Source of the DNA: a virus
Strand: one strand, 5' to 3'
Length of the DNA: 62,531 nt
Virus record (IMG/VR): IMGVR_UViG_3300035698_024459
Location: 1-62,531 of that record
Under the pieces are notes generated by a model that was not told the origin of the DNA, did no database searches, and saw only the letters and a program-made list of their open reading frames with translations. Of the stretch, positions 1 through 62,531 are shown piece by piece. The translations under genes were made by a program, and so were the position numbers. Position 1 is the stretch's first letter. Each line of letters begins with the position of its first letter.

Positions 1-2
1 TG

Positions 3-413
3 TTACAGGGTGGTAATGTTGGTATAGGTGTTACTGATCCAGACGCAAAATTAGAAGTTAATGGTCAGGTAAAGATAACTCAAGGATCGCCAGCGGTAGA
101 TAGCGTATTGAGATCCGATGCTGTTGGATTAGGAACGTGGGCAACTCTAACCTCAATAACGGGAGTCGGAACAACTAAATTCGGAACAGAAAGTATTGGC
201 GACGCATCAAGTACAGTCAGTGTTACTTTCGGTGCAGCATTCGGAGATACAAGCTACGCTGTAACAGGATCTATTATGAATATCACAGACGGTACACCGT
301 CTCAGTATGCTTTTACTATTACAGCAAAATTAACTACCGGATTTACAGTTACACTTTCTGGAGATACCGATAGTGCAAATTATGATTTTGAATGGATGGC
401 AATACACGCCTAA
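3..413 (+). CDS. C-terminal part of a tail-fibre-like structural protein (5' end outside window)
   Basis: The frame is open from the first bases of the window, so the start lies upstream. About 136 residues are visible. Near the beginning is the motif GNVGIGVTDPDAKLEVNG, a signature very common in phage tail-fibre and host-recognition proteins just before a C-terminal domain. The rest is rich in Thr, Ser and Gly and looks beta-structured, without cysteines. The gene precedes a block of glycan-modifying enzymes and three more virion-type proteins, which fits a role in the adsorption apparatus. The exact product is inferred from this motif and composition only. Confidence 0.6.
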   Translation, partial: LQGGNVGIGVTDPDAKLEVNGQVKITQGSPAVDSVLRSDAVGLGTWATLTSITGVGTTKFGTESIGDASSTVSVTFGAAFGDTSYAVTGSIMNITDGTPSQYAFTITAKLTTGFTVTLSGDTDSANYDFEWMAIHA

Positions 414-484
414 ATAAACATTTCACATTTATAATATCAAAATCATTTATAGTATAATGAATACGATATTGAAGGAGTTTTCTT

Positions 485-1054
485 ATGAAAACAGAAGATT
501 TTATATTGCGTTTTATTGAAAAAAATGGTATATTAAGAGATAACAATTTTTATTTAGGTTTAAATTGGGATCAATGGAAAAACTTAGCTTCGATCTGCGG
601 AAAAATAGAATTCAATTGCGGAGGAAATAAAGAAGACTCTACAAAATGTTCTGGTGCTTATAGTGCATCGAACAAAGGATGCTGCACAGAATGTCGTTTA
701 ACAATGGGTTATCATTCAATACTTCCCAAAAATCTAATGCTTCTTCGAGAAATAGCAGATAGATTTGATTCAAAAACAGGTTTTTGGCGAGCAGAACCAG
801 ATCCTCGTACAAATAAACATTGCACATTACCATACGGATGGAGATCTCCCATCTGTTTAGGTTTTTATTGTAAAAACGATTTATCTGTAGTGGAAGATTC
901 TTTCCTTGATCTAATTACCGGTAAAATGCCATGGAATGTTTTTGTAGTGCAAACAATGTCTATGCATTTAAGATCTAAAAAAAATCCAAACAAAAAACAA
1001 TCTATTATAAGTGACGAAAATATTAATAGATTAACAAATACTATTGAAAAATAA
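485..1054 (+). CDS. Cysteine-rich protein of unknown function
   Basis: A 189-residue protein with a good ribosome binding site (AAGGAG) before the ATG. Nine cysteines are visible; six lie between residues 38 and 70 (C38, C45, C55, C66, C67, C70) and three more around residues 113-130. This spacing suggests a bound metal, either zinc or an iron-sulphur cluster, but I do not recognise the family. The N-terminal half is predicted helical. It sits between a tail-fibre end and the giant glycosyltransferase and probably shares their transcript. A candidate promoter sequence (TATAAT) lies between 413 and 485. Confidence 0.7.
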   Translation: MKTEDFILRFIEKNGILRDNNFYLGLNWDQWKNLASICGKIEFNCGGNKEDSTKCSGAYSASNKGCCTECRLTMGYHSILPKNLMLLREIADRFDSKTGFWRAEPDPRTNKHCTLPYGWRSPICLGFYCKNDLSVVEDSFLDLITGKMPWNVFVVQTMSMHLRSKKNPNKKQSIISDENINRLTNTIEK

Positions 1055-1073
1055 CTAAAAGTGAATCTAAAAA

Positions 1074-4000
1074 ATGATAAGTATTATTATTCCAACATAT
1101 AATCATGTAAAAGATTATCTACTGCCATGCGTAGATAGTATTATAAAATATACAAATTTAGAAGATGTCGAAGTTGTTATAATTGCAAATGGATGTAATG
1201 ATAATGCTCGTAAACATCTTGAGCTCTTAGGTAGTCCTTTTAAGTTTTTTTGGTTCAATAAAGCATTAGGTTATACTAAATCTATCAATGAAGGAATAAA
1301 AAGATCTAATGGAGAATATATTTTGCTTCTTAATGACGATATTGTTTTATTAGAACAACAGAAAAATTCATGGATTGATATATTAAAAAAACCTTTCATA
1401 GATAAAGATAAAACAGGCATAACTGGTCCTGTAAAATTTAATTGGGATTGTGCGGGGATAAACAGAACAGCAATAGCATTTTGGTGTGCGATGTTCAAAA
1501 GATCACTTGTGGATGAAATTGGTTTTTTAGATGAAATATTTAATCCGGGAATGGGAGAGGATGGAGATTTTTCAATAAAAGCAGAAATAAAAGGATATAA
1601 ATTAATCCAAGTTCCTATTGATCTTAATAATAATTTTAATACAGGATTAATAGATAATTCATTTCCTATCTTTCATAAAGGAAATGGAACATTTGTAAAC
1701 GAAAGTAAAAAAAATAAATATATCGAAAAAAACAATAAGATACTAGAAGAAAGATATGGGATTAAAGAAACAAAATCTATAGAAGAATTAAGTGAATTAG
1801 AAAAGATATATAAAGAATGTTCTAATCACTCATGTGATGTTAATGAATTGTTTCCTATCTTTAGGAAATACGCTTCAGAATGTAAACATATAACAGAATT
1901 CGGAGTAAGAGATGTTTTTTTTACTTATGCGTTTTTAGCTTCAAAACCAGAAAAAATGAAATCTTATGATATTTATACTTGCATTTTAATAAATAATGTA
2001 TACAGAGTTGCTAAAGAAAATAATATAGATTTTTCTTTTACCGAAAAAGATGTTTTAAAAGCAAATATAGAAGAAACAGATCTTTTGTTTATAGATACAA
2101 AACATACATATGATCAATTAGTGCAAGAACTAAAAATTCATTCAAATAAAGTAAAAAAGTATATATTAATGCATGACACTGAAAAATATGGATATCGGGG
2201 TGAAAACGGAGAAGATAAAGGATTAGTTTTGGCTATTGATGAATTCTTGGAAGAAAACAACCAATGGAAAAGGAGAGAAGTTATCAAAAAATCAAATGGA
2301 TTAACGGTATTGGAAAAGGTAAATAAAAAACCATTTATCAGTATAATAATCCCAACTCATAACCATTTAGAAGATGCTTTGAAGCCTTGTTTAGAAAAAG
2401 TATTTTCTTATACAGATTTAAGTAATAAAGAGATTATAGTTGTTCCTAATGGATGCACAGATGGTACTAGAGAATATTTAAAATCACTTGATGATAAGAT
2501 TAAAACGGTATGGCTTGATGAAGCAGGGGGTTATGTAACACCTATTAATGTTGGAATAAAAGAAAGTCAAGGAGATTTCGTTATTCTATTAGATAATGAT
2601 TCGTTTTTATTAGAACAGAATAAAAATGATTGGATAAATACATTGATGCTTCCATTTTCTAATAATAAAAAAACAGGAGCTTCTGGTCCATTTGCTCATC
2701 ATTATGAAGGACTTGGAGATATAATACATAGTGGATGTGCTATGTATAAAAAAGAAGTGTTAGATGAACTAAACGGATTAGATCCTATTTATGGATACGG
2801 ATATTTTTCAGATGTTGACTTAAGTCTTCGAATATCAAAACTCGGATATGATGTGGTTGGAGTTCCAAAAAATGAACATATTGAACAAAAATCACATAAT
2901 CTTTTCGAAATAAATTTCCCCATTTATCATTCTGGATCTTTTACAACAATGAATAAAATAAAAGATATTGATCTTATAAAAAGAAATAGGAAAATGTTGT
3001 ATGATAGACACTTATCTTTATTAAACAAAGATATAGATATTTCAATTATCATTCCAACATACAATCATTGTGATGATTTATTAAAACCGTGTATTGAAAG
3101 TATTATTAAATATACGGATTTATCTAATATAGAAATTTTAGTTTCTGCTAATGGATGTATAGATAATACTAAAGAATATATAGAGAGTCTTCCTTCAGAA
3201 ATAAGATTAATATGGAATGAAAAACAATTAGGTTTTCCTAAAGCCGTTAATGCCGCAATTAAAGAGGCAAAAGGAGAATATATTATCTTACTAAATAATG
3301 ATACTAAGATTCTTCCTAGTGCAACAAACAATTGGACCGAACAATTGAAAAGACCTTTTTTAGAAGAAGAAAATGTTGGAATTACTGGTCCATTAAAATT
3401 GCATGATGATTATGCTAATCATGAAACGTTGATTTTTTTCTGTGTAATGATGAAAAGTTCACTATTTGATGAAGTTGGGATTCTTGATGAAATGTTTTCT
3501 CCGGGAGGTGGTGAAGATATTGATATGTGTGTTAAAACAGTTCGAAAAGGCTATAGATTAATTCAAGTTCCACATAAAACTAGATTAAAGGTTGGAGAAA
3601 CTATAGAAGGAAATTTTACCAATGAAGGTGATTTTCCCATATATCACGCCGGTGAAGGAACTTTTTCTGCAGAAGAAATACCTGAATATGGTTCTAATGT
3701 TATTAAACAGAATGGAATGATTAATTTGAAAAGATACAATAAAAATATTAGATTGAATTTAGGATCAGGTGGAGAAAAGATATCAGGATATTTAAGTGTA
3801 GATAAAAACGATACAAGAGCAGCAATTGTTATGGATGTTTTTGATCTGGACTTTGAAGACGATTCTGTAGAAGAAATGATTTTATCTCATTTATTTGAAC
3901 ATATTAATCCTTATAGATCGATAGAATTATTACACAATCTATTCAAGTTTTTGAAACCTGGTGGAAAAATAATAATGGAACTTCCTGATATAGAAAAATT

Positions 4001-5510
4001 ATGTGAAAATTTCACAAAATCAAACAAAAAAGAAAGATACGGAATTTTAAATTGTATTTATGGAGCTGTTAATACAAAAGACGACAAGCAGGGAGATATA
4101 ACATCTCCTCATTTATGGGGATGGTATCCAGAGATTATATATGATCATCTAAGACAAGCAGGATTCGTAAATATAATATTTGGACCAGAACAAATTCCTC
4201 ATCCAGGATATAATTTTAGAGTAGAAGCAATAAAACCTGTTTCTACTATTTCGAATACAGAAGAAATCTTTTCTGAAGAATCTTTAAAAACAAATCAAAG
4301 TATTATTTATTTTCACGACAATTATGTTGTTAAACAATTCTATGAAGACGATATGTTGACAAACATCGAAGATTTTAAAGATAAAGAAAATAAGTTTTCT
4401 ATTTTTGAGAATCACAACAAAATGAATAATTTATTTGCGTCTGTAAGCAAACATGGGATTATGATTGAAAAAATAGATTATAATTTATGCAAAATGCCAA
4501 GAATGGATTTCAATCTAGGAAGCGAATACAATGTAGATGAAAAGAATATCAGAAGGATGTTGTTTACAATAGACTGCGAAGACATATGTGGTCAATTAGA
4601 TTGTATTGTAGAAGATTTGGATAAATGTAATATCGTTCACAAAGATGTTCACCCAGGAAATCTATTGTTTTCTGAAAGAGATAAAATTATAAAACTATTA
4701 GACTTCTCCTGGTCAACTGATAAAACAAACAAAAAAGATGGATCAGATAGTATATATATTAATAGAGTTTTCAGTATGGATGATCGAAAAGCAATCATCA
4801 TTATAAAAGAAAATATAATCAGAATTTCAGAATCTGTTAAAAAAGAATCAGAAAAACTTAAAAAAAGTTTCAAAAATGTTGCTGGGAAACATAATAATCC
4901 GAGTAATTTCGTAGGAGTTGGAAGAACATATCATCCAATTGATATTCCTTTATTTAGAGATGTTGATTTTTATCATTCAAATTGTAAACACGAATATCAA
5001 ACAATTAAAAATAATATTTCTGGAAATCCTAAAACAACATTAGATATTGGTTGTTCTCTTGGATATTTTACGTTCAATCTTATACGTGATTTTCGTATTA
5101 AAAAAGCAGTTGTATACGAACAAAACGAGGAAGTTAGAAACCTGTTAAATTCAATTAAAAAGATATATGCTCTTGATGAACTTGAGATTAATGATGTTTT
5201 TGATGAAGAAGAATCTATAAAACATACTTCGGATATTGTTATCTGGATGAATAGTCACATGTGGATTCATCAAGTATTCGGAGAAGAAAAAACAAATAAA
5301 ATAACTCAAAACATTATTGATAGTTCTAAAGAAGTATTCTTCCAAACAGCTGGCGATGATAGCGAGAGTACAGGAAAGATTATAACTCTAAAAAACAAAG
5401 AAGAAATAAAAGAAATGTTAAAACAATTAACATCAAAAGAAATTAGTTTTATAGAATCAACAACTCGACATAAAGGACTGAGGCATTTGTTTAAAATATA
5501 TAAACCATGA
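1074..5510 (+). CDS. Seven-module glycosyltransferase / methyltransferase / kinase-like fusion protein
   Basis: A 1478-residue protein that strings together enzymes normally encoded separately. Visible modules: GT2 glycosyltransferase (residues 1-240; start ISIIIPTYNH, acidic motif LLNDDIVLL); a CmcI-like SAM-methyltransferase-type domain (about 262-415; LLFIDTKHTYDQL, YILMHD); a second GT2 (about 422-640; ISIIIPTHNH, LLDNDSFLL); a third GT2 (about 655-880; LLNNDTKIL); a class I methyltransferase (about 890-1060; LNLGSGG, LSHLFEHI, LKPGGKI); a phosphotransferase-like domain (about 1100-1240; HKDVHPGN catalytic loop and LLDFSWS); and a C-terminal methyltransferase (about 1290-1478; TLDIGCSLGYF). 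The next gene begins inside its stop codon, so the two are translationally coupled. It probably assembles or decorates a glycan on the virion or host surface; the substrate is unknown. Base composition is very A+T rich. Confidence 0.85.
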   Translation: MISIIIPTYNHVKDYLLPCVDSIIKYTNLEDVEVVIIANGCNDNARKHLELLGSPFKFFWFNKALGYTKSINEGIKRSNGEYILLLNDDIVLLEQQKNSWIDILKKPFIDKDKTGITGPVKFNWDCAGINRTAIAFWCAMFKRSLVDEIGFLDEIFNPGMGEDGDFSIKAEIKGYKLIQVPIDLNNNFNTGLIDNSFPIFHKGNGTFVNESKKNKYIEKNNKILEERYGIKETKSIEELSELEKIYKECSNHSCDVNELFPIFRKYASECKHITEFGVRDVFFTYAFLASKPEKMKSYDIYTCILINNVYRVAKENNIDFSFTEKDVLKANIEETDLLFIDTKHTYDQLVQELKIHSNKVKKYILMHDTEKYGYRGENGEDKGLVLAIDEFLEENNQWKRREVIKKSNGLTVLEKVNKKPFISIIIPTHNHLEDALKPCLEKVFSYTDLSNKEIIVVPNGCTDGTREYLKSLDDKIKTVWLDEAGGYVTPINVGIKESQGDFVILLDNDSFLLEQNKNDWINTLMLPFSNNKKTGASGPFAHHYEGLGDIIHSGCAMYKKEVLDELNGLDPIYGYGYFSDVDLSLRISKLGYDVVGVPKNEHIEQKSHNLFEINFPIYHSGSFTTMNKIKDIDLIKRNRKMLYDRHLSLLNKDIDISIIIPTYNHCDDLLKPCIESIIKYTDLSNIEILVSANGCIDNTKEYIESLPSEIRLIWNEKQLGFPKAVNAAIKEAKGEYIILLNNDTKILPSATNNWTEQLKRPFLEEENVGITGPLKLHDDYANHETLIFFCVMMKSSLFDEVGILDEMFSPGGGEDIDMCVKTVRKGYRLIQVPHKTRLKVGETIEGNFTNEGDFPIYHAGEGTFSAEEIPEYGSNVIKQNGMINLKRYNKNIRLNLGSGGEKISGYLSVDKNDTRAAIVMDVFDLDFEDDSVEEMILSHLFEHINPYRSIELLHNLFKFLKPGGKIIMELPDIEKLCENFTKSNKKERYGILNCIYGAVNTKDDKQGDITSPHLWGWYPEIIYDHLRQAGFVNIIFGPEQIPHPGYNFRVEAIKPVSTISNTEEIFSEESLKTNQSIIYFHDNYVVKQFYEDDMLTNIEDFKDKENKFSIFENHNKMNNLFASVSKHGIMIEKIDYNLCKMPRMDFNLGSEYNVDEKNIRRMLFTIDCEDICGQLDCIVEDLDKCNIVHKDVHPGNLLFSERDKIIKLLDFSWSTDKTNKKDGSDSIYINRVFSMDDRKAIIIIKENIIRISESVKKESEKLKKSFKNVAGKHNNPSNFVGVGRTYHPIDIPLFRDVDFYHSNCKHEYQTIKNNISGNPKTTLDIGCSLGYFTFNLIRDFRIKKAVVYEQNEEVRNLLNSIKKIYALDELEINDVFDEEESIKHTSDIVIWMNSHMWIHQVFGEEKTNKITQNIIDSSKEVFFQTAGDDSESTGKIITLKNKEEIKEMLKQLTSKEISFIESTTRHKGLRHLFKIYKP

Positions 5511-7081
5511 AAACAATGTTTAATAAAAATTTAATAGTAGATGTTACTGCTTCCGTATCTACAAAAGATAGATATTTTAGTACATTGCCATCGTGTATAA
5601 TTTCTATCGCCAATCAAACGGTCAAACCTAAAAAGTTGATTATTTTCGACGATGGAGAACAAACGGATCTTCGAAAAGAACCGTTATATGTACATCTTTT
5701 TTCTCTTCTTGATCAACAAGGAATAAAATGGAATGTGTTGTTTGGAAAACAAAAAGGACAAGTGGCAAATCATCAGAGTATTCTGGAGATTACAAAAACA
5801 GAATTTATTTGGAGACTTGATGATGATAATATTGCTGAAGCAAATGTCTTAGAAAATCTTATGCGTGAAATGGATGATGATGATGTTGGTGCTGTCGCAG
5901 GATTAGTATTAGATCCAAAAAATCAAATTAATGTTAATCATCATTTTTCACATAATAAGATTGAAGATATATTTTTAGCACAAAATATGCAATGGTTTCA
6001 ACATGCAGACAGTAGTACAAAAGAAGCAGAGCATCTATATAGTAGTTTCCTTTATAGGAAAAATGCAGCACAGCATGGATATTGTAAATATCTATCTCCA
6101 GCTGGACATAGAGAAGAAACTATTTTTACGCACGAAATGCATAGAGCAGGATGGAAATTACTAGTTAATCCAAATATAATAACTTGGCATTTTCGTTCTC
6201 CGTCTGGAGGCATCAGATCATATGACGATAAAAAGTTCTGGGAAAATGATGATAAGATATTCTCTGAAAAAATGAAATTATGGAATGAAAACGCAGAAGA
6301 GAAGATTCCAGTTGTTCTTGACTGTGGACTAGGAGATCATTTGGCTTTCGCTTCTGTTTTAAGAGAATATCCCAAAGAACATAAAAAATTGATTATCGCA
6401 AACTGCTATCAAGAAGTATTTAAGGATTTTGATGTTGATCTAATTAGTATTGAACAAGCAAAAAATATTTATAATGATATAGAAAAATTCAACACATATA
6501 AATGGATGATAGAATATAAAGGAAAAATAAATTTAAAAGAAGCATTCAGAGAAATGTATTTCGACAAAGCAGAAATGACTCCTCATATATGTCGTTCAAT
6601 TGATTTAAGCGAAGTAGACCAGAAGACCGTTGTGATTTCTCCATATTCAAAGAAAATGAGGAATGGAAACAAATATAATCCAAAAGATTATCCTTGGTGG
6701 AGTTATGTAGTAGGAGCTTTGAAGCATAATGGATATAAAGTAATACAAATTGGAACTAAAGGAGAAGATCCACTGGGATCAACTGAATTCCTTCAAGATC
6801 TTAATCTTAAAGATTTAGAAAAAGTTATTAAAAAATGTTTAGTTTGGATATCTGTAGATAATTTCATGGGTCATTTCGGTCATTACATAGATAAACCAGG
6901 AATTGTTATTTGGGGTAAAAGTGATCCAGAGATATTTGGATATGAAGAAAATATTAATATACTAAAAGATAGAAAGTGTTTAAGAGAAAATCAGTTTGGT
7001 CTTTGGGAAGAAGAAGAACAAGATCCCAATGTTTTTGTAGGACCGTTACAGATCGTAGATAAAATCCTAGAATTCAAATAA
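5507..7081 (+). CDS. Two-domain glycosyltransferase (GT2 plus GT9-like)
   Basis: A 524-residue protein starting in an ATGA overlap with the preceding fusion protein. The N-terminal half resembles GT2 enzymes: a nucleotide-binding start (VDVTASVSTKDR), the acidic motif WRLDDDN near residue 105, and a likely catalytic segment around SPAGHREETIF. The C-terminal half (about 270-520) resembles GT9 heptosyltransferases: VVISPYSKK, a DLNLKDLEKVI helix, then SVDNFMGHFGHYIDKPGIVIWG, which matches the usual sugar-nucleotide binding region. It likely works with the upstream multi-domain protein on the same glycan. Substrate specificity cannot be read from sequence. Confidence 0.8.
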   Translation: MKTMFNKNLIVDVTASVSTKDRYFSTLPSCIISIANQTVKPKKLIIFDDGEQTDLRKEPLYVHLFSLLDQQGIKWNVLFGKQKGQVANHQSILEITKTEFIWRLDDDNIAEANVLENLMREMDDDDVGAVAGLVLDPKNQINVNHHFSHNKIEDIFLAQNMQWFQHADSSTKEAEHLYSSFLYRKNAAQHGYCKYLSPAGHREETIFTHEMHRAGWKLLVNPNIITWHFRSPSGGIRSYDDKKFWENDDKIFSEKMKLWNENAEEKIPVVLDCGLGDHLAFASVLREYPKEHKKLIIANCYQEVFKDFDVDLISIEQAKNIYNDIEKFNTYKWMIEYKGKINLKEAFREMYFDKAEMTPHICRSIDLSEVDQKTVVISPYSKKMRNGNKYNPKDYPWWSYVVGALKHNGYKVIQIGTKGEDPLGSTEFLQDLNLKDLEKVIKKCLVWISVDNFMGHFGHYIDKPGIVIWGKSDPEIFGYEENINILKDRKCLRENQFGLWEEEEQDPNVFVGPLQIVDKILEFK

Positions 7082-7165
7082 AGGAAAATCTATCTTTTTT
7101 ATTGTAAAAAACAATATACTCCTTGACTTTTAATAGTGGTCCTTCGGACGGAGGAGACGATTGAT

Positions 7166-8254
7166 ATGGCTCGTTTTAATCAAGGTAGAATCTTTCGCAA
7201 AAATGCGACCTTTACAGCAGGCACTTCTATAGCTTCGACTAAACTTGGTCAAGTTAATTTCATATCCGTTTCAAGTGCTAAAGTCAATCTTCCAGTAAGC
7301 ACAAAAGCTGATGAAGGCGATTATATCATTGTAGCTGCCAATGGCGTAAATGTGGTTAAAGTTATATCGAAATCAGGGGAATCGGAAACCACACTAGCTA
7401 CATTAAACAATTCCGCAATGCAATTTAATAGAGTTCCTACTTCTGGATCATGGGTTGGTTTAGATCTACAGGGAGGAGATGCTACATCACAAAATTTCTT
7501 CAAAAGTATATCTGCCGATGCTGGTGAAACTGTTGTTGCTGACAATCCTAGTGATACAGCTAATATATTAGGAGGTACACAAGTAAATACATATAGTTCA
7601 GGAGATACATTAAGAATTAATGTAGAAAAATATGGAGTAAAAAGAGATGCAACTGGAGATATTGTATTTAGAGAAGCTACATTATTAAATAATGTAGATG
7701 GATTATCACATACTTTGTCTGCCGTAGGAACAACATTTCCAACGGGAACAACACAAAGTGTTGAACTTTCACCTAAAAGAAGTAATGTATCTTCCGTAGA
7801 TAATTTAGGTCTTCGATTTGGAAAAATTAGTAAAATAAAAGGAAAAGTTTATATTAATCTTACGAATACAAATATATCACAATCAATGACATCTATTAAT
7901 CATGTTTTTAATTTTAATTTAAAAGCTATTTTAGGAAAAGAAACTGATACGAATTTTACTACAAATATAATTTCTGAATCTTTTACTGTTGGTATAAATA
8001 GTAGTTTTGGTACACTTCTTCCTGGTAAAGGGACAACTGTAACAGAAACTTTTTCTTTTGAAAGAACGGGACCATCAATAGATCAGTTATCAAGAAACAT
8101 TACAAACGGATGGGCACTGAGAGATGAATTAACGGATATGTTATGTGTTGGAAAAGGACAGAGAGGAGGAACAACTGTTCCTGCAGTTAATCAAATTGTT
8201 ATTGAAGTAACTTCTCAAAAAGCATATAATACACTTGTACAAAGAAGTGGGTAA
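7166..8254 (+). CDS. Virion-type repeat-family protein, paralogue 1
   Basis: A 362-residue protein. I place the start at 7166 because GGAGGAG lies at a good distance before this ATG and MARFNQGRIFRKNATF aligns with the starts of the next two genes; an upstream in-frame start at 7136 would add ten unrelated residues. The first 110 residues are a beta-rich module (VNLPVSTKADEGDYIIV) shared with both neighbours. A second shared stretch reads YGVKRDATGDIVFREATLLNN near residue 160. The C-terminal part differs among the three. It is presumably a fibre, decoration or adsorption protein; the class is inferred from context. Confidence 0.7.
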   Translation: MARFNQGRIFRKNATFTAGTSIASTKLGQVNFISVSSAKVNLPVSTKADEGDYIIVAANGVNVVKVISKSGESETTLATLNNSAMQFNRVPTSGSWVGLDLQGGDATSQNFFKSISADAGETVVADNPSDTANILGGTQVNTYSSGDTLRINVEKYGVKRDATGDIVFREATLLNNVDGLSHTLSAVGTTFPTGTTQSVELSPKRSNVSSVDNLGLRFGKISKIKGKVYINLTNTNISQSMTSINHVFNFNLKAILGKETDTNFTTNIISESFTVGINSSFGTLLPGKGTTVTETFSFERTGPSIDQLSRNITNGWALRDELTDMLCVGKGQRGGTTVPAVNQIVIEVTSQKAYNTLVQRSG

Positions 8255-8262
8255 TTATAATA

Positions 8263-9369
8263 ATGGCTAAATTTAAAAATGGTTTTATTCATAAAAATGC
8301 TGAAATATTTGCAAGCAGAAATATTACTTTAACATTAACTGGTGCATCTAAACAAATTAATTTCATTCAAGCAATTGCAAACATTGATGTTGTTCTTCCT
8401 ACTGCTTCTGCAGGTTCATTTTTTGAAATATCTAATATTGGAAGTGGAGGATTTGATATTTCAGTTAAGCTTCCATCTACTAGCGGAACAATCGGTACAG
8501 TAAAAGACGAACAAACAAAATCTTACATTTCAAGTAGCGCAACATGGATCCAACTTAAGGAATCTTCTGGATTATCAAATAATCTTTTTCAAAAAATAAC
8601 AACTGATTCAGGGACTGTAGCTGCACATACAAGTAGTGATATATTAAAAATTAATGGTGGAAATTATAGTACAGCAGTAGTTGATACTGGAAATATAAAA
8701 ATAACTCCTGATGCAAATAAATATGAAGTAAAAAGAGATGTTACTGGACAAACTCTTTTTACTGGTTGTAGTTTTTTAAATAATTCATCATCTACTTGGA
8801 ATACAAGTCTTAATTCTGATACTTTTACGAAAACTCCAATTAAAGTTGATACAATAAATATAAACACAGAAACAAGTAACACGATAAACGCAACTGGTGA
8901 AAAATTTGGTGGATCTTTTTTTTATAGAAATGATATAATAATAAAATCAAAAGTATTACTTTTAGTTTCTGGTGTAAAATCTACAGGAGATTCCACATAT
9001 AAAGTCAGTAATAGCCCAATTATATATCAAGACATTAAAGCTAAATTTTTTAATAAAACAGGGCTTTCTACAACATTTACCGATACTAATATAAAACGTT
9101 CTCCAAAATTTTCTTTTACAGTTACCAGACCTGTAACAGGAACAACATCAGTATCCGCTTATGCGATAAACACTTCAACAATTAATATAGGAAAGGAATC
9201 TAATCAAACAAATTCAAATAATATTCTTTTATCATTAAAATTAAAAATGGATATAGAAAATCTTTCTATGAAAAGTTTTAGTTTGTCGTCTAGACAAGAA
9301 ATTAATTCTATAAATATGTCTATCAGGCATAAAATATTAAAAAGAACATATATGGCAAGGATTGGATAA
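8263..9369 (+). CDS. Virion-type repeat-family protein, paralogue 2
   Basis: A 368-residue paralogue of the preceding and following genes. It begins MAKFKNGFIHKNAEIF, has the shared N-terminal beta module (IDVVLPTASAGSFFEI) and the KYEVKRDVTGQTLFTG segment near residue 155. No cysteine clusters, membrane segments or catalytic motifs are seen. It follows its paralogue after eight bases and ends immediately before the next start, so the three are one transcription unit produced by tandem duplication. Probably a virion surface protein. Confidence 0.7.
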   Translation: MAKFKNGFIHKNAEIFASRNITLTLTGASKQINFIQAIANIDVVLPTASAGSFFEISNIGSGGFDISVKLPSTSGTIGTVKDEQTKSYISSSATWIQLKESSGLSNNLFQKITTDSGTVAAHTSSDILKINGGNYSTAVVDTGNIKITPDANKYEVKRDVTGQTLFTGCSFLNNSSSTWNTSLNSDTFTKTPIKVDTININTETSNTINATGEKFGGSFFYRNDIIIKSKVLLLVSGVKSTGDSTYKVSNSPIIYQDIKAKFFNKTGLSTTFTDTNIKRSPKFSFTVTRPVTGTTSVSAYAINTSTINIGKESNQTNSNNILLSLKLKMDIENLSMKSFSLSSRQEINSINMSIRHKILKRTYMARIG

Positions 9370-10518
9370 ATGGCAAGATTTAAAAATGGAAATCTTTTAA
9401 GAAACAATACTCGTTTGATATCTCGTACTACAGATATAAATTCAACTGAAGTCAAACAAAATAATTTTGTATCAATAACTCCTACGGCTATAGATTTTAA
9501 TCTTCCTGCGGCAACAGTTGGAAATTTTGTTGAAATTTTTAATACTGGAACAGCTGGAAATTTAAAAGTTAGATCAACAACTACGGCAGTTATAGCTACA
9601 ATAGTTCCAGAAAAAGCTTTAGGGCTTGTTGCAAATGGAACATCATGGAAAGTTATTGGGAAAAACGATCAAAATCTATTTTCAAAAATTACAACTACTG
9701 GAACCAATACAATAACAGCAACAAAACCAGATGATAAGTTTAAATTAGGAGGGGATAGTTCTACAACTGGGTTGTGGGTCACATCTACTCCAACAACAGA
9801 TATTTTAACAATAAATGATAAAAGTATATATACAAGATATTCTATTAAAAGAGAGGTTACCGGGAATGTTCAATTTAAAACAGCTGATAATTTAAAAATG
9901 AATGGATGGAAATATACCAAAACAACATCACCCGCAACTAATACATTATCTTTTTCATCTCCTAGTTTTGGAGCTTCAGATAGTATTTCTTCAGCAGAGT
10001 ATTGGGATACGGGAACAAAACAGCCAGATTCTGGAGTTTGGGGTGGAAACTTTTGGAGAATAGGAAAAGAAATTATAAATGTAAAACTAATATTATACAA
10101 TGCTAATTCATCATATCCTATGACTTGTCCAGATCGAAAAATAAATGGAACCTTTACTGTTAAATTTGGACCAACATCAAAAAGCACAACAAAAAATATT
10201 ACGCACTTTCAAAGTTGGCAGCCAGGCGGATTTTCAATCAAACAAAATTCTAGTCTAACAATAACTACAACGATAACAGAAAACATTTCATCGACTTGGA
10301 GTAGAGATTGGGCTTCTAAAATGTTTCATCAACGAAATGGTAAAGATATTAAAGTTCAAAATTTCCAAGGAGTTTATATAACTAAAACAGGAACATCCCC
10401 TACTTATAATTATTCAACAGTAGCATCGACTCCATTATTAAATACCGTTATAATAAGTAGGAATATGGGAACATCGATAGAAGCTATACAAAGAGACGAA
10501 CTTATTCGAAATGGATAA
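9370..10518 (+). CDS. Virion-type repeat-family protein, paralogue 3
   Basis: A 382-residue member of the same tandem family. It begins MARFKNGNLLRNNTRLI directly after the stop of paralogue 2 and keeps the N-terminal module (IDFNLPAATVGNFVEI) and YSIKREVTGNVQFK near residue 160. The C-terminal region is divergent and rich in Thr, Ser, Asn and aromatic residues, typical of phage fibres or receptor-facing domains. Divergent tips on a shared base suggest alternative adhesins or different surface spikes. Confidence 0.7.
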   Translation: MARFKNGNLLRNNTRLISRTTDINSTEVKQNNFVSITPTAIDFNLPAATVGNFVEIFNTGTAGNLKVRSTTTAVIATIVPEKALGLVANGTSWKVIGKNDQNLFSKITTTGTNTITATKPDDKFKLGGDSSTTGLWVTSTPTTDILTINDKSIYTRYSIKREVTGNVQFKTADNLKMNGWKYTKTTSPATNTLSFSSPSFGASDSISSAEYWDTGTKQPDSGVWGGNFWRIGKEIINVKLILYNANSSYPMTCPDRKINGTFTVKFGPTSKSTTKNITHFQSWQPGGFSIKQNSSLTITTTITENISSTWSRDWASKMFHQRNGKDIKVQNFQGVYITKTGTSPTYNYSTVASTPLLNTVIISRNMGTSIEAIQRDELIRNG

Positions 10519-10562
10519 AAAAATCGTATATTATAGGAATAACCTAAAGGAGACGTAAAATT

Positions 10563-10829
10563 ATGTGGCAAATTGCTTTAGATACACCAGTTACTCAAAA
10601 TATAGTGAAAAACAATCAAAGAATCCAAGCTATTATTGTTCGTGGAAATAAAGCTATACTAAGAATCATTGATGGAGATCTTCAAGGAAAGAATTTTTCA
10701 CGAAATGGTAATAGTCAAATGGTGTTGAACAGTCAAGGAGTGGCGGACGCTGTGGCTGCATTAAAAGTTGCAGTTCGGACTGAATTAGATGCTAGAGCTC
10801 CAGGAACCGTTACGGAAAGGAATGATTAA
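10563..10829 (+). CDS. Small unknown protein
   Basis: An 88-residue protein preceded by a clear ribosome binding site (AAGGAGAC). The middle (QAIIVRGNKAILRIIDGDLQGKNFSRNG) looks beta-stranded; the end is a helix ending RTELDARAPGTVTERND. A TCGTATATT sequence about 40 bases upstream may be a promoter -10 element. Its stop codon overlaps the start of the next gene by one base (TAATG). It lies between the three paralogous virion proteins and a sulfotransferase-like gene. Family not recognised. Confidence 0.65.
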   Translation: MWQIALDTPVTQNIVKNNQRIQAIIVRGNKAILRIIDGDLQGKNFSRNGNSQMVLNSQGVADAVAALKVAVRTELDARAPGTVTERND

Positions 10830-11365
10830 TGATTATTGTTTCTGGAGCACCTAGAAGCGGTACTAGCTTGTTAATGTCGATGCTTAAAAACATTGGATAT
10901 GAAATTGTCGAGGATGACAAAAGACCTCCTGACGATCATAATCCTAATGGATATAGTGAAGTGTCAAAGATTGGAGAGAAGATCCAAGAAGATAAAGATT
11001 TTTTCAAAAAAATAACATCCAATCAAGCTATAAAAATTGTTGGAAGATACTTAAAACATATTCCTGAAAGTGAAAAATGTATTATAATATATAGTCAGAG
11101 ACATTGGTATGAAATCTGGGCAAGTCAAGGACAGATGGCAAATAGGCCAGTTACGCCAGAAGAAAAAAGAAAAATGGTAAATTCTGACTTTGCTACAAGA
11201 AAAAAAATTGAAAACAATGATAATTTTGATGTTCATTTTGTTAGTTACAGTAATTTCATATTAAATGGAGATGTTGAACAACTTTCTTTTCTTGAAAAAT
11301 TCAATAAAGAAAAATGTCTTGAAATAATAGATCCAAATCTTTATCATAATCGTCAGATCGGATAA
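10829..11365 (+). CDS. Sulfotransferase-like P-loop protein
   Basis: A 178-residue protein beginning MIIVSGAPRSGTSLL. APRSGTSLL at residues 7-15 matches the 5'-phosphosulfate-binding loop of PAPS-dependent sulfotransferases, which resembles a P-loop. Then follow a helix, the polar segment RPPDDHNPNGYSE and IIYSQRHWYEIWASQ, reminiscent of the region around the 3'-phosphate site. It is shorter than usual sulfotransferases (250-300 residues), so it is a minimal or divergent member. Start overlaps the preceding stop. Setting next to glycosyltransferases suggests transfer of sulfate to a glycan; the reaction is inferred. Confidence 0.65.
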   Translation: MIIVSGAPRSGTSLLMSMLKNIGYEIVEDDKRPPDDHNPNGYSEVSKIGEKIQEDKDFFKKITSNQAIKIVGRYLKHIPESEKCIIIYSQRHWYEIWASQGQMANRPVTPEEKRKMVNSDFATRKKIENNDNFDVHFVSYSNFILNGDVEQLSFLEKFNKEKCLEIIDPNLYHNRQIG

Positions 11366-11368
11366 AAA

Positions 11369-12634
11369 ATGAAAATTATACTTTTTATAGATGCTTTGGA
11401 CGTCAATGATTTAAGCGGTTGGTTTTTAGATAACCTAATAACCGTCTATAATCCTGGAGTTCCAAAAGTTACTCCAAATGTCATCAGCCAGATAATGACA
11501 GGTTTGCCTCAGGCGGATTTACCATTTATGAGATCGACTCCATATAATCAACCAAGGTATACACATCTAAAGTCGAAAACGATTCTGCATCATATGTCTG
11601 AAGACATGGGGTTGAAAGTATTCTCTTATGGAATGCCATTATGCTCAAATCTACAGCTTGCAGAAGGATCTCTTTCTGTATATGATCATTTATTTAACGG
11701 ACGACAAATGATTCCAAATGGATTAGAATTCTTACATAATAAAGCAAGTTTTATGAATGACGATAGAGAAATAATTTTCCATGGGTTTGTTGACGAAACA
11801 GCATCTATGTTTTCAACATTTAGAACCTGGATAAGAAATAATGGTCCGGATATAGCAATGCTTGGTTATCATTTTATAGATGGATATACTCACTGGTATG
11901 ATGAAGAAAATAAAAAAAGACTAGTTCAATATCTTGAAGTTGAAATTAAAGAGATGTTACGCTTTGGTGATATTCTCTACTTCTCAGATCATGGAAGCAC
12001 AGAACAAACTGGATGTTTCCATATGAATAAATGGTTATATAATAAAGGTTATCTTTCGTATGAAATATATGAAAAACTAATTGAACAGAAATTAAATATA
12101 AATCGTCCATTTCCAGAACAACTACAGATGGATTCTCCTTTTGTTTGGGTGGATTGGGATAATACTAAATTTTATTGTACAGATGCATTTGACGCAATGA
12201 CGGATTGTACCGAAAATGCAACAGAAGAGGATAAAAACAAGATTTGCCAAGAATTGATGGAAACCGGTATGTTTAATTCGGTAAAAAGAAAATCAGAAGT
12301 CCTTGGCAGAAATGGCGAATACTATGATAAACTTCCAGAAATTATCCCTGATGCAGCAGAAGGAGTCTTAGTCTCTTCAAATATTCATAAAAACGCAGAA
12401 TACGGTAAGAACTTTGATAATTTGAGGGGAGGATGGCATAGCGAACGAGGTGTGGTTGGCTGCACAGATAAAACGCTAAAAACAAAAGTAAATAGACCAC
12501 AAGATATATATGACCTGATTAAAGAATTCGCCTCAAAAGAGCAAGGTAAAGGGCAAAAACAAGGTGAAACCGGAGATAATAAACCAAATAGAACTGCTTT
12601 AGATGGAATCTATAACGAATTGGATTATATGTAA
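11369..12634 (+). CDS. Alkaline-phosphatase-superfamily hydrolase or transferase
   Basis: A 421-residue protein with features of the phosphodiesterase/sulfatase/phosphoglycerate mutase superfamily: an N-terminal metal-site strand MKIILFIDALD, a probable nucleophile Thr in VTPNVISQIMTGL (about residues 30-45), an acidic and histidine region GYHFIDGYTHW, and the second metal site LYFSDHGSTEQTGCFH (about 205-220). A further histidine lies in GGWHSERG near residue 355. The C-terminal 45 residues are polar and Gln/Gly/Lys rich. It follows the sulfotransferase-like gene after three bases, so the pair may add and remove, or transfer, a phosphate or sulfate ester. No signal peptide is seen. Confidence 0.7.
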   Translation: MKIILFIDALDVNDLSGWFLDNLITVYNPGVPKVTPNVISQIMTGLPQADLPFMRSTPYNQPRYTHLKSKTILHHMSEDMGLKVFSYGMPLCSNLQLAEGSLSVYDHLFNGRQMIPNGLEFLHNKASFMNDDREIIFHGFVDETASMFSTFRTWIRNNGPDIAMLGYHFIDGYTHWYDEENKKRLVQYLEVEIKEMLRFGDILYFSDHGSTEQTGCFHMNKWLYNKGYLSYEIYEKLIEQKLNINRPFPEQLQMDSPFVWVDWDNTKFYCTDAFDAMTDCTENATEEDKNKICQELMETGMFNSVKRKSEVLGRNGEYYDKLPEIIPDAAEGVLVSSNIHKNAEYGKNFDNLRGGWHSERGVVGCTDKTLKTKVNRPQDIYDLIKEFASKEQGKGQKQGETGDNKPNRTALDGIYNELDYM

Positions 12635-12656
12635 TTCCAGATAACAAAACAAGGTT

Positions 12657-12697
12657 TTCTCCATAATTTTCTCGAAAAAGATAATGAAGATGGAGAA
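12657..12697 (+). promoter_or_regulatory. Inverted repeat able to sequester the ribosome binding site of the next gene
   Basis: TTCTCCAT at 12657-12664 is exactly complementary to ATGGAGAA at 12690-12697, with a 25-base loop. The second arm contains the Shine-Dalgarno sequence GGAG of the gene starting at 12704. Folding of the leader would hide the ribosome binding site. Whether this is used as a switch is inference. Confidence 0.4.
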
Positions 12698-12703
12698 TTT
12701 AAA

Positions 12704-14854
12704 ATGGATAAACAAATACATATAGAACAAAATACTGGAACGATCAATATATATAACAGTAATGATGATAATAGAGACAAGAACAAAGAAACGATATCTA
12801 TTGCCGCTATTGATAAATATAGTTCTCCATTAAAAGCACATGTTGAAATGACTCGTTGGGGAAAGAATATGCATAGGGTTTCTTTTCTGATGGAAAATCC
12901 ATTGATGGGACAGGTTTTACAACAAAACTACTTAACATACAACGAATACGAAGAAGCAAGAGATGTTTTCCACTCTATAGTATCGATGATGGAAGAGTTT
13001 AAAAAAGAGGCAGAAAAAGAATTAATTCATAGTGCAGTTATGATTCCAAGAATTTGGAAAAGAATGGCTGTATACACCGACGATCTTCATAAACCAGAAT
13101 CTGATGATTTATTACGTAGATTTAGAAATCTAGAAACATTAAACACATCAAGTATACCTGCTGGACTTTTATTCCATCCTGTTAATTCACATTTCCCAAG
13201 TCATGAAGGGATCGTAGATACTCATTTTTCCGGAAACGAAAGGGTTGTAAAAGACGCTTCTGGACTTTCGTTCTATTTCTCTGAAAATGAAGAAGTTGTA
13301 AAAGCGGCATCAAAACAACAACCTCCAATATTGAATCTTAGAAAAATAGACAAACATAATCAGAATAAAAGGTTAGCATATTTTAACGATTTTCTAAATA
13401 TGTGGGAACGAAAGAAGTTTGACTTCACTAAGTTCGCCTCAATTATGGTTCCTCTGAAACATGAGAGTAAATCAATCCGAGATATCAAGCGTAATGCAAT
13501 GATGCAAATTAAACCATTATTTCATTCTGAAAATAGACGAAAATGGATTTTAGCAAACGAGAAAAAGGTGGAAGATGCTATATCTATGATGGGAGAATAT
13601 GCTGTTGACCCAGGAATGAATAGTAGAGAAATCGATATTGATAAATACGATCTGTTCCTTTTTGACGCAGACAGAACGATATGGGAAGGCGAAGTACCTG
13701 CAATGGCCATGGAAGGTCCATATAAACGCAAGGGAGACACCGTAATCGATTCCAAGGGACAGAAACTGAAGTTGGTAGATGGTATTCGTGAAATTTTAGT
13801 TGGGCTTAGAGCAATTGGAAGAGATGTTGGACTAATCAGCAAATCAGAAAAAGAAGGAGTAGACTATCAAGACCAACCAGTTATTAAGATTTTACATGCT
13901 TTTGGGCTACTCGATGTGTTCAACGAAATGATTGTAATTGAACGAAAAATACCAAAAAGTGCATTCATTCCCAGTGGAGAACGAGTAATATTTATCGATG
14001 ATGAAATAGCGAATTTATATGAAGTAGCACAACATTCTGACGCCGATGTGGCCAAGGCAGAAGAATTTATGGATTATCCATTTTCAGAAAATGGTAAGTG
14101 GGTAGAAGAAGATATTGAACCCATTGAGGTTATTGAGTTGAAAGAGGGAGAAACAGAAGAAGATATTCAGGAATGGATTCAGGGAGAAGACGAAATTATT
14201 TTCCAAATCGAAAAAAATGTCTTCGTTCGTGCTAGAATAAAAACAGAAAAATTATTAGAGTGGGAAAAGCCTATACAAAATACTGTTTCTGCAGCTAAAA
14301 AAGAAAATGTAGAATATGTTGAGTGTCCTAAAGAATGTGGACCTCCAAGTGGATCGATGGCTGTTCATTTTGAATTGGAAAAAGAAGATGGGAAAATGTG
14401 GATCCCCCAAAGTAGAAAAAAAGAATATGATGAAACCTGTAAAAAAATAAAAGAAGATCTAAAATCTGAGTCAAAAAACTGGTATAAAGAATCTAAGAGA
14501 GATTATATCCCTAAATCAGAGCAACCAGATAAACCGCAAGATGGGAAAGAATACGAGTTAGATCATAAAAAATCAAGGAACAAAGGCGGGAAAGACGAAA
14601 AGAAAAACCTCCAATGGATGGAGAAAGACAAACATAAGAAAAAAAGTCAAGAAAATGGTGATTTTAAAGACGGTGGAGACAAGAAAGTCAAGCAAGAAAA
14701 GGGGAAAGGACAAAAATCATATCATAATTATCAGAAATCCTGTGGAGAAGCCAAGCAATCTAAAGATAGAAAAGAATTAGGTGAATCTGGGTACAGTAAA
14801 AAACAAAAAGAGGTCGCAGACGCCCGCTGGGCTAAAGAGAAAAAGAAAAAATAA
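12704..14854 (+). CDS. HAD-type phosphatase domain fused to a C-terminal HNH-like nuclease motif
   Basis: A 716-residue protein. An N-terminal helical region of about 300 residues is not recognised. A HAD domain follows: the nucleophile motif LFLFDADRTIW (DxDxT) near residue 317, GLISKS near residue 375 and VIFIDDEIANL near residue 430. The last 180 residues are highly charged, with an HNH-like motif at about residue 615 (YELDHKKSRNKGG followed by NLQWM), then a Lys-rich tail. No linker intein is visible, so this is one continuous chain. HAD domains remove phosphate, so end-processing of nucleic acid is a possible combined role, but that is inference. The leader contains a hairpin that may mask its ribosome binding site. 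Confidence 0.65.
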   Translation: MDKQIHIEQNTGTINIYNSNDDNRDKNKETISIAAIDKYSSPLKAHVEMTRWGKNMHRVSFLMENPLMGQVLQQNYLTYNEYEEARDVFHSIVSMMEEFKKEAEKELIHSAVMIPRIWKRMAVYTDDLHKPESDDLLRRFRNLETLNTSSIPAGLLFHPVNSHFPSHEGIVDTHFSGNERVVKDASGLSFYFSENEEVVKAASKQQPPILNLRKIDKHNQNKRLAYFNDFLNMWERKKFDFTKFASIMVPLKHESKSIRDIKRNAMMQIKPLFHSENRRKWILANEKKVEDAISMMGEYAVDPGMNSREIDIDKYDLFLFDADRTIWEGEVPAMAMEGPYKRKGDTVIDSKGQKLKLVDGIREILVGLRAIGRDVGLISKSEKEGVDYQDQPVIKILHAFGLLDVFNEMIVIERKIPKSAFIPSGERVIFIDDEIANLYEVAQHSDADVAKAEEFMDYPFSENGKWVEEDIEPIEVIELKEGETEEDIQEWIQGEDEIIFQIEKNVFVRARIKTEKLLEWEKPIQNTVSAAKKENVEYVECPKECGPPSGSMAVHFELEKEDGKMWIPQSRKKEYDETCKKIKEDLKSESKNWYKESKRDYIPKSEQPDKPQDGKEYELDHKKSRNKGGKDEKKNLQWMEKDKHKKKSQENGDFKDGGDKKVKQEKGKGQKSYHNYQKSCGEAKQSKDRKELGESGYSKKQKEVADARWAKEKKKK

Positions 14855-16360
14855 CTATTTTTTACATTTAGAACACCAATACCCAGATTTGATGTAGGCA
14901 TAAGATGCCTCCCACTTATGTCCATTTTCACATCTCCATAATAAATTAGTTTGGTTATTTGTATATTTTTTAGATAAACATTCTCCTTTCTTTAATTTTG
15001 CTATTTCTTTCATTTCCTCAATTGTTAATCTTACATTATCTCCTATTTTTCCTTTATTACAATGAGGACACCATGATTTATCGTTTATAACACAATCAAA
15101 ATGTGATTCCCAAATATGTCCTTCTGAACATTCCCAAGTTAATTTTTTTCCAACAATATATTCTTTAGATAAACATTCGCCTCCTCTTGATTTTGCAACA
15201 TTTTGAATTTTTTGAATAGTTGTTGTTCTGTTTTGAAGACTACATATTGGGCACCAACAATTACTATGTTTAATCGTCATTGGAGACGACTCCCATTTAT
15301 GTCCTTTCGCACAACTCCATAATAATTTCGTTTTTACATCAATATATTTATTTGATAGACATTTTCCGCCATGCTTTTCTGCAATTTCTATTAGACTTCT
15401 TAACATCCCTTTGTTTCCTACAAAAAAATTAAAATTGATATCTTTAATATTTAATATTGGCTCTATATTAAAATAAGAAGATATCCCATCATATATGAAT
15501 TTTATTAGATTATCATTTTTTTTTGCTTCATAATATGGTATCGTAAATAATTTTATATTTTTTTCTTTACATATTATATTTTTTTTCTTATCCCTTGATT
15601 TTATAGCATCAAAATCTTTTTTTGTTTGATTGAAAAAGTTTTTTAATTCATTATAATGTTGTTCTCCATTATATTCAAAAGCACAATTTAGATCTTTAGA
15701 GTATCCATCTAGTTCAAGATTTCCACCTAAAATACTTCTTGTTTTTTTAAATTTGAAATCAGTTATTATTTCAATTATATATCTACATTTTTCTTCCGTT
15801 ATATTAGTATGACAGTGAGGACACCATCTCCCATTTTTTATACCTCCAGGAGTAGACTTCCACTGATGCCCCTCCTCACACTCCCATAATAGTTTCGTTT
15901 TTATATCTATATATTTCGTTGATAAGCATTTTCCATTTCGTTTATCAGCTAATTTATGCATTTCTTTAATATCTAGTCTATGTTCATTATCGGCACAAAA
16001 AGGACACCATGAACCATTCTTAACGTTACTAGGAGATGCTTCCCACTTGTGTTTGTTCTCACATTCCCATAAAAGATTTGTTCTATTGTTAGTATATTTA
16101 CTTGATATGCATTTTCCTTTTCTTTTTATAGCTAATTGCTTCATCATATCAATCGTTAATTTTTCTTTTCCAGCACATTTTGGACACCATGATTTGCTAT
16201 CTTTTATATCATGTGGTCTTGCCATCCATTTATGACCTTTTTCACATTCCCATAATAATTTTATTCTATTATTAATGTATTTTTCCGAAAGGCATTTTCC
16301 GTTTTTAGATTTAGCAATATTTTTCATTTCCTCAATGTTTAATTTTTTTGTAGATTTCAT
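14855..16360 (-). CDS. Zinc-ribbon-repeat protein with an embedded PD-(D/E)XK-like nuclease domain
   Basis: A 501-residue protein; I start it at 16360 because AGGAGG lies just upstream, whereas the longer open frame begins with an unrelated hydrophobic stretch. It has six copies of a roughly 58-residue unit (GKCLSxKY..., LLWECxxGHxW, WCPxC), typical of the probable zinc-ribbon DUF4379-like family. Three copies precede and three follow a central domain (about residues 185-305) with NLELDGYSKDLNCAFEYN then GEQHY, a nuclease-like acidic core as in homing-type endonucleases. It is on the opposite strand between two plus-strand blocks and ends at the stop of the HAD-HNH gene, typical of a mobile homing gene. 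Confidence 0.75.
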   Translation of the reverse strand: MKSTKKLNIEEMKNIAKSKNGKCLSEKYINNRIKLLWECEKGHKWMARPHDIKDSKSWCPKCAGKEKLTIDMMKQLAIKRKGKCISSKYTNNRTNLLWECENKHKWEASPSNVKNGSWCPFCADNEHRLDIKEMHKLADKRNGKCLSTKYIDIKTKLLWECEEGHQWKSTPGGIKNGRWCPHCHTNITEEKCRYIIEIITDFKFKKTRSILGGNLELDGYSKDLNCAFEYNGEQHYNELKNFFNQTKKDFDAIKSRDKKKNIICKEKNIKLFTIPYYEAKKNDNLIKFIYDGISSYFNIEPILNIKDINFNFFVGNKGMLRSLIEIAEKHGGKCLSNKYIDVKTKLLWSCAKGHKWESSPMTIKHSNCWCPICSLQNRTTTIQKIQNVAKSRGGECLSKEYIVGKKLTWECSEGHIWESHFDCVINDKSWCPHCNKGKIGDNVRLTIEEMKEIAKLKKGECLSKKYTNNQTNLLWRCENGHKWEASYAYIKSGYWCSKCKK

Positions 16361-16452
16361 TATGTTCCTCCTATATTTATCATATTCAAAACTAGGAGAA
16401 GAAAACTCCTTTATTAAAATAGAGAAAAAACGATGGAACAAAAATAAGTTTG

Positions 16453-16509
16453 TCGTACAATATAGAGTAAGAAAAATTTTCAGGAACAAGAAGTAGATTA
16501 TCGTATAAG
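16453..16509 (+). promoter_or_regulatory. Candidate promoter(s) for the 16550 gene
   Basis: TCGTACAAT at 16453-16461 and TCGTATAAG at 16501-16509 are near-copies of the TCGTATAAT element seen elsewhere in the window. The second lies about 40 bases before the start codon of the P-loop gene. No TTGACA is found at the expected distance. The assignment rests on similarity to the recurrent motif. Confidence 0.4.
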
Positions 16510-16549
16510 ATATCTTGTAGGGCACTTAACTTGAAAGAAGGATATTGCT

Positions 16550-16990
16550 ATGAGTTTACCATTTCCATTTAAAGTTTCTGATTTTTTCGAACCAATAAAA
16601 AAACATATAAAATGGTATAGAAACGATTTAGATAAAGATATGTATAGTTCCCAATTTATGCTCAGGGAACAGGGAACATTTAAGCTTTGTTGTGGGCGAA
16701 AAACGGGACATACCACTTTAGCTATTAAAATATTAGAAGAATATCCAGACTCATATTTAATTTTGTCTAAAGATAGAACAGCAATGATTACAAAACAAAT
16801 TGCTGCTGATAAATGTGAAATAGATTTGTCGAAAAGAATTATTTCTACAAAAGATATAAATAAATTAACTGGAAAACCAAATAAAATTGGAGAAAAAATT
16901 GTAGTAATTGATAATGCTTCTTGGTTTTCCGAAAAAGATTTAAACAATATATATAACTGTAACCCAGAATTTGTAGTCATGCTTCAGTGA
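16550..16990 (+). CDS. Small P-loop NTPase-like protein
   Basis: A 146-residue protein. FKLCCGRKTGHTTLA (about residues 44-58) is a Walker A-like loop (GRKTGHTT) and EKIVVIDNASW (about 113-123) a Walker B-like strand, with the hydrophobic run before the acidic residue. A short helix and a strand ending FVVMLQ complete a minimal nucleotide-binding core. It is far smaller than helicases or terminases, so it may be a stand-alone regulator or remnant. It has a GAAGGA ribosome binding site and a TCGTATAAG element upstream. Partner unknown. Confidence 0.6.
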   Translation: MSLPFPFKVSDFFEPIKKHIKWYRNDLDKDMYSSQFMLREQGTFKLCCGRKTGHTTLAIKILEEYPDSYLILSKDRTAMITKQIAADKCEIDLSKRIISTKDINKLTGKPNKIGEKIVVIDNASWFSEKDLNNIYNCNPEFVVMLQ

Positions 16991-17030
16991 ATTATCGTAT
17001 ATCATGATAGCATAAGATGGGAGACGAAGA

Positions 17031-17483
17031 ATGAAATTCATAATCCATGTTATAGACGATGCCAGCCTACATCAGAAAAACAACCAGGAAGGAAAATATT
17101 TATTAGTCTATGGAATAAATGAAAACGAAGAAAAATGTGATATTTTACGGTCTGACGCATTTTATATTGTTGAAGCAAAATCAGATATAGACGCAGTTAC
17201 TGAGATAGCGAATAAGATTTGTGTAAAAACAACAGGCGATGAAACAATTCTACTTTCACAAGCGTTCACACAGACAGCAAGCGAATCAAAGGTTAAAGAC
17301 TTCGGCTCACAAGATGATAAGTCTACGATTTCTGATTCAAATATACAAATTTCAGTTATGCCATATGGTAAATCATATACTGCCGTATGTCATGTAGATA
17401 AACATTCAGAATCAGAACAGTGGATTGAAATGCACAAGGTGCAATTTTTTGTTGCAGATGAAAAAAATATAATAGAAATTTAA
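17031..17483 (+). CDS. Unknown protein, 150 residues
   Basis: Starts at an ATG after GGGAGAC. A TCGTATATC sequence about 35 bases upstream resembles the phage -10 motif. The N-terminal part (MKFIIHVIDDASLH, then YLLVYGIN) and the C-terminal part look like alternating beta strands and helices; residues 85-105 are polar and probably disordered. No membrane segment, cysteine cluster or known motif is seen. The following two genes are closely spaced, so the three probably form an operon. Not recognised. Confidence 0.6.
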   Translation: MKFIIHVIDDASLHQKNNQEGKYLLVYGINENEEKCDILRSDAFYIVEAKSDIDAVTEIANKICVKTTGDETILLSQAFTQTASESKVKDFGSQDDKSTISDSNIQISVMPYGKSYTAVCHVDKHSESEQWIEMHKVQFFVADEKNIIEI

Positions 17484-17490
17484 TGGTTAA

Positions 17491-17949
17491 ATGTCACAAA
17501 AAACAGATATAATCATAGAGATGATTTCAGATGGTAATACTACAGATTTTTTAGCTTTGTGGATTGATCTTTCTATATTTGAAAAAAACGAAATATCTAA
17601 TTTTTTAAAGAAAATTCCTATTGATCAGCTCAGTCCATTTATCGATAGAACCCGGTTGCTAAACGAACATGTTGCAAACGAAATAATTGAAATGGCTGAA
17701 TTTAATTCAGATACCATTTTAGAAACGAATGGTGATATGCCACAAGAAACACAGGAATTTGAAAGTGATTCAAGATCTATATCAAAAATATTAGGCAAGA
17801 TGGATATTAATTCACTTAACGCACAATATAAAGCAAAAATTCTAGGAGAATTTAGAAAGGCTCTTATGGCAGAAGGCATCAAAGACAAAACTACAATTAG
17901 AAATCTGTTGGTAGCTCATCTGGAAGGAATGACTTATCATGATTCCTGA
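17491..17949 (+). CDS. Unknown helical protein, 152 residues
   Basis: Mostly alpha-helical by composition, acidic, with an LxxWIDLSIFEKNEI region and a C-terminal helical pair (QYKAKILGEFRKALMAEG, KTTIRNLLVAHLEG). The ribosome binding site is weak and lies in the eight-base gap after the previous gene, so translation may be coupled. It overlaps the next gene by 11 bases. No family recognised. Confidence 0.55.
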   Translation: MSQKTDIIIEMISDGNTTDFLALWIDLSIFEKNEISNFLKKIPIDQLSPFIDRTRLLNEHVANEIIEMAEFNSDTILETNGDMPQETQEFESDSRSISKILGKMDINSLNAQYKAKILGEFRKALMAEGIKDKTTIRNLLVAHLEGMTYHDS

Positions 17950-18385
17950 TGTTTATTTTGAAGATCCATTTGTTTATAATATATCAACAGATGATATGAT
18001 AGATTGTTATATGAATGAAATCTTATCTGCTAATATTGAATGGGTCAAAGAACAGATAAAGGAAGTTAATGTTGAAAAAATATCAGATTTCTATTCAAAA
18101 TTAGTTGAAATATATATGAGGATAAATCTCAATGATAAAGGAGATTTTATCATTATACATTCCGGATATCAAATGGTGAAAGCTTACGGAGAAGACGGAT
18201 CAATTAAATCATTCTTTGATAATCTTGGAATAGATCTTAGTCATCTACATGGTATGCCAGAATATGATCTACAAATACTTATAGTACCATGTTCAATAAT
18301 TAATGATGTTCCGTTATTTTTTGAAAAAATGTCAAAATCACATACCACGGAATTGTGGTCCGATGGAGAAATGGTGGAAAACTAA
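17939..18385 (+). CDS. Unknown acidic protein, 148 residues
   Basis: Starts inside the 3' end of the preceding gene. Acidic, with a predicted mix of helices and strands; NDKGDFIIIHSGYQMVKAYG in the middle is the most distinctive stretch. No catalytic motif or membrane segment is visible. Position between two unknown genes and the PhoH-like fragment suggests a shared transcript. Confidence 0.55.
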   Translation: MIPDVYFEDPFVYNISTDDMIDCYMNEILSANIEWVKEQIKEVNVEKISDFYSKLVEIYMRINLNDKGDFIIIHSGYQMVKAYGEDGSIKSFFDNLGIDLSHLHGMPEYDLQILIVPCSIINDVPLFFEKMSKSHTTELWSDGEMVEN

Positions 18386-18413
18386 AAGGAAGATTCTATG
18401 ACGAAAAGGAAAA

Positions 18414-18731
18414 ATGGCCGTACCAGTTCCACTAGCAAGAAACAAGTACAAGATATTAAAGTGTTCAGAATTAACCCCAAAAACAACAAACAATCAAATC
18501 AAAATGCTCCTTACAAGAATAGGATCTGGATCAAAAATAATATTAACTGCCGATCCATCCCAATCAGATCTTCAAAGAAAAAACCAAATAGATTTAATTA
18601 GCAAAAATCTATCCAAATATGAAGGCATATCCTATTGTATTTTTGAAAAAAATAGTATAGTAAGAAATCCAATTATAAGTAAAATATTAGAAACATTCGA
18701 GGAATTGCCAAAATGGAATGGTATAAAATAG
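18414..18731 (+). CDS. PhoH-like C-terminal fragment
   Basis: A 105-residue reading frame matching the C-terminal third of PhoH ATPases: TTNNQIKMLLTRIGSGSK then IILTADPSQSDL, close to the usual segment that follows the DEAQ box, and the terminal IVRNPIISKILETFEEL. The Walker A and DEAQ parts are missing, and the residues where DEAQ should be read CSEL. The best ribosome binding site (AAGGAAG) serves an ATG at 18398 in another frame, which encodes a 67-residue, unlikely-looking basic peptide, so a frameshift between the two may have disrupted the gene. It is either a decayed PhoH or a small derived protein. It overlaps the Nudix gene by 19 bases. Confidence 0.6.
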   Translation: MAVPVPLARNKYKILKCSELTPKTTNNQIKMLLTRIGSGSKIILTADPSQSDLQRKNQIDLISKNLSKYEGISYCIFEKNSIVRNPIISKILETFEELPKWNGIK

Positions 18732-19207
18732 CAAATCAATATTGGGGAGCCGCTGCAGCAGGATATTTATTTATATGCCTAGAAGATAGAACAGTTTTAT
18801 TGTTCCAGCGATCTGATGAAGTTGAACAGCCTGGAACCTGGGGAATAACTGGTGGGGCTGTAGATATAAATAATTTTAAAGATGTTTTCTATGAAATAAC
18901 AGAAGAAGATTTAGAAGTTCCGGATGATTACTTTGAGGATACAGCGTTTGATGAAACAATTGAAGAAACTGGGGGATTTCCTGACGGCGGAGAAGAAATG
19001 GGATTTTTCGACTATAAAGATAAGTCTTTCTCCTATAGAACGCATATTTTTAATTTGTCAACAGCGGAAAAAGCGGAATGGACACCGAATATAATACTTA
19101 ATTGGGAAAACGATACTTTCGAATGGTTTTCGATAGATGGGTTTCCTGAAAACCTTCATTTTGGAGTTATTGAAAAACTTTCAGAAATTAACGACTTATT
19201 TAAGTAG
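18713..19207 (+). CDS. Nudix hydrolase
   Basis: A 164-residue protein. After MEWYKIANQYWG comes a typical Nudix beta sheet (GYLFICLEDRTVLLFQRS), PGTWGITGGAVD, and AFDETIEETGGFP, which supplies the ExxEExG core. The spacing between the Gly-Gly and the catalytic helix is longer than the canonical box because of an acidic insertion (about residues 65-82). Nudix enzymes hydrolyse nucleoside diphosphates linked to another group. The N-terminal MxWYKxA is shared with two otherwise unrelated small proteins here. It overlaps the PhoH fragment upstream and converges with a minus-strand gene. Confidence 0.75.
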   Translation: MEWYKIANQYWGAAAAGYLFICLEDRTVLLFQRSDEVEQPGTWGITGGAVDINNFKDVFYEITEEDLEVPDDYFEDTAFDETIEETGGFPDGGEEMGFFDYKDKSFSYRTHIFNLSTAEKAEWTPNIILNWENDTFEWFSIDGFPENLHFGVIEKLSEINDLFK

Positions 19208-20399
19208 ACTCTTCATATAGAATATAATTTATTTCATCAAGATCTGAATAAATTCTTCCTGATTCTTCACCAAACTCAGCAATTTGCATTTCATCATCCG
19301 TAGTAACTTCAGGATAATCAGAAAAATCTAAATAAGTATATCTGCCCCCAACAATCACTCTATCATATCTTTTACCCATTTTTTCTGCCCACTTGACGAA
19401 AGCATCTCGAATCTTTATATTGTTGGAAAAGATTTCATTCAATTCAATATTGTCGAGATATAATGTTCCACTATTTCCGATTCTTAACCATGAATAAGAA
19501 ATATATCCACTTTCATTAGAAGTTACCAATAGACCACTTTTACCATTACAAAAAGCATCCATTAAACAATCTTCAGCATGACCTCCAATAGTCATACAAG
19601 AACCATTAATTTTAGCTACATTCAAATATAATGGATCATCTCTTTTTAATATTTTAAATACAATCCCATCTATTGTTGTTTCTGATGGATTAATTTCAAC
19701 ATCTTTAGATATTTCAATATCTTTTATGAATTTTATTATCTGTTCTATGTTATGACCACCTTCAATCATACTGTATACAAAAGATTCAAATCGATCAAAT
19801 TTCTTCCTTAAAGGTTCTGATAAATTTCTATCTAGATCTTTAACCTGTTTAATTAAAAGGTCATAAATCTCTTTTCTATAATATTCTGATATATATTTAG
19901 TTGAATCAGATTTTAATTTTTCAAGAACACTTTTCTCAATTGCAAATCTTCTCATCCTTAATATATGTCTGATGCGATTTGGACCACAATTACTTAGATT
20001 ACGAATAAGGAATGGGCCAAGTCCAGGTTGGTTCCAAATTCCTTTTTCAAGAAACAAATTCATATAAACATGCAATCGATGATGATGCATTCCAGCCGAA
20101 GCTATGGCAAACTGTTTTTTGAAGTTTTTTAAATTACGACCTTCATTAATAAAGCTTTGAATGTTTTTTTCTTCATCTTCTGCATTGTATATTTTATGTA
20201 ATAAAAAAGAAACTAAATATCGTATACCTATTTTTTCAAGAATACCATCATAGACATCTGAGAGCTTTCGAAATTTTGGATCAGGTTTCCCTATACGAGA
20301 GTATTGAGTATTTTCATTAATATACTCAATGACATGCTTCTTGATCCATTCTTTTTGTTCTTTTTTCGTTATATATAAATCTTCATATCCTTCAATCAT
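19200..20399 (-). CDS. Unknown protein, 399 residues
   Basis: The first 230 residues are helical and rich in Lys/Arg (RFAIASAGMHHHRLHVYM, NRIRHILRMRRFAIEK). The second half is alpha/beta: YLNVAKINGSCMTIGGHAED, then a LVTSNESGYISYSWLRIG strand pair and a GTLYLDNIELNE strand. This half is loosely reminiscent of acyltransferase-like folds, but I cannot assign a family. Its start codon lies inside the stop of the upstream HNH gene (ATGA overlap), so the two are co-expressed and perhaps work together on nucleic acid. Confidence 0.6.
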   Translation of the reverse strand: MIEGYEDLYITKKEQKEWIKKHVIEYINENTQYSRIGKPDPKFRKLSDVYDGILEKIGIRYLVSFLLHKIYNAEDEEKNIQSFINEGRNLKNFKKQFAIASAGMHHHRLHVYMNLFLEKGIWNQPGLGPFLIRNLSNCGPNRIRHILRMRRFAIEKSVLEKLKSDSTKYISEYYRKEIYDLLIKQVKDLDRNLSEPLRKKFDRFESFVYSMIEGGHNIEQIIKFIKDIEISKDVEINPSETTIDGIVFKILKRDDPLYLNVAKINGSCMTIGGHAEDCLMDAFCNGKSGLLVTSNESGYISYSWLRIGNSGTLYLDNIELNEIFSNNIKIRDAFVKWAEKMGKRYDRVIVGGRYTYLDFSDYPEVTTDDEMQIAEFGEESGRIYSDLDEINYILYEEST

Positions 20400-20923
20400 T
20401 TTAATCCTACCAGTTCTTTATAGTATTTACGAAGCTCTTTATCAGATACAATCAAGTCCTCAAGTCGAGGAACAAAAGGAGCCCTGTTTAAAATCATTTC
20501 AGCCTCGAAAGGAGTCTTAGCTCCTTTTCGATTGTTACATTTTGAACAACAGGCAACAAGATTTAACCAAGAATGAATTCCAGATCTATGCTTGTTCTTG
20601 CTCTTAGGAATAACATGATCTATCGTAGCAGGATGATGCTTCCCAAGCTTACATCCACAATATTGACATTTATAACCATCTCGTGCCAATACATTCTTCC
20701 TGCTAAGTCTAATCTTTTGAAAAGGAACTTTTCTATATTCTTTCAAAACGACCACTAATGGAGGTCTAATCCCTAATTCTGGGTGGACAATAGGACGTTC
20801 CTGGTCTTCTTTGACAATATTGACTTTACCAGACACATATAAAGATAGTGCCCTTCTTAGGGTAATGAGATCTAAAAGGTTATAATCAGCATTGAGTTTT
20901 AGTATTCTTTTATTATGACGCAT
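20396..20923 (-). CDS. HNH endonuclease
   Basis: A 175-residue protein with a complete HNH core: KCQYCGCKLG (first zinc pair), ATIDHVIPKSK (catalytic DH), LVACCSKCNNRKG (second zinc pair and the NN-K segment), about residues 88-150. The N-terminal 85 residues resemble the leader found in bacterial and phage stand-alone HNH proteins. It nicks or cuts DNA. A TCGTATAAT promoter element lies 35 bases upstream on the same strand. It is co-transcribed with the 399-residue gene that follows. Confidence 0.85.
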   Translation of the reverse strand: MRHNKRILKLNADYNLLDLITLRRALSLYVSGKVNIVKEDQERPIVHPELGIRPPLVVVLKEYRKVPFQKIRLSRKNVLARDGYKCQYCGCKLGKHHPATIDHVIPKSKNKHRSGIHSWLNLVACCSKCNNRKGAKTPFEAEMILNRAPFVPRLEDLIVSDKELRKYYKELVGLK

Positions 20924-20957
20924 GAGATGTAGTTCCGATCATTGTAGGTCTTACATT

Positions 20958-20966
20958 ATTATACGA
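20958..20966 (-). promoter_or_regulatory. Promoter -10 element (TCGTATAAT) for the HNH operon
   Basis: The exact 9-mer TCGTATAAT, read on the minus strand, is 35 bases from the start codon at 20923. It is one of eight exact copies in the window, all before genes or RNA genes. No consensus -35 is visible. Confidence 0.6.
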
Positions 20967-20979
20967 CGATCGTGACACT

Positions 20980-21030
20980 CCACGGGGCAAGCCCTTCATT
21001 CGGTCGCCCTAAAGGGCTTCCTCATCGTGG
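20980..21030. other. Two-level stem-loop in the intergenic region
   Basis: An outer stem pairs CCACG (20980-20984) with CGTGG (21026-21030), and an inner stem pairs AAGCCCTT (20989-20996) with AAGGGCTT (21012-21019). On the plus strand it is followed by TTTTC. It lies between the divergent HNH promoter and the 21104 gene. It could be a weak terminator, a leader element of the 21104 transcript, or a small RNA. Both perfect stems argue against chance; function is open. Confidence 0.5.
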
Positions 21031-21103
21031 TTTTCTTGACCCGATCTTATAACAAGGTATTGGTAGAGAATTTTCGAATACTACTATTGAAGAGGTATTA
21101 TAT

Positions 21104-21370
21104 ATGTTTAATGTTTTTGGAATATTCAAGAAGAATAATGATAATCTCTATTCTAAAGAAGATGTTGAATTTGTTGTTAGCAAAATCTTACGAGAAACAA
21201 TTGATAGAGATGTTCTATACGAATGCTTTGAAAAGTTTGAACTTTCTAAAATCATTGGACGAGATTTATTAGATAAGATATATGCAGTAATTAATGCCGA
21301 AGATAAAATGTCGGATAAACAAAAAGTCGAAAAATGGATCAAATTTCTTAATGAAGGATTAGACAAATGA
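21104..21370 (+). CDS. Small unknown protein, 88 residues
   Basis: Begins MFNVFGIFKKNNDNLYSKED after an AGAGGT ribosome binding site. The rest is helical and charged (EFVVSKILRETIDRDVLYECF, MSDKQKVEKWIKFLNEGLDK). The overlapping frame starting at 21027 has no ribosome binding site and I discount it. The stop overlaps the next start as ATGA. No family recognised. Confidence 0.6.
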   Translation: MFNVFGIFKKNNDNLYSKEDVEFVVSKILRETIDRDVLYECFEKFELSKIIGRDLLDKIYAVINAEDKMSDKQKVEKWIKFLNEGLDK

Positions 21371-21591
21371 ATTGGTATAAAGTAGCTGGAGGCCCCGAGG
21401 GTGGACTAGCAGACGAAAAATCAGATAGCGATTTTGATTCTAAGCAACTGGCAAAGGGTATGAAAGTCGAAATGGAGCATACTGATGATAAGGCGATGGC
21501 AAAAGACATAGCTAAAGATCATTTAGTTGAAGATCCTAAGTATTATGATCATCTTGAAGTAATGGAAAAGAAATTTGAAAAAAAGAAATAG
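21367..21591 (+). CDS. DUF5661-like small protein
   Basis: A 74-residue protein coupled to the preceding gene through ATGA. After MNWYKVAGGPEGG it has KQLAKGMKVEMEHTDD, then AKDIAKDHLVEDPKYYDHL, the pattern I associate with DUF5661, a family found in phages and environmental bacteria and of unknown role. The histidines and acidic residues in EHTDD and KDHLVED are the conserved part. It carries the MxWYKxA start shared with the Nudix protein and a DUF5662-like protein. Confidence 0.65.
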   Translation: MNWYKVAGGPEGGLADEKSDSDFDSKQLAKGMKVEMEHTDDKAMAKDIAKDHLVEDPKYYDHLEVMEKKFEKKK

Positions 21592-21630
21592 CCCTTGCAT
21601 GTGTCAGACAAGGACTATTCAGTTTAACAG

Positions 21631-22413
21631 TTAAAATTTACAACCACAATTTTCACAGAAATTAGATCGACATTTATTTCGATGTCCACACGAAGAACAA
21701 TATTTTATCTTTGTGTCCTTTACGGTAACTGAATGGTTACATGTCTTTAGAGTTAGTCTTACCTCTGAAAACTCAGTTTCCAATTCACCAATACTGGACT
21801 CATGAAATGTCTGGCCAGAAACACTTCCTTCAATAGTAGCCCCAGTTTCAGCATGACAATTCATTGAAACTGTGTCATTGTCTCCCATAGAGAAACTTTC
21901 ACCTAAAGAATTAGTGTCACAGCAATACGAGGTTCCGGACGAGGTGCCATAGTATCCACCCGTACCACCTGAATCTAATGACGGAACCCAACTGCGAATC
22001 GGTGTTCCGATTCTTTTTGGATAATGGTGATGATGGTGGTGAATGTGCTTCTTCTGTTCTTTTTCAAGCCAAAAACGAACCTTTATCTCACCATTTTGTG
22101 AAGAACTTGGATCTTGGACTCCGCTGTCGGAAGCAGGTACGAATTTAAGCTTATTTCCACTACCAAGATTCCCATCGACACAGAAACGATCAAGATCTAT
22201 TGTTCCGTTAGCATGAACGACCAGTCGATGCTCTCCGAGAATCTTTGTCCCGTCGATAAAAATTTCTGCTGAGGCACATCGATTGTTGTTGTTTTTTAGT
22301 CTAAGTGAATACTCAGAATAAAATGGTAAAAAAACTTCCCGATTTCGAGATTCTCTAAGAATCTCACCTTTCTCGTCCCTTACTACAATTATAAAACCAT
22401 TTGAGTACATCAT
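21631..22413 (-). CDS. Zinc-ribbon protein with a natural polyhistidine run
   Basis: A 260-residue protein with a good ribosome binding site (AAGGAGA). The N-terminal 115 residues form a beta-rich domain (FIIVVRDEKGEILRES, AEIFIDGTKILGEHRLVV). A histidine run (HIHHHHHHY) follows near residue 130, then a Gly/Ser-rich stretch and a segment with GATIEGSVSG. The C terminus is a zinc ribbon: KYCSSCGHRNKCRSNFCENCGCKF contains two CxxC pairs plus further cysteines. The His run and ribbon suggest metal binding. Expression probably starts at the TCGTATAAT element about 100 bases upstream. Family not named. Confidence 0.7.
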   Translation of the reverse strand: MMYSNGFIIVVRDEKGEILRESRNREVFLPFYSEYSLRLKNNNNRCASAEIFIDGTKILGEHRLVVHANGTIDLDRFCVDGNLGSGNKLKFVPASDSGVQDPSSSQNGEIKVRFWLEKEQKKHIHHHHHHYPKRIGTPIRSWVPSLDSGGTGGYYGTSSGTSYCCDTNSLGESFSMGDNDTVSMNCHAETGATIEGSVSGQTFHESSIGELETEFSEVRLTLKTCNHSVTVKDTKIKYCSSCGHRNKCRSNFCENCGCKF

Positions 22414-22463
22414 GACATTCTCCTTTTACCGATGTACTGGATAAACATCGGATTTTTAGTTTT

Positions 22464-22521
22464 AATCCAGTTGGATTGGGTTGACACACTAGCGGAATGT
22501 CCGCATATTTACATTATACGA
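22464..22521. promoter_or_regulatory. Divergent control region with two palindromes
   Basis: TCGTATAAT on the minus strand (22513-22521) serves the zinc-ribbon gene. Between it and that gene lie the hairpin GCGGA-ATG-TCCGC (22492-22504) and the palindrome AATCCA-GT-TGGATT (22464-22477). On the plus strand TTGACA at 22481-22486 is followed 17 bases later by CATATT, a weak promoter candidate for the 22619 operon. The palindromes are placed like operators. Confidence 0.45.
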
Positions 22522-22618
22522 CAAAGAATGATAATTTTTCCTGTATTGAATATTTTTAGGTAGGAAAAAAGATCCATTGTACCGAATTTAACTTTAGATA
22601 ACAAATATGGAATATATT

Positions 22619-23068
22619 ATGAACAAAATAGCAAAACTTTTTATTTCCCATTATTCTGACGAAAAAACAGAAGAATCTTGTAAAATAATTGACAAAATAG
22701 CTAAACAAATCAAAGAAGCTGGGTTTAAAGGCCCAATTACTTTGACAAAAGTTTCTGGAGAAACTCCAATTTTTTATAAAGAAACACCAGAAGAAGTGTT
22801 TGATTTCCTAAATATTGATGTTTCTTCTCTCGATGAACCTGGAGCAGATCTATATTCATTGATAGACAGTCGCGTTAGACAGATGACGGATAGTAAAATG
22901 AAGGCATTATCCGATGAACCTGATCCACAGGTTAGAACATGGAATTTACTATCATTTATTACTCAGCTTAATATTGCAGCAGAAGTTGCATTAAAATTCG
23001 TAAAGCAAAAAGAACTTGACAATACTATTGGTGAAAATGTTATAGGACAAGAATTAGTAGGAGTATAA
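22619..23068 (+). CDS. Unknown helical protein, first gene of a three-gene unit
   Basis: About 149 residues from the ATG at 22619, which has GGAA at a suitable distance; an in-frame ATG at 22607 lacks one. The start MNKIAKLFISHYSDEK is amphipathic. Further helices include DSRVRQMTDSKMKALSDEPD and LLSFITQLNIAAEVALKFV. It is followed after four bases by a small membrane protein and then a subtilisin-like protease. No family recognised. Confidence 0.6.
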   Translation: MNKIAKLFISHYSDEKTEESCKIIDKIAKQIKEAGFKGPITLTKVSGETPIFYKETPEEVFDFLNIDVSSLDEPGADLYSLIDSRVRQMTDSKMKALSDEPDPQVRTWNLLSFITQLNIAAEVALKFVKQKELDNTIGENVIGQELVGV

Positions 23069-23072
23069 AGTA

Positions 23073-23297
23073 ATGGAAAAAACAAAACAAATAGAAAATC
23101 CAGAAGAGACTGCAAGATATACAGATCGAACGCTATTTCTTCCAGTAGGATCCATTAGAGCACTTGTAATGTTAACTCTTCTGGCGTCAAGTATAATTTT
23201 CATTCACAATAATGTAGTAACGCCAGAATGGTTTAATAGTTTAACCATTGCAGCTTTCGCATATTATTTCGGTTCAAAAAATGGAGTGAAAAAATGA
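23073..23297 (+). CDS. Small two-helix membrane protein, holin-like candidate
   Basis: A 74-residue protein with a polar N terminus, a first membrane helix (about residues 30-48, ALVMLTLLASSIIFI), a short polar turn (NNVVTPEW) and a second hydrophobic stretch ending AAFAYYFGSKNGVKK. The pattern LPVGSIRAL followed later by YYFGSK matches a widespread family of tiny membrane proteins in phages and bacteria. Size, two helices and charged tail fit a holin, but no functional evidence exists. The stop overlaps the protease start (ATGA). Confidence 0.6.
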   Translation: MEKTKQIENPEETARYTDRTLFLPVGSIRALVMLTLLASSIIFIHNNVVTPEWFNSLTIAAFAYYFGSKNGVKK

Positions 23298-24295
23298 AAC
23301 CACCAAAAAAACTTATACCAGATTTTGATGTAAATATTCTAATGATGTCTCTTTCAGAAACGAAAGATTACGGACATTCCATGCATAACGTTCCCAAAGC
23401 ATGGCTAGAAACTAAGGGAGAAGGGATTAAAGTCGCTGTTATAGATACAGGATTACCAGTCCATAGAGATTTGACAGCAAATATCCTGGACGCTGCTAAT
23501 TTCACAGATTCCCCTATTGAAGACCTAGTTTCGGGCCACGCGACCCACTGTGCTGGAATTATTGCTGCTTGTGAAAATGATGAAGGTATTGTTGGAATTG
23601 CTCCAAGAGCAAAACTTCTTATAGGGAAAGCCCTGGACGATCAAGGTGGTGGAGACGATAGATCAATCTCTCAATCTGTTCTCTGGGCAATAGATAAAGG
23701 TGCTAATGTTATCAGTATGTCATTGGGGGCACCGGCAAAATATGCAAGTTATTTCCCGAAAACTCAGGCTGCTATTACCGCTGCATATAAAAAAGGAATA
23801 GTAATTATATGTGCATCTGGAAACGAAAATGCCAGCCAGGTAGGAGTCCCAGCAAGATTCGAAGAATGTATTTCTGTTGCTGCCGTTGATTCTAATAAAC
23901 AAAGGGCTAATTTCTCGAACAAAGGACCATTGCTCGATTTCGCCTCAGCTGGTGTTAATGTTCTTTCTACGTTTAAGAACAACACATTTGCAAAGCTTAG
24001 CGGTACATCCATGGCTTGTCCCCAAATAGCAGGGATATCAGCTTTGATCCTATCAAACCATCTAAATGAAGGGAACAATGGAAGAACACCCATTAATGGA
24101 CCAGAAGATGTGCGTGAACATCTTAGAAAAATCTGTCTAGATGTTGGAAAAGCGGGGTTTGACGAGGAATATGGACATGGGATTCCAGTTTTTGGGCATA
24201 TCAATGATGAAAATCCAGACAAACCGCCAGTAGAACCTCCAAAAAAAGATATATGGAGTTGGATGCGAGAGTGGATATTGGGGCTTTTCGGTTAA
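23294..24295 (+). CDS. Subtilisin-like serine protease (S8 family)
   Basis: A 333-residue protein with the full S8 catalytic triad: Asp51 in VAVIDTGL, His82 in SGHATHCAG, and Ser near residue 238 in SGTSMACPQIAG. The oxyanion Asn is probably in ICASGNENAS. There is no signal peptide and only a short N-terminal segment before the catalytic core, so it may lack a classical propeptide. The tail is Pro-rich (PDKPPVEPP) and ends in a hydrophobic amphipathic segment (IWSWMREWILGLFG) that could touch membrane. It is translationally coupled to the small membrane protein. Possible roles are host lysis, processing of virion proteins or an anti-host activity. Confidence 0.9.
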   Translation: MKPPKKLIPDFDVNILMMSLSETKDYGHSMHNVPKAWLETKGEGIKVAVIDTGLPVHRDLTANILDAANFTDSPIEDLVSGHATHCAGIIAACENDEGIVGIAPRAKLLIGKALDDQGGGDDRSISQSVLWAIDKGANVISMSLGAPAKYASYFPKTQAAITAAYKKGIVIICASGNENASQVGVPARFEECISVAAVDSNKQRANFSNKGPLLDFASAGVNVLSTFKNNTFAKLSGTSMACPQIAGISALILSNHLNEGNNGRTPINGPEDVREHLRKICLDVGKAGFDEEYGHGIPVFGHINDENPDKPPVEPPKKDIWSWMREWILGLFG

Positions 24296-24474
24296 TCAGA
24301 ACTTTTCTTCACATCCATGACGCAACGCTCAAATTTTGCTTTGTCGTCCTGTCCTACTGATTTATTACAGATAGCCCAAGGATTATTCTTCTTTTTTTTA
24401 GCACTTAAGTTGAATGGACGAACTATATCACCCTTGACATTTAAGTTAAATGCTTGATCTTTGCTGTTCTTCAT
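24292..24474 (-). CDS. Small NPWAIC-motif protein
   Basis: A 60-residue protein with a strong ribosome binding site (GGAGGG). Its C-terminal half, NNPWAICNKSVGQDDKAKFE then RCVMDVKK, follows a pattern I know from the ends of several phage proteins (NPWAIC followed by a conserved RCV). Function unknown. It converges on the protease gene with a four-base overlap. Confidence 0.65.
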   Translation of the reverse strand: MKNSKDQAFNLNVKGDIVRPFNLSAKKKKNNPWAICNKSVGQDDKAKFERCVMDVKKSSD

Positions 24475-24615
24475 GATTTAGCCCTCCATATAACATACTA
24501 CAGAGGTCATTGTGGTTAAATCCTTTATTTTTAATTCAAATTATAACAGAATCCAGGTCAATCCGCCTGAAGCCTTTATAATAGATCAGAAGAAGATTTT
24601 CTCCGTTTGGAGATA

Positions 24616-24624
24616 TCGTATAAT
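24616..24624 (+). promoter_or_regulatory. Promoter -10 element (TCGTATAAT) for the 24653 gene
   Basis: The exact 9-mer TCGTATAAT lies 29 bases before the ATG at 24653. A second TATAAT without the TCG prefix occurs near 24577. No TTGACA-like -35 is seen at the right distance. Confidence 0.55.
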
Positions 24625-24652
24625 ATCTTCAGGAAATCAAAGGAGATAAATC

Positions 24653-24946
24653 ATGGAACCTGAAAAAAACAAAGAATCAAATGTGGCACAAGAACCGACC
24701 AACGCTGAAACATTGGAACAATCTTCTGAAAAAATGCGTGAAACAGCGAAAGGAGCAATGTTAGATGTAATTAGGCATGTAAACGATCTTGTTGGCACGA
24801 TTCCGGAGGAAGAATGTAGTTCAGAACGCCAACAGAATGTTATATCTGGTGGTATATTTGGTAAAATTCGTGACAATATCTTTTTTACTAATGATTTTCT
24901 AAATGAAATTAGTAAAGAAATGAAACGTCTAGATAAATATAAATGA
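24653..24946 (+). CDS. Small acidic helical protein, 97 residues
   Basis: It has an excellent ribosome binding site (AAGGAGATAAATC before ATG) and a nearby TCGTATAAT element. The first 30 residues are Glu/Asn rich and probably disordered. Then come helices (MRETAKGAMLDVIRHVNDLV) and an amphipathic C-terminal helix (NDFLNEISKEMKRLDKYK). It is the first gene after the strand switch that leads into the RNA locus, but no functional link is visible. Not recognised. Confidence 0.6.
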   Translation: MEPEKNKESNVAQEPTNAETLEQSSEKMRETAKGAMLDVIRHVNDLVGTIPEEECSSERQQNVISGGIFGKIRDNIFFTNDFLNEISKEMKRLDKYK

Positions 24947-24973
24947 AAAATTAAACGACAAAGAAGTTGAAAA

Positions 24974-25017
24974 ACGGCGTTTTTCCGCTTGACATCCTCC
25001 ATCGATACACATAGAAT
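24974..25017 (+). promoter_or_regulatory. Sigma-70-type promoter with conserved upstream motif (copy 1)
   Basis: TTGACA at 24989-24994 and TAGAAT at 25012-25017 are separated by 17 bases. Immediately upstream is ACGGCGTTTTTCCGC, shared with the promoters at 25581 and 61875. The sequence just downstream (ATGCTTCTCAGAATC) is also shared with the 25581 promoter, so a segment of about 60 bases is duplicated. It should drive the 25200 gene through a leader of about 175 bases. Confidence 0.75.
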
Positions 25018-25111
25018 GCTTCTCAGAATCGTCTAACGCTCGTTTTCAAACGTCGAAAAGCACTTTGCATGTTTGTTGTGATACGCAAATCTATGACGAA
25101 ACGAATGGATA

Positions 25112-25170
25112 ATATCAACCGTTGGCGGAAGATCGGGCGAGTAAAGAAGGTTTTTCAAACTAGTTGATAT
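25112..25170 (+). other. Inverted repeat in the leader of the 25200 gene
   Basis: ATATCAAC (25112-25119) pairs perfectly with GTTGATAT (25163-25170), leaving a 43-base loop and ending 29 bases before the start codon. The leader between the promoter and this structure holds no reading frame. It may be a structured regulator or a non-coding RNA, since its promoter is a duplicate of the one that drives the tRNA-like RNAs downstream. Confidence 0.4.
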
Positions 25171-25199
25171 CTAAATTCAGAAAAAAGGAACAAAATCAC

Positions 25200-25526
25200 A
25201 TGATTGACGCACATGAACTGGGATTAACCGTCTTAAGAATTATAGATGATGCATTGAAGTCGAAGTCGAAGGATGATATAGAGATCGCCATTGCTTGCAT
25301 TGAATTCGTTGGCGAAAAAGTAGAGGCGTTCAACAGGGAATTCAATGATATTGGGCAGCACATTTTCAATGTATTTAAAGAGTCTAACGATGTGAAGATG
25401 AAAATTGCTTGCATCAAAACTCTTTGTGCCGTCGTATCCGTCAGGTCTAATCCCGCTAAGCCTGCTAAGCCTGCTAGAAAGATTGATATGTTCTCGGTTG
25501 AGAACGCACCTCCAGGACTTCGATGA
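25200..25526 (+). CDS. Unknown helical protein upstream of the Y-RNA locus
   Basis: About 108 residues from the ATG at 25200 (AAGGAA upstream); a TTG start at 25164 is possible but lacks a clear site. The protein is mainly helical (LGLTVLRIIDDALKS, DDIEIAIACIEFVGEK, SNDVKMKIACIKTLCAVV), suggesting a short helical-repeat fold, then a Pro-rich NPAKPAKPARK linker and a tail ending APPGLR. It lies between two duplicated promoters and so belongs to the same regulatory neighbourhood as the tRNA-like RNAs. It could be an RNA-binding partner, but nothing in the sequence proves that. Confidence 0.55.
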   Translation: MIDAHELGLTVLRIIDDALKSKSKDDIEIAIACIEFVGEKVEAFNREFNDIGQHIFNVFKESNDVKMKIACIKTLCAVVSVRSNPAKPAKPARKIDMFSVENAPPGLR

Positions 25527-25565
25527 AAGAAGGATTTTGAAGAAAAATTGAAAAAAATTTAGAAA

Positions 25566-25609
25566 ACGGCACTTTTCCGCTTGACATGGCCAATCAGTTG
25601 TCGTATAAT
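25566..25609 (+). promoter_or_regulatory. Near-consensus promoter of the tRNA-like RNA cluster (copy 2)
   Basis: TTGACA (25581-25586), a 17-base spacer and TATAAT (25604-25609), inside TCGTATAAT. Both hexamers are perfect sigma-70 consensus, the best promoter in the window. ACGGCACTTTTCCGC precedes the -35. No terminator is seen before the first RNA, and a terminator follows the third, so one primary transcript of about 650 bases is expected. Confidence 0.85.
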
Positions 25610-25706
25610 GCTTTTCAGAATCATTGAACAGGAAAAAAAGACAGACCTCAAAAATAAAAAAGAGGGATTTTGAAACAAAAGGAAGAATACGAAAAAAACC
25701 CAAGTT

Positions 25707-33121: not shown

Positions 33122-33352
33122 TTATTTCTCCTCTGGCTTTTCAGGAATCGGAAACTCTATTCCAAAATATTTAGCAATGAACTTATCCGATATTTTATCG
33201 GAATCCCAAAGAGAAATAACTATTTTATCTTTATCTGTCTCTAGTTTTCCAAGAGATTCCAACTCTTCTATAATTGTTTTATAGCTATATAATGTTTTTT
33301 CTTTTATTAAGTTTTGCATAACTTCGTTTAAAATACTTTCGTAATCTCTCAT
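33122..33352 (-). CDS. Small unknown protein, 76 residues
   Basis: Helical N-terminal half (MRDYESILNEVMQNLIKEK) followed by a strand (DKIVISLWDSDKISDKFIAK). Acidic overall, ending in a proline-rich tail. It is part of the tightly packed small-gene run and has a modest ribosome binding site. Not recognised. Confidence 0.5.
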   Translation of the reverse strand: MRDYESILNEVMQNLIKEKTLYSYKTIIEELESLGKLETDKDKIVISLWDSDKISDKFIAKYFGIEFPIPEKPEEK

Positions 33353-33382
33353 TGTTTATTTCCCCTTATTTCTTCAATTCGT

Positions 33383-33685
33383 TCATCGCTTATGTTCTTT
33401 GTTTATTTTAGATAAATTTTCTTTTATTAATTTATTAAACCCATCTGGATTCATTTCGCAATGTCTGTAGTAAAGATTTTTTATTCTTTCAGTTTCTTTT
33501 TTTTCTTTTTCTATTTCAGAACATTCAATTATTCCATTTCTTTTTAAAAAAGATAAAATTAAAAACAAAATAGAAACAATATTTCCAAAAATACATGAAA
33601 AAAGATTCCATAATATCAAAAATATAGTTATGATAAAATCTTCTACAAAAGATATAATCCACATTGGCCCATATTTTTTCCACAT
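33383..33685 (-). CDS. Small membrane protein, 100 residues
   Basis: Two hydrophobic stretches near the N terminus (IITIFLILWNLF and IVSILFLILSFL) form a likely helical hairpin, followed by a charged cytoplasmic-type tail with cysteines (RHCEMNPDGFNKLIKENL). Its start codon shares one base with the stop of the LAGLIDADG gene (TAATG). It may be a minor membrane or lysis-accessory protein; no family recognised. Confidence 0.55.
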   Translation of the reverse strand: MWKKYGPMWIISFVEDFIITIFLILWNLFSCIFGNIVSILFLILSFLKRNGIIECSEIEKEKKETERIKNLYYRHCEMNPDGFNKLIKENLSKINKEHKR

Positions 33686-34614
33686 TATATTTTATCTTTT
33701 TGGATCATTTCTTTGGCTTCTATGGGAGAGTGTCCAGACTTAATATACGATATGTATAATGGATAAGCCCACTTATATGAGTAGCATTCTATAGGACATG
33801 ATCCTAAGATCTCGTAAAAACGATCAAAACTCTTCGATGATAGTCTTATACGATGTCTCCCAGGCTTCATTGTAATGGTCGCTGTGATTCCCATGCCAGC
33901 CAGCTGAGGCAATACGATGGATTCCAATTCTTCTCGACTGAAAGAACAGGCGTAAATCGTTATCTGCCAACATTTCTTGGAATTCCCACGGTGATCTTTC
34001 CCGGCAGAATATAATCCTGCTGTTCCATCTCCTATAAACCAATGACGGAGTATGGTTGGGGTTATAATAAGATCTTCTGGGATATGTTTTATAGGTTTTT
34101 TGTCTTCTGGGACTATATAGAATTGATTGTAGATGGGTAAAAGATCTGGATGACATTGAGATCTTAGATGATAACTATAATAATCTTCTCCAGTAGTTGT
34201 TTTTTTACCATGTTTTTGTTTTGTTACATCTTTCCATCTTAAAGAAGGCATAATACTTGGTAGCCATTCTAGATATTTTCTAAACTTTGAAGAATGTCTA
34301 TAATATGGTAAAGAATCACCAGTATTTCTTTTGTCTATAGTTGAATTTCCATCTCCAAGAAGTTCTCCATAAATTATCTCTCTTTCTAGGACGGTAAGTG
34401 CGGGCTGTATCTCCGTCCCATTATAGTGAACCATCAAAGCTTCGCTTTTACTTCTAACGGATATGCCAAATTTCTTCAAATAACCACCAATAGTTTTATG
34501 GCTTTTCATTCCAAACATATCAGCAATTTCTTGCTGAGACTTTCCGTCAACAGAATAAAGCCTATTGAGTTCTTCTTTTGCGATTTCGTATTTCTGAGTT
34601 CCTTTAACCGTCAT
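33685..34614 (-). CDS. Free-standing LAGLIDADG homing endonuclease with an N-terminal helix-turn-helix
   Basis: A 309-residue protein. The first 60 residues hold a helix-turn-helix (SQQEIADMFGMKSHKTIGGY). Two LAGLIDADG-type helices follow: REIIYGELLGDGN near residue 85 and LRHWFIGDGTAGLY near residue 200, each ending in the acidic catalytic residue. Such enzymes cut DNA and spread their own gene. No intron or intein boundary is visible around it, so it is a stand-alone homing gene between the small-gene run and the capsid terminator. A TCGTATAAT element lies 29 bases upstream, and the ribosome binding site is AAAGGAG. Confidence 0.85.
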   Translation of the reverse strand: MTVKGTQKYEIAKEELNRLYSVDGKSQQEIADMFGMKSHKTIGGYLKKFGISVRSKSEALMVHYNGTEIQPALTVLEREIIYGELLGDGNSTIDKRNTGDSLPYYRHSSKFRKYLEWLPSIMPSLRWKDVTKQKHGKKTTTGEDYYSYHLRSQCHPDLLPIYNQFYIVPEDKKPIKHIPEDLIITPTILRHWFIGDGTAGLYSAGKDHRGNSKKCWQITIYACSFSREELESIVLPQLAGMGITATITMKPGRHRIRLSSKSFDRFYEILGSCPIECYSYKWAYPLYISYIKSGHSPIEAKEMIQKDKI

Positions 34615-34642
34615 GATATTTCTCCTTTTGTCAGATACTCAT

Positions 34643-34651
34643 ATTATACGA
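34643..34651 (-). promoter_or_regulatory. Promoter -10 element (TCGTATAAT) for the LAGLIDADG gene
   Basis: Exact 9-mer on the minus strand, 29 bases from the start codon at 34614 and downstream of the capsid terminator, so it allows independent expression. No clear -35. Confidence 0.6.
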
Positions 34652-34714
34652 TATTCAAAACTCCTTTAGATGAATCTTTCTGTTGAAAACGAGAATTACC
34701 CAACCGTGAACTGT

Positions 34715-34748
34715 ATAAAAAAATGGCGGCCCCGAAGGACCGCCATTC
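34715..34748 (-). terminator. Intrinsic terminator of the capsid operon
   Basis: On the minus strand GGCGGTCC and GGGCCGCC pair around a TTCG tetraloop, flanked by AAT/ATT, and seven T residues follow. It lies about 30 bases after the major capsid stop and is the strongest terminator of the minus-strand half. Confidence 0.95.
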
Positions 34749-34776
34749 ATAGACCACTCATTTTACTGAGTTTAGA

Positions 34777-35643
34777 TTACGATGTGGATGCTAGTGTTAT
34801 CATGGCGATGGCATAGTCATTAACGATTACGATACCAATCTCCTCGTAAATAACCCAACCAAGTCGTAAGTTTTTGGGATCATCCGCAGGAAGGACTGTG
34901 ATATCCTGACGGACAGGAAGGGCACCTACATACTCAGCCGGAGCGAGCAGATAAACGGAACCTTCGGGAACTCGATGTGACACGTGAATGTCGGCAGTCC
35001 ATAAGTGGCCAAACAGACCACTCATGAGGACATCACGTCTTGTTGCTTCGTCATATACATCACGACCGAAAAGTCTCAGATCAGCATACTGACGTGGATG
35101 CATGACGATTTTAGCGACTGTAAGGTCATGGGACTCAATTGTTGAGAAGGCGTAGTTGAGGGACGCAATGGTAAGGTCACCGGACTGAGTTACAGTCTGG
35201 TTCGACTTAACAGCGGCAGCAATGGCTGACAGAATCTCTGTATCTTCGAGTTTCTGAATAGCTTCTTTAGCTTTCATTTGAGCACGGTCAACAATATAGA
35301 ATCGTCTAGCCTTAATTTCTGACAAGCGGATTTGTGGATTAACAGCGATTTCGAATGTAGGGACGAGAACTTCTTCACCTTCGGTAATGCGGTCAGGTAC
35401 TGCACCACGACGACCGATAACATAGGCTACGGAAGCAACGTCTTTCTCGTATCTGGCGAGAGCACCTTGAGGTAGCTCGTCAACCATAATGAGTTTACGA
35501 CCAATCGCTTGATACTCCAGGGCACGTTTAATAGGCTCGACCATTGCTTGGGCCAAAGCTGTACGACCTTCTGGAGTTTCCAACGCCTGTGCGATAACTG
35601 ATTCACGCTGTGCATCAGTGTAGTTGGTTTTTACAAGACTCAT
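34777..35643 (-). CDS. Major capsid protein (HK97-fold type)
   Basis: A 288-residue protein with the layout of a small HK97-type capsid protein: a helical N-terminal arm, an E-loop/P-domain region (ARRFYIVDRAQMKAKEAIQK), and an A-domain end with KIVMHPRQYADLRLFGRDVY and GSVYLLAPAEYVGALPVRQD followed by IGIVIVNDYAIAMITL. Strong ribosome binding site (AAAGGAG), G+C-richer codon use than most neighbours, and a textbook terminator after the stop all fit very high expression. It is the last gene of the head operon, following the decoration-type protein. Confidence 0.85.
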   Translation of the reverse strand: MSLVKTNYTDAQRESVIAQALETPEGRTALAQAMVEPIKRALEYQAIGRKLIMVDELPQGALARYEKDVASVAYVIGRRGAVPDRITEGEEVLVPTFEIAVNPQIRLSEIKARRFYIVDRAQMKAKEAIQKLEDTEILSAIAAAVKSNQTVTQSGDLTIASLNYAFSTIESHDLTVAKIVMHPRQYADLRLFGRDVYDEATRRDVLMSGLFGHLWTADIHVSHRVPEGSVYLLAPAEYVGALPVRQDITVLPADDPKNLRLGWVIYEEIGIVIVNDYAIAMITLASTS

Positions 35644-35694
35644 TTTCGTATCTCCTTTAATAATTTTTCTTTATGGGCAATCAGTATTTATACT

Positions 35695-36252
35695 TTAGAC
35701 TTCTAGTTTGATCTTAACCCATGTTCTTGGCGTAGCGTCATCTGCATAGTCAACGCTTGAGCCTGGTTCGTACTCACCCGGAATACCACTATCTAAAGTG
35801 GCAGCAGCAGAGAGGAACTTACCAATTGTAGTTGAACCGGTACTGTCCATTTTACCACTATTAGCAGCAGTATCATCTAGATACAGAAGAGCACCGGGAG
35901 CTGCAGTAGCTGTACTAACGAGGACGCCAGTAATATCACTACCTGCTGGAGTTGTAATAGATGAGTCATCAACATCAACATAAAATTCACCATAGCTATA
36001 AACTGATAGTTTAGCGCTTGCAGCAGTATCATTACCGGAATCGGAGACACGGTTTACCCACTCATTGGCCTCACTGGCTCTATTTCTATCAGCGGAAATT
36101 CCAATAGGTAGTGCGGTATTATCACCAGCGTCACCATCACAAGGGATGGCATAACCGCTAGAGTTAAGAGCTACTACCATTCCAGGCTCAATCGTAGTTG
36201 TTGCGGCGATTGGGAACTGAGTTGTGTATACTCTAAATACAGGAATAATCAT
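35695..36252 (-). CDS. Capsid decoration or stabilisation-type protein
   Basis: A 185-residue protein with no cysteine-based motif, rich in Ala, Thr, Ser, Gly and Asp. The order of segments (PVFRVYTTQFPIAATTTIEP, GMVVALNSSGYAIPC, LPIGISADRN, GALLYLDDTAANSGK) resembles small beta-rich phage head decoration proteins that are encoded next to the capsid gene. Ribosome binding site AAAAGGAG is strong. The role is inferred from its place between the inner-head genes and the capsid gene. Confidence 0.6.
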   Translation of the reverse strand: MIIPVFRVYTTQFPIAATTTIEPGMVVALNSSGYAIPCDGDAGDNTALPIGISADRNRASEANEWVNRVSDSGNDTAASAKLSVYSYGEFYVDVDDSSITTPAGSDITGVLVSTATAAPGALLYLDDTAANSGKMDSTGSTTIGKFLSAAATLDSGIPGEYEPGSSVDYADDATPRTWVKIKLEV

Positions 36253-36423
36253 TTTTTCTATCTCCTTTTGGTTTTTGGTTTCGCCCGTTTAACTTTCTAA
36301 CCAGAGAATCAATATTTTCACTTTATTAGGTCTCGTTAATTTCGCCTTATTTTCTACTTAAGAAACAATTATCACTTTAACTCCAGTTTTGAGCATTTGA
36401 GCACTTCGTCTTTAATTACACTC

Positions 36424-36440
36424 GCATCATTTCATGATGC
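36424..36440. repeat. Perfect short inverted repeat in the gap before the decoration gene
   Basis: GCATCAT, TTC, ATGATGC. It lies in a 285-base gap without a gene between the decoration-type gene and the next upstream gene. No terminator T-run on the minus strand follows, so it may be an operator or mRNA-stability hairpin. Nothing else is recognised in this gap. Confidence 0.5.
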
Positions 36441-36537
36441 ATCAAAAGTTTCTCGTTAAAAATTACTACAATAAGTTGGCTACAAAAACTTTATTATAAT
36501 TTTCTCTTTATTATACCTTTATTTATTTTGAGAAAAT

Positions 36538-37929
36538 TTATTTTTTCATTCCCATCTTTGGTTCGGATGCTGAATAGTCTTCCCACGACTTCACTTCTTG
36601 TCCGAGTCTCATATTATCCATGAGAATGTTTTTCAATTCATTAGAATCCGAGGATGTTTTTCTAAAGCGATTTTGTTCTGGGATAACGATAGCGGTTGAA
36701 AGTCCACCATTATCTTCTTGTTCCCAAAGTCCATCAATTTTTGAAGATGCTTTTTGAATTTTATTTTCATTTTTATCACGCTCTGCGTAGATTTCGTCAA
36801 GTTCTTCAATGGCAATTTCAATTGCATGTACGTCCATCTTCTCAGCTGTTTTATTAATTACGCCAACAAAGCGTTCTGGATCATTGTATTTTTCAGGATT
36901 CAACTGAAGTAACGCCAATGCATACCTAGCTGCTTTTTCGATACGGGCAAGTTTAGTTTGTTCAACAGCAAGTTCCACTTCTTTTTCCTTAAGAGCAGTT
37001 TTTATTTTATTCAGCTCTTCGTTAGATGCTTCTTTTTCTTTCTTGAAAGGATTGTCTTTTTTATTTCTCTTATCATCGTCATCTTCTTCTTTATCATCAC
37101 CTTTATCATCACCTTTATCCTTTTTGTCATCGCTGGAATCATCTTCTTTTTTGTCCTTCTGCAGCCATGGCGGAAGATTATCTTTCTTATCTTTCTTGTC
37201 TTTACAAGATCCAAGACCTTTGCCAGTCATTGGTCCATCACCTTTAAAAGGACCAGTTCCATCTTGAACTCCTGGATTATCTTTTCCAGAAAGTTTCAGA
37301 TTTGTGTAAATGATACTATCATTATTCCATTCAATCTCGGAACCAGCAGCATGATTCATCTCACTACCAGCTGGAGTAGGTTTCTTTGAGTCACCAACTT
37401 CCTGAACATAGGTGTCTGGATTACCGGAAGTCGCCTTATTGGCGTTTTCTTCAGCCGTATCGGTAACACTTCCACCTTTCAATCCACCATCTTTCTCAGA
37501 GCGTGGGACTTTGTCTGAATGCAGATTTTCCCCACCTTTACCCCGTTGATATTCCTTGGTACGGATTTCGGTAGGTTTACCGACATCAGGTCTATTTTTG
37601 ATGATTTGCTCTGTTTCCGGTTTAGCTTTAGACTTGTTAGAGGGAACCTTTGTGTCTTTGACTTTCTGTGAACCATCAACAGGCTCTGATTTATTCGTAG
37701 ACTGCTGAGCAAAGATTTCTTTTCTAACTTTGCTAGTAGCGTATTTTCCATACACACAACCATCTTGTGTTTTATACGCAACAGCCTGAAGAGTTTCCCC
37801 CTTGTATGTTTCCGGAAGTAAAGAAGTAATATGCTCTACGGCCTCTCGTTTTGAAGCTCGTCTAACATTTTCACCTTCATGTACAATGACAGTTCCACTT
37901 GAAAACATTGAGTATTTCTTAGACATCAT
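36538..37929 (-). CDS. Acidic inner-head or scaffold-type protein
   Basis: A 463-residue protein of mostly low complexity. Residues 1-75 form a folded start (GTVIVHEGENVRRASKREAV). Residues 90-200 are repetitive and clearly related to the C-terminal end of the 1896-residue neighbour (SKAKPE, RPDVGKPTEIR, NLHSDKVPR, TSGNPDTYVQ). A run of Asp/Lys follows (about 260-300), then NPFKKEKEAS and a coiled coil (about 300-420). The C terminus has FRKTSSDS. Such charged, unfolded proteins next to a protease-scaffold are typical of phage prohead cores. Not assigned to a named family. Confidence 0.6.
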   Translation of the reverse strand: MMSKKYSMFSSGTVIVHEGENVRRASKREAVEHITSLLPETYKGETLQAVAYKTQDGCVYGKYATSKVRKEIFAQQSTNKSEPVDGSQKVKDTKVPSNKSKAKPETEQIIKNRPDVGKPTEIRTKEYQRGKGGENLHSDKVPRSEKDGGLKGGSVTDTAEENANKATSGNPDTYVQEVGDSKKPTPAGSEMNHAAGSEIEWNNDSIIYTNLKLSGKDNPGVQDGTGPFKGDGPMTGKGLGSCKDKKDKKDNLPPWLQKDKKEDDSSDDKKDKGDDKGDDKEEDDDDKRNKKDNPFKKEKEASNEELNKIKTALKEKEVELAVEQTKLARIEKAARYALALLQLNPEKYNDPERFVGVINKTAEKMDVHAIEIAIEELDEIYAERDKNENKIQKASSKIDGLWEQEDNGGLSTAIVIPEQNRFRKTSSDSNELKNILMDNMRLGQEVKSWEDYSASEPKMGMKK

Positions 37930-37965
37930 TAATTCTCCTCTATTGGGTTTTTGTTAAACTTATAC

Positions 37966-40900
37966 TTATTTACTTTCCGATGAAGACGCTGTCACTTTGT
38001 ATACTTTATCTTCTTCGGAATCATACACGAAGACAATTCCTTCGTTTTCCGTTGCTTCAAGACGATCTTCGTTAATTTCTTTAGCCTGTGCGACTTTCGT
38101 AATTGCGGCCTGTGTAGCTGTAACTTCTTTATCATCTTCATCTTTTTCGGCAATTTTTACAGAATCTTCTGTCGAAGCTGTATTAGGACCGGTTGTTGCA
38201 TGATTTTCTTCACTTGATGCTGGGGTTGCGTCTAAACCATCTTGGAAGTCCTGAACATATCCGTCTGGATTTCCAGAAGTTTGTTTGTCTCCGGACTCTT
38301 CGTCGAATTTAGGTTTTTCACCACCGATACCGTCTCCGGAACCATCTCTTGGAACGACCGAGTCATTGTGTAAGTTTGTTCCACCAGGACCGAGATCGTA
38401 GTTTGTATCACGGATTTCTGTTGGATTATCTACATCTGGTCTTTTTACATCAATTTCTGGTTTCGCTTTTGATTCATCACGAGGAACATCTAATGTATCT
38501 TCTGAATTCCCAGGTGTTTTTTCTTCTTGAATCGCATCAACTGGCTCAGTTTTATTTGTACTATTTGATTGTTGAGCTTTCTTTACGGTGACTTTAACAT
38601 TTTTTGCGACAAGAGCTTCTTCCATAACTTCTGGGGTAATCACCGGTTTTAAAATGTTTTCGATTTCTTGACCAATTGCGTTCAATTGTTCTTCGTCAAT
38701 TTTCGATAGCATATCACTTATTTCGGCTACTTTTTCTGTTTTCGTAAAAGCGTCTGCTGTTTTCTCAACTGTTTCTGTTGAAGTTTCTTTTAATTCTTCG
38801 TTTTTTTCTGGCTCAATAACTTCTACGCCTCTTTCCGGTCCGTCTGCAATTTCTTCTACCTGAAGCGTACTACCAGCTGCTGTTCCTTTCATTTCTTTTG
38901 CAGTGTTTTCGTTTTCGTCGAGATAGGCTTCTATTCCACCTTCGTCACGAATTCCTTCATCTTCATCGCGAGGAACTTCAACTTCGGTATCGAGAGGCAT
39001 TGTCAAGCCAAGAGCTTGAGCTACTTTGGAAATATCTACATTACTTCCGCCTGACCTGTCGGTTCTTCCAATAGCTCCGCCTCTAAGAAGTTCTGAAGTT
39101 TTCATAGACTCTTCTTTAGCTGCGGAAGCACTCAACATCGTTCCTTCACAAGGAGCAACTGGAGCTGGTTCACTGTCCATCATAGTTCCGTCAGTGAAAA
39201 ACGAACTAAGGATCGCATCCCCATCTAACTCTTCAGGTGCCATTTCTTCTTCTTCTTCCATGATCAATTCGTTGCCAGGCTCAAGCCCTTCTGGACCTTC
39301 GAGTCCAAGTTCATCACCAAGATCGTCACCAAGCTCGTCACCAAGATCTTCACCAAGCTCGTCACCAGGAACAACATCTGTCTCAAGAGAGAATTCACCA
39401 GGATTACCTTCTGAGTCTACAAACTGAACGGTGATTCCCTCTATTTCAGAGATATCTTCAAGTGCTTCTTCAACACCCTTTGCTCCGCTATCTTCTTCAC
39501 CTTCAAACTCGACCTCATCTTCTCCGTTATCTTCGGTTTCAAATTCGGTTTTGTCTTCAACTTTATCTTCTTCGTTTTCTCCGTTTTCTTCACCATTCTC
39601 TTCGCCGTTTTCTTCGCCGTTTTCTTCGCCGTTTTCTTCTTCGCCAAATCCATTATCTTCTTCTTTTTCTTCATTTTCATCGTTCTCGGCAAATGGATTT
39701 CCTTTTCCACTATCTTCATTATCTTCTTCGATAAGAGCTGTTTTATTCATTGCGAAATCTCTAATTGCACAACAGATTTCTTCTGCGTTATCATCGCTGT
39801 ATCCGTTACCAACCTGATCACTCATACAGGCGAGCATTGAATTATTTTCTTCATTGGCAAGAGCAAATCTAACTAGACCATTACGGTTGGAAAGAATCTG
39901 ATGTAAAGCTTGTTTGATTTCATCACAATCTTCGCATTCTGCCGTAACACCATATCCACCCTTTGTTCCATCTTCGTAAACTTTTTCAGTATCTGAAATT
40001 GAAAGATTAGGTTGCATAATCATCTGTGCTTCGACTTTGCCTTTTCCGGCGTTTCTAATGGTAACATAAGTTTTGCATCCGCAATCGACACAATGTCCCT
40101 CGCTCTCTTTAAAGGCAACTTTTCTTGAGGAACATTGTGGGCAAATTAGACCAAGTGGGGAGAGAATTTTCTTTCTAGCAATGATCATTTTACGACCTTT
40201 ATTAACGAAGCATCTAGGATCATTGATTTTAAAATCAAAACGAAGAGAAGCTGTTCTTGTCCAATGATTTGCGTCAGCCATTGGAGGAGCCATCATTTCT
40301 CCACCAGCTGGTGGCATTGGAGGTACAGGAGCTGTTGCTGCTGCAGGCTCTTCTGAAAGCTGATCATTAATATCTTCGCCTTCAGTATCTTCGAATTCAT
40401 CTTCTGTTTCTTTTGCGAATCCAATATCAGCAAAATCTTCTGGATTCAACAGATCCATATTAATATTAACGCTATATTTAGCACCACATGCATTACAGTT
40501 ATATTTCCCGTCCATAGCGTCAACATCTTCTGAACCACAAAGTGGACAAACTTGACCGAATGGTTTCGCTTCACCTTTTAATTCGTCAACTCCCTCTTCA
40601 AGAATGTCTCCGGTAATATCTTCATTGATAGGAGGAACTCCGGTAAGGTCTTCAAGACCACCAACACCAGCTGAACCGGCCATATCTCCTGGGGCTCCTC
40701 CACCTGGAGGTGGAAGCGTTGTGCCATTGGGATTCTGAGCGTTTCTTTTCATTTTCTTGCTATCAGCAAGTGCTTGAAGTCTCTCCACAGTTCCTGCTCC
40801 TATCATTTGGCCCTTGGCTGAAGCTATTTCAGGCATTGTAGACATTTCATCAACCGATTCGTTTCTTTCATCCAAAACATCACTAGTGTCTTCAATTTGC

Positions 40901-43656
40901 GATTGGATTTCTGGGACATCTCGTGTTAAAATTACGGCGGAATATGATCCATCTGTATTTACATCAAAAGAAAGAATAGCTCGTCCGCCATTTCTTTCAA
41001 TAATATGTTTCTTAACTACTTCATCCGTAATCGTAGTAGCATCTGTTAATCCAAGCTGCTCAACAAGTTCTTCTCTTGTTATTCTTACTTCTCTTTTGTT
41101 TGCAGTACGTGTTTTCCATGCGTCAGAAATAGAAGCTTTTCTTTCTTCCTCGACCGTCTCTTCATTAAGATTATTAATTTCTGAAATTTTTTCTTCCGAT
41201 GCTTCTACTACAGCTTGTTGCAGATTGGAAGGATCTAGGAAGAGAACCTCAATGGTATCATCAAGATAGCTTTCGGCTTCTTCCATATTGGCACTTCCAA
41301 TTTCTTCTCCAATTTCATATTCGGCAATTTGAGTAATTTGTTTTGCACTGAGCTTAGCGTTTTTCTTGAGGCTGATTTGCTCATGTGCCAAAATACCTTG
41401 AGGAGAAATTTCTACGGACTGAATAAGATTTTCTGGTTTAATTCTATTGCCAACAACAACATTAGCGAGACCGCTAACAAAAGCTTCGATAACTCTGTCG
41501 GTAACAAAAGAAGCCCGATGTGGAGAAGCGTCTGAATTAACGGTACTTTCGTCTCCAAGTCTATGGCCAGTTAATTGTCCTTCAGAAACCTCGTCAACAG
41601 CGGTTCCAAGACGATCTTTTCCGTCCATTTGTCCCTCTGTGATTGGCGTAGTTCCATCGGCAACATTGTTTTCCCAGCGTTCGGATCCAAAACCAGTTTC
41701 TTCCAGCTGTCCTTCCTGGATCTGTCCAAGTTGTCCTTCAGCTTCGGCAGCTTGAGATTCTTTCCTTTCAGAGCCGAAATTTGTCGGACGAGACGAATCC
41801 AATTGAATTTCAGTCACAGGAAGATTTTCTTTTATATCGTCAGGACGCACACGATTGAAATCTCCCTTGCCTGTTTCTGGAGTTTTTGGAACATTTTCGA
41901 GTTGACCCTCAAAAACTTCACCGACTTGTCCTACGGCGAGTTCTGGATCATTCTTTCTATCGAAATTTCCACTGAAGTCTTCCAGCTGTCCCTCTTGAAC
42001 CTGATCTACTGGAGGTTCTTGAGTAAGCAATGCTTCTTTTGTATTTTTAGCCATTTTTCTTTCTCCATTTTCCGTAAAAGTTTCTGATAGTTTTTGAACA
42101 ACTTTGTCTGCGAACTGCTGAGGATTTATTTTTGCGAGTGTAATTAAATCATCGCCCAGATCTTCTTTCGAGATAGAAGCCACCTTTGCATTTTGAACAT
42201 ATCCATCGACCCCTTTTTCGGGATCGATTTTAACGGAAAAATTGCCACTCGTAACAACGACTGGCTCATTCTCTGAAATTTGCTCATCAAGGATTTGATC
42301 AAATCTTTCGCTAAGTATATTGGAGGCAAACTTCCGTGCCTTAGCTTTTGCTGTCGGCATATCTTTTTCTCCTGATTTTTCATTAACAGTTTTAATGTTT
42401 GATACCAAATTCTCTATTTCTGAAGAAATAGCCTTTAATTTCTTTAACTTATTTGAATATTTTTGATTTGGATTTTCCGAACTTGTCGTAGAGACGAGTG
42501 GAGACCCTACTCCAGGAGATAAAGCTCCCTGTTGCGTAGGAACCGTTTCTCCCATTTGTGGTCCTTGATCTGGAACTACCGGGGCACTTGGAGAGGTAAG
42601 TTCTTCTGATGTTTGTCCGCCAGACGGTGTTTGACTAACTTCAGATTGTTCACCTTGATCAAATCCAACTTGATTGGCAAAACCAGACTCAACAAGGTCA
42701 ACGATTAGATTTTGCAGTTGTGCGAGTAATTTACCAATATCCTCAAGGAATTCAAAGTCAACATCTTTTGAATTAAGGACTTGGTCGGCTACTTCTTTAA
42801 GGAGGTCTAGAGATTTGTTCAGTTTATCGATGTCTTCTCCACGAGCGTTTTTATCAAGAGAAGCATCTTTTCTGAGACCAACAAGATTATCTTTGCTATT
42901 AGACATTACTTCGTTTAATTTTCCGATTAGCTCAGGACCGGACATAACATTTTGAATTGTACAGTTTTCACATGCTCCATCAGTAACAGCACTCAATTCG
43001 ATAAACTTAATACCGAAATTCTTCTCGTATACTGTTTTCCCGCCAACTTTCTTACCTTTGCTGTTTGCGATGTGATGACAATATTCTGACTCTATATAAG
43101 CCTTATTATCACATACGGAACAAGTAGAATATTTAACTGAGCAGCCCATCGATACATCTGAAATATACCCTTGTCGAATTCCTCTAGCTAGTTGTGGATA
43201 CGCTTCGGCATCAACCATACCATCGACATACACGCAATGGTTTTTAAGATCGTAAAATGAATTAATGATTATTCCACGGGATTTTTCTATATCATCATTT
43301 TTATGATTAGTAAAAACAGAACATCCGATAAAGGTCTCGAACGCCTTTTTCCCATCTTCATTTTCTTGAAGTAGTTCTTCTTCAGAAAAATAATCTCCGT
43401 TATCATTTGCACCAAAAAATTCTTCGCCTGTTTTCTCCGATCCACCGGCATCAATTGCACGGGCACGAAAAATCATCCACTCTTCTGGGTTTTTTTCTTC
43501 CAGTTCAGCAATAAGATCAATAGGTTTATTAGCAAACACGAGATCTTTACTGATATCGTGTTTAATAAATGATGCTTTCTTTGGACCGAATAAAAGCATA
43601 TCCCTATCAATAACGGATGCTTCTATAAAACTTAATTTAGCCCTTTTAGTTAACAT
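37966..43656 (-). CDS. Giant prohead protease-scaffold polyprotein
   Basis: An 1896-residue protein. Residues 1-240 resemble phage head-maturation serine proteases: GANDNGDYF, then His118 in VFTNHKND, and Ser169 in YISDVSMGC, with a cysteine/histidine insertion (CSVCDN, EYCHHI, GACENC) that probably binds zinc. The remainder is long and low in complexity: coiled coil (about 245-335), seven EGQL-type repeats (about 550-700), a folded segment (about 720-930), two zinc ribbons (CPLCGSEDVD with CNACG, and CPQCSSRKV with CVDCG), Glu/Asn repeats and an acidic GDELGDDLG region, ending with repeats shared with the next gene. It likely forms the core around which the capsid assembles and cleaves it. 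Confidence 0.6.
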   Translation of the reverse strand: MLTKRAKLSFIEASVIDRDMLLFGPKKASFIKHDISKDLVFANKPIDLIAELEEKNPEEWMIFRARAIDAGGSEKTGEEFFGANDNGDYFSEEELLQENEDGKKAFETFIGCSVFTNHKNDDIEKSRGIIINSFYDLKNHCVYVDGMVDAEAYPQLARGIRQGYISDVSMGCSVKYSTCSVCDNKAYIESEYCHHIANSKGKKVGGKTVYEKNFGIKFIELSAVTDGACENCTIQNVMSGPELIGKLNEVMSNSKDNLVGLRKDASLDKNARGEDIDKLNKSLDLLKEVADQVLNSKDVDFEFLEDIGKLLAQLQNLIVDLVESGFANQVGFDQGEQSEVSQTPSGGQTSEELTSPSAPVVPDQGPQMGETVPTQQGALSPGVGSPLVSTTSSENPNQKYSNKLKKLKAISSEIENLVSNIKTVNEKSGEKDMPTAKAKARKFASNILSERFDQILDEQISENEPVVVTSGNFSVKIDPEKGVDGYVQNAKVASISKEDLGDDLITLAKINPQQFADKVVQKLSETFTENGERKMAKNTKEALLTQEPPVDQVQEGQLEDFSGNFDRKNDPELAVGQVGEVFEGQLENVPKTPETGKGDFNRVRPDDIKENLPVTEIQLDSSRPTNFGSERKESQAAEAEGQLGQIQEGQLEETGFGSERWENNVADGTTPITEGQMDGKDRLGTAVDEVSEGQLTGHRLGDESTVNSDASPHRASFVTDRVIEAFVSGLANVVVGNRIKPENLIQSVEISPQGILAHEQISLKKNAKLSAKQITQIAEYEIGEEIGSANMEEAESYLDDTIEVLFLDPSNLQQAVVEASEEKISEINNLNEETVEEERKASISDAWKTRTANKREVRITREELVEQLGLTDATTITDEVVKKHIIERNGGRAILSFDVNTDGSYSAVILTRDVPEIQSQIEDTSDVLDERNESVDEMSTMPEIASAKGQMIGAGTVERLQALADSKKMKRNAQNPNGTTLPPPGGGAPGDMAGSAGVGGLEDLTGVPPINEDITGDILEEGVDELKGEAKPFGQVCPLCGSEDVDAMDGKYNCNACGAKYSVNINMDLLNPEDFADIGFAKETEDEFEDTEGEDINDQLSEEPAAATAPVPPMPPAGGEMMAPPMADANHWTRTASLRFDFKINDPRCFVNKGRKMIIARKKILSPLGLICPQCSSRKVAFKESEGHCVDCGCKTYVTIRNAGKGKVEAQMIMQPNLSISDTEKVYEDGTKGGYGVTAECEDCDEIKQALHQILSNRNGLVRFALANEENNSMLACMSDQVGNGYSDDNAEEICCAIRDFAMNKTALIEEDNEDSGKGNPFAENDENEEKEEDNGFGEEENGEENGEENGEENGEENGENEEDKVEDKTEFETEDNGEDEVEFEGEEDSGAKGVEEALEDISEIEGITVQFVDSEGNPGEFSLETDVVPGDELGEDLGDELGDDLGDELGLEGPEGLEPGNELIMEEEEEMAPEELDGDAILSSFFTDGTMMDSEPAPVAPCEGTMLSASAAKEESMKTSELLRGGAIGRTDRSGGSNVDISKVAQALGLTMPLDTEVEVPRDEDEGIRDEGGIEAYLDENENTAKEMKGTAAGSTLQVEEIADGPERGVEVIEPEKNEELKETSTETVEKTADAFTKTEKVAEISDMLSKIDEEQLNAIGQEIENILKPVITPEVMEEALVAKNVKVTVKKAQQSNSTNKTEPVDAIQEEKTPGNSEDTLDVPRDESKAKPEIDVKRPDVDNPTEIRDTNYDLGPGGTNLHNDSVVPRDGSGDGIGGEKPKFDEESGDKQTSGNPDGYVQDFQDGLDATPASSEENHATTGPNTASTEDSVKIAEKDEDDKEVTATQAAITKVAQAKEINEDRLEATENEGIVFVYDSEEDKVYKVTASSSESK
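39578..39645. repeat. Tandem 12-base repeat encoding EENG
   Basis: A 12-base unit (TCTTCGCCGTTT on the plus strand) recurs several times and encodes EENG on the minus strand, giving five EENG copies in the polyprotein. The perfect DNA repeat suggests recent expansion by slippage. Confidence 0.8.
41560..42010. repeat. EGQL protein-motif repeat region inside the polyprotein gene
   Basis: Seven copies of a short motif: VQEGQLEDF, VFEGQLENV, VTEIQLDSS, AEGQLGQI, IQEGQLEET, ITEGQMDGK and VSEGQLTGH, spaced 15-30 residues apart. The DNA is not a perfect repeat, so the protein motif is maintained. It may be a binding or cleavage site. Confidence 0.7.
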
Positions 43657-43683
43657 AAACCGCTCTTCCCTTATCGAAGAAAG

Positions 43684-43854
43684 TTATTTCTTGGTCGTTT
43701 TCGTTTCGGCTTCGACCTGTTTCTGATTGCCTTCAGGTTTAAAGTCGGTTGTAAGAGCTTTTGCGAATTCTGAACCCCAGAGTTCGCTCCAATAAGTTCT
43801 GAGCTTTGTACGGTCTTCACCAGTCAATTCAGAAACTTTTTTGAAATTGGCCAT
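43684..43854 (-). CDS. Small unknown structural-operon protein, 56 residues
   Basis: The gene begins after CAGGAGAACGAAA and reads MANFKKVSELTGEDRTKLRT then YWSELWGSEF, with a Lys/Gln/Thr-rich tail ending TKTTKK. It is placed between the protease-scaffold gene and a virion-type gene. Codon use and the ribosome binding site support translation. The WSELWG and helical start suggest a small helical protein that binds a larger partner. Not recognised. Confidence 0.7.
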   Translation of the reverse strand: MANFKKVSELTGEDRTKLRTYWSELWGSEFAKALTTDFKPEGNQKQVEAETKTTKK

Positions 43855-43938
43855 TTTCGTTCTCCTGTTATTTCGTTTTTCACTGAAGTATAACTAAATT
43901 ATTGTTCTCAAATAAATAAAAATCATCCTTTTTATAGT

Positions 43939-44331
43939 TTAATAAGTTGCATATTTCCTATAAAGCCAGACAATTAAATTTGCACCATTTACAATTCTAA
44001 CACGAATATGCGGATGTGGATTTGTGGTTGTATATACTCCACCATCAGTCTGAACCGTTGTTAAATCTGTCCAAAACGATTCGTCATTATTAGGATGTGG
44101 AGATGCTTGCACATACCAATTTCCAGTTCCACTTACATAAATAGTAAATCCTTCATTCATCCCTGTATTATAATCTGTTGTAAAAACATCAGAGCCGGTA
44201 GAATTTGTATCATTATACATAACAAGTGAAGTAGTGGTCTTTTTCACAAGATTATCCCAGCTTGATGGGAAATGTGCAGGATCTGTAACGGGATCTAGTC
44301 CACCGTGTCCTTGAGTTGGTCCAGCTGGCAT
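43939..44331 (-). CDS. Small virion-type protein, 130 residues
   Basis: Start chosen at 44331 (MPAGPTQGHGGLDP) because GAGGAG precedes it; the longer frame to 44358 overlaps that site. A beta-rich protein (GFTIYVSGTGNWYVQASPHP, HIRVRIVNGANLIVWLYRK) without cysteines, similar in style to small head or tail structural proteins. It sits between the portal and the protease-scaffold genes, so a head-completion or decoration role is likely. Family not named. Confidence 0.6.
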   Translation of the reverse strand: MPAGPTQGHGGLDPVTDPAHFPSSWDNLVKKTTTSLVMYNDTNSTGSDVFTTDYNTGMNEGFTIYVSGTGNWYVQASPHPNNDESFWTDLTTVQTDGGVYTTTNPHPHIRVRIVNGANLIVWLYRKYATY

Positions 44332-44427
44332 AGTAATCTCCTCTACGATACCTTTCAAATATAAAATACAAAGAAGGATACAATTATCCCTCTTTAATCT
44401 TATATAAAATTGTTAACCTTTTTCCCT

Positions 44428-47400
44428 TTATTCTGGAATAAGATTTTCTAATTCATTTTTTTCTTTAACTAAATTCCTCATTTCTTCATCATTTTCCTTA
44501 TCTATCTCGACTAAATCTTCAGATATAACCTCTGCATCCTTTTTTATTTTTTCTATTGTTTCGAAATCGATGTCATCCTGAATATTTTTTGCCATCTTTT
44601 TAAAACCATCGTCTATAACGAGACCTTGTTCTGATGTCATCTGTTCTGTATGATCTAGTTCAATATCTTCTATTTCGACACTTACAGATCCATTTTTAGT
44701 AATTTGAGTTTCATCATATGTATATCCTCCGGCAGCAAAAACAGTTTTCCCAATTTGATTGATTTTTGCAGATTTTGACATAATATCGACAGATTTTATA
44801 ATTTCGGATATTACATCTTGCATATAATATTTTATCTGATCCTCGGTAAATCTAAGGATTGACCATCCATGACGGGCAATGCGGGAATCTCTTTCTTGAT
44901 CTCTAGCGACATCATCTGGGGCAGCATGCCATTGCTTTCCGTCTGCCTCTACGGCAAGTTTAATATCTGGAAAAACTCCATCGCAAACAATACTTGAACA
45001 ATTTTCATCATATGGTACTGGATTCTGTTGCCAATAAAATGGTAAATCAATGTTTCCATTTTTTTGTGCTTTTTCTACTTCTGCGTACAGTAATTGTTCA
45101 ATGTCTGTTAGACGAAATGCAGCTGTTCTAGGACCGGTATACATTTCATTTTCTTGTGTTTCCGGTAATTGTACTTGAGGTTTTTTAGGTTCTTTCATTC
45201 TACTTTTTCTCGTAATTGATGGGGCATATTCTTTTGCTTTATTATAATTTGTAAGCTGAGTTTCATATGCCGCCATTGCTCCACCTTGAGGTGCTCCTCC
45301 ACTCATTGACGGAGCAATACTATCTCCTGGTAAACCGAGTCCAGACTGTCCTCCAGGAAGATTACCGCCGATATCTCCTCCGATACCTTTTGGTTTTCCT
45401 CCTCCAAGTCCTCCACCACCACTCATTCCTCCGCCGCCACCGCCGAAACCTCCACCCATTCCTCCAGGTTTTCCATCTGAACCTTGAGGGGCAATTCCCA
45501 TTTGCTGCTGGAATATTTGTTCCATTCTTACTCTTTCTGTTTCTGTATTGTAATCAATGTCTAATTGTTCACATATAAACTGTGTAGACACAATCTGCTT
45601 ATCCCATAATTGCATGTACATCTGGTTTTTCTGAGTTTCATCTCTTAAGTTCAAATCAGACCATCGTATATCTGGATAGTCTAAAACCGTTTCACCAGAA
45701 AGGTTTTTCTTATAAAACCCTCGCATTTTAGATTCTAATTTATAAACCTTTTCCGTAATCCAATTAGACATCATTTGTTGAACTGTTTTCAATCTTTTAA
45801 TAGTAGCTTCGATTCCAATCGCCGCTTGCGAATTACCATGAATGGAAATTAAACCATTTCTCATTGATATAAAAATGCCATTCGGAACCTTTAGACACCA
45901 AACTTTCCCTTTGTATGGAATTCGAAATATAGAAGGTTCTTTTTTGTTTGTTATATAGTTTTGTTTTTGAATTTTAGGAGTTTTGCCTATATTTGTATTT
46001 GGAGACCAATAAATTACCCAAATATCTTCTATTTTTTCTGATTCATTTTCTTTCAGATTGAATCTAGGAGAATGTTCTAATTTTATTAAAATCTCCATTA
46101 TATCATCACGCAATTGTGTTGATGTTGTATTGTATGTAAAATATTGTTTTTCGGTATCTTCCTTCTTAGTCGCTTTTCTTACACTTCCATCTCCAGCTAC
46201 CAAAGATTTCAACAGGATAACTAGTTTGTCTTTGGGTAAATTCTTCATCCATAATGGAATTTTTTTTCCTTCTGCATATTCTCCAAAGTATGTATTGAAT
46301 TGTTCGGCCAAATCTTTCCCATAAAGAATAAATCTCTGATGATCTTTCCCAGATTTCAACTTTTTAATATCATTTGATTTTTTAAACCCTTTAAATTCAT
46401 CATATGTATTTTTAAAAAGGTTATAACTGGAGTTAGCTAAATTCTGTGTATAAGAAATTCCTGTTTTAGGAGCCCTAGATCTTTCTTTGCCGTTAAACTC
46501 AAAATTGTTTTCTCTATCATAATTTCTATTTTCTTTAAAATAACATCCTTCAGAAACAAATATGCCAGACAATGTCAAGAATAAATCGATATCGTTATTT
46601 AAACATAATTCATCTATATTGCCTGGGATAGTCCCGTTCCATTCATTTATGCTGCATTTGAAATGCATATTTTCTTCAATATCTTCAGCTGGAATAATAT
46701 TCCATTCATCTATTTTTTTACTGTAATTTTGTTTAGTCTTAACTAGCATTCTATGGTTATGGGTACATATGAAATCTACTCTATTGGTTTTGAAATAATA
46801 AAGATCTTCATCATCTCCATCTATAGAATCATGAGTGAATTCATATTTGTCTTCTGCCTTTTGATATTCCAATTCTCCTGTATCTTTATTATATGTTGCT
46901 ACTGAATCATTTTCTAAATCGAAATCATCATTAGATACGAAACCTCTTTGAGTCATTACTAATGTATTAGTGTCAAAACAGTATGATGGACCCGTACCAC
47001 TGAGGAGCGCCTCATTAACACCAAGGCCCTTAATCAGAGCTTGATCGATCAATTCATATTCTTTTGTCAGCTGTAAAACCTTACCAGCTGCTCCGACCCA
47101 TTCGAAATCAAAGGCATGATGTGTAACTAAAGTTAGATTTGGGTCATTAGCTGTTGTTGCAAGCTGCTGTTGTGTATCTGAAATATCAGCAGCTGAAGCG
47201 GGACGCTCATCATTTCCGATTTTACATATTTTAATAGGGAGAATATGTCGTTCAGCGACAATCCACTGTGCTTGGCGTAAACGATCCTGATATGCGAGTA
47301 TCGGGAATAAAGGAGTAAGAATGCTACTTCCATATGCCATATATGGAATTTCATCATGTTTCATATGAGTAACGGTTCTATTGCTCAGCTGAATTGGTTT

Positions 47401-48177
47401 TTGCTCCATTATTAGTTGACGAATATTTGGTGGAATTTTATTATATATTTCTGGTGGTTTTTTAGACCATACAATTTGTTTTAATGTATCGTCTGGTTGT
47501 AAACTGATTACTGGATCTCCAGGGATTAACGGATTCATCTGAACATCTATCCAATCTGGATTCATAACAGTTACATTTGAAATTTGGCCACCTTTATGAT
47601 CGCAGATAGATCCGTCTTCCAAAGATCCCTGTCCTCCACATGTTTCGCAAAAAATAGAAACAAACGGGAAAACATCTCCCATAGCAAAATATTCATAGGC
47701 AATTAATGGGAGGATATGATCTAACTTAAGTCTTTTCTTTAAATTATCAAAATGTTCTTTTCTAATAGGATCATCCATAACATGATCATATCCATGAAAT
47801 GGGAACTGACTATAAAATCTTAGTGAAGATTTAATTGTTGGATCGTTTCCTGCAAAAAAACGATTCCACATATAGACTTCTCTTCTTTTTGTTGGAATCT
47901 GCCAATTAAGAGGGGTATGAATTGGGGAATAGAAACTTGGAGAGGTATAAAATGTTTGAGATGTTGATACTCCGCCAGTCATGGAGGCGTAGTCAAGAGC
48001 TCTTTTCTGTATTCCTCTAGCACCTGCTTGTCCTGTCATCTTATGAACGCCGGACCTACTCATTTCAGCGGGAGCTGTACCAGAACGCATAATATCTCCA
48101 GCTCGGCTTAAAATGTTCTGAGCTGTTTTTCCTCTGGAATAGAATTCTTTATCTCTACTCGTAATGATATATGTCAT
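44428..48177 (-). CDS. Portal protein with an intein and a C-terminal nuclease-like domain
   Basis: A 1249-residue precursor. Residues 1-399 and 783-900 are portal-like: YGSSILTPLFPILAYQDRLR, QAQWIVAERHILPIKI, the LTKEYELIDQALIKGLGVNE region and, after the intein, a helical stem (IEATIKRLKTVQQMMSNWIT). A small CETCGG insertion near residue 180 may bind zinc. Residues 400-782 are an intein. After a Gly-rich linker (about 900-960) lies a DUF559/Vsr-like domain (about 1060-1130: VFPDIKLAVEADGKQWH, then ARDQERDSRIARHGWSIL), then an acidic tail. The spliced portal would be 866 residues. Portal identity rests on pattern and on position in the head module. Confidence 0.75.
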   Translation of the reverse strand: MTYIITSRDKEFYSRGKTAQNILSRAGDIMRSGTAPAEMSRSGVHKMTGQAGARGIQKRALDYASMTGGVSTSQTFYTSPSFYSPIHTPLNWQIPTKRREVYMWNRFFAGNDPTIKSSLRFYSQFPFHGYDHVMDDPIRKEHFDNLKKRLKLDHILPLIAYEYFAMGDVFPFVSIFCETCGGQGSLEDGSICDHKGGQISNVTVMNPDWIDVQMNPLIPGDPVISLQPDDTLKQIVWSKKPPEIYNKIPPNIRQLIMEQKPIQLSNRTVTHMKHDEIPYMAYGSSILTPLFPILAYQDRLRQAQWIVAERHILPIKICKIGNDERPASAADISDTQQQLATTANDPNLTLVTHHAFDFEWVGAAGKVLQLTKEYELIDQALIKGLGVNEALLSGTGPSYCFDTNTLVMTQRGFVSNDDFDLENDSVATYNKDTGELEYQKAEDKYEFTHDSIDGDDEDLYYFKTNRVDFICTHNHRMLVKTKQNYSKKIDEWNIIPAEDIEENMHFKCSINEWNGTIPGNIDELCLNNDIDLFLTLSGIFVSEGCYFKENRNYDRENNFEFNGKERSRAPKTGISYTQNLANSSYNLFKNTYDEFKGFKKSNDIKKLKSGKDHQRFILYGKDLAEQFNTYFGEYAEGKKIPLWMKNLPKDKLVILLKSLVAGDGSVRKATKKEDTEKQYFTYNTTSTQLRDDIMEILIKLEHSPRFNLKENESEKIEDIWVIYWSPNTNIGKTPKIQKQNYITNKKEPSIFRIPYKGKVWCLKVPNGIFISMRNGLISIHGNSQAAIGIEATIKRLKTVQQMMSNWITEKVYKLESKMRGFYKKNLSGETVLDYPDIRWSDLNLRDETQKNQMYMQLWDKQIVSTQFICEQLDIDYNTETERVRMEQIFQQQMGIAPQGSDGKPGGMGGGFGGGGGGMSGGGGLGGGKPKGIGGDIGGNLPGGQSGLGLPGDSIAPSMSGGAPQGGAMAAYETQLTNYNKAKEYAPSITRKSRMKEPKKPQVQLPETQENEMYTGPRTAAFRLTDIEQLLYAEVEKAQKNGNIDLPFYWQQNPVPYDENCSSIVCDGVFPDIKLAVEADGKQWHAAPDDVARDQERDSRIARHGWSILRFTEDQIKYYMQDVISEIIKSVDIMSKSAKINQIGKTVFAAGGYTYDETQITKNGSVSVEIEDIELDHTEQMTSEQGLVIDDGFKKMAKNIQDDIDFETIEKIKKDAEVISEDLVEIDKENDEEMRNLVKEKNELENLIPE
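45832..46980 (-). mobile_element. Intein with LAGLIDADG homing endonuclease domain in the portal gene
   Basis: A 383-residue insert. It starts with Cys400 (CFDTNTLVMTQRGF, block A), has FICTHNHRMLV (block B), two LAGLIDADG helices (LFLTLSGIFVSEG and LLKSLVAGDGSV), and ends ISIHGN before Ser783 of the host protein (block G with His-Asn). The +1 residue Ser is compatible with splicing. Domain order and terminal residues are intact, so self-splicing and homing are both plausible. Confidence 0.9.
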
Positions 48178-48230
48178 ATTTTTGTCCTTAAAATTTCTAT
48201 TTTGTTACAATATCATATACGATATTTACT

Positions 48231-50096
48231 TTATACTTTCTTCTTTCCTTTCCACTTAGGCTGTTTTTGACCAAAATTATTACCTTCTCCATTAAACACT
48301 TCTCCACTAGAAGGACACATATATAGATCATTTGTTTCCGTATGAACTAGTTGCTCATCTTCATCTTTGTGTTTGTCTTTTGTTTTTGGGCAGAACGGGG
48401 CTCGTACTTCGTTTTCTGTTTTGATTTTAACTTTTGCTTTTTTGGCGAATGGATTATAAAGGTTAGCTGCAGATCCTCCATCTCCTCCAGTATCATCTCC
48501 AAGTCCACTGTTCGGATCAGTCATCCACCATTTACCACGAGCTTTTTTATTTCGTTTAATTTTTTTTTTGTTCGTTGATGTAATGGATTCTATTAGTTTT
48601 TGTGCATTAACGATGTCAGCTGGAGATGCCGGTCTTGTATCGCTTCCCAATTTCGATATATTAAAAGAATTACCCATTACATCTCCAACGCCAACAGATG
48701 GTTCGATGGGAACACGACTTGGATCTTCCGTAAAGTTTTTTTTATCTTGCCCTGCGAAATAATCAGTCAATAAACCTTTTATAAGAGTAGTGGCTACTCC
48801 ATCTTCTCTCCGTTTATACTCGGCAATAAGCAAATGCATTGTATCTAGTGCTTTATCTTCAGGTGTTTTTTCTTCGATGTCCATATTTGTCATTTCGTTT
48901 CCAAACTGGGCTTTTTTGTTAATCTTTTTTTTTAAGATTGAATCTGCTTCAGCCTTTTTTAGCGTATACATTTTACCTTTAGCAACTACTTTTACAAGAT
49001 CTCCATCCAATTGATGTCTACCCTCCAAGAGAGCCTCATAAACGGCTTCTGTTGGGAACTCTGGCGGATGACTTCTTTCGCCTTCATTAAGATTCATTGT
49101 TTTTTCGGTATTACTACCGACTAATTTTCCACCAGAATTTTCAATATGATCGTCTACCCAACCATCGTAATATTGATCTACTTCACGATCATACCACTCC
49201 TTATACCCTGGTATAAAAGTTTTTGGATCTGGAGAATTTCTATATTCTTTTCTATCAACAGTGTCGAATTTACGGTATCTGTCGTGAGACGAAGACTCTT
49301 CATCAAAATCTTTCTTTTTGCCTTCACCTTGTCCATCTCCATTTAATCCTTGTTCACCTTCAGGGAAAACCATATTTCTGTTTTCTTTCCTTTCTAACTG
49401 CTGATCTGTTCTTTTGAAATCACGGGCTTTTTTCACAAAAAGATTACCATCTTCTTTGGTAACTTTTGATTTACTAAACGCCTTTATAAATGGATTTCCT
49501 ATCGCAACAGAAATCCCCATTTCTTCAGGAACAACAACATCATCTTGAGATTGATTTTGGTCCCGCGTAACAGTAACCATACCATCTCCATTGCAAATTT
49601 CACAAGAAGCGTCTTTTCCCTTACAGGAAGGACAGGTTTTAATCGTCACTTTTGCCGCCGTTATAAAAGGATTATTTGTTTCCGTTTCAGGTTTTTTTAC
49701 TTCTTTGTCTGAAACTATGAATGGATTACTCATTGAGACTCTCCTTGTATTCTCGTTTTCAGTTTCGTCAATTTTCGGATTTAGTCTTGCTCCTGGATTT
49801 TTTCTATTTTTTTTATCGATTACCCTTTCATGTTTAATCTGAGGATTGTTTTTGTTAGTTTGATTATCTGTTTTATTTGCTGGCATTTTATGTGTAGAAT
49901 CTGAGAAATATCCTTCTGCTATCTTCGTAAATGGATTAGACAAAGCAATTTGACAGAATAATTTCTCTTTACCAGATTGTCCGCATTTATTGCATGTGAC
50001 TAAATTATCCCTTAGATCATTTTCATGATTTTTAGTAAATTTATCATCATTTCCACAACGAGGACATTTATATTTATTTTTTTCTTTTTGGGGCAT
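48231..50096 (-). CDS. NPF-motif, zinc-ribbon inner-virion protein
   Basis: A 621-residue protein. Residues 8-45 form a zinc ribbon (YKCPRCGNDD and VTCNKCGQSG). Near residue 155 is a DnaJ-type module (CPSCKGKDASCEICNGDGMV). The rest is charged and largely unfolded, with six recurrences of an NPF-like element: LSNPFTKIA, MSNPFIVSD, NNPFITAA, GNPFIKAF, GNLFVKKA and YNPFAKKA. The end has another cysteine pair (APFCPKT and MCPSSGE). It is encoded just upstream of the portal in the head module. A DNA- or core-associated virion protein is my inference. Confidence 0.55.
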   Translation of the reverse strand: MPQKEKNKYKCPRCGNDDKFTKNHENDLRDNLVTCNKCGQSGKEKLFCQIALSNPFTKIAEGYFSDSTHKMPANKTDNQTNKNNPQIKHERVIDKKNRKNPGARLNPKIDETENENTRRVSMSNPFIVSDKEVKKPETETNNPFITAAKVTIKTCPSCKGKDASCEICNGDGMVTVTRDQNQSQDDVVVPEEMGISVAIGNPFIKAFSKSKVTKEDGNLFVKKARDFKRTDQQLERKENRNMVFPEGEQGLNGDGQGEGKKKDFDEESSSHDRYRKFDTVDRKEYRNSPDPKTFIPGYKEWYDREVDQYYDGWVDDHIENSGGKLVGSNTEKTMNLNEGERSHPPEFPTEAVYEALLEGRHQLDGDLVKVVAKGKMYTLKKAEADSILKKKINKKAQFGNEMTNMDIEEKTPEDKALDTMHLLIAEYKRREDGVATTLIKGLLTDYFAGQDKKNFTEDPSRVPIEPSVGVGDVMGNSFNISKLGSDTRPASPADIVNAQKLIESITSTNKKKIKRNKKARGKWWMTDPNSGLGDDTGGDGGSAANLYNPFAKKAKVKIKTENEVRAPFCPKTKDKHKDEDEQLVHTETNDLYMCPSSGEVFNGEGNNFGQKQPKWKGKKKV

Positions 50097-50108
50097 AATT
50101 ATATCCAG

Positions 50109-53100
50109 TTAGCTTATTATATCTAGTTTTCTCAAAAAATCACATTCTTCCCTTGTTAGAGCTTTGGCTTTCATTGTTGATTCTTTATTAAAATTCAAAA
50201 CATTAGCCAATGATCCAAATTCTTCAAAGGGAATAAACATAGAAAATGTTGCATAATTTTTAATGTTACGAGATGTTCTTTTATATATATTGTTGCACAA
50301 TCTAAAAATATCAGCATCACTTGAAACGAATACATATTCAAAACTACTATTTCTAGCTTTTTCTCTTGCTATTCTATACCATCCCTTCTTTTTTGCCACT
50401 TTTCTGACATAATTAACGATTTCTTTTTCCGATTCTTTGGTTAAATTTGAATACCAATTTTTTGCAGTAGGTTGTTCTTTTCTGGTTCTTTTTTCTTCTG
50501 TTCTTCTTTTTTTATATTTTTCTTTAGAAAAAGGTCTTGCCCCAGCTGGTATTTCTGTTGGCGGTCTAAATCCAAAATATTTCTCAACAGAATCGTCTAT
50601 TGAACCTACGATTCCTGCTAAATATGGAATGTCTCCCGTTCTATATGCAGCGAATTCTCTGAAAAATGTATTAGGGAGTCTCCCATTTATAGCGTTTAAC
50701 GCCAAAAGATAAAGCGAACTTTCAACCAATTCATCAGAAGGTTTATATTCTCCTAGTTTATTCTGTTCTTTTTTACCACTTACCCTAGAGAGTCTTTCTA
50801 ATGATAATTGAGACAAAATCTGCTTAATTCCTTCTGTATGATAGGATCTATCTCCTGTTTGTTTATATAGAAGGAATGGCTCAGCTAATGATTCAGGCAT
50901 ATGACAAGCCTTGACAAAATCATCAATATCTGTAGGATATTTAAATTGTAATGTTTGATTTATTATATCTCTATTATATTTTTCTGACTCAGGTACATTG
51001 TAATGAAAATGTTCTCCAACAGAATCTTCAGATCTTCTTGGCATAATTGGAGCCATCGCAGATGTCATTCCACTAAGAATCTCTTTATGTATTTCGGGAC
51101 GATCTGATATAATTTCAAATAGTTCTTTCCTGACATCGTTTGGCATATCTTTCAATATGCTATTAATATCAACTTGAGATTCAACATCTCCATCTGGGAA
51201 ATTTGCTCTAAAAGAAGGAATGAACAATTTCTGACAATCTGCCTGGATTCCAGCAATAACATATGCTCTGGCCGTATCTTCGTCTTCTAGATCCTCTACT
51301 CTTCTGATTTTTTGAAACTCTCTTCTATCGTTCACAATCATCTTTAATGTTTCGTTGAAATCATGTCCTTTTCTATATTCATTGAATTTTTTCAAAAACC
51401 ATATATTAGATGGAACTCCCTCATGTACTGAATCATTTATATTATCTTGTTCGAATTTCATTAATCTAATAACTGAACTTGGAATTTCCATATATTTAGA
51501 AATAAAATCAACTGCAAGATCTTCTTCTCTCCTAAATGATCGAGTCTTTGTTAAGGATTCAATATGTTGAGATATGACAGAGTTAAATGTGTCGAAAAAT
51601 AGATCTGGAGTTACTCCAGAATATTGTTTTTCAAATTCAGGATAGACATCTACAATAAGAAATTTTCTCCAAAAATCAACAAGACTGTTTTCATAAACAA
51701 TTCTATATTCTTCTGATTCTGGGTTTCCAGCTAACAAAGCTTCTTCTTCTGCCCTTCTGTTAATGTCATTTTTTTCTTCAGAATTCATCCTAATATAATC
51801 TCTTAATCTAATACCTAATGTCATTGTATCGCTTGCAAGATCGGATTCGGTTGATAATTTCTGTAACATATTCCACATATTAGTAACATTTGTAGGATCT
51901 TCAGATTCTCCGATCATTATTCTAGACATTTCTGGCTTTTCTTTTGAAAGTTCGATAAGGTCTTCAGCCTTTCTTTCAACTCCTTTTCCCTCTAACAATC
52001 CCAATCCATTTCCATTCATTAAAATTGATTTTAATAATGGATTAACTTTATTCATTCCGGTAGTAATGAAATTTGAAAATCTAGGAACAGTATTATAAAC
52101 TTGACCCATAATGTCATATGCCATATTGAATAAATCTTCATCCGACATAGTTAATGCAATAAATTGCCAAATGTCAACGCTTTCAACGTCTCCCAAATTA
52201 GTTCCTCGGATCATTTGATTCATATCATAAATATATTGTTTTTTAATTTCATCTTTTTGTTCTTGGGTAGGATTTTTGACTGCTTTTAATCTTTTGCTGT
52301 AGCCGCCTTCCGGTCGTTTAGGAAGAGCGATATTGACTAATAAATCTTCTATCTTTTCTTTCACTTTCTCATTTGCTTCTTCTTGATTCTCATAAGAGAA
52401 ATATACTTGAGAAAAAATATCCATCATTTGACCGTAAATTTTTTCTTTAATATTTTTACTGTCAGATCTTGAGAAAATATCTGGATTAGAAATTGTATGT
52501 TCAAACTCAACTCCAGCTTCAGTTATTCCAATAAAACCGGCATATTCACTCCATGTATTTTTTAACAAATGTCCAGACTTTCTTAAATCTGAATCTTCTG
52601 TCGTGAGATCGAATGCATTTGAAAAATACGAAGAGCTTGGAATTGAAGGATGTGTAAATTTAACAAGACGAGAAACAGCTCTTCTTCCTTTATAGTTTTC
52701 TTCCCATGATTCTTTTAATTCATCTTCAGTTGTTTGACCAGATTTTATTTGGTCTTGTACGTTTTTCTGAGCTAAAAAATTCATAAAAGATAAATCTGAT
52801 ATCGGATTTTTTTGATTGGCTGTTTTGTTTTTCTCAACATTAATAAACAGATTAAGAATATGCGGAGCTAATTCATTCAAAATTTCATGATCTTGTTTTT
52901 TAATTGTTTCTGTTTTGCCAGTTGCTCTATTATATTCTGTTCTTTCTCCATTTCCAGGCGATAAAGTATCTCCTTTCTTCATGCCGGTCATAAAGGAGAC
53001 GGATCCAAATTTTGCACTTCGTGTTACATATGTTTCCAAAGCTTTACGAACACTAATCGGTTCACCATCAAAAGATACCAGTTCTCCGTTACTGTCAAGT

Positions 53101-55463
53101 AAGTTGTCTCCTTCATTTCCATTTATCTGAGGATCTAAAAGATCAGAAACGACATCTGTGAAGAATTCAAAATAATGATTTCCAACAAGGATAGGAACTT
53201 CTTTAACCTGATCCGGTAAATCACGTCCCTTACCAGTAATATAAAATTGTATATTTAAGTCTTTTCCATCTATTGATATTTTGTTTTTAAGGCCCATTCT
53301 CTCTCGGATATCATCATTGTCATTTTTAGGTTTATAAAATTGATTTGCGACTATATTACACTCGGTTTTAAAATTACCATCTACAAAGTCTACCTGACAG
53401 CCATGTTCATACATGGCTATGGCTTCTGGACTTAATAGTGATTTTTCATAATCTGATAATAATTTAGGCGTATCTGCATCTTCAGGAGGAAGATCTCCAC
53501 GGAAATCTGATTGAAAGTTAATTGCATTATTTGCCTCTGGCCCTGGCTGAGCTCCCCGCCACTGAAATTCACCAGTTTTTTTGTCATCTATCCAATAATG
53601 CCGTGAGGAGGACAATAGAGTTTTACTTTCACATATTTCTCCTCCCTTTCTAAACTTCCCACATGTCATGCAGAAATTAGCAACTACCGTAGGACGCTCA
53701 TTGCTTTTAACGGTAGTGAACATAGCCTGCAAAACAAATTGTTTATCTTTTTCTATTGAATCTTTATAATAATCGATAATGTCTTCTGGAAAATTATTTC
53801 TTATAATTTCCATAAGCTTCTCTTTATTAAGGAGGGGACCACCTTCCTCTTTGTTTGTCGATAAAATTAAATCAATTTCGCTAGATGCTTCTCCGCCTAA
53901 TCCATTCAAAAGTTCATCAATTGAAATATCCGCTGTGTCAGTTCCCTTTTTCGACAATAGATGCAGAACATGGTCTAGGGCATTAGGCCCTAATAGACTG
54001 TTTAAATTTCTTTTCAAAAACACATCAAGTATGTTTTCTCTAAAATCTGTATAAAAATCAAAATTCCTTTTGCCTTCTTTAATTTTTTCTTCATTTGACG
54101 AAACATTAAGATTGACTTTATCTAAAATATCGTTTTGATATTGATCAGAAAACATATTAAGTATTCTTTCTCTAGCCTGATCGAGAGGTATGTCTCCGGA
54201 AAGAATAATTTGTTCCATTTCCCTTAATGTCCTATCAAGAAGAACAGTATTAATTGATGGTTTATATCGAACCTGTTCCGGATCTTCTTCGTCTACCGTT
54301 TTAGATAATGGAATTCTAAGAAAACCATCAATTATAGCAAAACTTTCTTCATCTTCGTTTCCTATAGTAATCTTTGAATTTGTTTCCTGAACAATAGAAT
54401 TTCCAAACCCCTCTTTTACCATCCTCCATAATTCTTGAAATGGAACTCCTTGCGTGGAAACCGATTCAGAACGAACAGATCCTTGGTTTAAAATATCAAT
54501 AGCTTTTTCAAAAACTTCATCAAATGAAACTTGTCCGATTTGGGAGGAACCTTTATATTTCGGAAGGATATCTCTTCCGTATATTTTTTCACATGCAGCC
54601 TTAAGCCTACTATTGCCACTCTCAATAAACGCCTGAAGAAGTTTAGTTGCTTTTTCATTATCAAGCAAATCCATTGCCACTCTGTCTGCAAGACCAATTT
54701 CTGTCTGTTCTTGAGGCTGTATAATTGGTTCTACTGGTGGAAGTTCTTCAGTAATAATTTCTTCTGGAGCTTCGGGAACAGTTTCTTCCATAACAGGCTC
54801 TGGTATGGATTCTTGAATGGGTGTCTGAGCGGGAACAGATTCAGGCATTTGCTCTGGATATGCTATTGCTGGGGCTTCCGTTAATGTTGGGGATTCTATC
54901 TCTGGTTCCACAATCTCTTCAGGGACAATAGGTTCATTAACGATTGGCGGTGGTAATTCTTCTTTATCGCCACGATTTTTATTCCAATATTTTTTCGCTT
55001 CAAACGATGCATTTGGAACGTCTTTATATTTTTGTTCAAACGAATAATCTAAAGCTTCAGCAAAAGAAGATGTTTTTGAAGAAGTAGCAAAATTGAATAG
55101 ATCTTGATAGTTTTCTTCCATCATGGACGATGTCTTGGGATGATTAGTTAACGCATATATTATATTATATACATATATCGGACTTGCCTCATCAGATTTC
55201 GCAGCAGATAAAAACCATTTAATCTGAGACTTGTCAAACCAATCTTTGTCAATAATATCTCCAACATTATGGAAATTAAGATTATGTAAACTAAGCCAAT
55301 TAACAATTTCAAGATAATACCGATTATTCTGAAGCTGTTCATATTCCTCGGGAGTTGCAGCAGTCTTCAGTAAAACAATAGCATCATCAAATTGATGAAA
55401 AAGAAGCTCCCTTCGCAAACGGGGGATTTGTGCAATTTTGTTTATAGTTTGTCTTCCGTTCAT
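50109..55463 (-). CDS. Giant unknown virion-type protein, about 1784 residues
   Basis: I start it at 55463 (MNGRQTINKIAQIP, preceded by CGGAGAAA); an upstream ATG at 55523 overlaps the previous gene by 47 bases. The N-terminal 180 residues are helical, then comes a Pro/Glu-rich linker (about 190-260), then a long mixed alpha/beta body. A Cys/His cluster (FCMTCGKFRKGGEICES with a later HGCQVDF) may bind zinc. Near the C terminus are basic residues and GWYRIAREKARN. No enzyme motif is evident. Length and location in the head module suggest an internal or tail-tube-length structural protein, but I do not recognise it. Confidence 0.6.
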   Translation of the reverse strand: MNGRQTINKIAQIPRLRRELLFHQFDDAIVLLKTAATPEEYEQLQNNRYYLEIVNWLSLHNLNFHNVGDIIDKDWFDKSQIKWFLSAAKSDEASPIYVYNIIYALTNHPKTSSMMEENYQDLFNFATSSKTSSFAEALDYSFEQKYKDVPNASFEAKKYWNKNRGDKEELPPPIVNEPIVPEEIVEPEIESPTLTEAPAIAYPEQMPESVPAQTPIQESIPEPVMEETVPEAPEEIITEELPPVEPIIQPQEQTEIGLADRVAMDLLDNEKATKLLQAFIESGNSRLKAACEKIYGRDILPKYKGSSQIGQVSFDEVFEKAIDILNQGSVRSESVSTQGVPFQELWRMVKEGFGNSIVQETNSKITIGNEDEESFAIIDGFLRIPLSKTVDEEDPEQVRYKPSINTVLLDRTLREMEQIILSGDIPLDQARERILNMFSDQYQNDILDKVNLNVSSNEEKIKEGKRNFDFYTDFRENILDVFLKRNLNSLLGPNALDHVLHLLSKKGTDTADISIDELLNGLGGEASSEIDLILSTNKEEGGPLLNKEKLMEIIRNNFPEDIIDYYKDSIEKDKQFVLQAMFTTVKSNERPTVVANFCMTCGKFRKGGEICESKTLLSSSRHYWIDDKKTGEFQWRGAQPGPEANNAINFQSDFRGDLPPEDADTPKLLSDYEKSLLSPEAIAMYEHGCQVDFVDGNFKTECNIVANQFYKPKNDNDDIRERMGLKNKISIDGKDLNIQFYITGKGRDLPDQVKEVPILVGNHYFEFFTDVVSDLLDPQINGNEGDNLLDSNGELVSFDGEPISVRKALETYVTRSAKFGSVSFMTGMKKGDTLSPGNGERTEYNRATGKTETIKKQDHEILNELAPHILNLFINVEKNKTANQKNPISDLSFMNFLAQKNVQDQIKSGQTTEDELKESWEENYKGRRAVSRLVKFTHPSIPSSSYFSNAFDLTTEDSDLRKSGHLLKNTWSEYAGFIGITEAGVEFEHTISNPDIFSRSDSKNIKEKIYGQMMDIFSQVYFSYENQEEANEKVKEKIEDLLVNIALPKRPEGGYSKRLKAVKNPTQEQKDEIKKQYIYDMNQMIRGTNLGDVESVDIWQFIALTMSDEDLFNMAYDIMGQVYNTVPRFSNFITTGMNKVNPLLKSILMNGNGLGLLEGKGVERKAEDLIELSKEKPEMSRIMIGESEDPTNVTNMWNMLQKLSTESDLASDTMTLGIRLRDYIRMNSEEKNDINRRAEEEALLAGNPESEEYRIVYENSLVDFWRKFLIVDVYPEFEKQYSGVTPDLFFDTFNSVISQHIESLTKTRSFRREEDLAVDFISKYMEIPSSVIRLMKFEQDNINDSVHEGVPSNIWFLKKFNEYRKGHDFNETLKMIVNDRREFQKIRRVEDLEDEDTARAYVIAGIQADCQKLFIPSFRANFPDGDVESQVDINSILKDMPNDVRKELFEIISDRPEIHKEILSGMTSAMAPIMPRRSEDSVGEHFHYNVPESEKYNRDIINQTLQFKYPTDIDDFVKACHMPESLAEPFLLYKQTGDRSYHTEGIKQILSQLSLERLSRVSGKKEQNKLGEYKPSDELVESSLYLLALNAINGRLPNTFFREFAAYRTGDIPYLAGIVGSIDDSVEKYFGFRPPTEIPAGARPFSKEKYKKRRTEEKRTRKEQPTAKNWYSNLTKESEKEIVNYVRKVAKKKGWYRIAREKARNSSFEYVFVSSDADIFRLCNNIYKRTSRNIKNYATFSMFIPFEEFGSLANVLNFNKESTMKAKALTREECDFLRKLDIIS

Positions 55464-55476
55464 GAAGATTTCTCCG

Positions 55477-56394
55477 TTAGTGAGATTTTGTTGGCAAAGC
55501 CACCCTTTCCCAGGATCTATCATCCTGTCTCTTCGTTCTGTTTTCTTTTAAATAATTGTCTTCTCTTCGTAAACTTTCTTCTGGAACTTCTTTTGGATCG
55601 ACTGGAACCGCAAATATCCCAGCAAGTGGATTATCGTTTTTCGATGTCTCTGGTAAAAAATCTGGAGCAGTTTCAATATCACCTTTGGATATACTCATTT
55701 TTCTAGTTGCATTGTTCGTGATTGTATCCAATGCTTCTTCTTCCCAGTTACTACTTACATTATCTTTACGGTTTTGAAGAACATGATCCAATTGTTGTTT
55801 CAGCGAGGCTGCTTCATTCCCGGCTTTTATACTTAGATCTTTCTTTTTGTTAGCTTTGCTAACTATATCAAGATTTATTTCAGGAATTTTACCTGATTCA
55901 AAAGAAGATCTATTTGGAATAATCCCACCAGCAGTAACAGAAACATCGGCTGTCGTTTTTGCGGGAGTTACTTGTTCCCATTCTACTCTGGCCTCTACAC
56001 TTGGCTGATGTCTTTGTTCTATGTTTTGCCGTCTTTGTTTTCCTGCCGCAATAGAATGCTCAGTATATTCCGATTCTTTTATTTCGAAATCTGGATTAAA
56101 AATACCTGGCTTATTGATAAGCGAAATATCTGTTCCGCCATAATTGGTTTCAACGCCAGCTCTAGAAGGTTTCAATGATTTTGAATCTTCTGGTCTATTT
56201 TCTATTTTAGTAGCAGGTTTTAGTTGCTCCCAATCTTCTCTTATGTTTGGCTTATCTGAAATGGGCATTTTTTCAGAAATGTTTCGTTCTGGGTCAGAAA
56301 ACAGTCCCTTAAACAATTCTTGATTTATAGCAATTTTTCTCTTTTTATCAGATCCAAATTGGATTTCTTGATTTCCCATTATACATGTAGTCAT
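55477..56394 (-). CDS. Unknown protein, 305 residues, in the head module
   Basis: The start is set at 56394 (MTTCIMGNQEIQFGS) with AAGGAGAAG upstream; the longer open frame upstream overlaps the 56396 gene and is unlikely. Charged and mostly unfolded. It contains RKIAINQELFKGLFSDPERN, WEQLKPATKIEN and a related copy VEWEQVTPAKTTAD, plus WEEEALDTI and WERVALPTK near the end. These WEQ/WER-type segments recur and may be binding motifs. It starts one base after the previous stop. Not recognised. Confidence 0.55.
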   Translation of the reverse strand: MTTCIMGNQEIQFGSDKKRKIAINQELFKGLFSDPERNISEKMPISDKPNIREDWEQLKPATKIENRPEDSKSLKPSRAGVETNYGGTDISLINKPGIFNPDFEIKESEYTEHSIAAGKQRRQNIEQRHQPSVEARVEWEQVTPAKTTADVSVTAGGIIPNRSSFESGKIPEINLDIVSKANKKKDLSIKAGNEAASLKQQLDHVLQNRKDNVSSNWEEEALDTITNNATRKMSISKGDIETAPDFLPETSKNDNPLAGIFAVPVDPKEVPEESLRREDNYLKENRTKRQDDRSWERVALPTKSH

Positions 56395-56395
56395 T

Positions 56396-56905
56396 TTACT
56401 TCTCCTTTTTTTGCTTAAATTCATCGGGGAATTTATTGGTTTTTGATTTCGTATTTTTATTTGATTTTGATTTTTTCTGTTCTGTTTCATTTTTATCAGT
56501 AACCATTTCTTTCGCATACTCTGAAGGATATATATAATCCCAGAATCCAAACAATTTATTCCTTTCTTTATCATTTAAAGCATGAACTTTTCTATATAAA
56601 GCGACATTTAAAGCATTATCACTCATTTCAGCTACTTTTTTTATTCGATTTTGTTGAGATACAATTTCAATCCCTATATCTTCATAAGTTTTATAATGAT
56701 CGCAAAGACTTCCTGGGGTTCCGTCCTCACCTACGAACATTGTAGTCTTAAAATTACCAGTTTCATCGACGCATGAACCGTTGCCCCATGGGCATGGAGG
56801 GATTCCTTCTGCGGAAGAAAGATGAATACAGGATTTGCAAATTTCACCAGGCTGTACGGAGTTTTCATGTAGACTGAAATCGAAAACTTTCTCTTCTTTA
56901 GGCAT
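56396..56905 (-). CDS. Unknown cysteine-containing protein, 169 residues
   Basis: Residues 20-70 contain ICKSCIHLSS, PPCPWGNGSC and GSLCDHYKTY, six cysteines and a His that could form one or two zinc sites. A helical region follows (MSDNALNVALYRKVHALNDK) and then a Lys/Asn-rich tail. A TCGTATAAT element lies 28 bases upstream inside the preceding gene, so the head genes from here on may also be started independently. Function unknown. Confidence 0.6.
   Translation of the reverse strand: MPKEEKVFDFSLHENSVQPGEICKSCIHLSSAEGIPPCPWGNGSCVDETGNFKTTMFVGEDGTPGSLCDHYKTYEDIGIEIVSQQNRIKKVAEMSDNALNVALYRKVHALNDKERNKLFGFWDYIYPSEYAKEMVTDKNETEQKKSKSNKNTKSKTNKFPDEFKQKKEK

Positions 56906-62531: not shown

Follow-up and report, generated by a model that had tools for sequence, protein, structure and literature searches.

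A single gene in a genome fragment of a large phage (referred to here as the window, meaning the whole 62.5-kb stretch of DNA that was analysed) encodes a multi-enzyme chain that is proposed, with about even confidence, to make an oligosaccharide that is methylated and possibly phosphorylated, its likeliest destination being the fibres of the phage itself and not the host O-antigen or DNA. For most phage-encoded glycosyltransferases (GTs) the usual guess is that they change host O-antigen or phage DNA. The observation that points to the fibres is new: (Gly-X-Ser)n collagen-like genes occur in phages that have this GT family. No published account of the chain or of the Gly-X-Ser link was found in a literature search covering few subscription journals.

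The chain is one open frame (1074-5510, plus strand) of 1478 amino acids with zero internal stops, arranged as GT2, CmcI-like methyltransferase, GT2, GT2, methyltransferase, protein-kinase-like domain and methyltransferase, with catalytic motifs present. Pfam and motif analysis bears out the count of seven enzyme domains (three GTs, three methyltransferases and one kinase-like domain) given by an earlier sequence-only reading of this DNA. The GT2 starts, placed by that reading at about residues 1, 422 and 655, lie at residues 2, 422 and 656 according to Pfam, while the kinase core, placed near residue 1185, is found at 1189-1196 (HKDVHPGN) and 1210-1212 (DFS). G+C content is 0.24-0.33 throughout the chain region, including the kinase-methyltransferase tail. 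The chain has a fibre-like ORF on its upstream side and a baseplate-connector gene further downstream, and the features are as follows.

3..413, plus strand: truncated ORF, C-terminal end, tail-fibre-like by sequence pattern (NVGIGVTDPDAKLEVNG)
1074..1763, plus strand: GT2 module A, residues 1-230 (PF00535; NDD 87-89, ED 162-163)
1782..2327, plus strand: MT_A, RMNT_CmcI / Methyltransf_24-like, residues 237-418 (motif TEFGVR)
2331..3017, plus strand: GT2 module B, residues 420-648 (PF00535; DND near 507-509, SDVD replacing EDxD)
3033..3713, plus strand: GT2 module C, residues 654-880 (Pfam; NND near 741-743, ED 814-815)
3714..4247, plus strand: MT_B, class I methyltransferase, residues 881-1058 (motif LNLGSGG; Methyltransf_11)
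4296..4883, plus strand: protein-kinase-like domain, approximately residues 1075-1270 (K1087, HKDVHPGN, DFS)
4941..5507, plus strand: MT_C, putative methyltransferase, approximately residues 1290-1478 (LDIGCSLGYF 1323-1332; phrog_4752, E 2.8e-5)
5507..7081, plus strand: partner gene, 524-aa protein with GT2 and GT9-like parts (overlaps the chain by 4 bp)
7136..8254, plus strand: tail-associated protein, 3' of the glycan genes (baseplate wedge / tail fibre connector by phrog_677, E 1.2e-7)

The three GT2 stretches match PF00535 (E 1e-58), a family of GT-A fold with a DxD-like metal site and a catalytic Asp; in module B of the window, SD stands for ED and the Asp is retained. The sequence-only reading had staked its case on the persistence of the catalytic acids across relatives, and they do persist: the Asp of NND and the Asp of ED are retained in 176 of 177 GT modules, and the remaining one is truncated. 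Identity of the modules is 41-59% to viral contigs and at most 34% to cellular genomes, and they belong to a phage-specific GT2 subfamily. An AlphaFold2 model of residues 651-1058 (module C with MT_B; pLDDT 89.4, pTM 0.85) gives module C a GT-A fold with 6p61_B as the best PDB match (Z 21.1). The GT model also matches polypeptide GalNAc-transferases (Z about 20), a match not counted toward protein O-glycosylation because the scores of other GT-A enzymes are the same.

In the tree, module A groups with the first GT modules that precede MT_A in the phage contigs L005 and L011 (support 0.87-0.92), and module B falls among 15 second-position modules that form one clade (support 1.0). For 25 of the 30 modules that stand before MT_B, the closest foreign relative likewise stands before MT_B (shuffled mean 5.9), and the nearest relative lies inside the same protein for only 8 of 102 GT modules. 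The three modules are old position-specific lineages, orthologous by position across phages, which fits distinct steps. Their recent tandem duplication, considered from their mutual identity of 38-47%, was ruled out by the tree.

All three methyltransferase modules are assigned to the class I SAM-dependent methyltransferases (motif I, Rossmann fold), with the weaker assignment for MT_C, which draws on its motif and phrog_4752 only. MT_A of the window is a weak match alone, while seven of eight relatives match RMNT_CmcI (PF04989; best E 1.9e-6), and relatives of this module are encoded in 542 viral stretches. MT_B scores above the Pfam cut-off (Methyltransf_11, E 6e-5), lies inside the confident AlphaFold2 model, is preceded by a family GT in some 30 phage proteins and gives a conserved alignment (A3).

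The sequence-only reading had advised a search for the same order in other phages, and this order was found for residues 1-1058 in a 416-kb phage contig (L005/L016), which excludes chance or chimeric assembly of that part. For the chain as a whole, chimeric assembly was ruled out by the L005 order together with the conserved neighbour gene, the partner gene, whose relatives occur in 84 of 93 family loci. The partner protein matches PF00535 (E 3.8e-12) and PF01075 (E 3e-5), and its relatives are fused to a GT chain in 25 ORFs. In other phages the same modules are shuffled, split or fused, and hence the order of the chain cannot be read simply as a reaction order. The earlier idea of an assembly line that builds a glycan and caps it with methyl and phosphate groups is well supported as to glycan building with methylation; its use of domain order as reaction sequence and its methyl-phosphate cap both exceed the evidence, the kinase-methyltransferase tail on which the cap depends being present in no relative.

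The kinase-like domain matches Pkinase in Pfam (E 6e-4) and solved kinases (E 8.5e-5), and the hallmarks of the protein-kinase-like superfamily are present in its sequence: the beta3 lysine (K1087 of VVK), the HxDxxxxN loop (H1189-K-D1191 to N1196) and a DFG-like motif (LLDFS, 1208-1212). MT_C matches TIGR04290 at E 0.009, and a single-sequence AlphaFold2 model of residues 881-1478 is of low confidence (pLDDT 32). The tail shares the open frame of the rest of the chain, and the next gene overlaps it by 4 bp. Searches of viral contigs, 46 family records, phage and plasmid records and about 360 cellular genomes gave no clear relative of the kinase-like domain or MT_C, the sole hits being four marginal ones (E 2.7e-4 to 5.7e-4); relatives carry an FkbM or other methyltransferase, or nothing, in the tail position. 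Judged by sequence, the tail seems confined to this window among the records searched. Its absence from every relative would suit a chain in which only the GT, MT_A and MT_B part is active, with the kinase-like domain and MT_C a recent acquisition of unrelated or lost role and no methyl-phosphate cap formed; we consider this rather unlikely, and the kinase residues (K, HxD, N, DFx) as well as the SAM motif are intact, which argues against decay of the tail.

The closest characterised analogues of the chain are A064R of chlorovirus PBCV-1 and ORF6 of Klebsiella O7. PBCV-1 A064R (GT-GT-methyltransferase) has domains, including the C-terminal methyltransferase, that were shown biochemically to act in sequence on a virion-protein glycan, and A111/114R of the same virus contains three GTs (PMC9614988, PMC7826918). 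A064R is likewise a virus-encoded soluble chain of several GTs with a methyltransferase, a likeness of architecture and not a claim of homology; it differs in belonging to a eukaryotic algal virus, in building a capsid-protein N-glycan, in having three domains with no kinase domain described, and in its GTs, the first being compared with family GT34 and the second representing a new family, whereas those of the phage chain are GT2. Klebsiella pneumoniae O7 ORF6 is a methyltransferase-kinase-coiled coil-GT2-GT2 protein in which capping of the glycan by the paired kinase and methyltransferase has been demonstrated (PMC11231755). Compared by description, it similarly joins in one polypeptide GT2 modules, a methyltransferase and a kinase that is hard to recognise; however, it is a bacterial O-antigen enzyme with an N-terminal terminator, a coiled-coil ruler and another kinase type, while the phage chain has three GTs, three methyltransferases and a C-terminal terminator-like part. 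A methyltransferase immediately followed by a protein-kinase-like domain also occurs in WbdD of E. coli O9a, where the glycan end is phosphorylated and then methylated (PMC3482155). WbdD shares this pairing but lacks a GT and ends in a coiled coil, and it was not among the PDB matches of the kinase-like domain, which is divergent.

Indirect evidence for the acceptor comes from the company the family keeps. Collagen-like genes were present in all 24 large records with the GT family and in 4 of 22 control records without it, and Ser occupies 92% of the Y positions in 3107 Gly-X-Y triplets near GT genes. In the reverse direction, the GT family was found in 19 of 48 records chosen for their Gly-Tyr/Phe-Ser repeats and in 0 of 50 chosen for Gly-X-Gln repeats (Fisher p 1e-7). 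With equal DNA amounts, it occurred at 27 of 120 Gly-X-Ser loci against 0 of 120 Gly-X-Gln loci, 18-24 of the 27 being independent at 80-95% identity. The GT gene lies on the same strand as the repeat, usually just downstream (median gap about 0.7 kb). The family is missing from 29 of the 48 Gly-X-Ser records, many of which are fragments, and phage lineage instead of function could underlie the link. The window, itself a fragment, contains no Gly-X-Y run of at least four triplets in its 62.5 kb, so its acceptor is deduced from relatives. Its fibre-like ORF weakly matches a tail fibre family (phrog_9942, E 0.028) and yielded no motif shared with Gly-X-Ser fibres; no database family names the fibre as acceptor.

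These data also bear on whether the chain might alter the host surface polysaccharide (O-antigen or capsule) and so block attachment of competing phages, a role proposed in the literature for GT clusters of cyanophages, pelagimyophages and jumbo phages (PMC7824862, PMC7029224). Such a role would accord with the enzyme content resembling that of the O-antigen enzyme O7 ORF6 (PMC11231755) and with the GT9 heptosyltransferase-like part of the partner gene; nevertheless, it would not predict that the family accompanies fibre genes with Gly-X-Ser repeats and not those with Gly-X-Gln, the annotated neighbours include no recognisable flippase, polymerase or transporter gene, and we regard it as rather unlikely.

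A very improbable alternative is that the modules place a methylated oligosaccharide on hypermodified phage DNA bases as a guard against restriction. GTs are known to modify DNA bases in T4-like phages, and some family members reside in T4-like genomes that also encode homologues of Gp23 and Gp20; yet the scanned genes of the window include no recognisable pyrimidine hydroxymethylase or related enzyme, and the family adjoins fibre genes, with the serine-rich repeat link left unexplained.

For modification of the phage's own fibres, the following route can be proposed, in which we infer the activity of every module, the order of steps, the acceptor and the role of the glycan. The soluble chain would build one short methylated, perhaps phosphorylated oligosaccharide inside the infected cell, with each GT2 module adding a different sugar. 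The CmcI-like module and MT_B would methylate sugars, MT_B acting on the residue added by the preceding GT module, and the GT2/GT9 protein of the next gene may extend or start the glycan. The kinase and MT_C, an end piece acquired locally, could add phosphate and methyl groups to the terminus in the manner of WbdD-type terminators. The acceptor would most likely be a fibre of the phage particle, and in relatives this would mean the serine positions of the (Gly-X-Ser)n collagen-like repeats; the glycan may serve in receptor binding, shielding or fibre stiffness. Viral glycosylation of collagen has a precedent in Mimivirus L230, a collagen lysyl hydroxylase and glucosyltransferase that attaches sugar to collagen-like proteins of the virus itself (PMC9614988), although L230 acts on hydroxylysine, whereas the phage repeats have Ser and not Lys at Y and no hydroxylase is involved.

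The serine-rich collagen-like fibres beside relatives of the chain suggest that these phages cover their fibres with glycans of their own design, and the contrast between Gly-X-Ser and Gly-X-Gln provides a concrete candidate acceptor. Tentatively, there may exist a large phage class with modular protein O-glycosylation, in which a phage-specific GT2 subfamily and exchangeable methyltransferase and GT modules, joined in giant chains, place methylated glycans on (Gly-X-Ser)n serines, with a methyl-phosphate cap in this phage. If true, the serine-linked glycans of collagen-like fibres would be made by the phages themselves. This would bear on adsorption and on how bacterial surfaces and competitors see the phage, and would supply ready-made multi-enzyme chains for producing defined methylated glycans.

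The window record, a 62.5-kb IMG/VR virus contig that is itself a fragment, encodes a portal protein, a major head protein and a sigma factor. The multi-enzyme chain lies between a fibre-like ORF and a baseplate-connector-like gene; its features are as follows.

Window 3-413: fibre-like ORF (end only), on one side of the chain
Window 1074-5510 (+): multi-enzyme chain, a single uninterrupted frame of 1478 codons
Chain residues 237-418: CmcI-like methyltransferase (MT_A), between GT2 modules 1 and 2
Chain residues 881-1058: class I methyltransferase (MT_B), after the third GT2; Methyltransf_11 over its cut-off
Chain K1087, HKDVHPGN (1189-1196) and DFS (from 1210): protein-kinase-like domain
Chain residues 1323-1332: motif LDIGCSLGYF of the last methyltransferase (MT_C); phrog_4752, E 2.8e-5
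Window 5507-7081: GT2 + GT9-like protein, next gene after the chain
Window 7136-8254: baseplate-connector-like protein, on the chain's other side; phrog_677, E 1.2e-7

The three GT2 modules start at residues 2, 422 and 656 (PF00535, E 1e-58). The MT_A match is weak by itself (E 0.002), and seven of eight MT_A relatives match the rhamnosyl O-methyltransferase/CmcI family (RMNT_CmcI, best E 1.9e-6). The seven domains listed by the sequence-only reading (three glycosyltransferases, three methyltransferases and a kinase-like domain) were all recovered, within a few residues of the proposed positions. Elsewhere in the window, a 716-aa protein (12704-14854) has, in its middle, an MDP-1-like domain of the HAD-type magnesium-dependent phosphatases (E 4e-9) and, close to its C-terminus, a stretch resembling HNH, while an HNH/DUF4379 endonuclease (14855-16525, -) and a LAGLIDADG homing endonuclease (33685-34614, -) are also encoded. 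The portal protein lies in a 1249-aa frame (44428-48177, -) matched only at residues 36-399, with ~850 residues beyond the match; two very long frames (37966-43656 and 50109-55523, both -) encode 1896 and 1804 aa.

Loss of catalytic acids among relatives had been named earlier as the observation that would refute the sequence-only reading. Of 177 distinct modules, 176 keep both aspartates, one in the NND motif and one in the ED motif, the exception being a truncated piece; the middle window GT has SD in place of ED, with the Asp retained. In a tree of 148 modules, the nearest relative lies within the same protein for just 8 of the 102 modules from multi-GT proteins, and of 30 modules situated before MT_B, 25 are closest to a module of another protein that is likewise followed by MT_B (shuffled labels average 5.9). 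The window's three GTs are therefore long-separated lineages, each retained at its own position, as would be expected if each forms a different linkage. By these sequence criteria, the modules look functional and distinct. Furthermore, the third GT2 (module C) plus MT_B, folded together with 24 relatives, gave a confident model (pLDDT 89.4, pTM 0.85), the GT part of which resembles GT-A enzymes, among them 6p61, WrtF, chondroitin polymerase and RmlT (Z 18-21). The GalNAc-transferases of mucin-type O-glycosylation score equally high; since the fold is shared, this likeness is uninformative about the acceptor.

In a search with an alignment of six GT modules (A1), relatives in viral contigs showed 41-59% identity and the best cellular matches 21-34%, which marks out a phage-specific GT family. 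Architectures were read with profiles made from the search hits. The exact GT-MT_A-GT-GT-MT_B order of chain residues 1-1058 recurs in L005 (IMGVR 3300027896_005002, 416 kb) and L016 (3300003852_000044); the modules are rearranged in L011, L004, L166 and L213, and divided between two genes in L003 and L023. Other relatives also include FkbM, Methyltransf_24, GT17 or additional GT2 modules, and the longest of these chains reaches 2494 aa. Of 93 family loci, 84 have a relative of the 5507-7081 protein, which is fused to a family GT in 25 ORFs. The window gene pair thus represents one combination from a larger set that is shuffled between phages. Past MT_B, relatives that continue mostly have FkbM or another methyltransferase; profile and record searches of viral contigs and phage records found the kinase domain and MT_C in the window only. 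Locus L002 has a 2393-aa chain built of at least five GT2 modules, two GT17 modules and two methyltransferases; on its flanks are three MORN-like repeat proteins (194-610, 7844-8281 and 8278-8628; GDKxWYLNGxLHRxDGPA). Some phages of the family may also produce their own sugar donor, because a nucleotide-sugar epimerase/dehydratase (L022:12547-13503) immediately follows the 2494-aa GT chain. Stop codons interrupt some related GT modules in L025 (G021:C1:88155-90603), and one TAG lies within the collagen-like frames G045:C1:8477-8650 and G046:C1:37344-37517; either decay or stop-codon recoding would account for these stops.

A collagen-like tail fibre family is among the genes recurring close to the GT arrays. 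All 24 large records that carry the GT family contain collagen repeats (PF01391), vs 4 of 22 records (44-237 kb) without it. Of 3107 Gly-X-Y triplets counted in GT-phage loci, 92% have Ser at Y; Gln takes this position in three of the four control collagen arrays. In the reverse test, viral records were picked by DNA pattern for (Gly-[Tyr/Phe]-Ser)3-Gly or (Gly-X-Gln)4-Gly, and the GT family was found in 19 of 48 of the former vs 0 of 50 of the latter (Fisher p 1.3e-7, phage kinship ignored). Likewise, 27 of 120 Gly-X-Ser loci and none of 120 Gly-X-Gln loci carried the GT, in about equal amounts of DNA (0.98 and 0.96 Mb). As both repeat sets are fibre-type, the contrast is not merely one of glycosyltransferases near tail fibres; it may, however, follow phage lineage. 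At 95% identity, the Gly-X-Ser/GT loci count as 24 independent sequences, and at 80% as 18. Runs of six triplets were placeable in 26 loci; in all of these the nearest run is on the GT's strand, mostly upstream (median gap ~0.7 kb). No Gly-X-Y run was found within the 62.5-kb window fragment; in four of its close relatives, L003, L004, L011 and L023, one lies within 1.2-3.9 kb. Collagen-like proteins with Ser at nearly every Y (GYSGFSGISG...) adjoin a phage-specific GT2 gene in L068 (8535-9926), L003 (3972-6707), L011 (16599-20438) and the L291-L410 set. No description of the association was found in the literature searched.

Virus-encoded chains are known from PBCV-1, where the three domains of A064R (GT-GT-methyltransferase) act in turn on a capsid glycan and A111/114R joins three GTs (PMC9614988, PMC7826918), and a viral collagen is glycosylated by Mimivirus L230 (PMC9614988). 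In Klebsiella O7 ORF6, a single protein unites two GT2 modules with a methyltransferase and a kinase that is difficult to recognise, and the latter two cap the glycan (PMC11231755). In WbdD, a methyltransferase is joined to a domain of protein-kinase fold (PMC3482155). The phage chain would work like a mix of these systems, a likeness of proposed function, but its modules and their arrangement differ from those of all of them.

The evidence best supports a soluble chain of enzymes that produces one short glycan. The enzymes, their motifs and the genomic link are direct observations, whereas we infer the activities, the step order and the acceptor: the distinct GT2 modules would perform separate sugar-adding steps, MT_A and MT_B would methylate the sugars, and the C-terminal kinase and MT_C would perhaps give a phosphate and methyl end cap, the capping step being the least secure because this tail is unique to the window contig. 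The main rival is that the chain modifies the host surface, as has been conjectured in print for clusters of this kind from jumbo phages and pelagimyophages (PMC7824862, PMC7029224). Given the genomic link to Gly-X-Ser fibres, the acceptor of the glycan is most likely a fibre of the phage particle and, in relatives, would be the serines of the Gly-X-Ser repeats.
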